This document shows positions 1 through 64,000 of a stretch of 64,000 nt of DNA, piece by piece (position 1 is the stretch's first letter; every line of letters starts with the position of its first letter). The DNA lies in the IMG/VR virus record IMGVR_UViG_3300023174_000124, positions 1-64,000 of that record; one strand, 5' to 3'. The DNA comes from a virus. The position numbers and the translations under genes are program-made. The notes under the pieces are model-generated. The model worked only from the letters and a program-made list of their open reading frames with translations. It made no database searches and was not told where the DNA came from.

Positions 1-167
1 GTGAAACCTAAAGAGATTAAATATATCAACAATATCATGTAAATTTTATTTGAGTCCCTAAGATAATTATGGTATAAACTATTTGATCAAATGAATCCCT
101 TTTAGTTTTTACCTTTCTTCTGAAAGGGGCAATTATTTGTTTGGTTGAGTTGAAAAACAATGGAGAA

Positions 168-233
168 TGTAAGTTATTTTAACTTGTAAAAATGCCACTT
201 ATGGTGATGGGAGTTCAAATCTCTCACTTACAT
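168..233 (+). tRNA. tRNA-like element, non-canonical (possible degenerate tRNA)
   Basis: Positions 226-232 pair perfectly with 168-174 as a 7-bp acceptor stem, and the pairing continues outward to about 10 bp (165-174 with 226-235). A good T arm follows: GGGAG/CTCTC around the standard TTCAAAT loop (209-225). The middle is too short for a normal cloverleaf (34 nt between acceptor and T arm), so the D arm or anticodon arm must be reduced. With a 5-nt variable loop the anticodon would read GCC (Gly), with one mismatch in its stem and no proper D arm. It sits 8 nt before a normal tRNA-Glu. It could be a decayed tRNA or a tRNA-like processing element. Confidence 0.35.
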
Positions 234-240
234 TCTTTAA

Positions 241-314
241 GTTCCTATCGTCTAGCTCGGTCAGGACACCGCCCTTTCAAGGCGGTAACACGGGTTCAAA
301 TCCCGTTGGGAACG
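241..314 (+). tRNA. tRNA-Glu (anticodon TTC)
   Basis: A full cloverleaf can be drawn: acceptor GTTCCTA with TGGGAAC (one G-U pair), D stem GTCT/GGAC, anticodon stem CCGCC/GGCGG with loop CTTTCAA, and T stem ACGGG/CCCGT with loop TTCAAAT. The anticodon is TTC, so it decodes glutamate GAA/GAG codons. No CCA is encoded at the 3' end; host enzymes would add it. GAA is very common in this AT-rich, lysine- and glutamate-rich phage proteome, which gives a plausible reason for carrying it. Confidence 0.95.
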
Positions 315-329
315 ATACTATATCTATAT

Positions 330-360
330 TATATCTCCCCCTTATAATAAAGGAGATATA
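330..360 (+). promoter_or_regulatory. Hairpin covering the ribosome-binding site of gene 363
   Basis: TATATCTCC (330-338) is the perfect complement of GGAGATATA (352-360). The 3' arm contains the whole GGAG Shine-Dalgarno sequence for the ATG at 363. The 13-nt loop holds TTATAAT. In RNA made from upstream, for example by read-through from the tRNAs, the site would be masked. Confidence 0.6.
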
Positions 361-362
361 TC

Positions 363-794
363 ATGAATATAAAAATAATAGCTGAATCTAGACAAGAAGA
401 AATTCTCTACACCCCCCACCATATAAATTATAACCTCACAGGTTATACAAGAATAACTATTGTTAGGACTTACCATATAAGACACTGCGCTAAAAAAGAT
501 ATGGATTATATTTTATCTCTTTCAGATATTCAATTAGCTTACTTCTTTTATGGTAATGAAACTGCTTGGAAGACTCTATTTAGAAGTAGAGAACCTGATT
601 ATGTAGAATTTGAACATTCTACTATGCTTATATTAGATAAAAACCAAACAAGTGGCTATTTTGACATTAATGTAAATGTAAGCTGTACTTTTATACTATA
701 TGTTAAAGAAAATCCTAATTTAGATTTCTTACCCTTATTCTATTTTACTATGGCAACTCTAATTATCATGCTCTTGGTTTATCTCTTTTATTGA
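363..794 (+). CDS. Hypothetical tail-anchored membrane protein
   Basis: A 143-aa protein with no family I recognise. Its only clear feature is a hydrophobic C-terminus of about 22 residues (from about 119, including MATLIIMLLVYLF), which would anchor it in the inner membrane with the soluble part in the cytoplasm. The ATG is preceded by AAGGAG at a good distance, and that site lies in a hairpin (330-360). The gene follows tRNA-Glu on the same strand and converges with the next gene, overlapping its end by 7 bp. Codon use is AT-rich like the neighbours. Confidence 0.75.
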   Translation: MNIKIIAESRQEEILYTPHHINYNLTGYTRITIVRTYHIRHCAKKDMDYILSLSDIQLAYFFYGNETAWKTLFRSREPDYVEFEHSTMLILDKNQTSGYFDINVNVSCTFILYVKENPNLDFLPLFYFTMATLIIMLLVYLFY

Positions 795-1033
795 TATTTC
801 ACCTTATCAAATGGAACTACCATATATTCACTTGTAATCTTATTAAAGAATACATATTCTTCTTCAGCATAAATATAACTATTACTCCCACACCACACCT
901 CTAAAATCAAATCAGGTGTCTTAACTACATTATAATCAATACCATCTTCTATTATTAAAGGCTGATATATCTTATCTTCATATAGACCATCTACACTTAA
1001 CTTTATAACTTCACAAGGTAATATCATGTACAT
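788..1033 (-). CDS. Small hypothetical protein downstream of the PKD-repeat protein
   Basis: An 81-aa acidic protein of unknown function. Its start overlaps the end of the 1721-aa gene by 10 bp (the sequence ATGTACATGA holds both the start and the neighbour's TGA), so it is probably translated by coupling to that gene. A second in-frame ATG two codons later is an equally good start. No membrane segment or signal peptide is visible. Possibly an accessory to the large secreted protein, judged from position alone. Confidence 0.65.
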   Translation of the reverse strand: MYMILPCEVIKLSVDGLYEDKIYQPLIIEDGIDYNVVKTPDLILEVWCGSNSYIYAEEEYVFFNKITSEYMVVPFDKVKYQ

Positions 1034-4000
1034 CTTTTCTTCCTCAGAATGAAATATAATAACAATATTACCATTTCTATTCCTAGTGTTAAAGTTTTAC
1101 TATTACACCCACTAGGATTTCCCCTAAATCTACTTAAATTCAAATCATCTGTTATCACAGAATCTTGAACTCCCATATCTTTAACTTTATAATCTTTCTC
1201 CACCACCCTATTATCTCTCTCTTCTACTCTATAATCTCTATCTTCTACCTTATAGTCTTCCACTCCTTTATCTTGAACTACTATGTTTTTATTCAATATC
1301 CTTATTCTAAATCTCTGTTCTGTCCTCCCACCATCTCTTGTGACATAACCCTCTGTTCTATGTGTATCTTCTGCTATTAAGACTATACTAGCTTCACCAC
1401 CACCTAAATTATCTGCCACTTCCCATTCTAAAGACCATGCCCCCTCTTCTACACTTGTCTTTAATTCCATTGTAGTAGGTGCACCTTGACCTAATAAAAC
1501 TTCTATTGTATCAGTCGCTCCTTTATCTACCACCCTTATATCATATTTATACTTATTACCTGCTACTACTACACTATCAGGCACACTTATAAATTCAGGT
1601 GCTACATTCTCTACATGAACTCTTATTCTTGATATTACACCATTATGGTTTAATGATATATCATAAATCCCATCATCTTCAAATACATAACCTATTTCAC
1701 TACCATACAAGTCTTCACCATTGACTCTCCATGTATATGCCATATCTCCATTATTCTCATTATTAGAACATCTAGCATAATCTACTTTAACTGCACTTAA
1801 ACCCTCAGCCTTAAACCATACACAATCACCTTCAGATACTTGTATATTATCCACCCCATTTTCCCACTCTTCTATTTCAAAAGTTTCTATAAATGTAGTT
1901 TCTACACCTGACCAAGTATCTAATACTTTCACCGATATTGTATATACTCCACTTCTATTAAGTAAATAGGTAGTCCTATTACTTCTCCTATTCTCATATT
2001 CCCATGTGCCGTCATTATTTAAATCAAAACTATATCTTAAGTCTTCAGTATCAGACTCATTTACAAAGACTTCAATCCAAGCTGTATTTCCTATTTGATT
2101 TACATATAGGTTATCTAGTGTAGGTTCTCTATCTGTGATAATAATATCTTTTACAATCTCATTAGATTCTAAGTTATTCTTATAACCTTTCACCTTTAAA
2201 GTATATGTGCCTATATGACTATATATATGAGTAGTGAGATTATTTATAACACCATCACCCCAGTCTACAATATAATTTGTAGCATCTGATTCTATTCTTA
2301 GTTCTATATAACCACCAGCTTCTACTATCTCATTTACAGATGTAATACTAGGATTATTTTCACCTAGTATTTCTACACTTTCTATAACTTCTATACTTGA
2401 CCATGTATCTATAACTCTTACGGAGACAATATGATTAGTCAATATATCTAAAGGCTGTATTAAATTATTAGATGTTTCATTAACAATTTGTCCATCTACT
2501 TCCCATATATAAGTTAAGAGACTAGTATCTCTATCAATAGCATTACATAAGAATATATAGACATCTTGACCTTTAAAGTGATTTAGAGTGACTTCGGTGG
2601 GGGTGTCCGCAGTGACCACTGAAATAGCCATTTCACTATATTTTCCTAGTATATCTTCTACTCTTACTACTACATTTTGAGGGTTAGGTGAGTAATTTAA
2701 TTTTATAATATCACCTATAAGTTCAATTCCATCTTTATATATAGAATAAGACCATTGTTCCTCATCAGTAGCTTCTACGATAAAACTGACTAAACCACCA
2801 TAACCGACTAAGGTAGTGATATTGTTTATAACAGGGGCTAGATTTTCTCTATATGAGATTTCTTCAAGAGTTAAAGAAACTTCCCCACCACGACTATCTG
2901 TTACTTTTACAATAGGATTATAGGTGTTATAGTCAGTATAGTTATATAAAAAGATACCATCATTATTGTTTAATACAGCACCATCACCTGTTTCTAAAGT
3001 ATAGGTTAAGCTATCTTTATCAGTAGCATTTATAATAAATAAGACTTGCCAATCACTTTTTATTATACGGACACCCTCTATTATAGGTAATTCATTTCTA
3101 GTGTTAAATAACTCCGTTATTACCTTCTCTAAACCTAAGTTGTCTTTCACCTTAATATCTATATCAGTAAAGTCAGTGTTTGTCTTATAGGTATATGTAT
3201 TAAGACTGCCATTAAATACTTCTATAATGCCATCTGTGTTTATATCTATTGTATAGGATAAATAAGTAGCTAAAGGTAAATTACTAAAAGGTATATCTAA
3301 AGTGCTTATATCTACACCATCACTACTGTCTACACTAAATAAACCACTTCCCATAGAATCAAGATACTCTGTTTCATAAGGACTTGTTTCAAAGTGATAT
3401 ACATTCCCTTGATATATAAAATCAGTAGATAAGAATAGATCATAGTCATAAATATCTACACTAGCTTTAATTTTAACAATAGGATTAGGTGTAGCAAATA
3501 TATCTACTTTATACCACCCATTACCTATTTCAGTATTTACTACATCTAAGACAATAGGAGGTAAATTAAGGTGTTCTATATTAGGATTAGATATAGCAGG
3601 TGGTATATTAGGGATTTCAATATATATAGTCTTTTCACTATATAAACCACCCTCGTCAGTAGCTATAATTTTTATAGAGTCTATTCTAAAACCATCACCA
3701 TTAGGTGTATAGGTATATAAGAGGTCATTAACTTTAGTTAGAGTGCCATTACCGAATATAATTTCACCTATCGTAGTGACATTTAAGTTTTCTGGGTCAG
3801 TTGTACCACTAAGGTCAATAAGAATATTATCACTTGTATAAACAAGATTAGTTTCAGTAGAGATAATAGGAGGTAGGGTGTTAGGTAAGACATTTATAGT
3901 CATAGAAGAGTAGCTACATAGAGAGCAGTCTTTATTTTCAATATCATCTTTACATAAATTAGTCCATTGACCGTCATCACAGACTTTAAAAGGGATGGTG

Positions 4001-6189
4001 ATTTTATCAAGTGTAGTATTTAGTGTTATAGTGATAGGATTAGATATTGTTTCATAAACACCATCACGATCAGTATCATAAGAGATTTCGGTGATAGAGT
4101 CTTGAATACCTTGAGGTCTAGTAGTATCCCCAGGAAATGGTGATTGAGAAATATCTGAGTCGTAGGAATTAGAAGCATCAAGAGTTAAGGGGGCTTTATT
4201 ATATGCTGTATAGGTATTAGGTACAGCGATAGGGGCATGGTTAAATTTAGAGATTTTGATTTCAACGGAGTCTGAGTCTTCAACGATACGACCTAGATTA
4301 TCTATAGTTTGTAGGGTGATTTTTTGTTTTTTAATTTCACCCCAAGCGACATCTTGAGTATAGGTGAAAGAGAAAGTTTGGTTTAAGTCAGTAGTGGTGA
4401 AGTCCCAGATTATCTCATTTGGGTCAACAATGTTGTTATTATTAAGGTCTTCATTGCAGTTATTAGTGATGTCTATGGAACAATAAGGAAGACTAGGAAG
4501 AATATAATCAATAACATTCCACCTGAAAGATGAAATAGATACTTGAGGGTCCAGAGAATAAGACCAGCTATGATCGTAAACAACAGGTGTATTAGGAGAT
4601 ATGAGTTGAGGGGATGCTTTTGCATAGGGTTGTACCTCTAGCCAAGATTGGATAATTTGAGCAGTGACAGCAGTTCGTTCATTAGTAGAAAAAGAACCTG
4701 CCCAGGGCCAGTTCCCTGCCCAAGTCCAAGTCCCATTATTAAGTTGTTTTGAAGCACCATTAGAGTTTTTAGTGTTATTTTTGCCTGTAATAAAGAAGTC
4801 TATATACTCATTTGCCCAATGAGTTCCATTAGGTAAATAAGTTATTTCTGGAGTAAACGACCTAAGACCCTTTGTAGTAGCATAGACATAGTATAAACCC
4901 CAATGGTTACTATCAGTAAGATACCAAGATTGAATTGCATTGACAGAACTAGATACTTGAGCATTTGTATTTATCTCCTCATTTTCAGTCCATCCATAAC
5001 CTACAAGGGTATTACCTGCTAATTTAGTGCCTGGTCCGTCATAAGCACAAACACCATTAGGGCAGTGTATGGATAGCCATGTTCGTTGTTTATTTTTAAA
5101 AGAATCGTAATCTATATTATAGAATTTTCTTTTAAGGAGTCTGATAGCTTCAGGTGCCCAGCCATTAGTCGAAGCATCATCCGTTACACCTGTCATATTC
5201 ATACAAGTATAAAACCAAGCACCATCAGAAGTAGTACATTGTAATAAACCATCAATAAGATCTTGACCTATATTTTTAAGGGTGGTGTTATATATACCTG
5301 CACGACCTACAGGTGATATATAATCAGGATTACCAAAGTTAGCGAGAGGTTCAGCCCAAGCAGTAGACTCGTAACTTGCCCAAAAGAAAGCATTAAGATT
5401 ATTCAAAGCTACAAATTCCATACCTTTACTAGGAGTGCCTAAAGTATCAGTATCGGTGAAACCTATATTTTTAAGTTGCATAGTAGCAAGTATAGAGTGA
5501 AGACCACATTGAGTTAAGTTTCTATAATAAGGGTCATTATCTCTATTAGCACCATAACCATGACCTCTTCTGAGAAAGACATTAAGGGTGTGTCCTGTAG
5601 TATAGAGAGTTTGATTACCAGGAATATAACAAAGGTGTTCATCATGTAGGAGAGAGTCATTAGTTTTATGTATAGCTTGTCTAAATAGATACCACATAGA
5701 ATTATCAATGGCTCTGTTAGAATACATTTTACGAGTGTAGGATAAATTACCATCATTGCCACAATTAGCATTATTAGGGTCGTTTATATAGTTGGTGCAT
5801 ATACCGTCAACGATAATTTCAATGGGGTATGTAGCAGTAGCTATTTCTTGACCACAAGTAACTTCTACTTTAGGGAATATATAGGTATTACCGAGAGCAT
5901 TAGGGAGGGTGGTTTCGAGGTGGAGAGGTGCGAAGTAGGCATTTTTGTTAATAGAGATAGGGTTCTCATTAATGTCATTGAAATCACCATCAGCATTAAT
6001 ATCCCATCTGTAAGAGTAAGAGTTGCAATTACCACCTTCAGCAATAGCTTGTAAATGGGTGGGGAGACCATTAAGAGCTATGTGGGGGATATTGGGGTTT
6101 GATTGCACCCAGGGTATGGGTGTAATAGAGAGTGGTGTTGCTAGTAGGTGTATAGGCAACACTAATAGCAGAGGAAGTAGTGTTTTCAT
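1024..6189 (-). CDS. Giant secreted PKD/Ig-repeat protein with alpha/alpha-toroid-like domain and C-terminal membrane tail
   Basis: A 1721-aa protein. Residues 1-17 form a signal peptide ending in LLAT. Residues about 150-520 resemble an alpha/alpha toroid of the terpenoid-cyclase/prenyltransferase fold, with the segment SDGAWFYT and then TNGWAPEAIRLL. From about 555 to 1625 there are many PKD/cadherin-like beta domains with DxDxDG-type calcium loops (DINADGDFND, DTDRDGVYET, DINTDGIIEV, DLNNDGTWEY) and a classical PKD signature (WGDG then IGTYTL). Residues 1638-1679 are a charged VxDKxY-type repeat. The end has GNPSGC (Cys 1695), a membrane span (about 1700-1715) and RKKR, the layout of Cys-containing CTERM sorting signals such as MYXO-CTERM. 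AGGAG precedes the ATG. Likely function is exposure on the host or virion surface, for adhesion or exclusion; a virion role cannot be excluded. Such a signal peptide and tail are unusual in a phage gene. Confidence 0.8.
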   Translation of the reverse strand: MKTLLPLLLVLPIHLLATPLSITPIPWVQSNPNIPHIALNGLPTHLQAIAEGGNCNSYSYRWDINADGDFNDINENPISINKNAYFAPLHLETTLPNALGNTYIFPKVEVTCGQEIATATYPIEIIVDGICTNYINDPNNANCGNDGNLSYTRKMYSNRAIDNSMWYLFRQAIHKTNDSLLHDEHLCYIPGNQTLYTTGHTLNVFLRRGHGYGANRDNDPYYRNLTQCGLHSILATMQLKNIGFTDTDTLGTPSKGMEFVALNNLNAFFWASYESTAWAEPLANFGNPDYISPVGRAGIYNTTLKNIGQDLIDGLLQCTTSDGAWFYTCMNMTGVTDDASTNGWAPEAIRLLKRKFYNIDYDSFKNKQRTWLSIHCPNGVCAYDGPGTKLAGNTLVGYGWTENEEINTNAQVSSSVNAIQSWYLTDSNHWGLYYVYATTKGLRSFTPEITYLPNGTHWANEYIDFFITGKNNTKNSNGASKQLNNGTWTWAGNWPWAGSFSTNERTAVTAQIIQSWLEVQPYAKASPQLISPNTPVVYDHSWSYSLDPQVSISSFRWNVIDYILPSLPYCSIDITNNCNEDLNNNNIVDPNEIIWDFTTTDLNQTFSFTYTQDVAWGEIKKQKITLQTIDNLGRIVEDSDSVEIKISKFNHAPIAVPNTYTAYNKAPLTLDASNSYDSDISQSPFPGDTTRPQGIQDSITEISYDTDRDGVYETISNPITITLNTTLDKITIPFKVCDDGQWTNLCKDDIENKDCSLCSYSSMTINVLPNTLPPIISTETNLVYTSDNILIDLSGTTDPENLNVTTIGEIIFGNGTLTKVNDLLYTYTPNGDGFRIDSIKIIATDEGGLYSEKTIYIEIPNIPPAISNPNIEHLNLPPIVLDVVNTEIGNGWYKVDIFATPNPIVKIKASVDIYDYDLFLSTDFIYQGNVYHFETSPYETEYLDSMGSGLFSVDSSDGVDISTLDIPFSNLPLATYLSYTIDINTDGIIEVFNGSLNTYTYKTNTDFTDIDIKVKDNLGLEKVITELFNTRNELPIIEGVRIIKSDWQVLFIINATDKDSLTYTLETGDGAVLNNNDGIFLYNYTDYNTYNPIVKVTDSRGGEVSLTLEEISYRENLAPVINNITTLVGYGGLVSFIVEATDEEQWSYSIYKDGIELIGDIIKLNYSPNPQNVVVRVEDILGKYSEMAISVVTADTPTEVTLNHFKGQDVYIFLCNAIDRDTSLLTYIWEVDGQIVNETSNNLIQPLDILTNHIVSVRVIDTWSSIEVIESVEILGENNPSITSVNEIVEAGGYIELRIESDATNYIVDWGDGVINNLTTHIYSHIGTYTLKVKGYKNNLESNEIVKDIIITDREPTLDNLYVNQIGNTAWIEVFVNESDTEDLRYSFDLNNDGTWEYENRRSNRTTYLLNRSGVYTISVKVLDTWSGVETTFIETFEIEEWENGVDNIQVSEGDCVWFKAEGLSAVKVDYARCSNNENNGDMAYTWRVNGEDLYGSEIGYVFEDDGIYDISLNHNGVISRIRVHVENVAPEFISVPDSVVVAGNKYKYDIRVVDKGATDTIEVLLGQGAPTTMELKTSVEEGAWSLEWEVADNLGGGEASIVLIAEDTHRTEGYVTRDGGRTEQRFRIRILNKNIVVQDKGVEDYKVEDRDYRVEERDNRVVEKDYKVKDMGVQDSVITDDLNLSRFRGNPSGCNSKTLTLGIEMVILLLYFILRKKRCT

Positions 6190-6249
6190 AAAAACTCCTG
6201 AGAAAAAAGATACTTAAAAGTAGGGGTGAAATAAATTTAAAAAAATAAT

Positions 6250-6277
6250 TTGCAAGAATATAAAAGTATGCTATATA
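6250..6277 (+). promoter_or_regulatory. Candidate sigma70-like promoter
   Basis: TTGCAA (6250-6255) lies 16 bp from TATATA (6272-6277). Transcription would start near 6285 and meet the strong terminator at 6313-6350, giving a transcript of about 60 nt, or read through into gene 6400. The -10 region is embedded in AT-rich DNA, so other registers are possible. Confidence 0.4.
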
Positions 6278-6312
6278 TGTGTATATAGGCTTTGAAGAGA
6301 ATATTAGCTTAT

Positions 6313-6350
6313 AAGGTCTAGTGTTTTAAGTAGCACTAGACCTTTTTTTT
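6313..6350 (+). terminator. Rho-independent terminator (plus strand)
   Basis: AAGGTCTAGTG (6313-6323) pairs with CACTAGACC plus TT (6334-6344) around a 10-nt loop, and is followed by T8 (6343-6350). On the plus strand this is a textbook intrinsic terminator. No plus-strand gene ends nearby: the region to the left carries minus-strand genes. It therefore stops either antisense transcription under the 1721-aa gene or a short RNA from the promoter at 6250. Confidence 0.85.
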
Positions 6351-6399
6351 ATTTATATGTTTGTAATTGTATATACTTTTAAAAGAGGATTTTAAAAAA

Positions 6400-6648
6400 A
6401 TGAATCGTAGACAGTTACAAATGAGAATAGCTAATTTGAAAGCAGAATTAGAAGATATAAAAGCAGAACTATATGCTGAAGATATTTTAGGTGTAGGAGC
6501 GAATGAACACGCAGGATGGCAATATGGGGAAGGATACTTCCATGATGGAAAAACAAATGATGCTAAAGCTAAACATGAGTATAATATTAATTATTATTCA
6601 ATCGATGAAAATAAGAGTAAATTTTGGGGTGTAAAAGGTAAAAAATAG
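6400..6648 (+). CDS. Small hypothetical protein with N-terminal coiled coil
   Basis: An 82-aa protein. The start is placed at the ATG at 6400 because AGAGGA lies just upstream; an upstream TTG extension has no such site. Residues about 3-30 (RRQLQMRIANLKAELEDI) form a short coiled coil. The rest is hydrophilic and rich in Gly, Asn and Lys. No family is recognised. It follows a terminator and precedes a good promoter, so it forms its own short transcription unit. Confidence 0.65.
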   Translation: MNRRQLQMRIANLKAELEDIKAELYAEDILGVGANEHAGWQYGEGYFHDGKTNDAKAKHEYNINYYSIDENKSKFWGVKGKK

Positions 6649-6677
6649 TTGACTTTTATGTTAGCTGTGTTTATTAT
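6649..6677 (+). promoter_or_regulatory. Sigma70-like promoter TTGACT-N17-TATTAT
   Basis: TTGACT (6649-6654), a 17-bp spacer and TATTAT (6672-6677) closely match the sigma70 consensus. The predicted start is near 6684. No reading frame begins within the next 480 bp on this strand, so the first product is probably a structured RNA (6684-6773), with the gene at 7170 as a distant possible target. Confidence 0.65.
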
Positions 6678-6683
6678 CATATC

Positions 6684-6773
6684 TGTAGCTTACTATCGTC
6701 TATGATAGGTTTTTCCTCTCACTCTGATATATGGTGAGGCTACGAGAAATATATCACTTACTTTAAAGTAAGT
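6684..6773 (+). ncRNA. Candidate structured small RNA
   Basis: The region directly after a good promoter folds as a three-way junction: P1 GTAGC/GCTAC (6685-6689 with 6739-6743), P2 CTATC/GATAG (6693-6697 with 6704-6708) and P3 CTCAC/GTGAG (6718-6722 with 6734-6738), with P3 stacked directly on P1. A competing 7-bp stem GATATAT/ATATATC (6726-6732 with 6749-6755) would break P1, as in a switch. A perfect 18-nt palindrome (6756-6773) ends the region. P2 followed by GTTTTT could also act as a weak early terminator. No protein frame is present. Not matched to any known RNA family. Confidence 0.45.
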
Positions 6774-6774
6774 T

Positions 6775-6823
6775 AGTTAGTAGTTATCAGTTAGTAGTTA
6801 TCAGTTAGTAGTTATCCGTTATC
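6775..6823. repeat. 14-bp direct tandem repeat, three copies plus a half copy
   Basis: The unit AGTTAGTAGTTATC occurs three times without change (6775-6788, 6789-6802, 6803-6816), followed by CGTTATC. It lies immediately beyond, and partly under, the stop codon of the minus-strand gene 6812. Read on the minus strand it is dense in TAA and TGA triplets. Perfect identity suggests recent replication-slippage expansion. Confidence 0.95.
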
Positions 6824-7108
6824 AGTATATGCTAAGTATTTAGTAGCTATGTCTAAAACAGATTGTGTTTTCTCTTCCAAAAAAGCACAATCTGTTTCCA
6901 TGACTCTATTGTGTGCAATCAATAAAATATTAAATTTCAAATCATCTTCACCAACAAATAATAAATACTTATTTGCTATATCTATTATTTCATATGTCAT
7001 CTCTTCTTCCGAGAGTTCATTAGCTGTGCCTTTATATATACTTAAAACTAAATCTTGTGCTATATTCAATAATTCAAGTTTTAAAGTAGAGAGTTCAAGA
7101 GAATCCAT
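6812..7108 (-). CDS. Hypothetical small helical protein
   Basis: A 98-aa acidic protein starting at the ATG at 7108 (residues MDSLELSTLK), which has AAGGATAAC just upstream; a longer 113-aa reading frame has no ribosome-binding site. The sequence is predicted all-helical. Two segments look related (DIANKYLLFVGEDD and DIATKYLAYTDNG), suggesting an internal repeat. The stop falls in the 14-bp tandem repeat. It is divergent from gene 7170 with a shared inverted repeat between them. No family is recognised. Confidence 0.65.
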   Translation of the reverse strand: MDSLELSTLKLELLNIAQDLVLSIYKGTANELSEEEMTYEIIDIANKYLLFVGEDDLKFNILLIAHNRVMETDCAFLEEKTQSVLDIATKYLAYTDNG

Positions 7109-7116
7109 TGATGTTA

Positions 7117-7160
7117 TCCTTTTATAAAAAGTGTGTATGTATATATAATACATAAAAGGA
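7117..7160. promoter_or_regulatory. Inverted repeat overlapping both ribosome-binding sites of divergent genes 7108 and 7170
   Basis: TCCTTTTAT (7117-7125) and ATAAAAGGA (7152-7160) are perfect complements. On the plus strand the right arm carries the AAAAGGA site of gene 7170. On the minus strand the left arm carries the AAAAGGA site of gene 7108. One palindrome can therefore form a site-masking hairpin in either transcript, provided transcription starts outside it. The middle contains TATATATAATAC, a possible -10 region. Confidence 0.6.
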
Positions 7161-7169
7161 ATATCTAAA

Positions 7170-7649
7170 ATGGAAACTATGGCACAAAAAATAGCAAGAA
7201 TTTATATTGCTAAGAAAAAAGATCAAGGTCTTCCTAAAAAATACCTTAGTGGTTTTAAAGGTAAAGAGAGGACAGAGAGAGCTAAAGAAATAGCTAAAAG
7301 AAAAAATGAGACTGACCCTAAGAAATTATATAAACCCTTTAAGTCAGATGCTGATGCTACTACTAGAAAAAGCCAATATAGTAAAACAGAAGTTGCTGAG
7401 AAAATCAGAGAAGAACTTAAAGGTACAAGTAAAAAAGATTACTTAGCAGCCGCTTCTAAAGTTTCAGGTGTAAGTAAAAGTATTTTAGAACAAGTATGGG
7501 ATAGAGGATTGAAAGCATGGACAACAGGACATAGACCTGGTGCTACTGCTCAACAATGGGCAATAGCTCGTATATATAGTTTTTTAAGTGGTGGTAAAAC
7601 ACAATCTACTGCCGATAAAGACCTAGCCGAAGAAGCAGGTCTTATTTAA
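7170..7649 (+). CDS. DUF5824-like phage protein
   Basis: A 159-aa basic protein. The N-terminal part has LPKKYLSGFKGKERTERAKE, and the C-terminal half has a helical segment ending in AWTTGHRPGATAQQWAIARI, a signature common to a family of small phage and plasmid proteins that I recall as DUF5824. Its function is unknown; association with virions or DNA has been suggested from context only. The start ATG has AAAAGGA upstream, and that site lies in an inverted repeat. It converges with gene 7646, overlapping by 4 bp. Confidence 0.7.
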   Translation: METMAQKIARIYIAKKKDQGLPKKYLSGFKGKERTERAKEIAKRKNETDPKKLYKPFKSDADATTRKSQYSKTEVAEKIREELKGTSKKDYLAAASKVSGVSKSILEQVWDRGLKAWTTGHRPGATAQQWAIARIYSFLSGGKTQSTADKDLAEEAGLI

Positions 7650-8044
7650 CACCATTCAATTATAGAGATTGTAGTATATTTAGATCGTCTTTTATCTATC
7701 CATTCCAAAGCATTAGTATCTGATTCTTTCATTGATATCTTTAATCCTTCTTGAGTTAGCCACACCCATACATTTAAATCATTCTTAAAATGAAACCTTG
7801 TATCTTCTAATAATTCTTCAATTTCATTAAAAGACATATACAACCTTGTTTCTTCGGATTTTCCTAATTCTATTTCATTGGATTTACTTTTAAAAAACCA
7901 ATCTTGAGAATATAGTTTTTTTCTTAACTTTAAATCACAATCTAATATATAAGACTCTTGTTCTTTAGTGGGTATATCTAAACCTAAATTAGTATAGAGT
8001 TTTTCTACATCTTCAAATTTTTTTATAGTTAAGTAGATTATCAT
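7646..8044 (-). CDS. Hypothetical protein
   Basis: A 132-aa protein, Lys/Glu-rich, with no recognised domain. The start ATGA overlaps the stop of the upstream gene by 4 bp, so translation is probably coupled. It is the last gene of a minus-strand run of four small genes (8737 to 7646) with very short gaps. No membrane segment or signal peptide is visible. Confidence 0.65.
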   Translation of the reverse strand: MIIYLTIKKFEDVEKLYTNLGLDIPTKEQESYILDCDLKLRKKLYSQDWFFKSKSNEIELGKSEETRLYMSFNEIEELLEDTRFHFKNDLNVWVWLTQEGLKISMKESDTNALEWIDKRRSKYTTISIIEWC

Positions 8045-8253
8045 TCTTCTAACTCAAAGTCAGTATTCATAAATAGAGGACTATCTTCATGATAAGGTAA
8101 AGACCTTAATATATTATACTCAAACCAATCAAAAGCATCTTCTCTATTTAATTCATATAAGGTTTCTAGGACAAGATAGATAGCTTTATCAGTGCCATAA
8201 CATACACCAACAACACACGAGTCAAATTCTGATCTTGGTTCAAGTAGCATCAT
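8041..8253 (-). CDS. Hypothetical small acidic protein
   Basis: A 70-aa acidic protein starting ATGATG at 8253. The leader AAGGATATAATAAA before the ATG is the same as that of the next gene upstream (8496), so these two genes share a translation-start module. It overlaps the following gene by 4 bp. No family is recognised. Confidence 0.6.
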   Translation of the reverse strand: MMLLEPRSEFDSCVVGVCYGTDKAIYLVLETLYELNREDAFDWFEYNILRSLPYHEDSPLFMNTDFELEE

Positions 8254-8283
8254 TTTATTATATCCTTTTTTTTCATAGAATTT

Positions 8284-8496
8284 TTATTCTTTAGGTGCAA
8301 GGTATACATTCGGTTCTATTTTCCAATCCAACTTTATTAAACTTCTTGCAGTCATTAAAGAAATAGATTTTCTTAGAGAAACTATGTCTTTTTCTAAATA
8401 AAAACCACAAGGGTGTGCTTTCATTTTATAAGGTAAATAAAAACATAGAAAGTTGCTTTGTACATAATTACCATTACAATTAAACCAGCAAATCAT
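8284..8496 (-). CDS. Hypothetical small protein
   Basis: A 70-aa protein with four cysteines in its first half and no recognised fold. The leader AAGGATATAATAAA and ATG are repeated exactly at gene 8253. Its ribosome-binding site lies inside the last codons of the upstream membrane-protein gene. Part of the small-gene run 8737 to 7646. Confidence 0.6.
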   Translation of the reverse strand: MICWFNCNGNYVQSNFLCFYLPYKMKAHPCGFYLEKDIVSLRKSISLMTARSLIKLDWKIEPNVYLAPKE

Positions 8497-8500
8497 TTTA

Positions 8501-8737
8501 TTATATCCTTAGTTTAATAGCTTTATTTTGCCATTTTTCTTCCCATTGTTTATAATCTCTAAGGGAATGTATAAATTCAATATACCATATAAAAAAGAAG
8601 ATGATATAATGAATAAGACTAATCCACATAAGAGTAAGACTTTCTTTATTATATTTGAAATACAATTCATCTACTTTAATACAGCAATAAACCCATCCTA
8701 ATAAATATACACAGATAAAACCTATAAAGATATCCAT
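8501..8737 (-). CDS. Small membrane protein, two predicted spans
   Basis: A 78-aa protein with hydrophobic segments at about residues 2-20 (IGFICVYLLGWVYCC) and 37-57 (ISLIHYIIFFFIWYIEF) and a charged C-terminus. AAGGAG precedes the ATG. It is the first gene after the terminator at 8760-8784, so it likely starts a new transcription unit. The two-span layout fits several phage small membrane proteins, including holins, but nothing specific supports that. Confidence 0.65.
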   Translation of the reverse strand: MDIFIGFICVYLLGWVYCCIKVDELYFKYNKESLTLMWISLIHYIIFFFIWYIEFIHSLRDYKQWEEKWQNKAIKLRI

Positions 8738-8759
8738 CTTAATTTCTCCTTAAAATAAC

Positions 8760-8784
8760 AAAGCCCTCTTTTTAGGAGGGCTTT
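8760..8784 (-). terminator. Intrinsic terminator after the histone-like gene
   Basis: AAAGCCCTC (8760-8768) pairs with GAGGGCTTT (8776-8784), a 9-bp perfect stem with a 7-nt loop. On the minus strand it is followed by TGTTATTTT. It lies 38 bp beyond the stop of gene 8822 and before gene 8737, so it separates two minus-strand units. The symmetric A/T flanks may allow some action on the other strand as well. Confidence 0.8.
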
Positions 8785-8821
8785 ATTAACGAAAAATCCA
8801 TACTGAAGGAGCAAAGGTTTA

Positions 8822-9016
8822 TTAAGCCTTAGGTTCTTCTTTCTTAACAGAATTAAGAACCTCTACTCTCAATTCTTTAGCTAACTTAATAGATTCGAGA
8901 AGAGCTTTACGAACGCGTGTAGAAGAAATCTTAACACCGTTATCTACTTTTGTTGCTTCAGGTGCTACTGAAGCTAAGAGATTTTGAATCTCAGCGAGTT
9001 TTTGACTAATTGTCAT
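8822..9016 (-). CDS. Histone H1-like small DNA-binding protein (phage family)
   Basis: A 64-aa protein starting at the ATG at 9016, chosen because GGAGA lies upstream. It contains STRVRKALLESIKLAKELR, which matches the AGTRARKALQEIK-type core of the short histone H1-like proteins found in many large phages and cyanophages. The family is thought to bind DNA, perhaps in packaging or nucleoid takeover. It is followed by a strong terminator and its start overlaps the end of gene 9006. Confidence 0.7.
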   Translation of the reverse strand: MTISQKLAEIQNLLASVAPEATKVDNGVKISSTRVRKALLESIKLAKELRVEVLNSVKKEEPKA

Positions 9017-9455
9017 TTTGATCTCCATTTTTATTTGGTTTGTTGGTATCATCTATACCTATTGGTATATTACCACTATTTTTTATGTTTTCAAGAAAAT
9101 CTAGTATCTTTTTTTTATTTCTACCTAGACATATTACCTCTTGTAACACTTCTAAGCCATATTTAGATGCTTCTTTTCTTAACTCTTTTACTGATGGATA
9201 ATTTGTTTGAGATTCGTCATATATCCAAATCTCACCTTTATCGTCCATATAAACATCTTCCCACCCTTTAGCTATACCCCGAGCAAATAATATAGTTAAC
9301 CCATATTTCTTTATCCACTCCTGACACTCACTTATACAAGTTATATCTTTCTTATATAACTTGATTAAAAGATCAGGTGGTATAATCCCTTCAGGTTGAA
9401 TTTTCTTACATAGAATGGAATTTCCTCCATTCCTCTCTTTCTTCTTCATGTCCAT
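9006..9455 (-). CDS. Hypothetical protein
   Basis: A 149-aa protein of unknown function. The start is uncertain among GTG 9458, ATG 9455 and ATG 9449: AGGA serves 9455 and GGAG serves 9449. It overlaps the 3' end of gene 9406 by about 50 bp. It contains WIKKYGLTILFARGIAKGW and EIWIYDESQTNYPSVKEL and ends in an Asn/Asp-rich tail. No known motif. Confidence 0.65.
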   Translation of the reverse strand: MDMKKKERNGGNSILCKKIQPEGIIPPDLLIKLYKKDITCISECQEWIKKYGLTILFARGIAKGWEDVYMDDKGEIWIYDESQTNYPSVKELRKEASKYGLEVLQEVICLGRNKKKILDFLENIKNSGNIPIGIDDTNKPNKNGDQNDN

Positions 9456-9891
9456 CACTCCATCCTAAAAAGATATATTTACTCTTATCTTCAAATTTAT
9501 CCAATTCTTTAGGGTGTGAAATAATCATCTTCTTTACAGATGCTTCTGCCCTATAAGACTTTCTTTCTTTTTCAGGCATTATAACAATAATATTCCTTGA
9601 AGTATATTCATGTGCCATTTGTCCTGTTTTTACAGATAAAGTTTTTCCTATCTTCTGATTTGCATGGAGTTGATTGAAAAACTCTCTCCATTCGTCTCTT
9701 TCATTTTCTGTTGCATATTCCCACTTTAAAAAAATATACTTATTCGTATCTAAGAAAGTACTTAGATCAGATACTTCAGAGGGACTAGAGATAATATGTT
9801 CTAGTACTAAGTTTTCAGCCTTATACTTTTTTCTCTCTTTTAAAGGCATAACAATAGTCATGCCTTTTTTTGCATATTCATATAATTCCAT
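9406..9891 (-). CDS. Protein with two tandem copies of an unknown ~70-aa domain
   Basis: A 161-aa protein. Residues about 1-72 and 92-159 are clear repeats: MELYEYAKKGMTIVMPLKER aligns with MAHEYTSRNIIVIMPEKER, both followed by a helical part, then KYIFLKW or KYIFLGW, then EREEWR or ERDEWR. The order suggests a beta strand plus helix unit duplicated within the gene. AAAGGACAT precedes the ATG. Function unknown; it sits between the polymerase-side genes and the histone-like gene. Confidence 0.7.
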   Translation of the reverse strand: MELYEYAKKGMTIVMPLKERKKYKAENLVLEHIISSPSEVSDLSTFLDTNKYIFLKWEYATENERDEWREFFNQLHANQKIGKTLSVKTGQMAHEYTSRNIIVIMPEKERKSYRAEASVKKMIISHPKELDKFEDKSKYIFLGWSDGHEEEREEWRKFHSM

Positions 9892-9906
9892 TTTATATGT
9901 CCTTTC

Positions 9907-10416
9907 TTAAGACATCTTAAATGTACCTCCTACTTTTAAAGTCTTTGGAGGTACTGCCCAGGGATCAGTATTCTTTACAGATGTTGTTGTAGTTTTCTCT
10001 ACAGGTATACTCTCATCTATAAATTCTACTATGTTCGTATTATAAGCACTAAACTCATCTTTGACAATAGGAACTTCAACTTTTTTTTCATCTTTTTGAA
10101 AGAAAGAAGGTTGTGTTATAATAGGTTTAGGTTCTTCTATTGACACAGGACCCCATACTTCTATCTTACCCTCCCTATATACATCAAAATCAGTTAAGAA
10201 AGAATATTTAGATGCTTCTTCTTGCTTAATTGTAGGGGTATGAAAAAATCTCTCTACTTGTGTCCCTATTCTCTCATCCCATGAAGAAAACCCCCAACCT
10301 GCTCTTTCACATGAGGTATTCTTACAATAATTACAAAATTGACTCATAAAGTCTTTTTCAGGTATTCTCTTATCATTACACTCTAAAAATAAATCTTTTA
10401 ACTTCTTCATAGTCAT
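9907..10416 (-). CDS. Cys-motif protein downstream of DNA polymerase
   Basis: A 169-aa protein with an N-terminal cluster CNYCKNTSCERAGWG (Cys 28, 31 and 36, plus Cys 13), likely a small zinc site of a type seen in other phage proteins. The rest is low-complexity, Pro/Thr/Lys-rich and probably disordered, ending in TLKVGGTFKM. AAAGGAGA lies upstream of the ATG, in the loop of a 9-bp hairpin whose 3' arm contains the start codon. It lies between the polymerase gene and the repeat protein, so a replication accessory role is possible but unproven. Confidence 0.65.
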   Translation of the reverse strand: MTMKKLKDLFLECNDKRIPEKDFMSQFCNYCKNTSCERAGWGFSSWDERIGTQVERFFHTPTIKQEEASKYSFLTDFDVYREGKIEVWGPVSIEEPKPIITQPSFFQKDEKKVEVPIVKDEFSAYNTNIVEFIDESIPVEKTTTTSVKNTDPWAVPPKTLKVGGTFKMS

Positions 10417-10435
10417 TGTCTCCTTTATGACTATG
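10408..10435 (-). promoter_or_regulatory. Hairpin with ribosome-binding site in the loop and start codon in the stem (gene 9907)
   Basis: On the minus strand CATAGTCAT pairs with ATGACTATG, a perfect 9-bp stem. The 10-nt loop AAAGGAGACA is the Shine-Dalgarno sequence. Both in-frame ATGs (ATGACTATG) lie in the 3' arm. Folding would hide the start codon while exposing the AGGAG. Confidence 0.65.
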
Positions 10436-10449
10436 ACTATATATATTTA

Positions 10450-13017
10450 TTATAACTTAATCAATGATGTAATATCTCTATTCTCAAATACCACTTTCAC
10501 TTTCTTCTCTCTATGTTCTTTTAACCATTCCACTAAGTTTTTAGCACTCTCATCAGATAACTCTTTCACCTCATATTCCACATCAGCTTTTACTTCTTCT
10601 ACTAACTTAACTACACCTGGATCTTTAATCTCTTTATGTTCTTCTTTAAACACACTCACTAAAAACTCATCTTCTCCTTTACCTTCTCTTAATTCTTTAA
10701 GATCATAAGGAACTGACCAATCTTTACCGATTTCAACATCTACTGTTAAAGGTACAATCCAACCCATTTTAGCTATTGCTTTATTTCTTACCATAAGATT
10801 ACATAATAAAGGTATCGCTTCACCGATAATGTCTTTATGGATTTCAAAAACAATTTCATCATGGACGGTTAAGATCATCATTAACTTATCGTCCCATTTT
10901 CTTTCTCTTACAGCATCATAAATTAAACTCATAGAGATTTTAGTAATATCAGCACTTGTACCTTGAACAGGTGAGTTTACTGACTTTCTTTCATCTTTAC
11001 TCTTTAACTTAAAATCTTTCTTATTGTTAATATCAGGCATAGGCATCCTACGACCAAATGCTGTTGCTATAAACCCATTCTGTCTTGCATATTCTTGACT
11101 CTTCTTCCACCAACCACTTAAACCTTTATATGTAGAGATAAAGGTTTGATATTTATCATCACCTTCTTCAAGAGAACAGCCAATAGCAGTAACAACAGCC
11201 CTACCTGTACCACCATAACATAAAGCAAAGTTAACACCTTTAGCATTACCTCTTAAGGCTTTCCAATCAGGTCTCTTTTTAGCTTCTTCTCCATAGAAAG
11301 CAACAGCAGTAAGAGTATGTAAATCACCTATTTTATCTGACCCACAAATACAAATAGGTGGTGGAGAAGCAATAAATCCTTCATTATCTCTTTCTTTAGG
11401 GTATTTACGATTACAAGAAGAACATCTAAAGAACTCTTCAATCCATAAGGGTTCTTGAGAGAGATTAGTAATAAGTCTTAATTCCACCCCTGCATAGTCT
11501 ATAGCTACAAGATAATTATCAGGGTTTCTTACTGAGATACATTCTCTAGTTCTATAAGAGATTTCAGGTCTTTTAGGATCATAGCCTGAGGGTATCCCTT
11601 GAAATGGGACACGACAACCACCATCTTTAACTTTTTGTGGGTCAGAAGTAGTACCACAAGAGAAACGACCTGTATCAGCACCGAATTGATTAAATTTAGC
11701 TTTAAGAGTGCCATCAGGACCGACATCTTCAAGCATGGGGATAAGATATTGACCGAGAGCTTTAGCGAGTTCTCTAAATCGTTTAATCTTTTTCATGAAG
11801 GGGAAGGATTCTTCTGCTTTTTCAATAACTTCATCAAGAACATCAGCACCTGTAGCTACTTGTCCACTATCAGTAGTTTGTAAATTAGGTATTTTCAATT
11901 CTCTGAATAAGAGACCTAATTGTTGAGGAGAGAAGATATCATAGGTTTCAGGAAATTCTATTTCTTCAGTTCCTTTACCATCAAGTTTAGGGACAACAGA
12001 TTTATAGGTTAATTCTGTACCTGTGTCATAATTACGATCAGCTTCAAGTCTAGCTTGTTCTAAAACTTCTTTATAAGGTGTAGTGCTATCTGTATCGAAT
12101 TTATTAATGCCTTTAATTTTACCTGTCATGATTTTAATAGAGTTAGGCATAATATCTCTACCGATGATGGTTTTAGCACCTTCATATACTTCAATAACAG
12201 ATTCCATCCATTCTTTTTGTCCTTTTTTGATAAAAGATAGTGTCTTTTCTCTATCGACAAAGATTCTATTTCTGTGCATCCACCTAACAGAAGTATTACA
12301 TTTTTTTTCAATAGTGTAAAGACTGAGCATTTCTTTAGGGAACTCTTTAGCAATATCATGATAGAGTTTAAGAGTACAGAGAGCATCAGATGCTGCATAC
12401 CATACACTAGCATCCCAACTTGGGTCTAAAGTAGAATAGTCTTTAACTTTACTATCGGGAATAAGTTCATCAAGTTCGATCATTTCATAATCTAAACGAG
12501 TTTTAGATTGATGTTTTAACCCACGACCCCCCTTATCTCTAGGGTTCATAAGGGCGACCATAATAAAGTTATCTTCCCATAGTCTAGGTTTATCGAATCG
12601 TTTTTCACCCATACGAGCATCACTAGAATAAACAAGAAATTCTTGGTCAAAAGCAGCATTATGAAAGACAGGAATAGCAGTAGCAGATTCGTCAAGTAAT
12701 CTACCAAATTCTCTTTCAATAATAGACCAACCTACATTATGTTCTTCCCCTTTGGAGTGTCGGATAGGGAAGTAGTATGCTTTTTTATCATTAGGGGCGA
12801 TAGAGATACCGACAATTTGGTCTCTAGTTCTACCATTAAAGACACGATTATCAAGACCTGTAGTTTCTAAGTCTATACCATAATGGGAGGAAGCAAGACA
12901 TTCATCAATAGCTTGTTTAATATTATCTTTAGTGCCGAGAATAAGATCGACTTTAAGCATCCAGGGTTTAGGTCTAATATCAGGTCTTTGTAGGGATTCA
13001 AAAAAATCACCGATCAT
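10450..13017 (-). CDS. DNA polymerase, family A, with 3'-5' exonuclease and zinc-ribbon insertion
   Basis: An 855-aa replicative polymerase. The exonuclease domain (about 40-220) has all three motifs: D49-x-E51, N120/D124 and Y207-x3-D211. The polymerase domain has motif A (D507, E512), motif B R589-x3-K593-x3-F597-x3-YG (601-602) and motif C H719-D720-E721. Phe at 597 corresponds to F762 of E. coli Pol I. There is no 5' nuclease domain. Between motifs A and B is an insertion with CxxC (532, 535) and CxC (556, 558), a probable zinc ribbon. An extra 75 residues follow the catalytic core. AAAGGATATT precedes the ATG. It sits in the minus-strand run just after the tail-sheath block. Confidence 0.95.
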   Translation of the reverse strand: MIGDFFESLQRPDIRPKPWMLKVDLILGTKDNIKQAIDECLASSHYGIDLETTGLDNRVFNGRTRDQIVGISIAPNDKKAYYFPIRHSKGEEHNVGWSIIEREFGRLLDESATAIPVFHNAAFDQEFLVYSSDARMGEKRFDKPRLWEDNFIMVALMNPRDKGGRGLKHQSKTRLDYEMIELDELIPDSKVKDYSTLDPSWDASVWYAASDALCTLKLYHDIAKEFPKEMLSLYTIEKKCNTSVRWMHRNRIFVDREKTLSFIKKGQKEWMESVIEVYEGAKTIIGRDIMPNSIKIMTGKIKGINKFDTDSTTPYKEVLEQARLEADRNYDTGTELTYKSVVPKLDGKGTEEIEFPETYDIFSPQQLGLLFRELKIPNLQTTDSGQVATGADVLDEVIEKAEESFPFMKKIKRFRELAKALGQYLIPMLEDVGPDGTLKAKFNQFGADTGRFSCGTTSDPQKVKDGGCRVPFQGIPSGYDPKRPEISYRTRECISVRNPDNYLVAIDYAGVELRLITNLSQEPLWIEEFFRCSSCNRKYPKERDNEGFIASPPPICICGSDKIGDLHTLTAVAFYGEEAKKRPDWKALRGNAKGVNFALCYGGTGRAVVTAIGCSLEEGDDKYQTFISTYKGLSGWWKKSQEYARQNGFIATAFGRRMPMPDINNKKDFKLKSKDERKSVNSPVQGTSADITKISMSLIYDAVRERKWDDKLMMILTVHDEIVFEIHKDIIGEAIPLLCNLMVRNKAIAKMGWIVPLTVDVEIGKDWSVPYDLKELREGKGEDEFLVSVFKEEHKEIKDPGVVKLVEEVKADVEYEVKELSDESAKNLVEWLKEHREKKVKVVFENRDITSLIKL

Positions 13018-13056
13018 ATAATATCCTTTGTTAGAGAAAATCTAACTAATATTATA

Positions 13057-13716
13057 TTAATCTTCTTCATCTAACATACGAATACCTTCAAGTTTATAGG
13101 TAATCATAATGGGGATAGCGACTTTAAGGCGATTAGCTTCAAAAGTAACGGCTTGTTTAACGATTTTAGCTGATTTAGTTTCTTGACTAGTGATACGGAT
13201 CATATTTTCTTTAGCTAAGTTTAAACCGTCTTCAAATGCTTCTTCCATAAAGGTTTGAGATTTAGCTCTATCGAAATAAGTGATTTCTTTTTGAATAGCT
13301 ACACTTAAAGTATCTTTACCTTCTTCATCTTGTAAATCTATAAGTAGAGTATTATATATTTCTCTTTCATTACCATAGGATAATAATAGCATAGTAAGGT
13401 GAGAAGCGAGGTCATCGTATTCAATAACACCTGTGAAAAGGATATTACCACCTACGATACCATCAATAGAATCATAGGGTCTGAAGTAGGATTCATCGGA
13501 GAGTTTAATTTTACCTTTAGTTTTTTCTAGAACATCAGTATTCATAGAGGTATAAATAGGTGCAGAACCTAGAATGGCATCGGTGATACCATAAGATATA
13601 ATATCGGCAACAATAGTGTGTTTATCAGAAGCGATTTTAGTAAATAAGTGAGGAAAGGCTAATTTAGCTACAGAAGTAGTGCTACCGAGACGAATAAATT
13701 TTTTGTTATATAACAT
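13057..13716 (-). CDS. Putative virion protein downstream of the tail sheath
   Basis: A 219-aa protein of mixed alpha/beta character with no recognised motif. It follows the sheath gene by 56 bp on the same strand; in many myoviruses that place is held by the tail tube, but the sequence shows no tube signature I can identify. It ends in an acidic tail (RMLDEED). The ribosome-binding site AAGGAG sits in a hairpin. Confidence 0.6.
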   Translation of the reverse strand: MLYNKKFIRLGSTTSVAKLAFPHLFTKIASDKHTIVADIISYGITDAILGSAPIYTSMNTDVLEKTKGKIKLSDESYFRPYDSIDGIVGGNILFTGVIEYDDLASHLTMLLLSYGNEREIYNTLLIDLQDEEGKDTLSVAIQKEITYFDRAKSQTFMEEAFEDGLNLAKENMIRITSQETKSAKIVKQAVTFEANRLKVAIPIMITYKLEGIRMLDEED

Positions 13717-13722
13717 ATAAAG

Positions 13723-13745
13723 ACTCCTTAATTATATAAAGGAGT
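13723..13745 (-). promoter_or_regulatory. Hairpin over the ribosome-binding site of gene 13057
   Basis: ACTCCTT and AAGGAGT are perfect complements (13723-13729 and 13739-13745) separated by 9 nt of A/T. On the minus strand the 3' arm AAGGAGT is the Shine-Dalgarno sequence for the ATG at 13716. It also lies just after the sheath gene and could slow read-through. Confidence 0.6.
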
Positions 13746-13771
13746 TTAGTATATATAAATTATAATCTTAA

Positions 13772-16700
13772 TTAGTCGCTAGAGCGAACATAGAAAGTAA
13801 ATTGAATATAGAGTAATGGGAATACAGGTTTATAGTATGCTTCAACAATAATGCTAGTTGGGTCTACAGGATCAGGAGTAACTTTGATACCAGTAAAGGA
13901 ACTAATAATTTGTTCTCTTACAAGTTGTTTAAAGGCATAAGTGATTTGACCTTGTAATTGGATAGCAATACCTGGGAGGTTCTTTTGACCGATATAAGGG
14001 TCGAGTAAATCTCTCATTCTAACTTGAACTTCATCAGCAATTTGGATAACTGTAGGAGTTCTAGTAAGAAGGCTAGACATATTAGTGGTTAAACCATGTC
14101 TAACTTTAATACGACCGACTTGGTTTTCAAGGATGGTGACACCTTTTTGAGCTGCTTGATTAGCTTCAACAGCATCAAGAGTTCTAAGGATACCATTAAA
14201 GCCTGTAATAGGTCTTGATTCCCAGGGGGTAGCAACATCTGAATTAGCATTAACAGAGGTACAAGCCATAGCAACAGCAAGGTATCTACCATCAACGATA
14301 AAGGTATTAGAATTACCTAAAGCATCAGTTAAAGTTAAAGAAGTAATATCGGGGTAAACAACACGAACACGGGCACTGTTAGTTAAAGAAGCGAGACGAC
14401 CTGCTTCTTTAGGTGTAGTACCTGCAGCAAAACCCATAATAGCTGTTCTTTCTGCTCTGTATCTTAAAGAACTTTGTAAATCACAATGTTTAGAAAGTTC
14501 AGCAAGGATAGATTCATTAGCAGGAACTAAAGGTAAAATCACAGAGGGTAATAAACCGATAGTAATTTGACCTTCAACTTCACCTAAAGCTACAAGAATT
14601 TGATCTGTTGTTAAATCACCTTGACCTGGTTCTTTAGCAATTTGCTTACAAGCAATAACAGAAGCACCGTTAATATAAGCTATATATGCTGCAAGAGATA
14701 ATGAATTATCAGAACTTACATCACCATATTCTTCAATAACATCATTAAGGGTTGTAAATACCTTAGTGCCAAAATCACTCTTAGCTTTAGTGAAACTTAC
14801 ATAATAAACTTGACCTACATCAGGTTCTTTACCTGCTTTATCAAAAGTTTCTACATAAGCTGTATTACCAACAGCAATATTAGTGGTATTAGCTACTACA
14901 AGTTCTACACCATTAATAACATTCATAGGAATATTACTATTACAAGTAAAGGTAGAACTAACTTTCCAAGTGAAATAAGAAGTTGGGTCTATAGGATAAC
15001 TGATATTGCCTTCTTGTGCAAGGATAGTAAATGTTAAACCTGTTACAGCATCTACATAAGTTTGACCTACTACACCGTCTTGACCAATACCATCATTAAA
15101 CTTAGATGTATTAGCAGTACCTGAACCTTTAGGATGGTTAGATGTCACATAGAAACCATTGATACCATCTTCACCGACAGCACCATCTCCGACTACAATC
15201 TTTAAACCATTACCCTTAGTAGTAATAGCATTACCACCTGTAAATTCTAAACTAGAATCAAGTCCTTCACCTAGAGATTCAAATGCTACATACTTTTTAC
15301 CTGTAGAAGAAGTATGAACATAAGCAACAGCACCACTAGCAAAGTAATTAGCACTTGGAGATACACCAAATAACAAATCACTTAAAGTAGCTGATTGATG
15401 GTTCATCAAAGCACTAACAATTTGAGAAGCAGAAACTGATTTAGAAGTAGAGGTAGTATTTCTAGCTGTTCCAAGAATATCATTAGCACTACCATTAAGG
15501 ACTTTTAAGTAGCTACCTACAACAGCATTATTTAATACAATTCTAATACCAGCACCTTCAATATTAATAGAAGCATCAACACCAGCATCAATAAATGCTG
15601 AGTCGATTTGGCTTTGGATAGTAGAAACAGAAGTTAGAGTACCTGCACCTGTAGTACCAAAGGTAGTAACAACAGTAGTACCACTAACATCAATAATAAA
15701 TACATTGTTAGCAGAAGAGATACTTGGTGTAGTACCATCATAGAAAGTAACAGCAGCTTGAGATTCACCAACTTCTTGACCTTCAGACCAACCGATAGTT
15801 AATTTGATACTTGGAGCTTCAAGAACAGCACCTTGATAAAGAGCAGGACTGAAACTTGGTTCAAGACCTAGATTAGTCATAGAAGTACCACTAATAACAC
15901 GAACACCGATTTCACCTGTGGGTAAATAATAACTATTACCTGGGATTAATCTGTTTCTTAGGATTAAGTGATCTACTAAAGCACCTGAATTAAGAGTAGC
16001 TCGGCTATAAGAAGCGATAGGTAAGAAACCGAATTTAGTTTGAGTTTCATCAGGAGCATCAGCATCAATACCTGCAATAATAGCGAAATCATCAGTATCT
16101 ACAGCTTGACTAATAAATTCAATATATCCATAATCATCATCAGTACCACCATCACCAGCATTAGGTAATGTTAAGAGGGTGAATACTAGATGACCTGAAG
16201 TTTCGGAGACATTAAGTTCTAAACCAGTAAAATCAACATTACCACCTACAAAAGAAGCTATTTCGGAATCAATTTCGGACTTAATAGCAGTAGCAAGAGC
16301 AGATGCAGTAGTATATGCTGCAGGAGGAATAGTAATACTAATTTCACCTGTAGCACCATTATTATTACCTACATATTGGAATGATAATGTATCATAGGAA
16401 TTAACAACAATTTGTAATCCACCACTCATTTTAGTCATGGCGATATATTTAGGTGCTGCTAAAGTACCTGTATCTAAAGACCAAGCATTTAAAGCATCTA
16501 CAATGTCAGTTACATCTTTGTTATTGGCAACTGTGAAATTTACATTCATTTCTTGGTTGTCAATCTTTAGATTTAAGCCATTAGTGCCACTTGTAAAATC
16601 TAAAGTAGTATTATTGCTATCATTAGTATAAACAAGGTGTTGACTAACAAGTTGAGCAAGACCACCTGTTGCACCTGTAGCAGTAGTACAATTAGATAAA

Positions 16701-18619
16701 CTTACATTACCTACGAGAGATACATCATCTACTTTTAATGCAATTTCATCACTCTTAGTAGCAATAGGGAAGTAAGGTTCAGCACCTGGAGATACAAATA
16801 AAGCACTATTAGAATCAGATTCAGCGAATGTAACGGTAACAGTTTCATTAACAGGTGTACCACCAATTAAATGAGCATCTGGATATAATTCACTGCCTGA
16901 GGGGAATACTAAATCAATACCATCAAGGGAAGCACCTTTTTGACCTAAGGTAACACCATATTTAGTAGCACCTTTAACAGATACGGTGTATTTACCTACA
17001 TTACTAGCACCTGCTAGAGTGTTTGTAATTACATAAGGGTTATTACCATCAACTGTTTGGTCTGATAAGTTGCTATGATAGAAGGTAGCAAATACTTGTT
17101 GTCCTTCTTCAACAACAGAAGCTAAAGTGATAGTAGAGTCATTAGGATTGACTCTAACAACAGTAGAATTAGACTTCTCTAGGGCATCGGAAATATTCCA
17201 ACCTACTTTAACTTGAACAAGGTCAGTTCTTGAAGTAGGAGTGCCTGTACCTGTACCATCAACGGGTTGGTAGGGTAATTTAAAGGTGCTTGGAAGAGGT
17301 CTAGCTGGAGTAACTGTTGTATCTACAACTCTAGTACATTCAGCAAGATATACTTTTTCATCTTTAAGATTAGCAGTGATTTGGCTTTGACCGAGAGGTA
17401 AAGTACCATCAGCAGTAACACCTTCAGAAACAACAGCTACAGTACCCCAATAAATTTTATCATCTTTGAGAACCCAGTCTACACCTTCGATGAAGTTAGA
17501 AGAAGCACCACCTGAGCCATCAGCAACAAGAGAGACACTTTCTACACTTGTAATGTTAGAACCTGGTAAGTAATCAAATTGGTTTCTAAAGCTATTATAA
17601 TAGTAAGTAACTAAAACTTCAGCACCTGAAGCAGGTGGGTTAGATAGGGTGAAGAACCCATTAACACCATCAACAGCAGTAGGGACAACTTCAGTACCAT
17701 CTACAGTAACAGTAATATCAGTGACATCGGTAGTAGGAATACCACCATTAGAACCGTCAACGATGGGGAAGAAGTTAGTATAGAAATTTACATTACGGCT
17801 AGTAGTTTGATCAACAGTAAAACCAAGAACAGAATTAGCACTTCCATTCCCAATTTTAATAGAAACATCAGCAGTAAGGATGATTTGGTCTTCATTGTTA
17901 TTATCAGTATATGTATCAGCTACGAGAGAACCCGCACTACCTGCATTAATAAGAGCAACCATAGTTGCAAGATCATCTGCTCTAGTAGTGGTAACAGTAG
18001 GTGTGGAGATAGTATATTTAGTACCATCTACGGTGACAATAAAGCTGGTGGTAGAATTATTAAATGCAAAAGTACCTTGAGCACCAAGTAATTCAGCACT
18101 ATCAGTAGTAACTTGACTAGAAACATCTTCTTCTTCAACTAGGGTGTCAGTTCTTTTGAAATAATAGCTAACAAGAACGACATCAGTAGGTTGAAGAGTT
18201 TGAGCTAGTGTAATAACCCCTTTAGAAGCATTAACCCCAAGAACAACAGTAACAGTTCCATTAACGGTAGCAAGAATACTATTACCATTAGTAGCAGGTG
18301 TACCTGTACCTGTGCCATCAACAATGGGGAAATGTTGTACTTGGACTTGGGTGGTATTACCATCAAAGTCGCCAATAATAGGATTACCATTAGGGTCGTA
18401 GCTTAAAACACCACGACCTGACATATTTTCATCAACAGATTGTTGATCTATAGTAGAAGAAGAACCTCTAACTATAGTAGAAGAAATAGTATTAACCACT
18501 TCTTTACCTGTACCGATAAGTAGAGGAACTCTACCTGAAACAACAGTAGTAGGATTAGTGGTTTGAAATATACTTTCTGTATAAACACCTGGTGGTGCAT
18601 AACCGCCTCTAATAGCCAT
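13772..18619 (-). CDS. Contractile tail sheath protein with very large insertions
   Basis: A 1615-aa protein. The N-terminus (YAPPGVYTES) and the C-terminal 345 residues (from YYVSFTKAKSDFG, with TGFNGILRTLDAVEANQAAQ and the final receptor strand VFPLLYIQFTFYVRSS) are typical of T4 gp18-type sheaths. The family is usually about 400-700 aa, so roughly 1100 residues (about 100-1260) are inserted. These hold at least three related beta modules (FPIVDGTGTGTP near residue 103, FPIVDGSNGG near 291, QPVDGTGTGTP near 452, each ending in VLVSYY, VLVTYY or VFATFY) and several flagellar hook-IN-like modules (for example YTTASALATAIKSEID). The insertions probably decorate the outer tail surface. AAGGAG precedes the ATG. 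Confidence 0.92.
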   Translation of the reverse strand: MAIRGGYAPPGVYTESIFQTTNPTTVVSGRVPLLIGTGKEVVNTISSTIVRGSSSTIDQQSVDENMSGRGVLSYDPNGNPIIGDFDGNTTQVQVQHFPIVDGTGTGTPATNGNSILATVNGTVTVVLGVNASKGVITLAQTLQPTDVVLVSYYFKRTDTLVEEEDVSSQVTTDSAELLGAQGTFAFNNSTTSFIVTVDGTKYTISTPTVTTTRADDLATMVALINAGSAGSLVADTYTDNNNEDQIILTADVSIKIGNGSANSVLGFTVDQTTSRNVNFYTNFFPIVDGSNGGIPTTDVTDITVTVDGTEVVPTAVDGVNGFFTLSNPPASGAEVLVTYYYNSFRNQFDYLPGSNITSVESVSLVADGSGGASSNFIEGVDWVLKDDKIYWGTVAVVSEGVTADGTLPLGQSQITANLKDEKVYLAECTRVVDTTVTPARPLPSTFKLPYQPVDGTGTGTPTSRTDLVQVKVGWNISDALEKSNSTVVRVNPNDSTITLASVVEEGQQVFATFYHSNLSDQTVDGNNPYVITNTLAGASNVGKYTVSVKGATKYGVTLGQKGASLDGIDLVFPSGSELYPDAHLIGGTPVNETVTVTFAESDSNSALFVSPGAEPYFPIATKSDEIALKVDDVSLVGNVSLSNCTTATGATGGLAQLVSQHLVYTNDSNNTTLDFTSGTNGLNLKIDNQEMNVNFTVANNKDVTDIVDALNAWSLDTGTLAAPKYIAMTKMSGGLQIVVNSYDTLSFQYVGNNNGATGEISITIPPAAYTTASALATAIKSEIDSEIASFVGGNVDFTGLELNVSETSGHLVFTLLTLPNAGDGGTDDDYGYIEFISQAVDTDDFAIIAGIDADAPDETQTKFGFLPIASYSRATLNSGALVDHLILRNRLIPGNSYYLPTGEIGVRVISGTSMTNLGLEPSFSPALYQGAVLEAPSIKLTIGWSEGQEVGESQAAVTFYDGTTPSISSANNVFIIDVSGTTVVTTFGTTGAGTLTSVSTIQSQIDSAFIDAGVDASINIEGAGIRIVLNNAVVGSYLKVLNGSANDILGTARNTTSTSKSVSASQIVSALMNHQSATLSDLLFGVSPSANYFASGAVAYVHTSSTGKKYVAFESLGEGLDSSLEFTGGNAITTKGNGLKIVVGDGAVGEDGINGFYVTSNHPKGSGTANTSKFNDGIGQDGVVGQTYVDAVTGLTFTILAQEGNISYPIDPTSYFTWKVSSTFTCNSNIPMNVINGVELVVANTTNIAVGNTAYVETFDKAGKEPDVGQVYYVSFTKAKSDFGTKVFTTLNDVIEEYGDVSSDNSLSLAAYIAYINGASVIACKQIAKEPGQGDLTTDQILVALGEVEGQITIGLLPSVILPLVPANESILAELSKHCDLQSSLRYRAERTAIMGFAAGTTPKEAGRLASLTNSARVRVVYPDITSLTLTDALGNSNTFIVDGRYLAVAMACTSVNANSDVATPWESRPITGFNGILRTLDAVEANQAAQKGVTILENQVGRIKVRHGLTTNMSSLLTRTPTVIQIADEVQVRMRDLLDPYIGQKNLPGIAIQLQGQITYAFKQLVREQIISSFTGIKVTPDPVDPTSIIVEAYYKPVFPLLYIQFTFYVRSSD

Positions 18620-18634
18620 AATATAACTCCTTAA

Positions 18635-19063
18635 TTAAGTAGTTTCTTGTTGAAAATCTATTCCCATATGTGTACGAGCATCGTTTTTAATGGTCTTTAA
18701 ATTAACACTATCTGGTTTACTCATAAAGTATTCACCATCAGGTGCTACTATTAAGTGTCTACCATGTTCGTTAGTTTCATTTATGATGTCTAGTTTATCA
18801 TTTCTTCGTTGAGAAATGAGCTTCCATTTATCAGCTGAGTCTTTAGCTACTACTCTTTCTATATCAGTATCTAAAGATTCAATCCCTGAAGATTGAGGAC
18901 GAACTACACCATCTATGTTAGCATCATAACCAATAGAAACTTTAGCTTCTAAAGAAATCGCTTGATCTTTACAATTCTGACAAGCAGTATCATTTACTCC
19001 AAGATTTACTCTCTTAGAGAAACGAAAACCACAACTATGACATTGAAATTTAACAATAGGCAT
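18635..19063 (-). CDS. Zinc-ribbon virion-type protein upstream of the sheath
   Basis: A 142-aa protein with an N-terminal zinc ribbon: CHSCGFRF (Cys 8 and 11) and CQNC (Cys 29 and 32), similar to FmdB-type ribbons. The remainder is hydrophilic and mixed alpha/beta. It lies 16 bp upstream of the sheath gene and is probably co-transcribed with it. The ribosome-binding site GGAG lies right after an 8-bp hairpin. Function in tail assembly is inferred from position only. Confidence 0.65.
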   Translation of the reverse strand: MPIVKFQCHSCGFRFSKRVNLGVNDTACQNCKDQAISLEAKVSIGYDANIDGVVRPQSSGIESLDTDIERVVAKDSADKWKLISQRRNDKLDIINETNEHGRHLIVAPDGEYFMSKPDSVNLKTIKNDARTHMGIDFQQETT

Positions 19064-19073
19064 TTAAGACTCC

Positions 19074-19098
19074 TTATTTACTTATATAGTGTAAATAA
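19074..19098 (-). promoter_or_regulatory. Hairpin abutting the ribosome-binding site of gene 18635
   Basis: TTATTTAC (19074-19081) pairs with GTAAATAA (19091-19098), a perfect 8-bp stem with a 9-nt loop containing TATATAG. On the minus strand the 3' arm ends directly at GGAGTC, the Shine-Dalgarno sequence of the ATG at 19063. Confidence 0.5.
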
Positions 19099-19103
19099 AT
19101 AAA

Positions 19104-20207
19104 TTATCTTATTCTTTGCTTCAAATAATCATTTCCTACTGTTAATAAAGGATCAGTCGGAGGTAACACTTCCACAGGTATCAAATCTATACTCTTTATT
19201 GTCTTAAAGGTTTCTATAATCGGTACATGAATAAACCAATCTGTTTGTAAGGTAAAACTCACACTCGAATTATAAAAATAATCATCACCATTTTCATCAT
19301 AGGCTTCTTCCGATTCCCCACCATAACTCACTTCACTCATATGTAATCCCCATGATGTTAATTTATCTCTTAATACACCCCATATCCATACCATCATGTG
19401 ATCTGATATATCAGCTTGTGAATGTACATCACGAGCTATTATATCTATATCTACTGATACATCAAAACGACCACCATATTCTCTATATACAGGTTTTCTC
19501 TCTTCATATACAATTACTGCTTGTTGATCTCCGTCATTTAAATTCCTACCAAAATGTATTAACACACCTGGTATCAATTCACTATATGTATAATCAGGTC
19601 TTACTTCATATGGCTCAAAATCTGTTATGTATTCCACATAATTTATCTCTAAATATATCCCTTTTGGTAAAGGCTCATTTAAAGTTATAGTTTCTCCACT
19701 TATTGTATAATCCGTAAAACTCATACGAGAGGGGTATTCTATAATTTTAACCGTATTATCTACAGGTGTACCTAATAGTTCAATAGTCGTAGGTGAAGTA
19801 AAAACAGGTGCTGTTTCTTTTCTCTTCTTATATTGAACCATATTCACCATATATGTTCTAGCTGTAGGTTCTGTTTCAGTTATATCTAATATATAGATAC
19901 CTTCTTCACCTTGTCTACTTGGCAATGGATGTTCTCTAACCCATTCAATAGAAGATGTTTTATTACTCCCACCTGTTTGAGCAACAAGACAATAACCTTG
20001 AACTTCACCTATATAGTTTTGAGCATTTAAAGGAACATTACTCATGCTACTTGTCTTAACTACCATTCCAAATAATGGTCTCTGCTCAAAACTATATTTA
20101 CCTTGTATGTTATAAGACATTTCAGGGTATCTAGGGTGATCTGCCCAATGTGCTTTTAATTCTTCGATTATAAGACTTCTTACTTGAAGTGTCAGATTAT
20201 GGTACAT
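19104..20207 (-). CDS. Virion structural protein, probable neck/tail-terminator region
   Basis: A 367-aa protein, mostly beta. The central part has a beta-type segment (TISGETITLNEPLPKGIYLE). The last third has VSVDIDIIARDVHSQADISD followed by a helix, as in tail-terminator proteins that contact the tail tube end. It lies in the run 22308 to 13057 together with the HK97 gp10-like gene and the sheath. The ATG at 20207 has only a weak upstream site. The assignment to neck or tail terminator is inference. Confidence 0.6.
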   Translation of the reverse strand: MYHNLTLQVRSLIIEELKAHWADHPRYPEMSYNIQGKYSFEQRPLFGMVVKTSSMSNVPLNAQNYIGEVQGYCLVAQTGGSNKTSSIEWVREHPLPSRQGEEGIYILDITETEPTARTYMVNMVQYKKRKETAPVFTSPTTIELLGTPVDNTVKIIEYPSRMSFTDYTISGETITLNEPLPKGIYLEINYVEYITDFEPYEVRPDYTYSELIPGVLIHFGRNLNDGDQQAVIVYEERKPVYREYGGRFDVSVDIDIIARDVHSQADISDHMMVWIWGVLRDKLTSWGLHMSEVSYGGESEEAYDENGDDYFYNSSVSFTLQTDWFIHVPIIETFKTIKSIDLIPVEVLPPTDPLLTVGNDYLKQRIR

Positions 20208-20210
20208 AGC

Positions 20211-20393
20211 TTATTTTTCTTTTAGGATAAGTGTATTATTCTCTATATCCATATAATATAAACCATTTAAGGATTCTTCATTCCCCTCTTTATCTTGTAT
20301 TTTTACACTATATACAAAATTAGGAGTGTCTTGAGATGATGTATATTCTAAAATCTCTTTTATAATGTCATCTATAAATTTGTCTGTATTCAA
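20211..20393 (-). CDS. Small hypothetical protein, TTG start
   Basis: A 60-aa protein. It starts at TTG (20393), which overlaps the stop of the upstream gene as TTGA, with AAGGAG 8 nt before it. The sequence has an N-terminal amphipathic helix and a short beta segment (SLNGLYYMDIENNTLIL). Unknown function; likely a small tail-completion accessory, given the translational coupling between two tail genes. Confidence 0.6.
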   Translation of the reverse strand: MNTDKFIDDIIKEILEYTSSQDTPNFVYSVKIQDKEGNEESLNGLYYMDIENNTLILKEK

Positions 20394-20947
20394 GGTAAAT
20401 TCTCCTTCATCATTATTAGTTGCAACACTCTATTTATAGCTTTATTTATTCCTCTTGCAACCCCTTTTTCTATCCATGTCCATTTTTTTATTGCAGGGTG
20501 TATCCAAGCATCATTTTTCATTAAAGGAACTGTTCTAAATATCATCTGCCCCTTACTATCTTTTAACGGTATTACCGATAATGTACTATTCCCTTGTTTT
20601 GTTAACCAATCCATCCTCTCAGGTTCATGATTGTTTAAATACTTAGTTATCCATTCCCATTTACTATATATTGCAACACCCTCACCTTCTATCTCATAAT
20701 AGAAAGATTTAAAAAATCTCTCATCTCTAGGAACAGCATCAAATTTTCTTGACGCTTCTCTAGCATGATATTCTATACCATCTATTATCTCTTCACCAAA
20801 TACATCGATATAACTAAGTAATTGTAACTTATTTATGCCCCTCTCTAAAGCTCTCTGATTCATAGCTTTAGTCCTAAGTACAAATTTCTTGTTTTTAGAA
20901 CTAAAGCTAGATCCTGTCATATCGGGTTTTATATTTATAGCCATCAT
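20390..20947 (-). CDS. HK97 gp10-like tail completion protein
   Basis: A 185-aa protein. The C-terminal pattern AWIHPAIKKWTWIEKGVARG is characteristic of the HK97 gp10 family of head-tail joining and tail-completion proteins. The basic N-terminal half is helical. The start ATGATG overlaps the upstream stop (TAATG) and has GGAGG immediately upstream. It is placed correctly for the family, between a neck-type gene and the terminator-like gene 19104. Confidence 0.65.
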   Translation of the reverse strand: MMAINIKPDMTGSSFSSKNKKFVLRTKAMNQRALERGINKLQLLSYIDVFGEEIIDGIEYHAREASRKFDAVPRDERFFKSFYYEIEGEGVAIYSKWEWITKYLNNHEPERMDWLTKQGNSTLSVIPLKDSKGQMIFRTVPLMKNDAWIHPAIKKWTWIEKGVARGINKAINRVLQLIMMKENLP

Positions 20948-22308
20948 TAACCTCCACTATTATGGTTTTCCCATACAGCTGTTCTACCTCTAAGTAAATG
21001 ATCCTTAGAAATATCTTGTCTTCCTGTTTCCATTGGAATTGCTGAATCGGGTTCTGTTTGATATGGAGCATCACCTCTAGGATTATAAGTATCTCTAATA
21101 GGTTGATATGTGTATTTAGTCTTTTGCCATGTTATAGGTACACCATCCATAGGAACTTGATACCTTATATCTGTGACATCAAGATAACCTAAATTAAAGT
21201 GTTGTTGTAAAACATTACCTCTAGCATTAGGTCTTCTTACGGGCCCGATACTATATCTGTCATTATTTTGTTTAACTAGAAAATCTCTTTGTTGAACAAT
21301 AGGACTAGGACCGATATAGGTTTCATAGGAGTGTTCTTTTCTACGACCTTGAACAGATTGACTAATTCGTCTTTCTGCATCATCAGGTGCTATAATTATA
21401 TCATAGGGACCATCATAACCACCTTCTATACCTGTACCGAAACAAATAATACACCTAGAATCAGGTTGTTTAGCATATATAAGAGTTCTTCTATTAAAAT
21501 CCCTACAAGCACAAGGAATACCTACAATCTTTTTTAAGAATAATCTAACTCTTTCACCACCTTGTTCTAAAGCCCATTGGTTTCTTCTAATCCCCTCTCG
21601 CCACATCCAATCTACTTTTTCTATTTCTATATCACTAAAAGGAACAGCATAGTTTATAGGTGTTTCCTGTAAGCCACCTGATATAGGGTCTTCAGCTACT
21701 GTAGTTATTCTGTAATAGGTGTTTTTATCTAAGAAATAACCTAGTCTATCTGAATGACTATAAGCGAGGTATGTAATGGTGACGACACTATTTTCATTTA
21801 TAATAAGATCAGGTGTAGTGGTGCTATTTATAGGGTCTAATTTATAACCTTGACTAAGTGTAACTTCACCTGTTTGTCCTACAATATAAGCCACAGGTGT
21901 AATACGACCATCTACTTTAACAATAACATCACGACCTGAACTTGTAGGTTCGATAGCACTACCTATACGAGCAATAGGGTATTTAGTTTGAAAGGTATAA
22001 GTTCCATTTTCTTGATATTTAGATATCCAATGGGTTACTACCTCATCATATTGCATTTCAGTAAGGCTAACATCTCTATAATATTCACCACCTATAGGGG
22101 TTTGATTTATTCTTTTATAGGGACCTCTATCTGAAGTATTTGATCTATAAATATTCACCCCACGAATAACCCACCCTTCGTTTTGGTGAATATAAGAAGG
22201 ACTTTCCCACCTTAAGTCTATAACACCTTTTATAAAGGGTGAAAGAGCAGATGTATTTTTAGGTGGTATAGGATAAGGTGATCTAGATAATTCCCAACCT
22301 GCAGTCAT
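20947..22308 (-). CDS. Neck-type virion protein with Fn3-like domain and Cys cluster
   Basis: A 453-aa protein starting at the ATG at 22308, which has GGGGAGA upstream; an ATG 15 nt earlier overlaps that site and is less likely. The N-terminal region (VIRGVNIYRSNTSDRGPYKR) is the Fn3-like segment of a family common near the head-tail joint of large myoviruses. Around residues 265-300 is a Cys cluster (IPCACRDF and CIICFGTG) resembling a DnaJ-type zinc site. The C-terminal part is Tyr/Pro/Arg-rich. The minus-strand tail block begins here. Confidence 0.7.
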   Translation of the reverse strand: MTAGWELSRSPYPIPPKNTSALSPFIKGVIDLRWESPSYIHQNEGWVIRGVNIYRSNTSDRGPYKRINQTPIGGEYYRDVSLTEMQYDEVVTHWISKYQENGTYTFQTKYPIARIGSAIEPTSSGRDVIVKVDGRITPVAYIVGQTGEVTLSQGYKLDPINSTTTPDLIINENSVVTITYLAYSHSDRLGYFLDKNTYYRITTVAEDPISGGLQETPINYAVPFSDIEIEKVDWMWREGIRRNQWALEQGGERVRLFLKKIVGIPCACRDFNRRTLIYAKQPDSRCIICFGTGIEGGYDGPYDIIIAPDDAERRISQSVQGRRKEHSYETYIGPSPIVQQRDFLVKQNNDRYSIGPVRRPNARGNVLQQHFNLGYLDVTDIRYQVPMDGVPITWQKTKYTYQPIRDTYNPRGDAPYQTEPDSAIPMETGRQDISKDHLLRGRTAVWENHNSGG

Positions 22309-22371
22309 ATTTAATCTCCCCATATAAAGTATATGATATATAAGGTGATTTTATAAAGGATAAAAATAAAC

Positions 22372-22400
22372 TTGACAGCTCTCTATTATCTATATATAAT
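22372..22400 (+). promoter_or_regulatory. Perfect consensus sigma70 promoter TTGACA-N17-TATAAT
   Basis: TTGACA (22372-22377), 17 bp, TATAAT (22395-22400). It points right, toward the 3' end of the minus-strand gene 22522, so its transcript would be antisense to that gene and could extend to the plus-strand gene 23708. Downstream (22401-22500) is nothing but AT-rich near-repeats (TATATAATATATTCTG in two similar copies, GTTCTATATATAA in two copies). Confidence 0.8.
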
Positions 22401-22521
22401 ATATTCTGTATATAATATATATTCTGTTATATAGAAAATATAACCAAGTTCTATATATAAATATTATGTTCTATATATAACTATATTATGCTCTTCTAGA
22501 AAACATAACTTATATTCTGAT
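22401..22521. repeat. AT-rich near-repeat tract between a promoter and gene 22522
   Basis: Short direct repeats: ATATAATATATTCTG then ATATAATATATATTCTG, and GTTCTATATATAA twice 24 bp apart, each followed by TATTATG. TTATATAGAA can pair with TTCTATATATAA across a short gap. No reading frame is present. It may be the leader of the RNA from the consensus promoter at 22372. Confidence 0.6.
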
Positions 22522-23649
22522 CTATAATCTCTTTAAGAGAGATAAAATCTCTGATCTAAGGTCTTTATTGTTATAAGCCACCTTAATAGCATAAGTTATA
22601 AGGTGAGCTTTCTTATTTGTAGGTGATTTATTTGTAGGTGAAGGACTCTTAAAATTATCTCTTAAAGCATAAACATGATCTGCACCAGGTGTAACTAAAA
22701 CTCTTTTACCTTGATCCTCATATTCTTTAATTTTCTTAATTATATTCTTACCCCTAAAGTCATTAGCATAATCCATAAGTTGAGATATCTTCTGTTCAGG
22801 TTTATTATAATCTCTAGGAAAAGTTAAAGCATATAATTTTTGAGCATCCTTTTTATTCTTAGGTGGGAATTTACCATCATAGCCATTATCTTTTAAAAAT
22901 TTCTCACCCTCTTCTTGCATCTCTTTAGGTAATTCATTAAACCATTCCATCTCTTCTTTAATGTTATTCCCATGCCCTATATTTAAAGCTAATTGTAAAG
23001 TCATTCTCTCAGCTTCAGTAGTGCCTAAATCTTCTTTCATAGCTTTAGCAACAGCTGAGTTAGCCATACCTAATTGGTTATCTTTACCATCCCAAGTATC
23101 TGCTTTACCTCCTGCTTCTAAAACTAAATTCCCTACAAGTTCTTGTTCTCCACCTTCGGGATAATTATCTCCATCTCCCTGACCTCCTTCACCTAAGAAA
23201 ACAATTTCTTTACCATCTTTTTTAGCTTGTTCTATAAAGTCTTTAACATTAGGTAATAAACTCTTCTCTATCCAATCTTTAGAATCATCATCTAAGTGTT
23301 TAGTTCCTAGTAATTGACTACCTTGTGGAGTAGTAGCCATATAATTCTTTTTATATACTTCAGGGTTTTTAAATGACTCTTCTATTTCTTCATTAGAAAG
23401 TTGATTTTTATAGTCAGCTTTGATGTCTTTTAAATCTAATTTCTTTTTAGGTTTTTCTTTCTTAGTGGTTTCTTTTTTAGACTTCTCCCACTTGTCCCAA
23501 TATTGTTTTAAAATTTGTTTATGACTGTCAAATTCTTCAGGTCTTAAAGATTTAAGTTTCACTTTATTTTTAGTTTCAGGGTTTATAACAGTTTCATTCT
23601 CAACAGCTTTCCAAAACTCATTAACATTGTCTTTTGAAAATTTCAACAT
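22522..23649 (-). CDS. Possible TIKI/EreA-like alpha-beta protein with virion tag
   Basis: A 375-aa protein. The first 100 residues are charged and Lys-rich. The core has a strand GKEIVFLGEGGQGDG, later DTWDGKD, and near the end GKRVLVTPGADHVYALRD, a pattern reminiscent of ChaN/EreA/TIKI-type folds with paired metal or acid/His motifs. This is a weak match and function is unknown. The last residues (AIKVAYNNKDLRSEILSLL) match a short peptide recurring in other virion-type proteins here (42986, 47247), so it is probably a virion protein. AAGGAG precedes the ATG. Confidence 0.5.
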   Translation of the reverse strand: MLKFSKDNVNEFWKAVENETVINPETKNKVKLKSLRPEEFDSHKQILKQYWDKWEKSKKETTKKEKPKKKLDLKDIKADYKNQLSNEEIEESFKNPEVYKKNYMATTPQGSQLLGTKHLDDDSKDWIEKSLLPNVKDFIEQAKKDGKEIVFLGEGGQGDGDNYPEGGEQELVGNLVLEAGGKADTWDGKDNQLGMANSAVAKAMKEDLGTTEAERMTLQLALNIGHGNNIKEEMEWFNELPKEMQEEGEKFLKDNGYDGKFPPKNKKDAQKLYALTFPRDYNKPEQKISQLMDYANDFRGKNIIKKIKEYEDQGKRVLVTPGADHVYALRDNFKSPSPTNKSPTNKKAHLITYAIKVAYNNKDLRSEILSLLKRL

Positions 23650-23707
23650 AGCAAGACTCCTTATTTAATATAATATAAGCTATAAACTTCTTACAAAGGA
23701 TTTCATT

Positions 23708-25339
23708 ATGAAGTTAGCTACAAATAATCTCTTCTTTCTTGTTAAAGAAGAAGCTCCTCAAGATAATAAATTAGCTGTTGTCGGAGACAGAGAATACAAA
23801 GTCTGTATTGGTGAGAATATCGTATTAGGTGGTAATAAAGATTTTTATTACATCTCAGCTGTAAATCCTAAAATCTATTCTTATAAAGAGATCAATAAGA
23901 CTGTTTATGATTCTCTTACAGAGGAAGAAGAATTAGATAGATATTTAACTATCGCTTTCTCAAGGGTGTTTTTCTCATTAGGTGATTTTTATAATGCAAG
24001 AGATACTCTTTATAGAGGTCTAGATCGTGTTTTAATTTCTCGTTTTAAAGATGCAACAACAACTAAAGAAGTAATTGTAGCACTTGATCATATTGATGCT
24101 TTTCTTTTAAAGAGAAAGCCTAATATTCCCTTTGTGAAAAATCCTGGTCAAATTCCATCATGTGATTTAAATACACTCTTTACAGAGATGAAAAAAGCTC
24201 GTGCAATGGTAGATATCGTTCAATTAAATAAGATTTATTTGAGAAAATCACCAAGTAAGAAATATGGTACTTTAGATCCTGAGGGTAATTTCATTCCTTG
24301 CTTTTATGAAACAAGGAGTATTACTAAAGAATGGGCAACTTTTGTAAATCATGAATTTACTCGTAATGGTGAATTTAATATCTCTCTTAAAGAGAATGTC
24401 GTCTTATATCATAATATTTTGAATACAGAGGTAAATCAAGTTGCAGGTATTCCTCTTAATTTACAATCTTATAAGTCATATAATCTTTATGATAAAGAAG
24501 GGTGTAGAATCAAGACACTATTAGTAAGAGTAGATAATAATTATTTAGATGAATTTGAATTGAAGACAGGTTTAAATTATGACTTTTTTGAAGAGGGTCC
24601 GCATACAGACCATTTCATGTTTGAAATCAATGTAGAGGATACACCTGTTATATCGGATGTAGTATATGCGGACACTAATCCTAAAAGACTTATTGCTTTA
24701 ACAATAACTACAGATTTGTTAAGAGGATTGTTAAAAGAGAATAAAGCAACATCTTATACAGATGAACAGATTAAAGAATTGGCTAAGTGTTATATAACAC
24801 CATCAATGAATTTTAGCCCTCCATCTATAGTAGATAAGACAATTAGTTCACCCAATACCTCTAGTAAAGTAGATTTTGGTTCAAAAGAATTGAATGTCTT
24901 AACAGGTGATTTTAAATCAGGTAATTTTTATTTAGATCGTAGGTTTAAAGTAGACGGTGTAGAGAAGTTATCTTTACCTATGTTATTAGATAGTAATTTT
25001 GATATGTTTTCTTTAACAGAGAAAGTTTTAGGAGCAAGAGCTAAAGTAGATAGTGCTGAATCTCTTGTTATAGGAGTATATAAGTATCTTTTCAATTTAA
25101 GTGAAGATAAAGGTATTCTAGGAGAATATATAGAAGATCGTTTAAAACAAGCACTCTTAAAGAAAGACCTTGTAGTTTTAAATCATATTCAAAAAGAGTA
25201 TAACAAAGAACTAGATAGTTTATATGAGAGTACTTATATACCTATAATTATAGGAAAGAAGTTAAATGGTATAGATTATGAGAGGGTGTTAAATAAGGAT
25301 TTAGATAATACAGATTATTTATATGAGATTAAGAGTTAG
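23708..25339 (+). CDS. Hypothetical 543-aa protein on the plus strand
   Basis: A 543-aa protein with no recognised domain. It is mixed alpha/beta, with no signal peptide or membrane span. The ATG has AAAGGA upstream. The gene is divergent from 23649 and converges with 25329, overlapping by 11 bp, so it stands alone on its strand among minus-strand virion genes. The nearest good promoter in its direction is the consensus at 22372. The isolated orientation suggests separate timing from the late block, perhaps early or middle expression. Confidence 0.7.
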   Translation: MKLATNNLFFLVKEEAPQDNKLAVVGDREYKVCIGENIVLGGNKDFYYISAVNPKIYSYKEINKTVYDSLTEEEELDRYLTIAFSRVFFSLGDFYNARDTLYRGLDRVLISRFKDATTTKEVIVALDHIDAFLLKRKPNIPFVKNPGQIPSCDLNTLFTEMKKARAMVDIVQLNKIYLRKSPSKKYGTLDPEGNFIPCFYETRSITKEWATFVNHEFTRNGEFNISLKENVVLYHNILNTEVNQVAGIPLNLQSYKSYNLYDKEGCRIKTLLVRVDNNYLDEFELKTGLNYDFFEEGPHTDHFMFEINVEDTPVISDVVYADTNPKRLIALTITTDLLRGLLKENKATSYTDEQIKELAKCYITPSMNFSPPSIVDKTISSPNTSSKVDFGSKELNVLTGDFKSGNFYLDRRFKVDGVEKLSLPMLLDSNFDMFSLTEKVLGARAKVDSAESLVIGVYKYLFNLSEDKGILGEYIEDRLKQALLKKDLVVLNHIQKEYNKELDSLYESTYIPIIIGKKLNGIDYERVLNKDLDNTDYLYEIKS

Positions 25340-25595
25340 GTGTAACGATACGACCATCTTCTAAAATTTGAAAAGGTGAGTCTTCGGATAGATCAAATTG
25401 CATTTTAACTAATTTGAGTAGGCTTTGAGCTTTTTCTTCATTAGCATCAACATCAGCAAGAAGTCTTGCTTTTTTAACTTCTAAAGCACCGATTTGATTA
25501 ACAAGTTGAACAGCAGTTTGCTTTAATTCATTGAATTGTGCAAGTTGCTTTTCAGATAGATTGCCTACGACTTTGAGATTAGATTGTTCGGACAT
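25329..25595 (-). CDS. Small coiled-coil phage protein
   Basis: An 88-aa protein. A long heptad helix runs from about residue 14 to 68, and it ends in SPFQILEDGRIVTP. The pattern of an N-terminal LSEKQLAQFNELKQ helix, then a gap, then a short INLETGEF-like tail is widespread among small proteins of T4-like and other large phages; no function is established. AAAGGAG precedes the ATG. Upstream is GGTATAGT, also found before gene 36487. Confidence 0.65.
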   Translation of the reverse strand: MSEQSNLKVVGNLSEKQLAQFNELKQTAVQLVNQIGALEVKKARLLADVDANEEKAQSLLKLVKMQFDLSEDSPFQILEDGRIVTPNS

Positions 25596-25634
25596 GATAT
25601 AAACTCCTTTGAGGTTTTTTTATACTATACCAAC

Positions 25635-26024
25635 TTAGAGTTTCTTTTTATCTACAATTTCATGGTGAGCTTTTTCGATAGCTTTTTTAAGTCTTACTCT
25701 TGATTTAATATCTCTAGCTTTATTATTCAAGTTTAGAGTTTCTTTTTTAATTTTATCTAGTATTAGAGGGTCTACTTTTTTATCTTTAGGTTTAATCATA
25801 CACATGAAATTTTCTCTATTATTAAACCTCTTAAAGACTATATTGTTTTCTTCAAATAGTTTCTTTTTCTCAAAATTAAGTTTAATATCTTCAAGTTTTA
25901 ATTTAGAGGGTATGTTTATTTCTATTTGTTTAGGTTTTTCAAATTGAGAGACGATAAACAATCCGATATACAAGAAAAAACTAAGCATTGTATATACAAA
26001 AGAAGTGTGAGATTCACTTAACAT
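25635..26024 (-). CDS. Membrane protein with N-terminal anchor and charged helical tail
   Basis: A 129-aa protein with one span at about residues 9-29 (VYTMLSFFLYIGLFIVSQF), then a basic, helix-rich domain. AAGGTGA precedes the ATG. It overlaps the upstream gene 26014 by 11 bp. Together with 26014 and 26252 it forms a trio of small N-anchored membrane proteins, perhaps one envelope-acting module, for example lysis-related. No lipobox or holin-type multi-span gene is present. Confidence 0.6.
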   Translation of the reverse strand: MLSESHTSFVYTMLSFFLYIGLFIVSQFEKPKQIEINIPSKLKLEDIKLNFEKKKLFEENNIVFKRFNNRENFMCMIKPKDKKVDPLILDKIKKETLNLNNKARDIKSRVRLKKAIEKAHHEIVDKKKL

Positions 26025-26247
26025 GATACTTCACCTTTACTAGACTTAGTAAGTCTTCAGATAGAAGTTCTGTATCTTTAGATTTATTTAGAACATCTTT
26101 ATTAAGTAAAGAAGTATTTTGATTATATAATTCTATTTCTTCCATTTTTAGTTTAGGTACATCAGTCTCTTTTTCGGGAGATACAGAGGTACTGACTAAA
26201 ACAATAACAAAAGATACCGATATAATTGTTAAGTCATTGATTATCAT
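26014..26247 (-). CDS. Small N-anchored membrane protein
   Basis: A 77-aa protein with a hydrophobic N-terminus (IISVSFVIVLVSTSVS, about residues 8-24), which is either a signal anchor or a cleavable signal, followed by an acidic helix. It has no cysteine, so it is not a lipoprotein. The GGGAGA ribosome-binding site lies in a hairpin (26254-26272). It overlaps gene 25635 by 11 bp. Confidence 0.55.
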   Translation of the reverse strand: MIINDLTIISVSFVIVLVSTSVSPEKETDVPKLKMEEIELYNQNTSLLNKDVLNKSKDTELLSEDLLSLVKVKYHVK

Positions 26248-26251
26248 TTGA

Positions 26252-26566
26252 TCATTCTCCCTTAATGAGAATATTTTGTATATCTACAAGATTTTTTTGA
26301 ACATTATCTATATTCTTTTCTATATCTTTAATACTCTGTCTTGATTGTGCATCTTGAATAGCATCACTGTTTATTTCTTTTTTGATTTCGTAAACTTGGT
26401 AGTCAATTCTTTGGATTTGATTTTGTAGGGTATAGAGTTTTGTATTAATAACAGCATTTTCAACAGAGATACTATTAAGCCAATATAAGAGGGGAATGAC
26501 AGTAGCAGACAGTCCCTTATAAATCCAAGACATTATCTTTTCTATTTGTTCTGATGAAAATTGCAT
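26252..26566 (-). CDS. Membrane-anchored coiled-coil protein
   Basis: A 104-aa protein. Residues about 17-34 (GLSATVIPLLYWLNSI) could span the membrane, followed by a long coiled coil (45-100). Topology resembles inner-membrane spanin or XhlA-like proteins, but neither family signature is clear. It lies 4 bp upstream of gene 26014, and the three-gene set 26566 to 25635 is likely co-translated. Confidence 0.55.
   Translation of the reverse strand: MQFSSEQIEKIMSWIYKGLSATVIPLLYWLNSISVENAVINTKLYTLQNQIQRIDYQVYEIKKEINSDAIQDAQSRQSIKDIEKNIDNVQKNLVDIQNILIKGE
26254..26272 (-). promoter_or_regulatory. Hairpin over the ribosome-binding site of gene 26014
   Basis: ATTCTC (26254-26259) and GAGAAT (26267-26272) pair with a 7-nt loop. 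On the minus strand the Shine-Dalgarno GGGAGA overlaps the 3' arm. Confidence 0.45.
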
Positions 26567-26583
26567 TTTATTATTCTTTCTTA

Positions 26584-27471
26584 TTATATAAAGTTTCTAG
26601 GGGATAGGACACCACGACCGACAGCAGGACCGAATGCAGATCTAACACCGATACCATATTTAGGTTGGACAAGACCTCTGATGATTTTAGTAGTTCTAGC
26701 TTTCATTTCAGTAGCAGTTTGCCATTGGCTTTCAGCAGCACTCTTTAAGCCCTCGTATTTAGAAGATTTATCTATATTTAGAGAGATACCTCCTATAGAA
26801 TAATCAAATTCATCAACAATCCAATTAGCTTGTAGAGCCATAGCGGCGAATACAATAGCACCTTGTAATATAGGTGTTCTCCAAGCAGGTTTTTGATTGA
26901 CTAGAACTTCTACTGTACGGTAATTTTCAGTTTCAGGTGGCATCATATTCCACCAGTCTAAAGCTCTTTCTATATATTCCATTAACTCATAATCTTCCCA
27001 TACTTGACCAAAGACTCTATTATATTGACCTACAACAGCTTCAGCTTCAGGTGGTCTGAAATGGTAAAATTTATCAGGGTTTTGGTCTCTTAAAAGTATT
27101 CTGAGTTTATCTACCATAGACTTCATAGCTTCAGACATACCGTAGCTTACAATAGAGTCATTAGTGACAACACCAAATTCTTGAACTACATTTTGAACAG
27201 GACTATTAACAAGTTCCCTAATTGCCCATTTTATTCTATAAGTACCAAAGGAAGCAGTGGCAGGTATTCTAAGAGAAGCATAATATTCACCGACAGCAGG
27301 ATTTTCGGGTATTCTAGCAGGGTCGCCTATGAGAACATCTACTTGGTTATCAGAGAAATAGATAGCATAGGTTATATCTGCAGCATTAGCGACATTACCA
27401 CTACTATTAGTCAAGAAGAGGTCTAAATCTCCACGACTAAGGGTTTGTCCTCTTTTAAAAACTACACTCAT
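26584..27471 (-). CDS. Virion structural protein with N-terminal Ig-like module
   Basis: A 295-aa protein. Residues 1-105 form a beta domain (FKRGQTLSRGDLDLFL, then RIPENPAVGEYY and IKWAIRELVNSPVQNVVQEF) that is clearly homologous to the stand-alone 104-aa protein at 32507. The remainder is helical, with YIERALDWWNMMPPETENY and LQANWIVDEF, a pattern I associate with structural proteins of large myoviruses. Position in the late run agrees. Only a weak GAG lies before the ATG, 15 bp after the upstream stop. Confidence 0.65.
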   Translation of the reverse strand: MSVVFKRGQTLSRGDLDLFLTNSSGNVANAADITYAIYFSDNQVDVLIGDPARIPENPAVGEYYASLRIPATASFGTYRIKWAIRELVNSPVQNVVQEFGVVTNDSIVSYGMSEAMKSMVDKLRILLRDQNPDKFYHFRPPEAEAVVGQYNRVFGQVWEDYELMEYIERALDWWNMMPPETENYRTVEVLVNQKPAWRTPILQGAIVFAAMALQANWIVDEFDYSIGGISLNIDKSSKYEGLKSAAESQWQTATEMKARTTKIIRGLVQPKYGIGVRSAFGPAVGRGVLSPRNFI

Positions 27472-27486
27472 TTTAATACTCGCTAT

Positions 27487-28575
27487 TTATGATTTATATA
27501 TATTGCTATTCATAAATAGATTAATTCTTTTTCTAATACTCGCCACTCTTAAATTTGGAAATAAAACCTTAGCTTTACCGAGTAATTCGGGTAGGACTGA
27601 CCTTGTTCCAAAACCTAATATGAAACCTATAACTTCAGCAAAGTTTTCAAATGGGTTTTGATTACCATATTCAGATACAGGTGATTTATGATATTTATAT
27701 TTACTAAGTTGTCCTTTTGTTCTAGTCAAAAGTGTAGGTGAGTATAAATCTTGAATAGAAATTATTTGTACATATCTTCTAGGGTCTTCTTGTTTTATTC
27801 TTTTTAAGAAAGAAGATAATGTTTCATAATCATCCATATCATATAGTAATTCTTGTACCACATCGCCATCAATACCTTTATTAAATTCACCTTCCCAATA
27901 TTTTCTAGCTTTCTCATTGAAAATCTCAAAATAGATATAATGTGCCATTTCATGTGCTAGTGTTTTAACATAGATAGAAATATTTTTAGTGCCATAGTCT
28001 TCTTTACTTCTAGCTATGTTGATATTTATTTCTTTACTACCTAAGAAAAAACTAGCATAAGCATCAGATATGTGAAAATCACTAAAGGTAAATACTAAGG
28101 GGATTTTATGTTTTAGTAATTCAGGTAAGTGATGTTTAGCTCTTTTCTCATATACACTTATGATTGTAGATATGAGTTCATAGTCATCATTATTTTGTAA
28201 GTCATAAGTAATAACATCAAATCCTTTAATTTTAAATTTTTGTTTTTTTCTAGTTTTAGGGTTAGGAAGGTCATCTTCTTCTATATTACTTAGTAGGACT
28301 ACATCTTTAGGGTTTATGTTAAAAGAATCTTGGAGAATCGCCCTTTCCATCTTCTCTACGACAACTCGGTCTTCGATTATATTATCATCATATCCATAAT
28401 CCAAATAGGATAGGATTTCTTTCATAATACTTAGTGTATGTAATAAGTCAGCTTTTTCGGAAGCTAAGAATTTATTAACAAGGATAGCATCTTGGAGTTC
28501 AGGGTATCTTGTTTTATAAAGGAAGAAAGCATTATAGTAGTGTGTGTAGTCTTTTATAAATTGTTTTTGTAACAC
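27487..28575 (-). CDS. Putative zinc metallopeptidase (HExxH)
   Basis: A 362-aa protein starting at GTG 28575 (AGAGGT 5 nt upstream); a TTG 15 nt earlier is the alternative. H208-E209-M-A-H212 is a zincin active site. A downstream ENFAEVIGF (E310 or E314) could be the third zinc ligand, as in gluzincins. The N-terminal 100 residues are helical. There is no signal peptide, so it acts inside the cell or in the particle, perhaps processing virion proteins or cutting host proteins. It is divergent from the fibre cassette. Confidence 0.7.
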   Translation of the reverse strand: MLQKQFIKDYTHYYNAFFLYKTRYPELQDAILVNKFLASEKADLLHTLSIMKEILSYLDYGYDDNIIEDRVVVEKMERAILQDSFNINPKDVVLLSNIEEDDLPNPKTRKKQKFKIKGFDVITYDLQNNDDYELISTIISVYEKRAKHHLPELLKHKIPLVFTFSDFHISDAYASFFLGSKEININIARSKEDYGTKNISIYVKTLAHEMAHYIYFEIFNEKARKYWEGEFNKGIDGDVVQELLYDMDDYETLSSFLKRIKQEDPRRYVQIISIQDLYSPTLLTRTKGQLSKYKYHKSPVSEYGNQNPFENFAEVIGFILGFGTRSVLPELLGKAKVLFPNLRVASIRKRINLFMNSNIYKS

Positions 28576-28658
28576 GATTACCTCTTTCAATAAATAATTT
28601 ATCTATTATCTCTTTATATAAAGATATAGATGATAAAAAACATTCAAGGAGATATACT

Positions 28659-29219
28659 ATGTCATATGGTATTATTTTAAGAGTTACCCATGCTGGTTTA
28701 AATAATTCTTCAGTTTACATTCCTGACACCCATGATGGTAAAGATGCTAATGGTCGTGTACAAAATCAAAAATCACCACAATATGTACCTGTTGGTGGTC
28801 ATGTAGATATGGTTTTCACAGATCAAATTGCCTTTTCTTTTGAACAAGGTGGTATTCGTGGTTTGATTAATGAAGGTTATATTACCACACAATTTATTAT
28901 TGGTAGTACAACAGGAGTATCTGCTTTAGATACCACTATTAATAATATGACTAAGAGTGCTTTAGGTGCTTTTTCTAAAGTTACTGTAAATGTTGCTAAT
29001 GGTAATCATACTTCTATAACAGTACCTTTTGCAAATGCTAAATTAGTAGCAGGTGCGATTGTTTTAGTTACTATGGATATCCCTGCAGCTAATGTTGCTG
29101 TAGCTATCACTCCATATATCAAAACAATTAATGCAGGGGTATCTATTGTTTTGGGTTGTGATGTCACTTGTACAGGTGCTCAAAATATCGACTTTAATGT
29201 TGCTGTAATTTCTGCTTAA
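28659..29219 (+). CDS. Tail fibre-type protein, short form
   Basis: A 186-aa protein. Residues 1-85 (VYIPDTHDGKDANGRV, then QYVPVGGHVDMVFTDQ and GGIRGLINEGYI) are homologous to the N-terminus of the protein at 30066, so this is probably the shared particle-attachment domain. The C-terminal half is a beta head domain (VPFANAKLVAGAIVLVTMDI), also related to the end of 30066. AAGGAG precedes the ATG. It is the first gene of a plus-strand fibre cassette (28659-31229). Confidence 0.7.
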   Translation: MSYGIILRVTHAGLNNSSVYIPDTHDGKDANGRVQNQKSPQYVPVGGHVDMVFTDQIAFSFEQGGIRGLINEGYITTQFIIGSTTGVSALDTTINNMTKSALGAFSKVTVNVANGNHTSITVPFANAKLVAGAIVLVTMDIPAANVAVAITPYIKTINAGVSIVLGCDVTCTGAQNIDFNVAVISA

Positions 29220-29233
29220 TAATTTTTAAATAT

Positions 29234-29269
29234 AAATCCTATTTAATATTATAGTCTTAGATAGGGTTT
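29234..29269 (+). promoter_or_regulatory. 11-bp hairpin before gene 29275
   Basis: AAATCCTATTT (29234-29244) pairs with AGATAGGGTTT (29259-29269), including two G-U pairs, with a 14-nt loop. The only Shine-Dalgarno-like sequence (ATAGGG) for the ATG at 29275 lies in the 3' arm. Confidence 0.55.
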
Positions 29270-29274
29270 TTCAA

Positions 29275-30018
29275 ATGACCATTCATTATCAAAATAATAA
29301 AGTAGCTGTTAAAGTTGCAAGTGATGCCACTACTTATACTTTAACAAAATCTGATAGCATCTATGTAGGTTATAGTGGTCAAACTATTAACTTACCTGCA
29401 CCATCATCTGTTTTAGGTTCTAGATATGTGATTAAAGCACCTAGTAATATTTCATCTACTATTACTGTTAATGCTTCTACTAATAGTTCTACTATTGATG
29501 GTTTAAATTCTTATCTCATGTATGATAAGAATGATACTTTAGAAGTAGTAGCTACAAGTAGTGGTTGGGTGAGAGTCAGTAACAGTGCTTCTTATATTTG
29601 CACAGGTAGGTTATCAGGTGATCAAACAATTACAAGTAGTGAAGATAACATTATTCACTTTCAAAATAATCAAACATTATCACTAGATCCTTTGAGCTGG
29701 TGGAATAATAGTACTTATAAATATCAGCCTACATTACCAGGGTATTATAATATCTGTTATAGTGTATGGTTTGCAGCAGGTGCTTCTTCTTTAAACCAAA
29801 TGAATATACAAATAAGAAAAGGACTAGATTCTGTTGCTATAACTCAATCACCTATTCCAACATCTACAGGTGGGTCTTTATTTGCATCAAGCATCACCTA
29901 TTTAAATGGTTCTACTGACTATATTCAATTTACAGCATATAGTTCTAATCCTACTTCTCATGTAGTACAAGGTAGTGGGGCTAGTAATGGTACATATTTC
30001 ACTGCGATTAAAGTTTAA
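29275..30018 (+). CDS. Tail fibre-type protein with C1q/TNF-like head
   Basis: A 247-aa protein. The N-terminal 95 residues have a beta pattern common in fibre proteins (TINLPAPSSVLGSRYVIKAP). The C-terminal 130 residues (PGYYNICYSVWFAAG, then SLFASSITYLNGSTDYIQF and a final SNGTYFTAIKV) look like a C1q/TNF-type jelly-roll head, often used for receptor recognition. It lacks the attachment domain seen in its two neighbours, so it may be a separate trimeric tip or bind to one of them. Confidence 0.65.
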   Translation: MTIHYQNNKVAVKVASDATTYTLTKSDSIYVGYSGQTINLPAPSSVLGSRYVIKAPSNISSTITVNASTNSSTIDGLNSYLMYDKNDTLEVVATSSGWVRVSNSASYICTGRLSGDQTITSSEDNIIHFQNNQTLSLDPLSWWNNSTYKYQPTLPGYYNICYSVWFAAGASSLNQMNIQIRKGLDSVAITQSPIPTSTGGSLFASSITYLNGSTDYIQFTAYSSNPTSHVVQGSGASNGTYFTAIKV

Positions 30019-30031
30019 TATTGATTAAATA

Positions 30032-30061
30032 GGTAACTCTTTATAAACACAAGGAGTTATC
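30032..30061 (+). promoter_or_regulatory. 11-bp hairpin containing the ribosome-binding site of gene 30066
   Basis: GGTAACTCTTT (30032-30042) pairs with AAGGAGTTATC (30051-30061), with two G-U pairs, around an 8-nt loop. The whole AAGGAG site for the ATG at 30066 is inside the stem. Confidence 0.65.
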
Positions 30062-30065
30062 AAAA

Positions 30066-31229
30066 ATGGCAAATTCATTATCTTTAAGAATTACTAATAT
30101 CGGATCTTCATCTTCAATATATATAAGTGATATACATGATGGTAAAGATCAAAATGGTCGTGTCAATAATCGTAAACCATATCAATATGTACCAGCTAAT
30201 GGTTCAGTAGTAGTGTTATTTACAGAACAAGTGAAGTATAGTTATGAGAATGGTGCAATAAGATCATTTATAGATCAAGGTTTAATTGAGACCTTTTTTG
30301 TTATGGGGGAAGTAAATCTCTTAAGTACAGATGAAGATGGCAGTTATAAACTCAATGTGTCTTATGAAGGTAATACTTTTTATTTGAGAGATAACACTAA
30401 TAGTGATGTTGGTACAAATATTAATGTAAAAGCAGGTAATTCTGTAGATGAAACAGGTGGAGACATTCAACTACAAGGTGGGAACTCGGACAATAATAAT
30501 GGTGGTTATATAGGATTGACAGGTGGTGAAGGAACAAATGGTGGTACTGTGACCATATATGGTGGTCGAGGTAGTACAGGAACTGCAGGTAATATTACTT
30601 TAGCAGCAGGGGATAAACCTACAGGTAATGGTGGTAGTGTAAATATATATGGGGGTCCTGCTTGGGTAGCAGGTGCAGAAGCAGGTGGTGTGAATATATA
30701 TGGAGGTAATTCTATTACCACAGGTGAAGCTAGTATTAGTGGTTCAATTTTAATAGAAGCAGGTGGTATCGGTAATCCTGGTGTAGGTGGTTGGGTAAAT
30801 ACAGGTGGGGATGTCACAATTAAATCAGGTTTAGGGAATGGTGGTGGTCATAGTTCAGGTGATGTTATATTAGAACCTGTAGCTGGAGCAGGTGGTGCAA
30901 GTGATGGTAAAGTAGTCATTAAAAACTATGATGATGGTATCTTAGTGGTTTCGGGAGAAGATGTTATATCAAGTCCTTATGGTAGATTAGCATTTGTTAT
31001 TAATGATGGGCAACATGGTACAAGTGTTGTATTAAATAGTAGTTTAATAACAGCAACAAGTCCTATTCTTGTAACAGTAGAATATCCTGAAGTATTAAAT
31101 TTAACATTAGATAAAGCACCATATATAGCATCAAGAGTAAATGGTGTTAGTGCAACGATTAAATTTGATTTAAATAATCAGAGTGGTGCACAAAGAACTT
31201 GTGCGATAAATTATATGATACTTGTTTAA
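30066..31229 (+). CDS. Tail fibre-type protein with glycine-rich repeat shaft
   Basis: A 387-aa protein in three parts. Residues 1-80 (YISDIHDGKDQNGRV, QYVPANGSVVVLFTEQ) form the attachment domain shared with 28659. Residues about 120-290 are a Gly-rich repeat (GGTVTIYGGRGSTGTAG, GGSVNIYGG, GGVNIYGGN) that fits a beta helix or Gly-rich lattice. The last 70 residues are a head domain (VVLNSSLITATSPILVTVEY) related to that of 28659. The modular fusion is typical of receptor-binding fibres. It converges with 31232 with a 2-bp gap. Confidence 0.75.
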   Translation: MANSLSLRITNIGSSSSIYISDIHDGKDQNGRVNNRKPYQYVPANGSVVVLFTEQVKYSYENGAIRSFIDQGLIETFFVMGEVNLLSTDEDGSYKLNVSYEGNTFYLRDNTNSDVGTNINVKAGNSVDETGGDIQLQGGNSDNNNGGYIGLTGGEGTNGGTVTIYGGRGSTGTAGNITLAAGDKPTGNGGSVNIYGGPAWVAGAEAGGVNIYGGNSITTGEASISGSILIEAGGIGNPGVGGWVNTGGDVTIKSGLGNGGGHSSGDVILEPVAGAGGASDGKVVIKNYDDGILVVSGEDVISSPYGRLAFVINDGQHGTSVVLNSSLITATSPILVTVEYPEVLNLTLDKAPYIASRVNGVSATIKFDLNNQSGAQRTCAINYMILV

Positions 31230-31231
31230 TA

Positions 31232-31702
31232 TTATTTCTTTTCCAAAAAGAGAATACTGTTATTTAAGAATTTAGGTAGCTCTCTATGAAGTTTATCTTT
31301 CACACCTTTTGCACCATATAGACTAGCAATATCCATTTCTTCTGATTTGCCAAATCTAGCAGTACCTTCTTTGAAGTATAATGCAATACTTACTGACATA
31401 GAAAAATTTCCACGATCTTCTGAATCATCTTGGAAATGTGCTATAAATTTCCAAGTATTAACAGGTTGTCTTGAAAACTCTGTTTGTGCAGGTAAAGAAA
31501 AAAGAATAATAACGGTATGTTCTTCTTTACCATATTTATTTTTCATACCTTCATCAAATTTAATAATACTACCACCAATGTCTTTAACAGCATCTTTTAA
31601 ACCTTGTTTAAAATTTGCCACTGCAGGTTTTAATAATGACTCTAAAAAAGCTATTCTTTTTTCAAGTTGTGCGATTTTGATTTCTGTTGCATTACGGTAC
31701 AT
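31232..31702 (-). CDS. Hypothetical protein with N-terminal coiled coil
   Basis: A 156-aa protein. Residues 3-25 form a coiled coil (ATEIKIAQLEKRIAFLESLL). The remainder has beta strands (HTVIILFSLPAQTEF, FSMSVSIALYFKEG). No family is recognised. AAAGGAG lies upstream of the ATG. It converges with the fibre cassette and follows the nuclease gene on the minus strand. A fibre chaperone is one possibility, from position alone. Confidence 0.6.
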   Translation of the reverse strand: MYRNATEIKIAQLEKRIAFLESLLKPAVANFKQGLKDAVKDIGGSIIKFDEGMKNKYGKEEHTVIILFSLPAQTEFSRQPVNTWKFIAHFQDDSEDRGNFSMSVSIALYFKEGTARFGKSEEMDIASLYGAKGVKDKLHRELPKFLNNSILFLEKK

Positions 31703-31725
31703 AATGACTCCTTTTTAAAATGAGA

Positions 31726-31749
31726 TTTATACTTAAGGATAAGTATAAA
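31726..31749 (-). promoter_or_regulatory. Perfect 10-bp hairpin between genes 31754 and 31232
   Basis: TTTATACTTA (31726-31735) pairs with TAAGTATAAA (31740-31749) with a 4-nt loop. It lies 5 bp beyond the nuclease stop and upstream of the AAAGGAG site. There is no T tract, so it is a weak terminator at best; an RNA processing or stability site is more likely. Confidence 0.5.
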
Positions 31750-31753
31750 TGTT

Positions 31754-32185
31754 TTATTTAACACCATTTACAGCATCATCTGCTGTAAATTGATCTTTAG
31801 TTCCACCATCATATGACTTGGCAAAACCTTTTTCAATCATCAATTCACTTAAAGTCTTAGGTGCAGGTTGCCATTGGTCATCTAATGTCCAAATATCAGC
31901 CAAAGCACGACCATATTTATCAGGTTTATGACTCTTTAAGAGGACTTTCTTATCAAGAGCTTGTTCTCTGATAAAATCTCTACTAGCAATAGCGAGTTTC
32001 TTAACTGATTCATCTTCTGATTTCATTTCAGCAGTATCAATACCCATAAGACGAACTTTAGTTCTAATAGTTAAACTAAAACCAAGATCAATAGTAACTG
32101 TTAAAGTATCACCATCATATACTTCTAAAACATCAGCATAGTAAGTATAAGGTGAAGGGGGTAAGGTAGCTTTCTTTTTAGCCAT
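31754..32185 (-). CDS. Staphylococcal nuclease-like (SNase) endonuclease
   Basis: A 143-aa protein matching the thermonuclease family. Metal-binding and catalytic residues are all visible: D24 and D26 (VYDGDTLTV), R45, D50 and E53 (VRLMGIDTAE) and R93 (DKYGRALAD). The family cleaves DNA and RNA with calcium. There is no signal peptide, so it acts in the infected cell or in the particle, perhaps in host DNA breakdown or DNA entry. It is complete and about the usual catalytic-domain length. The ribosome-binding site is weak; it lies 9 bp after gene 32195. Confidence 0.93.
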   Translation of the reverse strand: MAKKKATLPPSPYTYYADVLEVYDGDTLTVTIDLGFSLTIRTKVRLMGIDTAEMKSEDESVKKLAIASRDFIREQALDKKVLLKSHKPDKYGRALADIWTLDDQWQPAPKTLSELMIEKGFAKSYDGGTKDQFTADDAVNGVK

Positions 32186-32194
32186 GATATATTC

Positions 32195-32473
32195 TCAACT
32201 TTCAAGTAAGTGTTTATATGCTTCGTCAATAAGGAGAGCAGCATTATCAAGATTTCTAAGTGCTGTCTTAATATGTTCGTTAGAGTCTTCTTGTGAAATA
32301 TTAATTCCACCTACATTAGTTTGTAATAAACTACCTGGTCCACTATAACCTAAAGAATTTCTAATTTGCATAAGGCTTAATTTCATTTGATAGACTTTAG
32401 CGATAGCTTCTTTAACATCTTTGGTCTTAGCTTTTTTAAGCATTGCTTTCTTGATAAAATATTGCTTATTCAT
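32195..32473 (-). CDS. Small helical protein
   Basis: A 92-aa protein starting at ATG 32473 (AAGGAG 7 nt upstream). Its N-terminus NKQYFIKKAMLKKAKTKD resembles the basic Ala-containing starts of several other genes here (39593, 53960). It contains a Gly-rich middle (NSLGYSGPGSLLQTNVGG) between two helices. Its ribosome-binding site is in a hairpin. Function unknown. Confidence 0.6.
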   Translation of the reverse strand: MNKQYFIKKAMLKKAKTKDVKEAIAKVYQMKLSLMQIRNSLGYSGPGSLLQTNVGGINISQEDSNEHIKTALRNLDNAALLIDEAYKHLLES

Positions 32474-32474
32474 A

Positions 32475-32503
32475 ATATCTCTCCTTATAAACATATGAGA
32501 TAT
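32475..32503 (-). promoter_or_regulatory. Hairpin over the ribosome-binding site of gene 32195
   Basis: ATATCTC (32475-32481) and GAGATAT (32497-32503) are complementary, loop 15 nt with TTTATAAGG. On the minus strand the AAGGAGAGA site overlaps the 3' arm. Confidence 0.55.
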
Positions 32504-32506
32504 AAA

Positions 32507-32821
32507 CTATTTAATAATAGCAAATTGTTGTCTAAATACTTCAATAGGACTATTAGAACTTCTTCTAATAGCCCATTCTACAAAATGATCTCCTACAACA
32601 AATCCTGTACTAAATTTCTCACCAACATAATAATAACCTACACTGTCTTTAATAGGTACTCTTTCAGACATACCCACACGATATTTACCTTTATTTTTAT
32701 CATCAGCATAAAAACTATAAGTGATGCTATAAGGGTCAAAAGGTCTATTTTTATCATCAGTAATGATAATCTTTAAGTCCCATTTATTAGGTGTGTCACC
32801 TTGTTTAAATATTACAGCCAT
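32507..32821 (-). CDS. Stand-alone Ig-like virion module
   Basis: A 104-aa beta protein (VIFKQGDTPNKWDLKIIIT, then RVPIKDSVGYYYVGEKF and VEWAIRRSSNSPIEVFRQQF). It is homologous over its whole length to the N-terminal domain of the 295-aa protein at 26584. It is probably a virion decoration or an adaptor that occupies the same site. Its GAGGAGAT site is in a hairpin. Confidence 0.65.
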   Translation of the reverse strand: MAVIFKQGDTPNKWDLKIIITDDKNRPFDPYSITYSFYADDKNKGKYRVGMSERVPIKDSVGYYYVGEKFSTGFVVGDHFVEWAIRRSSNSPIEVFRQQFAIIK

Positions 32822-32824
32822 TTT

Positions 32825-32847
32825 CTATCTCCTCTATATTGAGATAG
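32825..32847 (-). promoter_or_regulatory. Hairpin containing the ribosome-binding site of gene 32507
   Basis: CTATCTC (32825-32831) pairs with GAGATAG (32841-32847), loop 9 nt. On the minus strand the loop and 3' arm carry GAGGAGAT, the Shine-Dalgarno sequence for the ATG at 32821. Confidence 0.6.
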
Positions 32848-32848
32848 A

Positions 32849-32998
32849 TTATAAACCTTTTAGAAATTCCTCTTTTGTTTCTTTAGTATAACCTAAAGCA
32901 AAAGCAATATCCCATAATAGTAGTAGTTCATCGGTGCTTAGACCTTGTTTAACAATAGTCTTGTTTTCCATAAGTTCTTTAATAGCGAGGACAAACAT
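32849..32998 (-). CDS. Very small hypothetical protein (49 aa)
   Basis: A 49-aa frame from ATG 32998 to TAA. It begins one base after the stop of gene 33000, which favours translational coupling. The peptide is helical and acidic (KQGLSTDELLLLWDIAFALG, then TKETKEEFLKGL) and reads like a real small phage protein. It fills an otherwise empty 150-bp gap. Confidence 0.6.
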   Translation of the reverse strand: MFVLAIKELMENKTIVKQGLSTDELLLLWDIAFALGYTKETKEEFLKGL

Positions 32999-32999
32999 A

Positions 33000-33308
33000 T
33001 TAATCTTCTAAGCCATGTTTTTTAAGAAACTTATAAAGTTCTTTTTTAAATGTTTTTACATTTTCATCAGTGACTTCATCAGGCTTAAAACATAGTTGCT
33101 TGTTTTTAGAAATAACGCCATCATCAATGTTAATTCTTTTAATTTTAAATCTTGTTTGACCCTTGCTATTAAAGTAGTATTTAACATAGACTTGGTTTAA
33201 GAAATTCAATTTACCTTTTTCTTTTAATTTAGGAATAGCGTCTTCAGTGCAAGGTAGCATTTCTCTAAGGCAGTCAAATATAGGTTGCATTTTAGGATTA
33301 AGTTCCAT
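33000..33308 (-). CDS. Hypothetical basic protein
   Basis: A 102-aa Lys-rich protein with no recognised family. It has a central beta segment (QVYVKYYFNSKGQTRFKIKR) and a C-terminal helix. The AAAGGAT ribosome-binding site overlaps a 7-bp hairpin. It is coupled to the 49-aa gene downstream. Confidence 0.6.
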   Translation of the reverse strand: MELNPKMQPIFDCLREMLPCTEDAIPKLKEKGKLNFLNQVYVKYYFNSKGQTRFKIKRINIDDGVISKNKQLCFKPDEVTDENVKTFKKELYKFLKKHGLED

Positions 33309-33317
33309 GTGTATATC

Positions 33318-33338
33318 CTTTGAATGAAAGTTTCAAAG
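33318..33338 (-). promoter_or_regulatory. Hairpin overlapping the ribosome-binding site of gene 33000
   Basis: CTTTGAA (33318-33324) and TTCAAAG (33332-33338) form a 7-bp stem, loop 7 nt. On the minus strand the 3' arm ends in CAAAG followed by GAT, so AAAGGA is half inside the stem. Confidence 0.5.
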
Positions 33339-33340
33339 TA

Positions 33341-33670
33341 TTATACAAAACTTACTTTCATACCACGAACAGAATCTATATTAATTGTATATTCTCTTAC
33401 AAGTCTTTCATCTGCCATATTAGTAGCACTAACTCTTATATATAGAGTATAACCTGCAGTGCTTTCAGGGATAGTAATAGAAGCCGTCCATGAAGAAGGT
33501 TCATCTTCATCGAGGACTTCCATAGCTTGATTAACAAGGAGATTGTTAATAGAGCCATCATCATTAAATTTATAGAGTGTATAAACAGCATCTTGGACGA
33601 GGATGGGAATACCTTCAGCAGTGGTGAAGAAAACATTATGTGAATAGACATCACCTTCATAAATAGCCAT
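33341..33670 (-). CDS. Ig-like beta protein
   Basis: A 109-aa beta-sandwich-type protein (SHNVFFTTAEGIPILVQDAV, then SWTASITIPESTAGYTLYIR). Its layout resembles the modules at 32507 and 26584, though identity is low. Probably a small virion component. It overlaps nothing; it begins 2 bp downstream of gene 33672. Confidence 0.55.
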   Translation of the reverse strand: MAIYEGDVYSHNVFFTTAEGIPILVQDAVYTLYKFNDDGSINNLLVNQAMEVLDEDEPSSWTASITIPESTAGYTLYIRVSATNMADERLVREYTINIDSVRGMKVSFV

Positions 33671-33671
33671 A

Positions 33672-33917
33672 TTATTCTCCGTCTTTACACATATGTGTTA
33701 ATGCTTTCATAGATCGTATTTCATCAACGAAAGTGAGAGCAGGAACGAGAGCACTTCTGTTGAAGTATTCTTTTTTAAGTTCTTTAATAGTACCAGAGTC
33801 ATTGAAAATGAAAAATATTTTTTTACCTTCGACTTCAGTACCTAAAAGAGGAACACCGACCGTCTTTAAGAAAGAGGCGAAATATAAGTCGGAGGTTTTA
33901 TATTTTTCAGTGTTCAT
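33672..33917 (-). CDS. DUF5659-like small protein
   Basis: An 81-aa protein with the arrangement of the DUF5659 family: KYKTSDLYFASFLKTVG at the N-terminus, a strand pair GKKIFFIFNDSG, then an acidic helix and ALVPALTFVDEIRSMKAL. The family is common in phages and some bacteria, with no known function. It overlaps the upstream gene 33914 by 4 bp. Confidence 0.65.
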   Translation of the reverse strand: MNTEKYKTSDLYFASFLKTVGVPLLGTEVEGKKIFFIFNDSGTIKELKKEYFNRSALVPALTFVDEIRSMKALTHMCKDGE

Positions 33918-34123
33918 TTTTGGATACTCTTAACTTGGTCTATAATTTGTTTAGTCTTTTTGCTTTCTGTGTTATAGACAATTTGATTATCTTTCCATTC
34001 AGCAACTTGTTCTCCCCATGTAGCGAGGAGTTTAAGACCATCAGAAACAAAGCATCTAGATTCAGATGTAGTTTTATTGAAAAATGCTTGGATAACCTTT
34101 TTATCAGCGAGATTCAATTTCAT
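33914..34123 (-). CDS. Small hypothetical protein
   Basis: A 69-aa protein with no recognised family (SRCFVSDGLKLLATWGEQVA in the middle). AAGGA lies 11-12 nt before the ATG. Located between two paralogous virion genes and the DUF5659-like gene, with a 4-bp overlap to the latter. Confidence 0.6.
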   Translation of the reverse strand: MKLNLADKKVIQAFFNKTTSESRCFVSDGLKLLATWGEQVAEWKDNQIVYNTESKKTKQIIDQVKSIQK

Positions 34124-34140
34124 AAGATTAAAAATCCTTA

Positions 34141-34872
34141 TTAGGCATTTGGATTGTAAACAGTACCGTCACTGTTATAGATAGCGATACAGTTATTAGC
34201 AACACCCTTATAGGTGAAGTTATCGGACAACATAACAGACAAAGCACCTTTAGCAGCAGATACAGCAATATCACTAGCTAAGACACGATTATTCTTTTCA
34301 CCTGAGAAGTAATCATCAATATCAATAACAGCGATAGGTGTAAAGATACCATCAGCATTTTGGACTTGATGACTTGCAGGAAGAGAGAAAACAGCACCTG
34401 TTAGAATAGCGAGAATATCAGCAAGTCTAGCAGTAGAAGATCTAAGACCGATACCATTAAGATCACCACCAGCAGTATTTGCTTGAATGATAGCATTAAG
34501 AGCAGCAGTAGTAAGAGTATTGCTTGTTTGCATACGAGCGATAATAGCGAGAGCGATAGCATTAGCTTCACTAGCGGTAAGTGCATGGTCATCATCAGTT
34601 AAAATATCAACATCTGGACCATCAAAGAAAGCACCACCAACGGTAGCGATAAGATAAGCAGCAAGACCACTAACATTATTTCTAATAGTTCTAGTATTAC
34701 CATTAGAAGAAGTAGCAACGGTACTATTAGCAGGTTGTGTTAAATAGAAAGGACCCTGAGGATAAGCATCAATAACAGGGTTAAATTGAGAAGGGTTAGG
34801 AAACAAATCTCTAATTTGAAGAGTAGCATTAGGAATGTCATCTCTTGTAACAGTAATATAAACGATAGCCAT
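34141..34872 (-). CDS. Virion-type protein, paralogue of 34891
   Basis: A 243-aa protein sharing with the adjacent gene the N-terminal pattern TRDDIPNATLQIRDLF then AYPQGPFYL, a central Ala-rich helical region, and a C-terminal CIAIYNSDGTVYNP. The two are tandem paralogues with strong divergence in the middle. Beta-rich ends and a helical centre suit a virion decoration or baseplate protein. AGGAGATA precedes the ATG. Function unknown. Confidence 0.6.
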   Translation of the reverse strand: MAIVYITVTRDDIPNATLQIRDLFPNPSQFNPVIDAYPQGPFYLTQPANSTVATSSNGNTRTIRNNVSGLAAYLIATVGGAFFDGPDVDILTDDDHALTASEANAIALAIIARMQTSNTLTTAALNAIIQANTAGGDLNGIGLRSSTARLADILAILTGAVFSLPASHQVQNADGIFTPIAVIDIDDYFSGEKNNRVLASDIAVSAAKGALSVMLSDNFTYKGVANNCIAIYNSDGTVYNPNA

Positions 34873-34890
34873 TTTCTATATCTCCTATGA

Positions 34891-35625
34891 TTAAATATCG
34901 GCACTAGTGAAAACAGTGCCATCATTAAGATAGATGACACATAAAGGGTTACCATTCCCATTAGCTGGGTGGTTAATACCATTTGGATTAACTTCTTGAA
35001 GAGAAGGAGTTCTATCAGCACCATAGGAATTAACCACATTGGTGTATTGATATAATTGACCTGAAGCAAGACTTTCAACCCAAGCAGTATCTCCTGTTAC
35101 AAGTCTTCTATCACCTGGAATAGGAAAATTAGAAGAACCTATAAGTAGAGGAACATGGACACCACCATCTTCAATAGTGGTATTGGCAGAAACTACAAAT
35201 TTCTCGCCAGATAATATCTTGATGAGATTTTCAACATCATCCCCATAATGATAATCTCCGTTAATATCTGCTTGTAAATCTGCTTCGAGGTTATCGAGGT
35301 CTTCAGCTGCATATGCTTTATTTACAATATATTCAGCAACTTCAATAGCTTGAGCTAAAGTTAAAGATGCACCATCATTATCCACTTGTGTAAGAACATA
35401 AGCAGTAAGACCTGTGGTTTGGAGAGCGATTTTAATATCGCCTCCAACTGATTTTAATCTTGGAGCAAGTCTTCCATAACTATTTACATCAATAGGTCTA
35501 AGATAGATAGGTCCTTGAGGATAAGGCTCAATGTGGCTTCTAGCTTGAGATTTATTGAAGTATAAGTCAGTAATCTGGACAGAACCTGCTTGAATATCAT
35601 CTCTACGGACAACAATATAAGGCAT
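34891..35625 (-). CDS. Virion-type protein, paralogue of 34141
   Basis: A 244-aa protein with RRDDIQAGSVQITDLYFN, PYPQGPIYLRP near the start and CVIYLNDGTVFTS at the end, matching its neighbour 34141. Acidic and Ala/Leu-rich in the centre (LAQAIEVAEYIVNKAYAAED). AGGAG precedes the ATG. Probably arose by tandem duplication and serves in the same virion assembly. Confidence 0.6.
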   Translation of the reverse strand: MPYIVVRRDDIQAGSVQITDLYFNKSQARSHIEPYPQGPIYLRPIDVNSYGRLAPRLKSVGGDIKIALQTTGLTAYVLTQVDNDGASLTLAQAIEVAEYIVNKAYAAEDLDNLEADLQADINGDYHYGDDVENLIKILSGEKFVVSANTTIEDGGVHVPLLIGSSNFPIPGDRRLVTGDTAWVESLASGQLYQYTNVVNSYGADRTPSLQEVNPNGINHPANGNGNPLCVIYLNDGTVFTSADI

Positions 35626-35688
35626 TTGAGAACTCCTATTATACTTATTACTAATACATTAAAATATATAAATAAAATAAACTCTTTA

Positions 35689-36426
35689 TTAAGAGTGATT
35701 AACCATAGCCATTCTTACAGAGAATCTGACTTCACCTACAGTGCCACCCTCAGTAGCAGTAGGACTACAACCTACAATAATTTCAGGAGCACCACCACCT
35801 GTTAAACTGACTTCACTATAAGGTCTAATAATAGTAGGGTTTAGACCTGGATGGAAAGTAGTATATAATTCTTGGTCAGGGTCAAGATTAGTGATATTGA
35901 TTGTATGAGAGAAGTAAGGAAGCATAATATCCATACAACCTGCACCCATAGTATCAGGTTCGGAAGCTAGGATAGGAGCATTACCTGTAAATGTAAAAAT
36001 AGGGTGAGCAGTGGTGAAGAAATCGTAAGGAGGGACAGCAATAATCGGACCCCATTCGGAATAAGTAGTAGGGTTATGTTTATATCTACCTCTTAGGCGA
36101 ACGAATAAAGATTCACCATCGGAAGGGATTCTAGTATCACCTGCGACATAAGTAGTAGCATAGTCACCAAGATCAAAAACAAAACGAGTATTGTTTCTTT
36201 TAGATTCTTCAGGTTGTATTCTAGTAGTTTCAATAGCAGGTGATTGAAAAGAACCTCCGACTCTGACTTCAAACATTAATCTAGGAGCATTAAAAGCAGT
36301 ATTGACATTACTAGCACCTGAAACTTGAACGATATCAAAACCTCTGAGTAATTCATTACGAATACTCATATCAATAAGACCTTTAGAACGATAATTAAAA
36401 CTAGCGGCTAATCTACCTCTGGACAT
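35689..36426 (-). CDS. Virion structural protein (beta-rich)
   Basis: A 245-aa beta-rich protein with no family I can name. Pieces such as LFVRLRGRYKHNPTTYSEWG and INITNLDPDQELYTTFHPGL are like Fn3 or jelly-roll repeats in phage head and tail decoration proteins. AAGGAGAA precedes the ATG. It lies between the FmdB-like gene and the paralogous pair, inside the late minus-strand run. Confidence 0.6.
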   Translation of the reverse strand: MSRGRLAASFNYRSKGLIDMSIRNELLRGFDIVQVSGASNVNTAFNAPRLMFEVRVGGSFQSPAIETTRIQPEESKRNNTRFVFDLGDYATTYVAGDTRIPSDGESLFVRLRGRYKHNPTTYSEWGPIIAVPPYDFFTTAHPIFTFTGNAPILASEPDTMGAGCMDIMLPYFSHTINITNLDPDQELYTTFHPGLNPTIIRPYSEVSLTGGGAPEIIVGCSPTATEGGTVGEVRFSVRMAMVNHS

Positions 36427-36486
36427 AGAAATTCTCCTTAAAACATAATTGTATATATATAGATATTATATAAATCAATTAAGGTC

Positions 36487-36870
36487 TTATTTGCTTTCTT
36501 TTTTCACTAGGTCATTATAGCTTTCAGTATTTTTACCTTTAGATTTAGCTAATTTTTGAGCATCTGACCAGGAATCTACTCTTTCACCATCGACATTGGG
36601 GACTAGAGTGACCCCTGGTGCTTCTTTTTTCATTTCATCTTGTTTAATGGTAGCTTTGCTTCTCCGAGCTTCCATTTGTTTTTTAATACGGCTATTTTTA
36701 TCACCCCAATCATCGCCTTTAAACATAACTTGGGGCATAGCAGGTATTTTATTACATATAGTATCTGGACCACAATCTAAACACACTTCAGGTGTAGAAG
36801 ATTCTGACATTTTTTTAGTGACTTCAAATTCTAAATCGCACTTAGGGCATTGATATACATAAGTAGGCAT
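36487..36870 (-). CDS. FmdB-like zinc-ribbon protein
   Basis: A 127-aa protein. The N-terminus MPTYVYQCPKCDLEFEV with a second Cys pair CLDCG is the FmdB zinc ribbon. It continues PQVMFKGDDWGDKN, a segment that follows the ribbon in many FmdB proteins, then a Lys/Ala-rich tail. Function in phages is unknown; the bacterial FmdB family is thought to be regulatory. AAAGGAG precedes the ATG, with GGTATAGT further upstream as at gene 25329. Confidence 0.8.
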   Translation of the reverse strand: MPTYVYQCPKCDLEFEVTKKMSESSTPEVCLDCGPDTICNKIPAMPQVMFKGDDWGDKNSRIKKQMEARRSKATIKQDEMKKEAPGVTLVPNVDGERVDSWSDAQKLAKSKGKNTESYNDLVKKESK

Positions 36871-36897
36871 AAGATAAACTCCTTTTTGTTAATCACA

Positions 36898-37188
36898 CTA
36901 TACCGATTTTATTTTTTTTAAAACAGCATAAGTATGTTTACATAATCTGTTTTCACCTTCAGGGTCAGTCTTTTTAGGTTTAGTAGCAGTGCCTTGAGGT
37001 GAACCTAATAAATACCCGTCTGTTTTTGCATGATACTCACAACCTTGATATACCCAGAACCCACAAGTACAATTTATAAAGATATTCTTATCTTGATCTA
37101 CCTCTAAATTAACCTTTTCATCACCTATAGAAAATGTATTTTTAGTACCTCTGCCTTTATATTCTCCCTCAACATCTAAAACTTTGCT
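36898..37188 (-). CDS. SWIM zinc-finger extension of gene 37176, probably made by -1 frameshift
   Basis: An open frame of 96 codons that overlaps the end of the Ntn hydrolase gene and has no ATG, GTG or TTG start in frame; a TGA closes it just upstream of the A10 run. It codes for FINCTCGFWVYQGC near the middle and NRLCKHTYAVL near the end, a CxC...CxH SWIM zinc finger (residues 40, 42, 83, 85). It can only be read if ribosomes or RNA polymerase slip at the ten A residues (37197-37188, minus strand). A -1 shift at A-AAA-AAA joins it to the hydrolase. SWIM domains bind nucleic acid or protein. Confidence 0.7.
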   Translation of the reverse strand, partial: SKVLDVEGEYKGRGTKNTFSIGDEKVNLEVDQDKNIFINCTCGFWVYQGCEYHAKTDGYLLGSPQGTATKPKKTDPEGENRLCKHTYAVLKKIKSV

Positions 37189-38174
37189 TTTTTTTTTACT
37201 TCAGGATTAAGACCTGACAAGATTTCTTTTTTAAGCATAGCTGTTCTAATCATTTGAGAAGCTAATCTTTTAGATGGTGGGATATAGTCTTTAATGCCAT
37301 ATTCTAGGGTGTCTACTATATCCATATCAAAAGTCCCATCTTCTTTAATACCTGTATATTTGATAACGGACAGCTCACACTTAGGTTTTTTAACATTGTT
37401 ATTTTTGTAGTATCCTAAGAATTTAACTTTTCTAGGAATGAGATAGAGATACATTTTTTTATTACTTAAATCCATAACGACTTGAGAAGTGGATTTCATA
37501 TCTACTTTTTCTTTACTATCTCTTACCATATTTAAAGGATTAAAGGGGTCTTTACCTACACGATATCCATATACTGTGGGTGCTACATCTTCAACATATT
37601 GAACTTCTTTTAATTTACGGATAGCTCTATTTCTTCTCATAACAGAACTGTCTCTTTTAATCCCTTCTTGATAACCTGCTTCTTCATGATTAATACCATG
37701 ATTAGTTCTTACATGGATACCACCATTTCTAAGGGTTTTAACAACACAGCCATGTTCTTTAGTGAGTTCAATAGATTTAGTGGTAGTGCCATCAGATATA
37801 AAAGTATGACCTGTTAAGCCACCGAGATAATCACAAATGACACTAACTGCTTCATCTAAAGTTTTTTGTTGGAGAGCTTTGAGAACTTTTTTAGGGTCTT
37901 TGTTTAGGATAACTATTTTAGGGTTAGTGACTCTATTTTTTTCTTTTTCATCATCATTAACTGAGAGAGCTGCATTTACAATACCGATACCATATTCATT
38001 CATGCCTTCAGTCCACCCTGTGAGTTCATCTTTATAATAAAGAATTTCAACACCATTAATAACTTCATGGTAGACTTTCAAAGGGGGCAAGTAATTTCTA
38101 TCTCTATTTTTAAATAGTACACGACTACCACCCCACTCACCAGTCGCTATAATACAAGCTTCTTTATTCATCAT
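37176..38174 (-). CDS. Ntn-hydrolase (C45/C59-type acyltransferase or amidase), zero-frame form
   Basis: A 332-aa protein. Cys7 is the likely nucleophile after processing. LFKNRDRNY (N23, D25), GMNEYGIGIVNAAL (N59, E60) and VRTNHG (T157, N158) match the order of conserved residues in choloylglycine-hydrolase and acyl-CoA:6-APA acyltransferase families, which cut or transfer amide-linked acyl groups. The C-terminus (RLASQMIRTAMLKKEIL) carries a basic Ala motif like other virion-type genes here. It ends K-K-K-A-K-F-stop just after an A10 run, where a -1 shift would add a SWIM zinc finger. It lies 47 bp after a gamma-glutamylcyclotransferase gene. Confidence 0.75.
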   Translation of the reverse strand: MMNKEACIIATGEWGGSRVLFKNRDRNYLPPLKVYHEVINGVEILYYKDELTGWTEGMNEYGIGIVNAALSVNDDEKEKNRVTNPKIVILNKDPKKVLKALQQKTLDEAVSVICDYLGGLTGHTFISDGTTTKSIELTKEHGCVVKTLRNGGIHVRTNHGINHEEAGYQEGIKRDSSVMRRNRAIRKLKEVQYVEDVAPTVYGYRVGKDPFNPLNMVRDSKEKVDMKSTSQVVMDLSNKKMYLYLIPRKVKFLGYYKNNNVKKPKCELSVIKYTGIKEDGTFDMDIVDTLEYGIKDYIPPSKRLASQMIRTAMLKKEILSGLNPEVKKKAKF

Positions 38175-38221
38175 TTTATTAAACTCACTTTATAAACACT
38201 AATCTCTAAAACTATATTCAT

Positions 38222-38644
38222 TTATAAAGAATTTATATAAGCATCTATAAGGTTCTTTTTATCAAACCCATAAATATCATACCATAACATTATTTCTTCA
38301 AAATAATCACAATCTGGTTCATTTTGAATATGACTTATAGCAATATAAGTAAATGCTTCACCATAAGGTGTTTGAAATTTCATTTTCTTATACCTATTGG
38401 GGTATCCTTCTATTCTATCTAAGTTATGTATATCTATATAAGGAATATCCCAAAGTATACCTTCAACATAATAGTTTTTATAAGGGATAATAGTAGAAGC
38501 ACCTCTTCCATGATGTTTTGATGAGACCCCAATAAAACAAATATGGTAGTTATTAAGTTTATAAACACCTTTGTTTTTAGCTAAGGGGCATCTCTTTAAA
38601 AACTTATTTTGATCTATATTAGCCCCATATGCGAAATATAGCAT
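38222..38644 (-). CDS. Gamma-glutamylcyclotransferase-like protein (AIG2/GGCT fold)
   Basis: A 140-aa protein. FAYGANIDQ (Y6-G7-A8-N9) is the substrate loop of the family (usually YGSN), and IEGYP holds the general acid E79. The VEGILWDIPY strand and LDRIEGYPNRY order also match. The family releases 5-oxoproline from gamma-glutamyl amines or peptides; phage members are known near amide-ligase and DNA-modification genes, though none is seen here. AAGGT precedes the ATG and it follows gene 38647 by 2 bp. Confidence 0.85.
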   Translation of the reverse strand: MLYFAYGANIDQNKFLKRCPLAKNKGVYKLNNYHICFIGVSSKHHGRGASTIIPYKNYYVEGILWDIPYIDIHNLDRIEGYPNRYKKMKFQTPYGEAFTYIAISHIQNEPDCDYFEEIMLWYDIYGFDKKNLIDAYINSL

Positions 38645-38646
38645 TT

Positions 38647-39642
38647 TTAGATACCTTCTTGAACATAAAGACCTAAGTTATACTCACATTCAAAAGCAGT
38701 TCTAATTAAATTCAATCTAGCAGTTCTACTTTTAGTAAGACTCATGTTCATTATATTTAATAATCTTTGTTTTTCTTTATCATCAGCTCTTAGTTTTTGT
38801 AGGTAATTAGCAGCACTTTCTCCATATTTATATCTATCACTTAACCACTTAGATAAATCTATAGTACTTTCTGATATATCTAACAAGGTAGCTAAGATTT
38901 TAGGTAAGACATTTGTGCCTGTATATTTAATAGCTTCTAATAGAAATTTGCCCCCAAATTGAAGACCTTTCAATAGAAGTTCACCTGCTTGACCTAGACC
39001 TTTAAGGAGCATTTTTCCACCTTCTATTAAAACAGGAGTTCCTACTTCTATTGTTTTGTTTATACCTATAACAAGCCATTTATAACTAGTAGCTAATACT
39101 TTGCCTAGTATCACCCCTAAGTTTTTTATTTTCTTTAATCCTGAATTAAGTATTTTTTTAGCTTTTTTAGGGTTTTTATAGATGAGGTAAGTAATAATAA
39201 AAGCTACAATAAAACCTATAGCCCAGGGAGCATAAGCGGTTAGAGTAGCAATAAAAGGAGTTTGGTGGGCATTTTTTTGAAAGTGTTGAATTAGGGTCTT
39301 TTGTAAATCAGGTGGAAGACTGTCTATTAGTTTCTCGACTATTTTTTCATTTCCTTCTTGAGTCAATTTTGCCATTTCACTAGGACTTATATTTTCTTTA
39401 ATTATATGATTAATATGAGAAACATTTAATTTGAGAGATTCAGACACAACAAATTCAGAAGCAAATTTATTGCTATAGTCTTTTCCAATTTCAGATACCC
39501 AAAACATTTCATCTGCTGAGTCAAGAGAGGATTTTTTAAAACTATTGTGAATATACCCATATTGTAAACTAGCTTTTCTTAACTTATCTCCATTAGGTAG
39601 GTTGTAAGATTCCTTGATAAGTGTTCTTAGTATTTTGCTCAT
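38647..39642 (-). CDS. Membrane protein of the four-gene virion-type cluster
   Basis: A 331-aa protein with one clear span at about residues 130-155 (PWAIGFIVAFIITYLIY). Around it are amphipathic helices, and Gly-Lys-rich repeats follow (GGKMLLKGLGQAGELLLKGL, FGGKFLLEAIKY). The N-terminus SKILRTLIKESYNLPNGDKL resembles the recurring NP-type tag. GGAG lies upstream of the ATG, inside the end of gene 39593 with a 50-bp overlap. Perhaps an internal virion protein acting on the host membrane at DNA entry; this is inference. Confidence 0.6.
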   Translation of the reverse strand: MSKILRTLIKESYNLPNGDKLRKASLQYGYIHNSFKKSSLDSADEMFWVSEIGKDYSNKFASEFVVSESLKLNVSHINHIIKENISPSEMAKLTQEGNEKIVEKLIDSLPPDLQKTLIQHFQKNAHQTPFIATLTAYAPWAIGFIVAFIITYLIYKNPKKAKKILNSGLKKIKNLGVILGKVLATSYKWLVIGINKTIEVGTPVLIEGGKMLLKGLGQAGELLLKGLQFGGKFLLEAIKYTGTNVLPKILATLLDISESTIDLSKWLSDRYKYGESAANYLQKLRADDKEKQRLLNIMNMSLTKSRTARLNLIRTAFECEYNLGLYVQEGI

Positions 39643-40522
39643 TATTACTAACTCCTATGTATTTTAGTATAGGTTTAATAATAGAGAAAATAAAATTTTT
39701 AATCTTCTTGTAAGACCACCCAATAAGTCTAAATAAGTCATTAATAAGAGCAAAGAAACCCCCACCTGCCATAAGTATTATTTTCTTAGGCACACTCCCC
39801 CTAGCTCTATTACTGCCAAATAAGAATAACATAACAAGTTGAGCAAGATATTGTTTTGTAGTCATTTCTGTGGATGCCCAAGCAGCTAGATACATAGGCA
39901 AAGTTATTTTTGTAGCTATGAGATTAAGTAAGAATGGGATAGCTACTATAACTAATGCTAGTTTCCTATCATTAAGATCAACAACATAATTTAAACTATC
40001 TTTGATAACTTCCGACCCTGGTATTAAAGACATGACATCTCTAGTTTTACCTTGAAGTAGTTCTTTTTTAGTAGGTTTAGTAAATAGGATACCTGTTTTT
40101 TTCTTAAGTTCACTAGTGCTGTCTGCTACTAGGATTTCAAACAAGTAATGAATTAAGTCTGATGTGTCGGTGAATTTTTTTAAGGTGTCTCTAAATTTCT
40201 CTGCAAATTCCGTTTTAGGTTCTCTAAAACCTTCTTCTTCTATATAGTCTAAGAAAGCAGGGAAATTTAGATTAACAGACCCATCACCTTTTGTCTCAAA
40301 CGCTTCCCAAGCACCTGAGAAAAACTCATATGCACCTGAACCTAATAACTTATCAAGATCGAATTTTTTAATAAAAGAATTTGCCCATACCTCTAAAAGT
40401 TTCTCTTTCATCTTAAAAGGAATGGACTTAGATAAGACTTCTTGTTCAGCTAAAGTCATATCCTTATTTTCAAAGGCTCTTCTTATCATAGCTCTTTGAA
40501 TATAAGCTCTTTTATTTAACAT
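39593..40522 (-). CDS. Membrane protein of the four-gene virion-type cluster
   Basis: A 309-aa protein. The N-terminus NKRAYIQRAMIRRAFENKD is basic and Ala-rich like other genes here. The C-terminal half has two or three hydrophobic segments (LALVIVAIPFLLNLIA, QLVMLFLFG, ILMAGGGFFALI). It has a GAGGAAAGATT leader identical to that of gene 40516 and overlaps the end of that gene by 7 bp. Same proposed role as its neighbours. Confidence 0.6.
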   Translation of the reverse strand: MLNKRAYIQRAMIRRAFENKDMTLAEQEVLSKSIPFKMKEKLLEVWANSFIKKFDLDKLLGSGAYEFFSGAWEAFETKGDGSVNLNFPAFLDYIEEEGFREPKTEFAEKFRDTLKKFTDTSDLIHYLFEILVADSTSELKKKTGILFTKPTKKELLQGKTRDVMSLIPGSEVIKDSLNYVVDLNDRKLALVIVAIPFLLNLIATKITLPMYLAAWASTEMTTKQYLAQLVMLFLFGSNRARGSVPKKIILMAGGGFFALINDLFRLIGWSYKKIKNFIFSIIKPILKYIGVSNNEQNTKNTYQGILQPT

Positions 40523-41517
40523 AATCTTTCCTCAAGCATTCTATAAAACACTGGATTATATGAAGCAAGTTTTATAGCTTCGGATAAAACTTCTTGTTTT
40601 CTATCAAATAGAGATAAGGTTTTATTCTTAGCCCAGTCATATCCTTTAGAGATATTTAGAGAGAGGTCTTTAAGAACATCAGATATTTTATTGTAGGCTA
40701 ATTTCAGGTGAGGAATTAATCTAGCAATAAGAACAGCTGGGATAACTGTAGTCGCAATACCAAATTTTTTAACAAGATTGGCTGTTGTATCGACATCTGT
40801 TAAAATCGCCATCAATAATATACTACCTATCATAGGCATTAAATGTAAAAGAACACCTACTACAGGAGCACCGAATAAAAACACTTTTACAAGAATGACT
40901 TTACTTAAAGCAAAAAGACCATTAACAGCAAAAAATTTAGTGTTGTCTAAAAATAAGAATGCCTCATTAGAAGATTCTGTTAGGTCTATACTTTTTTCTA
41001 TTTGTTTATTCATTAGAGATTCTTGTTTTAAAATATCTCTTACTTCCAATAAAGACACTTTTGTCAAGGATGCAATTTCTTCTGGAGTTTTAGCAGCTAT
41101 TAATTGACTTGTGAATCTAAATAAAGAATAGATGTCTTTACGATTCACAAAAGTATTTAAGATTTGAACAATAGCTTTTTGAATGATGTTTACAGGTTTT
41201 TTTAATTTGGCACTTACAATGTTTTTACCATTAAAAAGTCCTTTTTCTACTATATAGTTTTTAACAATATCTACATTCTCTCTTACTGTAGAAGTTACAT
41301 CATTTTTTACTTGATCTAGGTGAGCAACTAAAACATCAAATTTTAATTTTTCTTGTTTCTCTTCAGGTAGAGATTCGATTAACTCAGGTGTAATATCCAT
41401 AGCATTAGCTTGTTTAGTGTTTAAACACATTAAACAAGCTCTTCTAAGGTTTTCCCCACCTTTAACTTTGAAACTCATTCTATACAAATCAGAGATAATA
41501 TTCGCTTTATTTTTCAT
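40516..41517 (-). CDS. Membrane protein, tandem paralogue of 41514
   Basis: A 333-aa protein that aligns nearly end to end with residues 143-474 of the next gene: both have FKVKGGENLRRACLMCLNTK, TPELIESLPEEKQEKLKFDV and KLASYNPVFYRMLEERL. Hydrophobic region about 195-265 (KVILVKVFLFGAPVVGVLLH and SILLMAILTDV). The DNA at the two 3' ends is almost the same, so duplication is recent. It lacks the N-terminal domain of 41514. The start overlaps the previous stop by 4 bp. Confidence 0.7.
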   Translation of the reverse strand: MKNKANIISDLYRMSFKVKGGENLRRACLMCLNTKQANAMDITPELIESLPEEKQEKLKFDVLVAHLDQVKNDVTSTVRENVDIVKNYIVEKGLFNGKNIVSAKLKKPVNIIQKAIVQILNTFVNRKDIYSLFRFTSQLIAAKTPEEIASLTKVSLLEVRDILKQESLMNKQIEKSIDLTESSNEAFLFLDNTKFFAVNGLFALSKVILVKVFLFGAPVVGVLLHLMPMIGSILLMAILTDVDTTANLVKKFGIATTVIPAVLIARLIPHLKLAYNKISDVLKDLSLNISKGYDWAKNKTLSLFDRKQEVLSEAIKLASYNPVFYRMLEERLC

Positions 41518-42938
41518 AATCTTTCCTCAAGCATTCTATAAAACACTGGATTATATGAAGCAAGTTTTATAGCTTCACTTAAAACTTCTTGTTTTCTATC
41601 AAATAGGGACATAGTTTTATTTTTAGCCCAATCGTAACCTTTAGAAATATTTAGAGCTATGTCTTTAAACACATCAGAGATTTTATTGTAGGCTAATTTT
41701 AGGTGTGGGATTAATCTAGCAATAAGAACAGCTGGTATGACAGAGGTTGCGATACCCATTTTTTTTAAGAAATTAGCTGTTGTTTTAGAGTCTGTTAAGA
41801 TAGTCATTAATAGAATAACAATAAGGACAGGAACTAGGTGCATTAAAGCACCTGTAATAGTAGCCCCTAGAAACACGACTTGTATTAAGACTACTTTAAG
41901 TAAACTCATAGAACAATTAACAGCAAAAAATTTTAAATCATCCATACCCATAATAAAAGAAACCATTTTTTCACTTTTTTCACCTAAGCTATTTAAAGGT
42001 ATCTCTTTTTGTATTTCTGAAACAGGCACTTTGATTAAGTTAGCTACTTCTTCAGGTGTGTCTGCTGCTATTAAAGCACTCGTAAATTTTAACAAAGAAT
42101 AAGGGTCTTTTTTTTGAGCAAAAGAATTTAAGATTTGAATAGTAGCTTTTTGTTGAATATTAACAGGTTTTTTTAGTTTCATACTCAAAAGGTTTTTACC
42201 ATTAAAAAGACCTTTTTCATCTAAATAGGATTTGATAATATTAATGCTCATCCCAATTTTAGAACTTATGTCATTTTTTACTTGATCTAGGTGGGCTACT
42301 AAAACATCAAATTTTAATTTTTCTTGTTTCTCTTCAGGTAGAGACTCAATTAATTCAGGTGTGATAGTCATAGCACTAGCTTGTTTAGTGTTTAAACACA
42401 TTAAACAAGCTCTTCTAAGGTTTTCCCCACCTTTAACTTTGAAGCTCATTTTATATAAATCTAGTATAAGATTTGCTTTCTTTTTCTTAGCGAGACTCAT
42501 TTTAATTTCTTCCTCGTTTTCTTTCTTCCATTTTTTCCATTTAGCATATGAAGGACTATTAGGTTTACTAGGGTCATGTCCCCAGTTTCTTAATGAGATT
42601 TCCCATTTACTCATACCTGTAGAACCAACAGGTTTACCAGGATTTCCACCGAGCATACGACCATTAAACCCATTTTCTTGACTAGCATTATCAAAATCTT
42701 GTGCAGACCAATCTTCAAATGGTTTATCTTTTCTTCTCTTAATACGATGAAAGGAATCATAACCTGATTGTATTTTCCCATTTTGTTTAGCTTCTTCTCT
42801 ATTTAAAGATGCTTCAAGATGGTCAGGGTCTTTGCCCCAATCTTTTAATTCTTTTTCAGACATATTGATAAGACTCTTCCACTTATCATATATCTCTTTT
42901 TTTTCATCATCAGATCGTTCTTTAGCGATGTGTTTCAT
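41514..42938 (-). CDS. Membrane protein with N-terminal phage SRxEA/WGHDP-type domain; paralogue of 40516
   Basis: A 474-aa protein. Residues 15-135 (NMSEKELKDW, LNREEAKQ, SGYDSFHRIKRRKDKP, GFNGRMLGG, ISLRNWGHDPSKP) match the pattern of a small domain common in phage and plasmid proteins; I recall it as DUF6321 but am not certain. The rest is the same membrane protein as 40516. It may show how an adaptor domain was fused to a virion membrane protein before or after duplication. The GAGG site lies beside a 7-bp hairpin. Confidence 0.7.
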   Translation of the reverse strand: MKHIAKERSDDEKKEIYDKWKSLINMSEKELKDWGKDPDHLEASLNREEAKQNGKIQSGYDSFHRIKRRKDKPFEDWSAQDFDNASQENGFNGRMLGGNPGKPVGSTGMSKWEISLRNWGHDPSKPNSPSYAKWKKWKKENEEEIKMSLAKKKKANLILDLYKMSFKVKGGENLRRACLMCLNTKQASAMTITPELIESLPEEKQEKLKFDVLVAHLDQVKNDISSKIGMSINIIKSYLDEKGLFNGKNLLSMKLKKPVNIQQKATIQILNSFAQKKDPYSLLKFTSALIAADTPEEVANLIKVPVSEIQKEIPLNSLGEKSEKMVSFIMGMDDLKFFAVNCSMSLLKVVLIQVVFLGATITGALMHLVPVLIVILLMTILTDSKTTANFLKKMGIATSVIPAVLIARLIPHLKLAYNKISDVFKDIALNISKGYDWAKNKTMSLFDRKQEVLSEAIKLASYNPVFYRMLEERL

Positions 42939-42944
42939 GAAGAC

Positions 42945-42969
42945 CTCATTCGTTATCTATAAGAATGAG
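42945..42969 (-). promoter_or_regulatory. Hairpin over the ribosome-binding site of gene 41514
   Basis: CTCATTC (42945-42951) pairs with GAATGAG (42963-42969) with an 11-nt loop. On the minus strand the 3' arm GAATGAG runs into GTC, so the GAGG Shine-Dalgarno lies mostly inside the stem. Confidence 0.55.
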
Positions 42970-42985
42970 ACATATAAAAGAAAAA

Positions 42986-45900
42986 TCAAATGTGATTAAG
43001 AATAATATTTTTGATTTCAGGCTTAGAAGATAAAGCTATTTTGATAAGTTTATTTTTTATAGATGCTTGTTTTTGTTGTGTCATCTTTTGCATCTGTTTC
43101 TTTAGTATCATCATATCTACTTTAGTTTTTCTTAACTCCAATTTATCTTTTCGAGCTTCAATCTCTTTATCTCTTTCTTTATTCTTTTCTAATCTTCCTT
43201 TTTTCTTATCTTCTAAGTATTTCTCTTTATCAAATTCTAAGTTATCATTGAAATAAGGTTTAAGTTCTTCAAAATCACTCTCTTCAAATTTACTCATTTC
43301 TCTAATCTTTTGTTTGATTTGTTCTTTCTTATCTTCTTTAGAAGTAATATAAATACTAGCTTTCTTATTTGTCTTTGCTTGTTGTTTATATTCTTTTTTA
43401 GCATCTTCATATTGTTCTATGACTTGATCTGTATATTCTTCATCATAGGGGTTATTTTTACTTTTTGCCTTTTTATATGCACTAAGTAATTTTTTAAAAT
43501 CTAAGGTGTCTGTTTTTTTCCTTCCTGTACTTAAAGTGCCTACAATATCCCAAGTTCTATCTCCAAAGTATTGGGTCATACTCAAATCTTCTTTGCTTGG
43601 TTTTTCCTCTTCCTTGACTTTTTTATCTGAAGAAGGTTCGGTCTTCTTTTGTGGTTTTTTATTTTTTAAACTTTGTAAGAGTATTCTAGCTGCAAATACA
43701 GCTTCATCATCGTCTGGTATCTCACTAAATAGTTTACGATTATTATTAACAAAATCTACACTTTCTTCTTCTATTTCTTCATCAGTTAATTTCTTTTTCT
43801 TTTTCTTTATCGTCTTCTTCATCTTCTCTTCTATTTTATCTTGTTTTTCTTCACTTAATTCATCTAACACCATTTCTTGAAAATGTAAGTCTATTCCCTC
43901 TTCTTCACTAAGTTCTTCATCATGTTGTTTAGAGATATTTTTTATTCTTGTGGTTAATTCCTTTTGTTTATCTTTTATTTGTTTCTTATGTTCATTATCT
44001 GTGTTTTTCATAGTATCTTCGTGACTTGAATATTCTTGTGTCTTTTTAGCATTATATTCATTTTCAGCATCTATTTTAGATTGATTATAATCCTCATCTG
44101 CTTTTGTTTTAGCTAATGCCGTTTCATCTTCTAATTGTTTAAGAGCTTTTTCTTTTGCTTTTTCTTTATTCGTTATCTCTATAGGTTTCTTTTGTAAGCT
44201 ATTTAAAGACTTAGTTAAACTTGTATTCTTTTTTTGGGCATCTGGGTTATTGTTAATAATTTCTTTTCTTTTTTCTTCTAGGGATTTCAAGTCCTTTTGT
44301 TTTTCTTCTTCTTTTAATTTTTCACCCTCATCACCTTGATATTTAGGGTCAAGAGCAAGAACTAAATACTTTTCATCTATTTTCTTTTGTTCTCCTTCCA
44401 CATCTAATTCATTTTTGATGATTTCATTTATTTCTTTATCACCTTCTTCTTTTCTTTTTTTGACTCTTGTTTCATGATCAGAATTTAATTTTGCTATATC
44501 TTGAGCTACACCTTCTTCAATTTTCTTTTTCTCAGTTTCATAGTGAGTGTCTATATCTTTCTTTTTATTAGTATAGGTATCTTCAATTTCTTTTTGTTTA
44601 GTAGCATGACTATCATCAATATCTTTGATCTTTTTAGTATGTTCTTCATTTAAAGAAGTCTTTTTCTTTTCATGTTCTTCGACAAGTTTATTCTTTTCTT
44701 CTTCATGTTCTTTATATACTTGTTCTTTTACTTCTTTAGCATCTGCTTCTAATTCACCCGATAGGGATTTCTTCAAGCCATCTAAAGTTTTAGCTGCCCA
44801 TGCTTGTTTAGCGGGATTAGAAGAGTCTTCTGCCAAATCATATACTTCTTCTATTGTATATTTATTACCTGTATCGTCTTTAATTTTGAGAGGTTTTCCA
44901 CCTTCTTGTTCAGGTTTGAATAAGGCTTCTATTTGTTCTCTTTGTTTTTGTTGAGTGATAGTTTTCTTTTTTATATCTTCATCATATTCTTTTTCTATGC
45001 TTTTTAATTTCTCTTTAGCCCAAGCACTATCATCAGGGTCTTTTGATTTAGACATCTCTACTATTTGATCATAAGAGATAGGAGGAGCATCAAATAAAGT
45101 ATCATCTTTGTATTGTTTAGTAGATGCAAATTCTTTAATTTGTTCTTTTTTATCTTTATCTAGTTTTAGTTTTTTAAAAGAATCTAAGGCATTATCTCCT
45201 CTTTCTAAAAGAAGTTTCTCATCTGTATCTAATTCTTTGTTTAAAACCTTACCTAGCAAATCTGTGTCTTTCTCTGTTATCTTTCCATTCATGAACTCTT
45301 TAGTTATCTGTCTTTTTAAACTATCTTCGATGTTTTTATCTTTTAGAAATTCATTTGCTTTGTTTAAAATTTCAATCTTTGATTCATCTCTAGCTATGTC
45401 TTCATAGTTAACACCTAATTTTTTAGCCTTATCCATTAGTTCTTTGTGTTTTTCAAATTCTTCTTTAAAATCCTCTGCTTCACCTACATAGCTATTTTGA
45501 TCTTCTTCTGTAATCTTTTTTCCGTTACCACCTAAAGTTAAAGATACTAATTTTTCAAAGTCTCTGTCTTTTAACTTACCTTTGAGACTAGCCATTTCAT
45601 TTATTAGATTAGGACTTAAAGGAGTACTTACACCTTTAGGTAAATGTTCTTTTAACAAATCTTCAGTATGCTTTATATCTTTTACTTTATTTAAAACATC
45701 AAGAACTTCTTTTCTTTTATCACCATAAAGATCTTCTTTAGTGAGACCTTTCTCTTCTAAGTATTCCTTAGTTTTTTCAGAATCAATAATATCTTTTCCA
45801 AATTTAAGACTGTCTGTCATATTTTGGAATGTTTCCATCATCCCTTTAAACCAACCTTTTTTCTTGGGTTCTGAAGGAGTTTCTAATTCTTCTATTCTCT

Positions 45901-47194
45901 CTTCATAGTAATCACCATAATAATTTTGAGGGTTTTCTACTGTTTCAGACACCATCTCTGCGGTTGCAACTACTATTGCAACTGTCTCACGATTAGCACC
46001 ATTTTCTTTTAATTCTTCTACTATTTCTGTTTGTATTGGACCAGGAAGGTTATTTACGACTGTATTAATATTCTCAAGTGTGGGGTTTTCTCTTACACTC
46101 TTGGCACTTTCATTTAATACTTTACTGATATCTTCAGGGACATGAAAGTAAGCCTCTTCATCATCATTCCATTTTATATCTTTTTCAATATTATCAAAGA
46201 CTTCTGGCATTATATCTTCAAAGTCAAGAAGTTCTTCTTCCATCTCATCATAAGTGTCTTTAGTTCTACTAGCAAAAGTAGCATTAATTTGTTGTTTAGT
46301 TTCTTGAGCTTGTTTCTTTTCTTCTTCATCTAATGCTTTTAGTTTTTGTTCATGCTCTTCTTTTTCTTTTTTCTCTTCTTTTCTATTTTCAATAACACCA
46401 TCACCTACTTCTTCAGCATTAGGTACACCTAAATTTTCAAACATATCTGTAACCGTACCTGCTAAAGTTCCATAAGCAGTATCTTCTATTTCTTGTTCTT
46501 GTTGTTCCTCAGGTAAATCTACAATCTCATCTACTTTAGTGTCTATTTTTTCTTCTAGTTCTTGAGATTTTTGTTCAGCTATACTTTGAGGTGAACCTTC
46601 AACAGCTTTTTCTTTAGGTTGTTCTATTGTTGTTTCTTCACCTCCTTCTTCCTTACCCTTTTCTTTTCCTTTTTCACCAGTTTCTTTTTCATATGTTTGG
46701 GTAATACGATCCATAAATTCTTTTAGTATATTTTTAGAATCTTCAAAGTAGGGGTCGTTTTTATTAGTAGCATGGTTTAGGATAGTGGATATAGCAACTT
46801 CTTTTTGAGCATTAGGATTATCTTTTAAAGCAGGGTTCTTTATTTTTTGTTTGCCTAATTCGGATTTAAGATATGTTTGGAGACCGAAATTACTATAGGT
46901 TTCATTTTTAGCTGCATCATAAACATTTTGGGGGATAGTAGAGGGTGCTTTCTTTTTTTGAGCTTGACCTTCAGCTATTGCTTTATCCATACTTTTATAA
47001 GTACCTTTAGTAGCAGCTAGTTTTTCTATATAAGGCAAAATGTCTTTTCTCATACTAGGATTGAAATAAGCAATCTTGACAAGACCTTTAATTAAATGTT
47101 CTTTGTTATTACTATCAACAATATTAATAATATCTTTTCTTAAATTAGGGTTTTGATATGCAATTTTAATAAGTGATTTTTTAATGTCGTTCAT
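42986..47194 (-). CDS. Very large charged coiled-coil virion-type protein
   Basis: A 1402-aa protein, extremely Lys/Glu-rich, with long coiled coils (strongest about 800-1150, for example EEHTKKIKDIDDSHATKQKE). It has no membrane span. The N-terminus has two copies of a peptide (LIKIAYQNPNLRKDIINIV at 8-26 and LVKIAYFNPSMRKDILPYI at 38-56), and the C-terminus has a weaker one. Related peptides end other proteins here. Candidates are tape measure, internal head protein or scaffold; nothing decides among them. AAGG precedes the ATG, beyond a 7-bp hairpin (47211-47235). Confidence 0.6.
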   Translation of the reverse strand: MNDIKKSLIKIAYQNPNLRKDIINIVDSNNKEHLIKGLVKIAYFNPSMRKDILPYIEKLAATKGTYKSMDKAIAEGQAQKKKAPSTIPQNVYDAAKNETYSNFGLQTYLKSELGKQKIKNPALKDNPNAQKEVAISTILNHATNKNDPYFEDSKNILKEFMDRITQTYEKETGEKGKEKGKEEGGEETTIEQPKEKAVEGSPQSIAEQKSQELEEKIDTKVDEIVDLPEEQQEQEIEDTAYGTLAGTVTDMFENLGVPNAEEVGDGVIENRKEEKKEKEEHEQKLKALDEEEKKQAQETKQQINATFASRTKDTYDEMEEELLDFEDIMPEVFDNIEKDIKWNDDEEAYFHVPEDISKVLNESAKSVRENPTLENINTVVNNLPGPIQTEIVEELKENGANRETVAIVVATAEMVSETVENPQNYYGDYYEERIEELETPSEPKKKGWFKGMMETFQNMTDSLKFGKDIIDSEKTKEYLEEKGLTKEDLYGDKRKEVLDVLNKVKDIKHTEDLLKEHLPKGVSTPLSPNLINEMASLKGKLKDRDFEKLVSLTLGGNGKKITEEDQNSYVGEAEDFKEEFEKHKELMDKAKKLGVNYEDIARDESKIEILNKANEFLKDKNIEDSLKRQITKEFMNGKITEKDTDLLGKVLNKELDTDEKLLLERGDNALDSFKKLKLDKDKKEQIKEFASTKQYKDDTLFDAPPISYDQIVEMSKSKDPDDSAWAKEKLKSIEKEYDEDIKKKTITQQKQREQIEALFKPEQEGGKPLKIKDDTGNKYTIEEVYDLAEDSSNPAKQAWAAKTLDGLKKSLSGELEADAKEVKEQVYKEHEEEKNKLVEEHEKKKTSLNEEHTKKIKDIDDSHATKQKEIEDTYTNKKKDIDTHYETEKKKIEEGVAQDIAKLNSDHETRVKKRKEEGDKEINEIIKNELDVEGEQKKIDEKYLVLALDPKYQGDEGEKLKEEEKQKDLKSLEEKRKEIINNNPDAQKKNTSLTKSLNSLQKKPIEITNKEKAKEKALKQLEDETALAKTKADEDYNQSKIDAENEYNAKKTQEYSSHEDTMKNTDNEHKKQIKDKQKELTTRIKNISKQHDEELSEEEGIDLHFQEMVLDELSEEKQDKIEEKMKKTIKKKKKKLTDEEIEEESVDFVNNNRKLFSEIPDDDEAVFAARILLQSLKNKKPQKKTEPSSDKKVKEEEKPSKEDLSMTQYFGDRTWDIVGTLSTGRKKTDTLDFKKLLSAYKKAKSKNNPYDEEYTDQVIEQYEDAKKEYKQQAKTNKKASIYITSKEDKKEQIKQKIREMSKFEESDFEELKPYFNDNLEFDKEKYLEDKKKGRLEKNKERDKEIEARKDKLELRKTKVDMMILKKQMQKMTQQKQASIKNKLIKIALSSKPEIKNIILNHI

Positions 47195-47246
47195 AAAGAC
47201 CTTCCTATATTCATACTATCTTTATACAAGTATGATTATAGAAAGT

Positions 47247-49388
47247 TTATTTAAGCAATAATTTTAAAATTTGACTTCTTTTATCAGGATTATAATAAGC
47301 GAGTTTAATCAAAGATTCTCTACTAAGACTAGCTTTTTTCTTGGTGCTTTCTTCTGAGTTTAATAACTTACCTAATTCAGATACCCCTTTCATAATCTCT
47401 TCTAATTTCCCTTCGTCAAATTTCCCATCAGTACTTACAGATTTAAAAAGTTCTATAATTGTAGGGTCTACTGTCAATGCACTTTCAAATTTATCTTTAA
47501 CGATCTTATTTATTTCTTTGTCTTGGTCAGCACCTTTCTTATTTATCTTGCTCTTTAATCTCTTCCATTCAGATACTGCCCAATCGTGATGTTTATGAGT
47601 AGAGTCCCCAAATATTTTCTTTAAAGTGTTAAATTTAATTATTCTACCTTCTGGGTTTTCCCAAGTTTCGTTCTTATATTTATCTTCCATGCTTTCTTGT
47701 TCTTTTCTAATTTTACTAATAGCCTCTAAAACTGTTTTTGCATCTTCGGAAGAAATACCTGAGTCTGATTTAGTAGTAGTTCTTTTCTTTTTGTTTATAG
47801 GCGCTTTAGGTTCTCTTTTCTTTTTAGTTTGTTTCATTAGGTCTTCTTGAACATCGTTTACTTCATCGAATGACATTAAAGCCAAATCCCTCTCCAAATC
47901 GGATTCAGTCTTATCTTGAATTGTGGACATATCTAATTGTCCTCTTTGTCTTAAAATCCTATCTTCTTTTTCTTTTTCGCTTTCTTCTTCACCTAATTCT
48001 TCTGGTCCTTCAATAGTGTGTCTTAGGTCTTTTAATTTATTAGTTGCCCAACTATCTCCTTCTTCTTCCATATCTATCATTTCTTTAACGGTAATTCTTT
48101 TTCCATCGGGTGTTTTAAATTTTTTATTCTTAGTTTCTTGGAGTAATAGCTTTTCACGAGTATATTTAGCCCCCATATATTCTTTCTTTTTTTCTTCAAG
48201 AATTTTTTTGGCTCTTTCTTTTTCTTCGATGTCTCCATCTTGAGAAATATCTAACAATTCTTTGATTGTTAAATCATCGCCTAAAATATCATCATCAAAA
48301 GTCTCGTCTTTAAAAAATTCTTTAATCCCCTCATTAGTGGCTTCTTCTTTACCTATGTCTTCATATTTTCTTTCTCTCTCTAATTTTTTAACTAACTCTT
48401 CTTTTTTCTTATTAAATTCTTCTTTGAGTTTAGCTCTTTTTTCACCTTCAGGTGTGTTCTTATAGTTTTGATATACTCTATAAGATAAAGCAAGACCTGC
48501 ACCAATAACAAAAGGAGATGCAACTAAAGCGGTAGCACCACTTACAATACTACTAAGTATACCACCTGTCGCAACAGCTTTAGCTCCTACCGCAACAACA
48601 GGAGCAACAGCTTTAGCTCCTACAGCAACAGGAGCAACAGCAACAGGAGCTACAGCAGAACCTCCTCCTAAAAGACCTCCCACTGAAGAAGCTATCTGAG
48701 CAAAGAGACCTACACCTGCTATTTCTTTTGCACCAATATTTTTAGGTGCAGATGGCTTTAAAACATTTGCAAGTTTATCCAAACCCATTTCTTCAAAAGT
48801 TTTACTTAAGGCTTTTTTCACCCCTGTACCTAATAAACCTTCTGATGCTTTCTTAAATTCTTGATCAACTAATCCTGTTGCTTTCTTTATTCTTTCTCTA
48901 TAGACTTCTTCTTGAGCAGGTCTTAGTTTTTCATCTAAGTATGCTTCAAACTCTGCCCTATCTTTAGGATTAGTAATATCTTTACCTGCACCCTTAAATT
49001 TTTTAATTTCAGATTCTACTTCTCCCTTTAATTTCTTAACTATCTTATTTTGTATCTTTGTGTCTCCACCACCTTCACTTGCACCTTCTTGTTTTTTATA
49101 TTCTTCCGTCACCTTCTTTACAATAGCCTTAGCCCACATCTTATCTTGAGTGGCTAATTCCATTACACGATCCAAACCGATTAAATTACTTGTTTCAGGG
49201 TTCTTCCATTTTCTATCCCCTGCAAATTGTTTCAATTTGTTTGTTGAATTGTCTGCTACTATTCTCATAGCAGCATATCTTAAATCAGGATTTAAATAAG
49301 CAACTCTAATGAGTTTCTTATCCATCTCACTTAAAGGGCGAGATAGAACTAGTTGCTTATCTTCATCTATTGTGCCTTTATATGTCAT
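47247..49388 (-). CDS. Large coiled-coil virion-type protein with central hydrophobic domain
   Basis: A 713-aa protein. Residues about 224-303 are a hydrophobic Ala/Gly/Val region with a repeat (VAPVAVGAKAVAPVVAVGAK) and a probable span (ALVASPFVIGAGLALSYRVY). The flanks are highly charged and helical. Peptides LIRVAYLNPDLRYAAM (26-41) and LIKLAYYNPDKRSQIL (near 693) match those in 42986. The layout of a membrane-active segment between coiled coils fits tape-measure or ejected internal virion proteins. It is 53 bp upstream of 42986 and likely works with it. Confidence 0.6.
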   Translation of the reverse strand: MTYKGTIDEDKQLVLSRPLSEMDKKLIRVAYLNPDLRYAAMRIVADNSTNKLKQFAGDRKWKNPETSNLIGLDRVMELATQDKMWAKAIVKKVTEEYKKQEGASEGGGDTKIQNKIVKKLKGEVESEIKKFKGAGKDITNPKDRAEFEAYLDEKLRPAQEEVYRERIKKATGLVDQEFKKASEGLLGTGVKKALSKTFEEMGLDKLANVLKPSAPKNIGAKEIAGVGLFAQIASSVGGLLGGGSAVAPVAVAPVAVGAKAVAPVVAVGAKAVATGGILSSIVSGATALVASPFVIGAGLALSYRVYQNYKNTPEGEKRAKLKEEFNKKKEELVKKLERERKYEDIGKEEATNEGIKEFFKDETFDDDILGDDLTIKELLDISQDGDIEEKERAKKILEEKKKEYMGAKYTREKLLLQETKNKKFKTPDGKRITVKEMIDMEEEGDSWATNKLKDLRHTIEGPEELGEEESEKEKEDRILRQRGQLDMSTIQDKTESDLERDLALMSFDEVNDVQEDLMKQTKKKREPKAPINKKKRTTTKSDSGISSEDAKTVLEAISKIRKEQESMEDKYKNETWENPEGRIIKFNTLKKIFGDSTHKHHDWAVSEWKRLKSKINKKGADQDKEINKIVKDKFESALTVDPTIIELFKSVSTDGKFDEGKLEEIMKGVSELGKLLNSEESTKKKASLSRESLIKLAYYNPDKRSQILKLLLK

Positions 49389-49392
49389 TTTT

Positions 49393-49869
49393 TTATCCTT
49401 TTAATACTTCTTTAGCAAGTTCTATGGGATAACTTTCAAGTATCATTTTAGAGTATGGACAATTCACTTCTTTTAAGTGAGTTTCTAAGAAGGGAATGTG
49501 ATCTCTATTCTTACTATAAAGATTACAAGCAACTTCACCTGATTTCAAGGTTAAGTCATTTATAGCCTTTAAACAAGCCTTAACTAAATTAGGTTTAAAT
49601 CCTAAAACACCACCATATAATTTAGTTGGCTTGTCAAACATTACACACCCTCTAACTAATGCTTGAGAATATGGACACCCTGTTACTTTTGCTTTATGCT
49701 TAAAAAAAGTTCCAGCTTCAGGATGCTTTAATTCTAAGGTACGAGAGATATCAGTCATATATCTTTCAAGTTTTTTAGTAGCTGTGCTAACATCGTTTTG
49801 TACAGCTTTAGTAAAACCATACATACCATTAGCAGCAACCCTATTTAACATCGCTGTTCTGTTATACAT
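49393..49869 (-). CDS. Hypothetical Cys-containing protein
   Basis: A 158-aa protein with a duplicated motif, TGCPYSQALVRGCVMF and VNCPYSKMILESYP, and seven Cys in all. The N-terminus YNRTAMLNRVAANGMYGF is a basic Ala-type start. The Cys pairs could bind a metal or form disulfides. It lies between virion-type genes (4-bp gap to 47247), so a structural role is likely. Confidence 0.6.
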   Translation of the reverse strand: MYNRTAMLNRVAANGMYGFTKAVQNDVSTATKKLERYMTDISRTLELKHPEAGTFFKHKAKVTGCPYSQALVRGCVMFDKPTKLYGGVLGFKPNLVKACLKAINDLTLKSGEVACNLYSKNRDHIPFLETHLKEVNCPYSKMILESYPIELAKEVLKG

Positions 49870-49871
49870 GA

Positions 49872-50693
49872 TTATTTATGTCCTCCATAATAAAAATAAG
49901 AAGCTAAATCACCTAAGATTTGATGAGCATGAGCAATCTTACTCTCTACCCAATCTTCCATAGGCATACCACTCTGTATTTTATCTCCTAAAACACCTAA
50001 CATATCTTGCATTTCACTGATATGTTGTACACTCATATAATTACCATCTACATCAGCTTGTTGTTCAGAAGCATATCTTCTTAAACCTCTTGCTTTAGAA
50101 CGACATTCTAAAGCTTTAGATTGTAATGCTGTAATTTTATCTCTTACTAGATTTGTTGCTTCATATAAAGCACTAATCCCATTCTTTACAGCAGATGCCA
50201 AATCTTCACTAATTACACCATGACTTAATAATGTATCTACATCTTGAGTGTCTAATGCTGATTCTAAAGAAGAAGCCATTTCTTCACATTGGTCAGCTTG
50301 AGTTAATAAGTCTTCCATAGACAAATTATAATCAAGACTTCCTAATAAATCATCAGCCAATTTACCTTCTTTACTCGCTGTTAAATATCTTTGTTTCAAC
50401 TTAGCTAATCTAATATATCTAGCTGTCTTAACAGGTTCTACTTTACCTTCATTGATTTCTTTAATCTTACCTGCATTACCCTCCCATGCTTTAGCTGCTT
50501 CAGGATTTCCATGTTCTTTAAGATATTTAGGAACATTTACTTTCTTGCCTGTTTCAAAACGACCATATAATTCTTCAGCATCTATTTCATCTGCATATAA
50601 TTCGGACAAGTCTTGTTCTTCATAAGAACCATAATCATGTCTCATCATTAAAGGTTGTGTTAAACTAGCTCTTCTACGATTACTATTTCTCAT
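49872..50693 (-). CDS. Virion-type protein with conserved C-terminal WVESKI motif
   Basis: A 273-aa acidic helical protein. The C-terminal DWVESKIAHAHQILGDLASY matches a motif that recurs at the ends or in the middle of many large-phage virion proteins (W-x-E-x-K-I-x-x-A). The start is basic (MRNSNRRRASL). It has an acidic segment (DLSELYADEIDAEELYGR). Overlaps gene 50690 by 4 bp. Role unknown; head-associated is a fair guess. Confidence 0.65.
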   Translation of the reverse strand: MRNSNRRRASLTQPLMMRHDYGSYEEQDLSELYADEIDAEELYGRFETGKKVNVPKYLKEHGNPEAAKAWEGNAGKIKEINEGKVEPVKTARYIRLAKLKQRYLTASKEGKLADDLLGSLDYNLSMEDLLTQADQCEEMASSLESALDTQDVDTLLSHGVISEDLASAVKNGISALYEATNLVRDKITALQSKALECRSKARGLRRYASEQQADVDGNYMSVQHISEMQDMLGVLGDKIQSGMPMEDWVESKIAHAHQILGDLASYFYYGGHK

Positions 50694-50938
50694 TTTATTT
50701 TTCTCCTTTGTTCAGCTTCTTCTTGTGCTGATTCAAAGTCTTCAAAGATGTAAGGGTTTCTTTTATAAATAGCTCCTATATCACCTATTTTCATAAATAA
50801 AATAAATTTTATAAAGGAGCTAAAATGTATGATGTTATGAACATCACTTGAACTTAGAGCATCTAAAACTAACCAAAATTCACTATTTAAGTTAATTTTA
50901 TTCTTATGTGGCTTAAAAAATAAACCACATATCTTCAC
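50690..50938 (-). CDS. Small hypothetical protein, GTG start
   Basis: An 82-aa protein starting at GTG 50938, which directly follows the TAA of the peptidase gene, so it would be translated by coupling. It has a hydrophobic central stretch (IIHFSSFIKFILFMKIG), too short and polar for a certain membrane span, and an acidic/basic C-terminus. No family is recognised. It is less certain than its neighbours. Confidence 0.5.
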   Translation of the reverse strand: MKICGLFFKPHKNKINLNSEFWLVLDALSSSDVHNIIHFSSFIKFILFMKIGDIGAIYKRNPYIFEDFESAQEEAEQRRKIK

Positions 50939-51499
50939 TTAAAATCTTCTCTTTCTAAGTGAAGCCATTACTTGACGACCCTCAGGAGTGATTTCATTAT
51001 CTACCATAAGAGCAGACCTACGAATTAAATATCCATTGTATTTTTCATACCACTTACTATAAAATTCTTTACCATCGACTATTCTTACTGTTTCTTCAGG
51101 GTCAGGTATATTTGAGTCTGCTACATATACATCATACCCACCACCCTCTTTACCTACAACATCAAATATTAAAGAAGCATGACTCCATTCACGACCTTCT
51201 GGGTTCCACCCAATAAGTACAGGTTTACCTGCATCTGTCCATTCTTTAACTTGCTTTAATGTTGCAGGTGTAACTAAAGTCCCTCTACAACCATAATGTT
51301 GAACACAAGCTAATACTGATTCCCAAGATGCTCCTGTCATTGGTCTCGCACCTATAACTTCATTCACCTCATCTTCATTACATTTAACACCTAAAGCATT
51401 TAATGCCATAGCTGTTGATGCAGCTACACATGAAAATTGTGTTCTTTGTCTGATCGGATTCACATTAGCTTTCGCTATTCTTCTATTAAACCCATACAT
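50939..51499 (-). CDS. C39-like cysteine peptidase
   Basis: A 186-aa protein. Q21 and C24 (TQFSCVAASTAMALNALG), H107 (WSHASLIFDV) and D128 (YVADSNIP) give a papain-like C39 catalytic set in the right order. The family cleaves peptides, often after Gly-Gly or in leader peptides. No transporter is near, so it probably acts in virion maturation or is a structural protein with peptidase activity. The N-terminus FNRRIAKANV is basic. GGAGC precedes the ATG at 51499. Confidence 0.75.
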   Translation of the reverse strand: MYGFNRRIAKANVNPIRQRTQFSCVAASTAMALNALGVKCNEDEVNEVIGARPMTGASWESVLACVQHYGCRGTLVTPATLKQVKEWTDAGKPVLIGWNPEGREWSHASLIFDVVGKEGGGYDVYVADSNIPDPEETVRIVDGKEFYSKWYEKYNGYLIRRSALMVDNEITPEGRQVMASLRKRRF

Positions 51500-51557
51500 C
51501 TTTATATGCTCCTGTAATAAGTTCTTTTTACCTTATAGAAAAATTATTAAAACACTA

Positions 51558-51586
51558 TTGACAACACTGGGCTTTGTGTGTATAAT
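51558..51586 (+). promoter_or_regulatory. Perfect consensus sigma70 promoter for gene 51618
   Basis: TTGACA (51558-51563), 17-bp spacer, TATAAT (51581-51586), 31 bp before the ATG. This spacing gives a 5' leader of about 25 nt with AAGGAG and no hairpin. It looks like an early promoter used by unmodified host polymerase. Confidence 0.9.
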
Positions 51587-51617
51587 ACAAACATACTAAC
51601 CCTAAAGGAGTCAAACA

Positions 51618-52610
51618 ATGAAGTTAGTAAATAAGATAGCGATAGAAATGTTTGTCATCGCAAGTAAAACAGATTACCCATTCCTTAGAGATACCTTGTT
51701 GCCTAAACTAACAGAAGAATGTGGTGTCCCTATTCTAGTTAATGGTTTTATCTCAATAGAAGATAAAGAAGCCCTTACCCCACCAAATAGCACAGGTGCT
51801 ATTTTAATAGCTACTGAAAATACAAAATTACCCTTGTCTTTAAATAAACTAGTTTCAAGTTCTATTTTGTCTTTATCTGTTCCTGCGATCTTCACCACCA
51901 CAAGAGACCCTGTTGTTTTAAAGGAAGAGATTTTTGAAGCCTTCCCACCTTTTAGTATATATGCTGAAACTGCCAAAGCACTAAAAAAAGGAATACTCCC
52001 ATCAGCCTTTACTTTTGAAAGTTTTAAAAATCTCCTATTAGAAAATAGAGATTTACTCTTTAAATTTTTTCCTCTCTCAGAAGATCAATTAAATCCTAAT
52101 ACCAATAAGAAAAAACAAGGTAAATACAAAGAAAACATGGATTTACTTGTTAAGTTTGTTGAACAAAAAGTACAAGAGTTATGTTCACCTACACTTGTTC
52201 TAACTCCTCATTTACTTTTACAATATTTTAAAGATGTTTTCTCATTCTTAAATGAAAATCCAAATGATACTTTTACAATAGAGTTTATGAAAACTTGGTT
52301 ACATGGTGTTCATTTAACATACCCTGAAAAAGATATGTCTTTTTATGAAATGCTTTTCACTGATCACTTTCAGTGTGAGATTCCTCTTATATATAGAGAA
52401 TATTTAAATGATCTACTACCTAAAGTAGTTAATGAGACCCCTATTGATGATACTAAGAGTATTGAATTTGATACCTTTAACATTTCTTATACTCATGGGG
52501 TTTCTCTTTCAATTAAAGAAGTTATCTCATCTAGCTTAAAAACTAATGGATCAATTTCTATTGATTCCCTAGAAAATAATAAAATTATCAATTTGCTATT
52601 GACAGAATAG
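51618..52610 (+). CDS. DUF2325-like Rossmann protein, diverged copy
   Basis: A 330-aa protein. Residues about 18-98 (YPFLRDTLLPKLTEECGVPI, then TGAILIATENTKLPLSLNKL and SVPAIFTT) align with the clearer domain in 52665 (HPLIRDTWLPQMSEQIGLNF and KLNIPMLETT), but the GG and SH motifs are lost. The last 50 residues (FDTFNISYTHGVSLSIKEVI) also align with the end of 52665. The middle differs. The two are divergent paralogues. A consensus sigma70 promoter precedes it, so expression is probably early. Function unknown. Confidence 0.7.
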   Translation: MKLVNKIAIEMFVIASKTDYPFLRDTLLPKLTEECGVPILVNGFISIEDKEALTPPNSTGAILIATENTKLPLSLNKLVSSSILSLSVPAIFTTTRDPVVLKEEIFEAFPPFSIYAETAKALKKGILPSAFTFESFKNLLLENRDLLFKFFPLSEDQLNPNTNKKKQGKYKENMDLLVKFVEQKVQELCSPTLVLTPHLLLQYFKDVFSFLNENPNDTFTIEFMKTWLHGVHLTYPEKDMSFYEMLFTDHFQCEIPLIYREYLNDLLPKVVNETPIDDTKSIEFDTFNISYTHGVSLSIKEVISSSLKTNGSISIDSLENNKIINLLLTE

Positions 52611-52627
52611 CCTAGAAATGATACAAA
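52599..52627 (+). promoter_or_regulatory. Sigma70-like promoter for gene 52665
   Basis: TTGACA (52599-52604), 17-bp spacer, TACAAA (52622-52627). It overlaps the stop of gene 51618 and would start near 52634, 31 nt before the ATG. The two paralogues thus each carry the same promoter design. Confidence 0.75.
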
Positions 52628-52664
52628 CACACTAAATGCGTACCCTTAAAAAAAAGGACAAAAA

Positions 52665-53963
52665 ATGAAAGACGATCAAATAGCAACAATGCTAATGAGA
52701 GCTAATGAAAACACTGTGGTATTAAGTCAACACAGAGCGATAACTGAATCTTATAATGCTATCAAAGAAGCAGAAGATAAGTTAAAAAAAGAGAATAAGA
52801 TTAAAACCTTTGTAGTCGGTGGACATCATCCTTTAATTAGAGATACATGGTTGCCACAAATGAGTGAACAGATTGGTTTAAATTTTGTTATGGTAGGGCA
52901 TAAACTACCAGCAAGAAGAGCAGTAGGGTTTATGCCTGATTGTACTGAATTTGTTTTCTTAATGAAAGACATGGCAAGTCATGCACTCAGAAATTGGGCA
53001 AAAAAAGAAGCTCAGAAATTAAACATTCCTATGCTTGAAACTACTCAAAAAGTTTTAAATGCAGTGGAAGATTTTAAGAACTGGTCTACTCGTATGTATG
53101 ATTTAGGTCAAGAATTGAAAAAACAAAAAGCGATTGCTATCCAAGAAGCATTAGAAAGAGGGGAAGCAGTGCCTGAAACAGTTAAAGATAATGGCAACTA
53201 TCTCTATTATGATACTTTCAAATCCCTAGTAGATAATAATATCTATTCTTTTTTCCCTTATCATTCCTCTGATGATAAAGAAAATAGAGATTTTTGGTTT
53301 GATAAAATTAGAGAGAGCTTAGGTTCTTCTTATACCTACTATATTGACGAACTTGAAGAATATATGGATAAGTATTTAACTGAAATCCGTAAAAAGTGTC
53401 CTCTTTCTCTCAAATCTAAATGGGTGTATTCCTTCTTTGATGATAAAAACCTTGATCCTGAAAACCTTAAAAACCCTTCAAGGGTCAATAATTCTTTCAA
53501 AGTTATTTTCAATACTCGTTTACCTGATGAATTGAGAAAAGAAGTTTCCGATTTACTTCACCTACTACATGGCAGTGATACCCCCCCTGTTGTTGTAGAG
53601 GAGGCTCAAGTTCAAGAAACCACAGCTGTTGTAGAACAAACACAAGTAGAAGTTGTTGAACAGCCTAAACCTATTGAACCACCTAAACCTATTGAACCAC
53701 CTAAACCTGTTGAACCACCTAAACCTGTTGAACCACCTAAACCTGTTGAGACTAAGGTTATTATTGAACAACCTAAAGTTGTTGAAAATGAAGAAAGAAC
53801 TATCTCTTTCACTGATTTAAGCCTTACCTTAAAGAAAGGCTCTCAAATTCTACTTAAACAAGTTAAAGCTAATAAGCTAGATTTGACACAATCTCAAGGA
53901 TTAGATGTTTCAATAGATAAAGTTGAAGATGGTATCTTATATAATGTGTTAATTAAATACTAA
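52665..53963 (+). CDS. DUF2325-like Rossmann protein with Pro-rich linker
   Basis: A 432-aa protein. Residues about 46-128 (IKTFVVGGHHPLIRDTWLPQ, then FVFLMKDMASHALRNWAKKE and LNIPMLETT) follow the DUF2325 pattern: a GG loop after the first strand and an SHA helix after the fourth. A helical middle domain follows (130-300). Then a linker with five PPKPIE or PPKPVE units (about 334-362) and a C-terminal beta module (SFTDLSLTLKKGSQILLKQV) shared with 51618. AAGGAC precedes the ATG. DUF2325 is of unknown function. The stop overlaps the end of gene 53960. Confidence 0.7.
   Translation: MKDDQIATMLMRANENTVVLSQHRAITESYNAIKEAEDKLKKENKIKTFVVGGHHPLIRDTWLPQMSEQIGLNFVMVGHKLPARRAVGFMPDCTEFVFLMKDMASHALRNWAKKEAQKLNIPMLETTQKVLNAVEDFKNWSTRMYDLGQELKKQKAIAIQEALERGEAVPETVKDNGNYLYYDTFKSLVDNNIYSFFPYHSSDDKENRDFWFDKIRESLGSSYTYYIDELEEYMDKYLTEIRKKCPLSLKSKWVYSFFDDKNLDPENLKNPSRVNNSFKVIFNTRLPDELRKEVSDLLHLLHGSDTPPVVVEEAQVQETTAVVEQTQVEVVEQPKPIEPPKPIEPPKPVEPPKPVEPPKPVETKVIIEQPKVVENEERTISFTDLSLTLKKGSQILLKQVKANKLDLTQSQGLDVSIDKVEDGILYNVLIKY
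53664..53753 (+). repeat. 18-bp tandem repeat coding the PPKPxE linker
   Basis: Five units of CCTAAACCTRTTGAACCA (R = A or G), the last imperfect, coding PKPIEP or PKPVEP. The first two units have ATT (Ile) and the last three GTT (Val). Copy number could vary between isolates. The minus-strand frames over it are only shadows. Confidence 0.95.
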
Positions 53964-54199
53964 ACTTTCTTTTTCTTACGACCTTTAAAATATTGGCTAG
54001 GTCTCATATGACAATGCTCTGATTTAGGATTTGAATATTTACAATAGATGCTCCAAGACACTGCCCATGCTTTACCTACATCATAACCTTTATCTATAAG
54101 TAATTTAGCTTTTTCTTCTACTTCTTTAGGTAAATTTTTAGCTTGTTTTTTCAACATCGCTAAACGAATCATCTTTAACTTTTCAGCTTGTGTAAACAT
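53960..54199 (-). CDS. Small conserved phage protein (YCKYxNPxSxHC)
   Basis: A 79-aa protein. Residues 38-64 (GYDVGKAWAVSWSIYCKYSN then PKSEHC) carry a motif frequent in small proteins of diverse large phages (AWAxAWSxYCKYKNPxSxHC). The N-terminus QAEKLKMIRLAMLKKQAK is a basic Ala-type segment like others here. A Cys/His site could bind zinc. The AAAGG site is beside a 7-bp hairpin (54202-54239). It converges with 52665. Confidence 0.65.
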   Translation of the reverse strand: MFTQAEKLKMIRLAMLKKQAKNLPKEVEEKAKLLIDKGYDVGKAWAVSWSIYCKYSNPKSEHCHMRPSQYFKGRKKKKV

Positions 54200-54201
54200 T
54201 T

Positions 54202-54239
54202 AGATAGCCTTTCATATTTGTATTCTATATAAGCTATCT
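54202..54239 (-). promoter_or_regulatory. Inverted repeat at the ribosome-binding site of gene 53960
   Basis: AGATAGC (54202-54208) pairs with GCTATCT (54233-54239), loop 24 nt. On the minus strand GAAAGG runs into the 3' arm, so the site lies at the top of the stem. Confidence 0.4.
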
Positions 54240-54249
54240 TATAAACAAA

Positions 54250-54825
54250 TTATACCTTACGAGATTTCTTTCTCCATTCCCACCTATCATTCTTCATCTT
54301 ATTTTCTCTTTGGTGTAAATCGTATGCTTTATTCTTTTGTAAAGCATTTAATTTCATATTCCCTTCAACAGTCAAATCACCTGTGTCTTTATCTTGTCTA
54401 CGAGAAGTAAGACCAATTGTTTGTGGCATAAGAGATTTAATCAACTTAGGGTCAATAGCATTAATAGATATATCCCATACCATTTCTAATTGAACACCTT
54501 GACATACACTTAAAGGTTTACCATCATAATCACAAGGTAGCTTTTGTCTAAATAGACTAATACCTGATCTTGTTTTTAATTCTAATTCAAAAAACCATAC
54601 AGGCATAGGAGCTTCAGGTCTATCAAATGCCATAGTAAAATATAAGTGTAGGTTCTTATCACCGAAAGTAGCTCTACACTGATGTACAATACCCCATTCA
54701 TGAATAAGAATATATAAGTCATTTGATTCCACAAGGCGACTGATAAATTCTCTTTCAATTTCAGTAAGGGGGATATATAAAGATAGGGCATTACCACCAC
54801 CGAATATATTAGTATCTTGACTCAT
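54250..54825 (-). CDS. Hypothetical protein, probable virion component
   Basis: A 191-aa protein with no recognised motif. The first 115 residues are a beta-rich domain (SNDLYILIHEWGIVHQCRAT, then LHLYFTMAFDRP and VWFFELELKTRSG). The last 60 are basic and helical. AAAGGT precedes the ATG. It overlaps the upstream secreted-protein gene by 4 bp. Confidence 0.6.
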   Translation of the reverse strand: MSQDTNIFGGGNALSLYIPLTEIEREFISRLVESNDLYILIHEWGIVHQCRATFGDKNLHLYFTMAFDRPEAPMPVWFFELELKTRSGISLFRQKLPCDYDGKPLSVCQGVQLEMVWDISINAIDPKLIKSLMPQTIGLTSRRQDKDTGDLTVEGNMKLNALQKNKAYDLHQRENKMKNDRWEWRKKSRKV

Positions 54826-55079
54826 TTCTTTTTACCTTTTTTGTCATGTACTTCTAAATCTTCTTCTATTTCACCTAGACAAGCATCTTTATCTTTAAAA
54901 CAAGTATTAGAACAATCGCCACAGACTTTAAATGCTTCACCTTCTCTTAATTTCTTTTTATCGGCAGGTAAAGCACAATATTCTAAACAAGTTCTAATCT
55001 CATCATGTGTAGGATACTTGTTTTCTTGAGCATATAATAAGGTGAAACATAAGAGTGAAAGTATAAAGAGATATTTCAT
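54822..55079 (-). CDS. Small secreted Cys-rich protein
   Basis: An 85-aa protein starting at ATG 55079 (AGGAG upstream); a longer frame has no site. Residues 1-17 form a signal peptide (KYLFILSLLCFTLLYA, cleavage before QENK). The mature part has six Cys (CLEYC, CGDC, and two more) that could form disulfides in the periplasm or bind a metal, then an acidic and a Lys-rich end (DKKGKKK). A periplasmic phage effector, for example in lysis or exclusion, is possible. No family is recognised. Confidence 0.65.
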   Translation of the reverse strand: MKYLFILSLLCFTLLYAQENKYPTHDEIRTCLEYCALPADKKKLREGEAFKVCGDCSNTCFKDKDACLGEIEEDLEVHDKKGKKK

Positions 55080-55151
55080 TTTAGCTCCTATTGATTGTAT
55101 AATGAATTTATATACACTATACAAGTATAAATACACAAATGGAGTAATAAA

Positions 55152-55340
55152 ATGGCTATGATGAGAACAGGTTCACCTGCTAGTGCTATTAACACAGAAA
55201 CAATTAGGGGTTATCAAGATGGTTTAGCAGGGAAACATGAACCACCTACAGAAGCAACAGCACTAGAATTTTATACTAAGGGACATAATTTAGGTAAAGA
55301 TGTAAAAGAAGGTAAAGCACAACCACCAGCATGGGCATAA
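55152..55340 (+). CDS. Small hypothetical protein
   Basis: A 62-aa protein (SAINTETIRGYQDGLAGKHE, then EFYTKGHNLGKDVKEGKA). No family is recognised. TGGAG lies before the ATG. It is divergent from the secreted-protein gene and precedes the primase gene by 43 bp; it may be co-transcribed with it. Confidence 0.6.
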   Translation: MAMMRTGSPASAINTETIRGYQDGLAGKHEPPTEATALEFYTKGHNLGKDVKEGKAQPPAWA

Positions 55341-55349
55341 TATAATATA

Positions 55350-55370
55350 TCTCAGTATTTCTTGCTGAGA
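55350..55370 (+). promoter_or_regulatory. Hairpin adjoining the ribosome-binding site of the primase gene
   Basis: TCTCAG (55350-55355) pairs with CTGAGA (55365-55370), loop 9 nt. The 3' arm continues into GGATA, so the GAGAGGA site of the ATG at 55384 is half inside the stem. Confidence 0.4.
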
Positions 55371-55383
55371 GGATAAATTCTAT

Positions 55384-56070
55384 ATGTATGAATGGTTAGA
55401 AGAAATTTTATCTACCATGTTTGTAAGTCCTACCCATTATGCTTACTTAAAATCTCGTGGTGTAGATGAAAATACAGGTATCTTATTTCATACCTTTGAT
55501 CCTAATAAAATTAAAATCAATATCCCTTGCCAAAGATTTGTTAATAACTTTGGTGCTAGAGGTGAGAGATTAAAAGACCACCTTATTATACCTGTGTCTT
55601 GTCCTAGAAATAAAATCATAGGATTTGAAGCTAGAACTTGGGACACAGAAGGTAATAAGAGAGTTCATAAATATATGTTAGATCGTAGCCAATGGCTACC
55701 TACTCTTATTAATTCTCATAAAGTAGTTGAGTCTTTATGGAATGGTGATGATATTTATGTAGTAGAAGGTATCTTTGATTTAGTAGCTTTACAAAAAGCT
55801 ATTTTACCTCCTCATACAGTATGCTCTACAATGAGAGCAGGTATGGATGAAAATACGATTAAACTCTTTGAGAGATTTTATACACCTATGTCATCTATTT
55901 ATATGTGTTATGATAATGATGAAGCAGGTAAATCTAAATCTCAAGAAGTAGTAAGGAAGTTAAGTAAATTAGGTATGAGGATTTTTGAATGTAAATATAG
56001 GGGTAAAGACCCTAATGATTTATGGACAAGAGAGGGTCTTGAAGGGTTGAATAAATACTTTATGTTTTAA
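55384..56070 (+). CDS. DNA primase catalytic core (TOPRIM)
   Basis: A 228-aa protein. The TOPRIM residues are visible: E128 (IYVVEGIFDLVALQKA) and D176-x-D178 (YMCYDNDEAGKS). KDPNDLW follows at 208-214, also typical of DnaG. There is no zinc-binding domain and no helicase domain; the first 110 residues are an RNA-polymerase-type DnaG core segment (LIIPVSCPRNKIIGFEARTW). It likely makes RNA primers together with a helicase encoded elsewhere. Confidence 0.85.
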   Translation: MYEWLEEILSTMFVSPTHYAYLKSRGVDENTGILFHTFDPNKIKINIPCQRFVNNFGARGERLKDHLIIPVSCPRNKIIGFEARTWDTEGNKRVHKYMLDRSQWLPTLINSHKVVESLWNGDDIYVVEGIFDLVALQKAILPPHTVCSTMRAGMDENTIKLFERFYTPMSSIYMCYDNDEAGKSKSQEVVRKLSKLGMRIFECKYRGKDPNDLWTREGLEGLNKYFMF

Positions 56071-56095
56071 TCTCCTTATATGAGGAGAGATTAAA
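56066..56095 (+). promoter_or_regulatory. 9-bp hairpin at the ribosome-binding site of gene 56097
   Basis: TTTAATCTC (56066-56074) pairs with GAGATTAAA (56087-56095). GAGGAGAG lies in the loop and 3' arm, just before the ATG at 56097. The 5' arm overlaps the primase stop codon (56068-56070), so ribosomes finishing the primase gene could open the stem. Confidence 0.6.
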
Positions 56096-56096
56096 T

Positions 56097-56942
56097 ATGA
56101 ATACACAAATTAGAATAAGATATGCTTGTTATATAGCAATAAAAAACACACCTTTAAAGAAGAGTGCAAATATAGTAAGAAGAGAATTGAATATAAATAC
56201 ACTTGAGGTTTTTGGAAAGCATATAGTAAAGACAGCAGGGTTTGGGTCTTTATCTATTAAACTTAAACAATTATATGAGGGTTTTCAAAATATGCCTGAA
56301 TATTGGAATAAGTTTAAAGAGATGATAGGAATGACAGCAGTATCTACATGGGAACAGATTAAAGAATTTGATAAGAAATTTGGTGCTTTTTTAGAGATGG
56401 GGAAATTAAAACTTAAATATTTAGGTTCTAAATTAAAAAGAGAGTCTGAATTATTGTCAATATTTATGAAAGTGTATAGTGATATTCCTTCTTTTACTAC
56501 TTTATTAGATTCTCTAGTAGAGAAATTGCCTATAAAAGTACAAGCTATACTTAAAGGGGTAGGTAAAAAAGTAAAACCTTTTGCAAAATTTTTAGATGAT
56601 CTTTTAAGTCGTAGTGCAACATTAAAAGCCTTGTCTGTACCTATTAAGGCTTACATTTATTGGAAGATATGGGTGAGTGTTACTGAAATTTCTTGGAATA
56701 TTGTAGGTATTATAAAAGGTATGTTAGGTATGATTTCTTGGGAAGAATTATTAGATTCTTTACCTGAATCAGGTGTAGGCTACTTATTAACTCTCTTATT
56801 CCCTGACTTACCTGGTGGTTTAATTTTAAAGTCTTTGCAAATAGGTTGGAATATATTATTACCAGCTGCCATAACATTCCAAATGTATTGGCTATATAAA
56901 AATGGGTATGTAGATAAAAATTTAAATCCTATTAACCAATAG
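56097..56942 (+). CDS. Membrane-associated virion-type protein
   Basis: A 281-aa protein. The N-terminus is basic (IRIRYACYIAIKNTPLKKSA). Amphipathic helices fill the middle. There are hydrophobic segments at about 190-215 (IWVSVTEISWNIVGIIKGML) and near the end (LQIGWNILLPAAITFQMYWL). It resembles the membrane proteins 38647-42938 in style but not clearly in sequence. It converges with the spike gene, overlapping by 11 bp. Confidence 0.6.
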   Translation: MNTQIRIRYACYIAIKNTPLKKSANIVRRELNINTLEVFGKHIVKTAGFGSLSIKLKQLYEGFQNMPEYWNKFKEMIGMTAVSTWEQIKEFDKKFGAFLEMGKLKLKYLGSKLKRESELLSIFMKVYSDIPSFTTLLDSLVEKLPIKVQAILKGVGKKVKPFAKFLDDLLSRSATLKALSVPIKAYIYWKIWVSVTEISWNIVGIIKGMLGMISWEELLDSLPESGVGYLLTLLFPDLPGGLILKSLQIGWNILLPAAITFQMYWLYKNGYVDKNLNPINQ

Positions 56943-59157
56943 CTAAATTTTGACCTCTTGGTATCATAGTCGCTAAGAATGGTGTTCCTGTTATAGGATT
57001 TATATCACTCCCACACATAATAGGACCCACTGAAGCACCTGGACTTAATAATGTAATAGCTGTCCCTCTTAATAGGAGTGCTGCAGGTGTTGTTATACTT
57101 ACACCTGCATTACCTATAATAGTTGTAAGACCTGCTAATGCTGTTATATTAACATTACCTACTACTGCTGTATGGGATATACCTGCAGGTGAAATAGAAC
57201 TAATATTACCATTGGCTGTTTGTGTTATAGTCCCCACACCTACTGTTTGTGTTATTGCACCTGTAGGTATTGTCGTTATATCATTTAAGTTAGTTAAAGC
57301 GATTGTATTCCTAGTCCCTGCTGTATATGTAGTTTGATCTACAATACCTGGTCCACCTATAATCTTAACATCTCTAGGTGGTACAAGAGGATTTAAAGAA
57401 CTAAAAGCAGAACTTTGTCCCCCCATAACAGTCTGTTTCATTGTATTTGTCTTTATACTTACAGATTCACCACTATTAATATCAAAATTACTCTGACTTG
57501 AGAAAGATAAAGCACTCGCATTTCTTAATCTCACTGAAGGAGCATCTAATACAATCACATCACTTGACTTTAATGCTATACTCCCTTTACCCTCTAAGAC
57601 TATACTATTTCCACCACCATCACCTTTAAAAGTCCCACCTGCAAACATATAGATACTATTTCTATTACTCTTAATATCTAAACTACCATCTCCACTTATA
57701 CTTAATCCTGTACCATATAGAATATCAGTTCCACCTAAGACTTCTAGTCCTAAACCACCTTCTACTTTAAGTTTAGCACCTAATTCTTCTCTTGTGCCTA
57801 TATACCCTCTAAAAGCACCACCTTTAGTAAAACCCATATATGTAGGAGCATCTTCACCTATAATAGGTTTTATTCTAAATAAAGTAGCTAGGTGGTTTTC
57901 TATAGGTAAGTCAGTAGCATCGTCTATAAACCCAAAATCATTTGAATATAAAGGTTTCCCATATAGCTTTTTACCACCATCAGTAAAAGCATCATTACCT
58001 ACAACAGTACCTAAAACCCATTCTATATAAGGAGCTTTATCTGAAGCTCCTCTTTCATTAGGTATTCGGTCTATATCCATACCATCAGTTTGTTCAGTGA
58101 CAGGTAAAGTACCATCTGTGGTATGATTTAATTCAATACGATATTCGGTAGTAGCTTGAGTAAAAGTCTTTTTACCTTCAACATCATATCTAAGAATAGC
58201 TTTACCACCATAGACATTAAAATCAATTTCTGAACTTGTCTTTAGATTTTCATCTATAAGGTTAGCTGAGTACATTAACTTATAGGGGTCTATGAATGTA
58301 GGAAGATTTTGACCTACATCGTTTTCAAAAGCAGATTTACTGTTTAAACTACCTTTTCTAAATAAAGGGTGGGGTTGGTAGCTGTCTGTACTATTATCTG
58401 CTTTTAAATCAAATTGGGTGATAGGTTTACCTGCTGAGTCAAGTTGAGTAGGGCTGTCCCAAGCACGACCATCAGAGATAAGATCATAGGGGATAATTCT
58501 AGCATCTCTTTGAACCATCCCACCATAAATTCTAGCACCACTCATAGCATGGAATTGTTGGAGTGATCTAACAACAAGAGCTTGATCTTGGTCTCTTAAT
58601 CTGATTTCATTAGCTCTTCTATTAGATAATAAGACACCTTCGTCTAGGACAAGATCAGAGCCTTGAGAAGAAGAAGCACCGATATTACCAGGTTCATAGT
58701 GTCTCATTTTATGACGGATACGGTTAATAGTGCCGTCTAGGATTTTTCTATCTTTGGGGTTATTTAAAAGACCCTCTTCTTCATTAAATGCTTGAGTAGG
58801 AATCCATTCATGACCGAGATAGTGTGCTTTGGGAAGCCAAGCGAGAATAGCAGGTCTTTTATTACCTGCAGCACCTGTAGAGTCGATAACAAACCAACCG
58901 ACAACACACATATCACCTACTTCAGGAATAGCACCGAGAAAGTGTCTTGAGCCTATACTAGGGAAGAGTAATTCAACACCATCATAAATAGGTTCTTCTT
59001 TTTCACCTTCAAGAACTTTAATAGTGCATCTAAATTCTTCCCAATTGATAGATTGTATTTTAGCAGTACCTAAAGAAAGAGCTGACCAGCCTGTACTAGG
59101 ATTATTAGGTCTAGTTAAACTACTCTTAAATTCAGATTTCATTTGACCTTTATCCAT
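56932..59157 (-). CDS. Baseplate spike protein (OB-fold, beta-helical tip)
   Basis: A 741-aa protein starting at ATG 59157 (AAAGGA upstream, 1 bp after the hub stop). Residues about 20-110 (GTAKIQSINWEEFRCTIKVL, then LLFPSIGSRHFLGAIPEVGD) form the OB-fold of gp5/VgrG-type spikes. The C-terminal 250 residues are repeated short beta strands (SIVLEGKGSIALKSSDVIVL, VSITTPAALLLRGTAITLLS), as in a triple-stranded beta helix. There is no lysozyme domain here; the cell-wall enzyme is in the adjacent hub. Confidence 0.75.
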   Translation of the reverse strand: MDKGQMKSEFKSSLTRPNNPSTGWSALSLGTAKIQSINWEEFRCTIKVLEGEKEEPIYDGVELLFPSIGSRHFLGAIPEVGDMCVVGWFVIDSTGAAGNKRPAILAWLPKAHYLGHEWIPTQAFNEEEGLLNNPKDRKILDGTINRIRHKMRHYEPGNIGASSSQGSDLVLDEGVLLSNRRANEIRLRDQDQALVVRSLQQFHAMSGARIYGGMVQRDARIIPYDLISDGRAWDSPTQLDSAGKPITQFDLKADNSTDSYQPHPLFRKGSLNSKSAFENDVGQNLPTFIDPYKLMYSANLIDENLKTSSEIDFNVYGGKAILRYDVEGKKTFTQATTEYRIELNHTTDGTLPVTEQTDGMDIDRIPNERGASDKAPYIEWVLGTVVGNDAFTDGGKKLYGKPLYSNDFGFIDDATDLPIENHLATLFRIKPIIGEDAPTYMGFTKGGAFRGYIGTREELGAKLKVEGGLGLEVLGGTDILYGTGLSISGDGSLDIKSNRNSIYMFAGGTFKGDGGGNSIVLEGKGSIALKSSDVIVLDAPSVRLRNASALSFSSQSNFDINSGESVSIKTNTMKQTVMGGQSSAFSSLNPLVPPRDVKIIGGPGIVDQTTYTAGTRNTIALTNLNDITTIPTGAITQTVGVGTITQTANGNISSISPAGISHTAVVGNVNITALAGLTTIIGNAGVSITTPAALLLRGTAITLLSPGASVGPIMCGSDINPITGTPFLATMIPRGQNLAIG

Positions 59158-59158
59158 T

Positions 59159-62100
59159 TTATTTAGTTCCTTTCTTTTCAGTCCACAGAATACCACTACC
59201 TGTAAACACATCTCCACTAGATTCTAAAGCAGCTTTTTCTAATGCTGATTTTTCTTTTTGATCTATTGCTTCTAAATTAGAAGAATAGGTTTCAGTAAGA
59301 GTTCGTAATCTATCTGTAGCTGTATTAGTATTATTTAAAATTCTATTTATGTTAGTATCAAGAGTACTCTTAAAAGAAGAGAGATTTGTTTCACTGAGTT
59401 CCTCTGCACCTCTATAATTATCTTGATCTATCTTCCATTCAATACCTTTTTCTATCATTACATCATGTAATTTTTGAGAGAAGGTATCATGTTCAGCACC
59501 ACTAAAATCTAATTTAACATAAGGTGTGTTATATTCCGTTAGGTTTTCTAAATCTAAATCTGAATCATAACCTCTACATTGACAAACAGACCCACTATTT
59601 TTAATACCACCTGGAGCTATTTGATTAAGTGCTTTGGGGACATTACTAGCGACTACATATTTATTCGTTTCTGATTCACTTAAAATTCTATTTGTTAAAC
59701 CTGACATAAATGCTTCTCTAATAGCTTCACTTGTATTTTCTTTAGGTTTTTCAAAACCTGTGCTATTAAATATAACATCTCTTTCTTCAGGAGACATATT
59801 AACAAATTTATCAGCAGATGAACCTAACACTTCTTGGATTTCTTTTGTATCTTTTGTGTTTTTAAGTATCTTATACAGACTTTCAATTTCTGCTGTGCCT
59901 AATAATCTAGTAAAGTCTTGTTCTACTAAAGACATATAAGTACCATTTACTTTTAAATCTAAACCTCTACCATATGCTTGAAAACCATATACTTCATAAC
60001 CTTCTTCATCGGAGACAGGGAATACCATACTCTTTTTTGTCTTTTTAGTGAAAGAACTATTAAGAGTACTAGGATTAACCCCATCCTTTTTCAAATTTAT
60101 AGGATTACCTTTAGCATTAAGTGCTGTTATGGTTTCATTTAGTTTTTGATATTCTATTTGAGAATTTTCAAGTTCGGATGGTGTTCTTTGTGCAGGAGTT
60201 TTAGCTGTTAAATCAAAATAGGCTTTATGTCCTTTTTCAATAGCAGTCCATAGGTTACCTGCAGCATATTGTATTTGTTTATATAATTCATTTCTAAATG
60301 CTGTACTTTGAACATCTTCTTCAACAATAGCAGGTGGTGGAATAAGGAAGTTTTCTCTAACTCTATATACAAATCTAATTTCAGTCACAGACCTTGTTCT
60401 ATTTAAAACACCTTGACTATGAGGTTTAAGGGTATTATCTATCCCTTTAACAGGTGGATATTCTCCTGAATCTCCTGAGGTATTCCCTTCTAGGGTTTTA
60501 AAATTCCCTTGTCCATTTACAGGTGGTTCTTGGCATAAAGTTATATGTTTACCATATTTATCTTCAAGTTTGCCAACAACAATAATATCACCTACTCTAA
60601 TATCTTCACCACTTAAATTTTTACCATTCTGCCATTCCATTCTATATAAAGCACTAGTAGTGTCATCTTTTTTATCTGACACAGTAAACCCACCTAATCC
60701 CCCTTGATATAATCTTGTTGTAGAAGGGAATAGGCTTTTAATTAGGTTTATATCTGTAACAAAATTTTGATAACAAAAAGCTGCAAATGACCCACACCAT
60801 TCATTATCTAAGGCTTTATTTCCATTCTTCCATGCTTCAAGGTCTTCCCATGACTTATTAACAGTGAAAGTACTTCCGAATATAGCTTGAAAGTAATTAC
60901 TATCTATATATTCATTACCTGCATTTAAAATAGCATATTCAGGGTTATTCACAGCATTAGCTCCCCCTCTTGCTTTCATCCATTCATATTTAGTGGGATG
61001 AAACCATTCAAAAGCAAGTCCTCTTTGAAACTCTTGATAAGCAATATCTATTATTTGACTTGCTACTATATCTGTATTTTTAAGAGGTGCTTTTTTGCTC
61101 TCTTGTACAACACCATTAGGGGCAAATAATTTAGCAGGGTCTTTAATTAAATCTTTTACATCATTAGGAATACTAGGATTTGCTATTATAAGAGATACAT
61201 CTAATAACTTAGCTATCAATTCTTCTGTTGGGCTTGAATTTCTTATATTTTTATAACTAGCTTCTTTAATAAAGTTCTCAATAAAATCATTCCTAGTGAC
61301 AACTTTATTCGACCTATAAAAATCAGCAGGAACATCTATATAGATTTCTTCTTTTTTGTTTTTATCTACTTTTACAAAAACTTCATGTTCTTGAAAAGTT
61401 AGAGATGTAATTTCATTAGTAGCAATTACTTCAGTTTTTTTAGTAAAAGAGTTTTTTACTTTAAGACCTGCTTTAGGAAAATCTTGAGTAAATACTACTG
61501 TATCGCCATCTCCACTAGGATCAGGTTTTACAATATTGATTTTATTTCCATTAAAACGATCTTCGGATGTTCTTAGTAGTCTTTCACCTACACTTACAAT
61601 TTCATTACTTTGTACATCAAATGCAATTTCAGTAGCACCTTGCATTTTAGGGTCAGGGTGAGAACTACTATAATATCTAAAATAACCTGGGACATGAGGT
61701 GAGAAAGCATTTTTTTTATTAGAAAGTAATTCTAAAATACTAGCAGTACTTCCCATACCTGTAGATGTTTCATTTGCTCTTTGTTTGTTTATTCTAACCG
61801 CATTGATTAAATCTAATAATGTTAAAGCAGGTAATTGTCCTTCAGGTGGGTTTAATAAAGTTCTTTCATATTCTTCATTATAAATAAAACTTACATTTTC
61901 TGATTGGTCTTGGGCTCTAGTTTCTACATTAGTGAGATTATTATAAGCCTTTTCCATATTGTCTTTTACTTGTTGTTGTTCTTCTGCCTTTTGATCAGGT
62001 GATAGTTTTTTATTCTTTTTACTTACAGCTGATTGTAAGTCTTTTTGATACTCTGTGTTTATACTAGAAATATCTTTTTGCCCTTGACTAATATCTTTAC

Positions 62101-64000
62101 CTGATATTGTCCCTATTTGTTGTGGTGCACCATCATCAACAGGATTAAGCACTACAAATTTAGCATTCTCATCAAAGATGTCTTCAACACTATCGGGAGC
62201 TAAAGATAAAACCTTTAAATTCATAGCTTCTACAATAAGCATATTTTTAAAGTGAGGTTTATCTATTTCAAGAGTTTCAGTACCCATATAAAAGAAATTA
62301 GGGTCTATACGAGTCATATCAAGACCCATAACAACATTAGGAAAACCTGTTACTTTATATTTAATTTCATTTTCTAAACCTGTAGTGCCTACAATCTCTT
62401 CTTTCTTTTTAAGATATTTAGAACCTTTATAGGTATTTATAAGGTCAACAGCTCTACTAGGGTCATCTTTATAAGAAACATTTTCATCACCTGGTGGCAT
62501 AAATCTTTTTCTTCTAGCTTTAATTTCTATTGTAGTGCTACAAGAAGATCCATAACTAAAATCGTGAGATACAGATGTGACATAATAGAAACAGTCTATA
62601 TGTTCTATATATACAGGGTAGCCAGGTTTAATTTCAGGTCGGAGGGTGATAGAAACGGAAGCTGTTTCGGCTTCTTGGTTTTGTCTATCTAATTCAGCGG
62701 CGGCATAATAGAAAGCAGAAGTAGTGTTAGTATGTATATTACTATCTATATCTAAAGGTCTCCACCCATATTTAGCGACAAGTTTATAATCTATATAGGT
62801 GGATTTAGGTGCTACAAATTCATCATCTACAACACCATTAATGTTTTTAAAGTTAACACCTTTAACCACAGCATAAGTATACTGAGGTTCTTTAACAGAG
62901 AAGTTCATACTAATAATATCTTCGGGTTTAAGAACATAAACTCTACTAGCTTTGGTGTTAAGATTATATAAAGGTGGTTTAAAAACTAAATCGCCATCTA
63001 CATCTTGATAAAATTCAAAATTGGCTTTTTCGGCAACAGTAGAAGCGATTTGTTGTTTAGTTTCATAAGTAGATTCCCACATATTAATACTAGCTAAATT
63101 ACCTATATCTAAAACATACGCTTGCATATCTGATGTGAGAGAACCCCTACCACTTTCTGAGGTAGCATTTACTTCAATAATATCAGGACCTCTTTCTAAA
63201 ATTTGAGAACTTGTACCTGCTCCATTAATTCTTACAATATTTCTTTGTCTAAATAGATTAGCACCACTTGCCCCATTGGCAGTTCCTGTTTGAGATTGGG
63301 CTCTATTTACAGTTTTTAAACTATCTGAGACCATTTTACTTGTGGAAGCACCTCCATAATAAACTTGTTCTAGACTAGAAAACAATCTGCCTGAAGTACC
63401 GTGCATTCTTAAACCATACATACCTTGAGAGAATCTTCGTTCCCAATATCTAAGACTTAAACTGAAAGCATCTTGCTTACCTACACGAGCATTAACATTT
63501 GTCTTTTTATTAAGACCTGCAACAATACCTTGAGCAGACCCACCTGAATCTCTATATAATTTATAGATAATTTGGTGGGGTGTCATACCTGTAAAAATAT
63601 GACCATTCATTTGAACTTGTCCAGGTGATTCACTAGGTCTAGCTGCCATAGATGCAGTATTTGTATCTATATGTTGATATTGCCAAAAATGAAGTAAATT
63701 ATTACAACTAAAAGAACCATTATAAAACCCACCACTATAAGCATAACTTATAGATGTCACTACACCATGAAAAACAGGATAATAAGGTTTCATTTTCAAA
63801 TCTTTAAGATTATAACTCTCATCTTCATATTCTACTATCTCATTAGCATTTAATTCTTTAACATCAAATACACCACGAATATAAACATTTACTTCAAGAC
63901 CAGGTGTAATAAGAAAAGCACCATCTTTAAAGATACTATCTCCATGATGTTTAGGTATAGAAAAGTTAATAGTAGAATCACCACTACTAGAATCTACACC
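59159..64000 (-). CDS. Baseplate hub with embedded CHAP/DUF2272-like cell-wall hydrolase (5' end outside window)
   Basis: At least 1614 residues; the frame is open to the right edge, so the start lies beyond 64000. A gpD/gp27-type hub domain is seen in the first part (near 62640-63000, IKPGYPVYIEHIDCFYYVTS). Between about 60450 and 60800 is a cysteine hydrolase: WCGSFAAFC (nucleophile), GDIIVVG, KHITLC (His) and LEGNTSG (Asn), the order of CHAP and DUF2272 peptidoglycan hydrolases. The rest is helical. It would cut the wall during injection. The stop is 1 bp before the spike start, so the two are translated together. Confidence 0.8.
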   Translation of the reverse strand, partial: GVDSSSGDSTINFSIPKHHGDSIFKDGAFLITPGLEVNVYIRGVFDVKELNANEIVEYEDESYNLKDLKMKPYYPVFHGVVTSISYAYSGGFYNGSFSCNNLLHFWQYQHIDTNTASMAARPSESPGQVQMNGHIFTGMTPHQIIYKLYRDSGGSAQGIVAGLNKKTNVNARVGKQDAFSLSLRYWERRFSQGMYGLRMHGTSGRLFSSLEQVYYGGASTSKMVSDSLKTVNRAQSQTGTANGASGANLFRQRNIVRINGAGTSSQILERGPDIIEVNATSESGRGSLTSDMQAYVLDIGNLASINMWESTYETKQQIASTVAEKANFEFYQDVDGDLVFKPPLYNLNTKASRVYVLKPEDIISMNFSVKEPQYTYAVVKGVNFKNINGVVDDEFVAPKSTYIDYKLVAKYGWRPLDIDSNIHTNTTSAFYYAAAELDRQNQEAETASVSITLRPEIKPGYPVYIEHIDCFYYVTSVSHDFSYGSSCSTTIEIKARRKRFMPPGDENVSYKDDPSRAVDLINTYKGSKYLKKKEEIVGTTGLENEIKYKVTGFPNVVMGLDMTRIDPNFFYMGTETLEIDKPHFKNMLIVEAMNLKVLSLAPDSVEDIFDENAKFVVLNPVDDGAPQQIGTISGKDISQGQKDISSINTEYQKDLQSAVSKKNKKLSPDQKAEEQQQVKDNMEKAYNNLTNVETRAQDQSENVSFIYNEEYERTLLNPPEGQLPALTLLDLINAVRINKQRANETSTGMGSTASILELLSNKKNAFSPHVPGYFRYYSSSHPDPKMQGATEIAFDVQSNEIVSVGERLLRTSEDRFNGNKINIVKPDPSGDGDTVVFTQDFPKAGLKVKNSFTKKTEVIATNEITSLTFQEHEVFVKVDKNKKEEIYIDVPADFYRSNKVVTRNDFIENFIKEASYKNIRNSSPTEELIAKLLDVSLIIANPSIPNDVKDLIKDPAKLFAPNGVVQESKKAPLKNTDIVASQIIDIAYQEFQRGLAFEWFHPTKYEWMKARGGANAVNNPEYAILNAGNEYIDSNYFQAIFGSTFTVNKSWEDLEAWKNGNKALDNEWCGSFAAFCYQNFVTDINLIKSLFPSTTRLYQGGLGGFTVSDKKDDTTSALYRMEWQNGKNLSGEDIRVGDIIVVGKLEDKYGKHITLCQEPPVNGQGNFKTLEGNTSGDSGEYPPVKGIDNTLKPHSQGVLNRTRSVTEIRFVYRVRENFLIPPPAIVEEDVQSTAFRNELYKQIQYAAGNLWTAIEKGHKAYFDLTAKTPAQRTPSELENSQIEYQKLNETITALNAKGNPINLKKDGVNPSTLNSSFTKKTKKSMVFPVSDEEGYEVYGFQAYGRGLDLKVNGTYMSLVEQDFTRLLGTAEIESLYKILKNTKDTKEIQEVLGSSADKFVNMSPEERDVIFNSTGFEKPKENTSEAIREAFMSGLTNRILSESETNKYVVASNVPKALNQIAPGGIKNSGSVCQCRGYDSDLDLENLTEYNTPYVKLDFSGAEHDTFSQKLHDVMIEKGIEWKIDQDNYRGAEELSETNLSSFKSTLDTNINRILNNTNTATDRLRTLTETYSSNLEAIDQKEKSALEKAALESSGDVFTGSGILWTEKKGTK

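Follow-up and report, generated by a model that had tools for sequence, protein, structure and literature searches.

Within the window (the whole stretch of 64,000 nucleotides analysed here, from IMG/VR virus record IMGVR_UViG_3300023174_000124), a gene of a huge myophage encodes a 1721-aa protein whose nearest cellular relatives found, judged by sequence, are surface proteins of Myxococcota. Its identity as a homologue of this surface-protein family is well supported. Our preferred explanation, in which we place middling confidence, is that this phage gene corresponds by homology to the adhesin component of a bipartite surface system from one Myxococcota order, and that its product is displayed as a TraA-like receptor altering adhesion or recognition. 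The comparisons below establish the relationship to host proteins over nearly the whole length, the sorting layout, the linkage or fusion of some of the host genes with a gene for a TraB-like outer-membrane protein, and the diverged homologue of that partner in sister phages; the effect on the infected cell would be a changed cell-cell adhesion or recognition. If true, the family is a so far unnamed group of surface receptors, specific to one order of myxobacteria and furnished with TraB-like partners, and the phage gene is an example, open to testing, of a virus that rewires how cells of a social or predatory bacterium recognise each other.

Domain layout of the predicted protein

The gene is a single open frame on the minus strand (1024..6189) and sits in an 84.9-kb phage fragment; its assignment to the order-specific family draws on the open reading frame, two full-length phage homologues and the host homologues. 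All features described here lie on the same strand. The protein begins with a signal-peptide-like start (residues 1-18; 6136..6189), MKTLLPLLLVLPIHLLA, which is strongly hydrophobic by hydropathy, and the homologues have equivalent starts that end directly before the same mature N-terminus, in agreement with the signal peptide claimed in the preliminary description. A beta-rich Ig/PKD-like domain follows (residues 19-130, approximate boundaries; 5800..6135), 70-73% identical among the phages and 58% identical to the host orthologue G130a. Its strands lie in the sole moderately confident part of one of two AlphaFold2 models, built from four-sequence alignments with mean pLDDT values of 37 and 30. 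The most conserved part is the head region (residues 131-545; 4555..5799), with 79-80% identity between the phages, 53% to G130a and cysteines conserved across the alignment of 20 homologues; a 20-sequence profile gave no PDB match, and there was no convincing Pfam match. The alpha/alpha toroid put forward in the preliminary description is a candidate fold for the head that neither these searches nor the two models, at their low pLDDT values, brought out.

The stalk (residues 546-1635; 1285..4554) is supported by Pfam (PKD, E=1.4e-11; PKD_4, 2.7e-7; Big_9, at 0.0037, is below its cut-off) and by the identity profile among the phages, in which its middle is fast-evolving. Over the whole protein, loops of the DxNxDG type occur at residues 63, 705, 982 and 1389. 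The PKD character of the repeats described earlier was thus recovered by Pfam, but the number ten was not, since Pfam recognises only a few stretches; the stalk of about 1090 residues has room for ten to twelve. A charged, low-complexity linker (residues 1636-1685; 1135..1284), only 21-24% identical to the other phages, leads into a tail resembling a C-terminal sorting signal (residues 1686-1721 plus stop; 1024..1134). That tail, ...FRGNPSGCNSKTLTLGIEMVILLLYFILRKKRCT, contains GNPSGC (Cys 1695), a membrane span and RKKR just as first described, in a layout common to the three phages and host homologues. The combination of hydrophobic start, C-terminal span, basic tail and Cys was found in 3 of 183 phage ORFs, namely the 1721-aa one and its homologues in the two other phages; the control set held distinct phage ORFs of at least 100 aa, spurious ones included, and its thresholds were chosen after the protein had been seen.

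Relationship to a Myxococcota surface-protein family

A homologue search of phages and bacteria, which the preliminary description had proposed, returned a full-length homologue from each of two related huge phages (54% and 53%) and relatives in Myxococcota. Among 377 Myxococcota genomes scanned, 13 had family matches, and these same 13 are 13 of the 16 genomes of a single order. The phage protein is 44-54% identical to 17 host sequences over the roughly 540 aa of the conserved N-terminal region. In the alignment of 20 rows, to which the phage proteins themselves belong, they keep the residues at the invariant columns, some of them cysteines. With the host family, of which P0004 of MAG KLAP118 (3010 aa) and G130a (1860 aa) are examples, the phage proteins are homologous, 49-53% identical in the N-terminal region, and share the export start, the stalk and the Cys/span/basic tail. 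G130a aligns with phage residues 20-1631 at 37.5%, and 19 of 21 Cys are aligned with Cys, that of the tail included. The phage copies differ in forming their own clade, in being AT-rich, and in their shorter and more diverged tail. These relatives, some of them MYXO-CTERM-tailed, bear out the earlier proposal that the protein is built like a surface adhesin of bacteria, with a Cys-type sorting signal at its C-terminus.

In the N-region tree, the three phage copies make up one clade, whose stem measures 0.46 changes per column and which groups inside the family with two low-GC members (100/99). This tree kept the incomplete proteins G076, G273b and G249b as well as G173a, which covers 459 residues only, and was built without the partial-match paralogues (G009 contigs 52, 56, 79 and 91, and others). 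The dN/dS ratio is about 0.11-0.13 in the N-terminal region and about 0.12 for residues 19-545 in the unsaturated pair. Since two related huge phages also encode the protein at full length, these comparisons mark the gene as long established in phages and kept by purifying selection, not as a recent capture. The recent acquisition from a host that had been entertained earlier was rejected on the basis of the phage-only clade of three diverged phages, its long stem and the purifying selection. Viral contigs scanned with the whole protein yielded no relative, those scanned with the alignments nothing beyond the two phage records already known, and a 485-kb relative (LR745208) had no match to the 1721-aa protein or to PKD_4.

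The C-terminal tail and its proposed processing

A known system close to this tail is MYXO-CTERM/myxosortase (MrtX) sorting (TIGR03901, NF040593; PMC11980579). All three phage proteins have its tripartite layout of Cys motif, membrane span and basic end. Among the host homologues, P0004 and G216 exceed the curated cut-off of TIGR03901, whereas the phage proteins (P0001, P0002 and P0003) have no match to it at E<=10, and we therefore class the phage tail as MYXO-CTERM-like and not as a member. The closest host lineage is itself nearly devoid of matches to that model, with no match in genome G130 and one in G173. As for the protease, the model for myxosortase (an MrtX-like CPBP protein) matched 6 of 6 host genomes tested, without reaching the cut-off in any, as well as 4 of 14 control genomes; read with that limit, the result favours the MYXO-CTERM host guessed at first. 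A phage-encoded sortase was also considered and rejected, as none of the three phage records searched matched the MrtX model.

We propose that, after infection, Sec would export the phage protein, the C-terminal span would hold it in the inner membrane, and a host myxosortase-type CPBP protease would process it at the Cys. The processed protein might then cross the outer membrane, for which the M. xanthus model has type II secretion, and be displayed. There, the conserved head on its PKD stalk, paired with a TraB-like barrel encoded by either phage or host, would act as a receptor altering the adhesion or recognition of the infected cell.

A TraB-like partner in hosts and sister phages

At about 10 loci, the host adhesin gene adjoins or is fused to a gene for a beta-barrel/OmpA protein. 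Counted over 30 family hits and 36 partner hits among the matches listed, the partner lies beside or is fused to 9 of the 30, to which G046 contig 388 is added. For the host partner, the best NCBIfam model is TraB (NF033763), both for the whole protein (3/3) and for the barrel alone (4/4). For the phage partner, TraB is the best model for the whole protein only (2/2), via its TSP3/OmpA part, and the barrel alone gave no TraB match (0/2). Scores are 196-288 bits in hosts and 60-63 bits in phages, all far under the 700-bit curated cut-off.

Diverged partner homologues occur in phages G003 and G005, of which the latter forms one population with G006, so that adhesin and partner are found together in G003 and in the G005/G006 population. 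In the phages the two genes are non-adjacent (in G003, about 234 kb and 88 kb), and searches of the 85-kb fragment that contains the window, and of four other records, did not find the partner. Among the matches listed from the 377 genomes, the best hits of the phage partner are the genes adjoining the closest adhesin orthologues; at 1e-10, 285 of the 377 genomes match it. In the partner tree, in which row G046_C333 fills 39% of the columns, the phage partner is very diverged, and of five phage groupings tried, two were not rejected and a fifth stands in the best tree at 51/70. The two rejected were a clade of the phage partner with G130a and G173a alone (p-AU 0.018) and a grouping of it with G169 and G009 (p-AU 0.003). 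The preliminary description had not included the linked TraB-like partner of the hosts or its homologue in sister phages.

Comparison with known systems

A counterpart is TraA/TraB, the receptor system for outer-membrane exchange in Myxococcus xanthus (PMC3325183). Like TraA, the proteins here combine a head, a rigid stalk and a Cys-type C-terminal sorting tag, and the host adhesins have an adjacent or fused barrel/OmpA partner with TraB as its best model. Unlike them, TraA has a PA14 head and Cys-rich repeats. Homology to TraA was rejected: Pfam and NCBIfam gave no TraA, PA14-head or TIGR04201-repeat match in the phage and host adhesins, P0001-P0003 included. The phage protein thus appears to resemble TraA by analogy and is not its homologue by any test made.

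Overexpression of TraAB is reported to make cells adhere (PMC3325183). Since the phage lineage has its own version of the giant host adhesin, and sister phages have a relative of its membrane partner too, these viruses may remodel the contact and recognition of infected cells. Phages of myxobacteria are known to carry kin-discrimination toxins (prophage sitAI; PMC10047993), and SitA on Mx alpha resembles our case in that mobile elements tap TraA-dependent contact; the cargo of those prophages, however, consists of toxins that host TraAB delivers and not of receptor-like proteins. Our literature search found no report of a phage-borne TraA/TraB-type surface receptor.

Alternative explanations

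Superinfection exclusion, by which the displayed protein or the phage barrel would mask, replace or titrate a host surface protein that serves this phage or its competitors as receptor, with the result that infected cells resist a second infection, is a minority possibility. The phage adhesin has diverged from the host surface protein that it copies, and the GHTD and NRR stretches have been lost from the OmpA domain of the phage partner, as they might be in a competitor. Some proteins of huge phages have a predicted location in the membrane or on the cell surface and may affect infection by other phages (PMC7162821), and surface modification against other viruses is listed among jumbo-phage strategies (PMC7824862). 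Our protein falls into the same category, with the difference that here a definite host family, a sorting route and a two-part system can be named. However, that the host protein serves as a phage receptor is an assumption, and the conservation of the head suggests a kept binding function over mere masking.

A bolder form of the preferred receptor reading, tentative and somewhat improbable, is that a lineage of huge phages domesticated both TraAB-like halves to re-specify or drive the contact of infected with uninfected cells, perhaps including outer-membrane exchange, for spread or for the exclusion of rivals.

Quite unlikely, in our view, is a contact or matrix role without the TraB-like partner, in which the protein would anchor infected cells to surfaces, prey or kin, or would change grazing. 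It would fit the 21 of 30 host family hits with no listed partner nearby, and also the homologues of G159 and G273, whose ends are without a sorting tail, so that the head seems usable in other settings. Nevertheless, the partner homologue is present in sister phages, and the closest host orthologues are partner-linked.

PKD/Ig domains are common in virion proteins, and this large protein has them; its gene lies about 4 kb from the polymerase and sheath genes in the window. Even so, a virion protein, for example one for particle adhesion or decoration, is very improbable. The hydrophobic export start and the sorting tail are kept in three phages, the cellular homologues are surface proteins, and the sister-phage adhesin genes sit among different genes, outside the syntenic sheath/polymerase block. 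That the gene is a passenger from a host or an artefact of the contig, of no use to the phage, is hardly credible: the cellular origin of the family is likely, but all three copies, each on its own contig, are intact and full-length, share the AT-richness of the phages, form one clade and are under purifying selection.

Host and genomic surroundings

A DNA comparison of 19.9 kb of the window with the 16 genomes of the order gave a best E of 0.0066, which we read as chance. The relationship of the genes, the one basis used here, suggests that the host order of this huge-phage lineage is the Myxococcota order that has the family. In the same window, the ORF at 363-794 has a weak PHROGs match to SieB (E 0.027).

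The adhesin gene and its phage

The adhesin gene (1024-6189, minus strand) is an open frame of 1721 aa, whose product starts with a hydrophobic stretch, contains PKD domains (Pfam, E 1.4e-11) and a charged linker, and ends in Gly-Cys, a span and a basic tail. Its source record in IMG/VR, a virus contig 84,859 bp long with the window as its bases 1-64000, belongs to a tailed myophage, as indicated by the presence of DNA polymerase A and tail sheath genes. The polymerase matches that of the 485-kb uncultured phage LR745208 (47.6%), and the sheath gene (13772-18619, minus strand; 1615 aa), which carries a very long N-terminal extension ahead of residues 1264-1610, the only part covered by the sheath model, has a full-length homologue in LR745208 (40.2%) and is also matched by the 308-kb Tunturi_5 phage.

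No phage in INPHARED matches the adhesin, and a viral-contig scan with the single adhesin protein as query gave no relative; the related phages were found via the DNA polymerase. The adhesin gene is present in three of the nine related phage records searched: that of the window itself, G003 (316 kb) and G006 (196 kb). The G003 and G006 copies share 54% and 53% full-length identity with the window copy, and their gene neighbours differ from those in the window. Since G005, G006, G007 and G008 are 99.97-100% identical to one another across the 20-22 kb compared, they were taken as one population, to which G003 is 81.2% identical in the aligned part. Between the window phage and the other two, identity amounts to 79-80% in residues 131-545, drops to 30-43% in the stalk middle (residues 871-1440) and rises again to 53-54% in residues 1531-1635. 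The dN/dS of G003 versus G006 was 0.12 for residues 19-545 and 0.17 for the stalk; in the remaining phage pairs dS exceeds 1, which makes their ratios indicative only.

Cellular relatives and the potential host

A pattern scan based on the N-terminal alignment, covering 84,980 species with one genome each, yielded 128 pattern matches and one confirmed relative, found in the MAG Myxococcota bacterium KLAP118. This protein of 3010 aa, whose contig has a GC content of about 70%, ends in SGSSCNC, a span and RPRRRR, a tail above the cut-off of the MYXO-CTERM model. Several weaker paralogues accompany it in that genome. When 377 Myxococcota genomes were searched by profile, 13 showed adhesin-family matches at E<=1e-15, and these are the same 13 that match among the 16 genomes in the order of G130, a myxococcotal genome; as the three non-matching genomes of this order are also in the set, the search gave no match in the remaining 361 Myxococcota, outside the order. 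The N-terminal region is near-complete in 12 of the 13 and partial in one (G268). The G130 protein (1860 aa) matches phage residues 20-1631 at 37.5%, and 19 of the 21 cysteines of the phage protein, including tail Cys 1695, align with G130 cysteines. The adhesin orthologue of G173 is broken by stops or a frameshift (L051, contig 16, about 3250-8899), which may reflect pseudogenisation or an error of assembly.

In a midpoint-rooted maximum-likelihood tree of the N-terminal region (20 rows), the three phages form a single clade (support 100/100) that groups with four proteins from two genomes of the same family, G130 (44% GC) and G173 (48-50% GC), at 100/99. The phage stem measures 0.46 changes per column, and the amino-acid make-up of the phage rows deviates from that of the other rows. 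A search of 19.9 kb of window DNA against the 16 genomes of the order gave no host support; it is the gene relationship that suggests this order as the putative host order.

As for sorting, the tails of G009, G216 and G066 read G-S-(S/G)-C-x-C followed by an Arg-rich end, those of G086, G046, G130a and G173a are Gly-rich, then Cys, span and basic residues, and a sorting-type tail of this kind is absent from the end of the G159 and G273 proteins, three rows of the comparison being incomplete or running off the contig. TIGR03901 matches number 41 in G009 and 50 in G216; because there is 1 in G173 and 0 in G130, the host lineage nearest the phages seems, like the phages, to rely on a diverged tag. 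The MrtX model finds one best protein in each of six host genomes, at 99-117 bits and below the 180-bit cut-off, which is weak support since 4 of 14 control genomes also match (E<=0.001). The model in which MrtX processes such proteins at the cysteine and type II secretion exports them is taken from PMC11980579.

A partner protein in hosts and sister phages

Next to the G130 adhesin, on the same strand, a gene encodes a 667-aa partner that begins with a hydrophobic export sequence and further has weak matches to beta-barrels, as well as TSP3 repeats, OmpA (6e-19) and SPOR. Homologues adjoin the adhesin in G173, G169 and G046, and in G130b and G173b a homologous barrel/OmpA/SPOR unit is fused onto the adhesin end. 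The fusions are single proteins of 2.7 kaa (L049, G130 contig 89; L050, G173 contig 26). Among the matches listed, 9 of 30 family hits have a partner hit within 10 kb; contig 388 of G046 holds a further pair outside the listed partner hits. The best NCBIfam model of the partners in three hosts is TraB (5.4e-58 to 7.6e-86), as it is for the barrel part alone in all four host proteins, with scores always far below the curated cut-off for whole protein and barrel alike.

With the G130 partner as query, two of seven phage records matched, G003 (35%, E 1.5e-67) and G005 (33%, E 9.4e-66), and none was found in the window's record or four further ones, all possibly fragments. As G005 and G006 are one population, adhesin and partner occur in both sister phage populations; for the window phage, only the adhesin half is shown. 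The phage partners (L088 1483-2913; L089 1483-2919; 476-478 aa) have an export start, a barrel, TSP3 repeats and a truncated OmpA-like end without the GHTD and NRR stretches, so that cell-wall binding may have been lost. INPHARED has no match to them, and an IMG/VR scan returned only the G003 and G005 records. Against the 377 Myxococcota, the genes adjoining the G130 and G173 adhesin orthologues rank first and second for the G003 partner (1.0e-66 and 1.4e-66), with the third hit close behind (5.5e-64); 285 genomes match at 1e-10, for which TSP3 repeats are partly responsible. The partner tree lacks resolution (phage branch 2.17), its best version placing the phages together with G130a/b and G173a/b at only 51/70.

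A proposed phage-borne two-part surface system

These findings are consistent with phages bearing their own version of a two-part surface system of myxobacteria. According to PMC3325183, traA and traB overlap within a Myxococcus xanthus operon, TraA comprising a PA14 head, a stalk and MYXO-CTERM and TraB an OmpA domain; outer-membrane exchange requires both, and their overexpression makes cells adhere. PMC11980579 also mentions M. xanthus MXAN_5598, an adhesin in which barrel and OmpA domains come after an internal MYXO-CTERM, a layout equal to that of the G130b and G173b fusions. By analogy with the homologues and TraAB, the phage adhesin would be sorted and displayed on the surface, where it could alter adhesion or recognition of the infected cell. 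The leading alternative to this reading is superinfection exclusion, which could also operate alongside it. The parts available of the literature searched (including PMC10047993, PMC7824862, PMC7162821, PMC6070905, PMC12619734 and PMC13037316) report no phage-encoded receptor of TraA/TraB or MYXO-CTERM type; they do describe prophages carrying OME-delivered toxins (PMC10047993) and surface-predicted proteins in huge phages (PMC7162821).

Other features of the window

An 81-aa ORF (788-1033, minus strand) without a Pfam match overlaps the adhesin gene by the final 10 bases of the latter, in the same orientation, and is possibly translationally coupled to it. Convergent with the adhesin gene lies a 143-aa ORF (363-794, plus strand), hydrophobic at its C-terminus, that weakly matches SieB superinfection exclusion in PHROGs (E 0.027). 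The sole tRNA detected within the window is tRNA-Glu (TTC; 241-314, plus strand). A 1402-aa ORF (42986-47194, minus strand) without a PHROGs match is located within strong AT skew (-0.29 to -0.35). Finally, the ORF at 8284-8496 (minus strand) is matched in the sister phages by several tandem small ORFs of ~70-88 aa, situated after the polymerase gene (L004, L005, L007), which constitute an expanded small-protein family.
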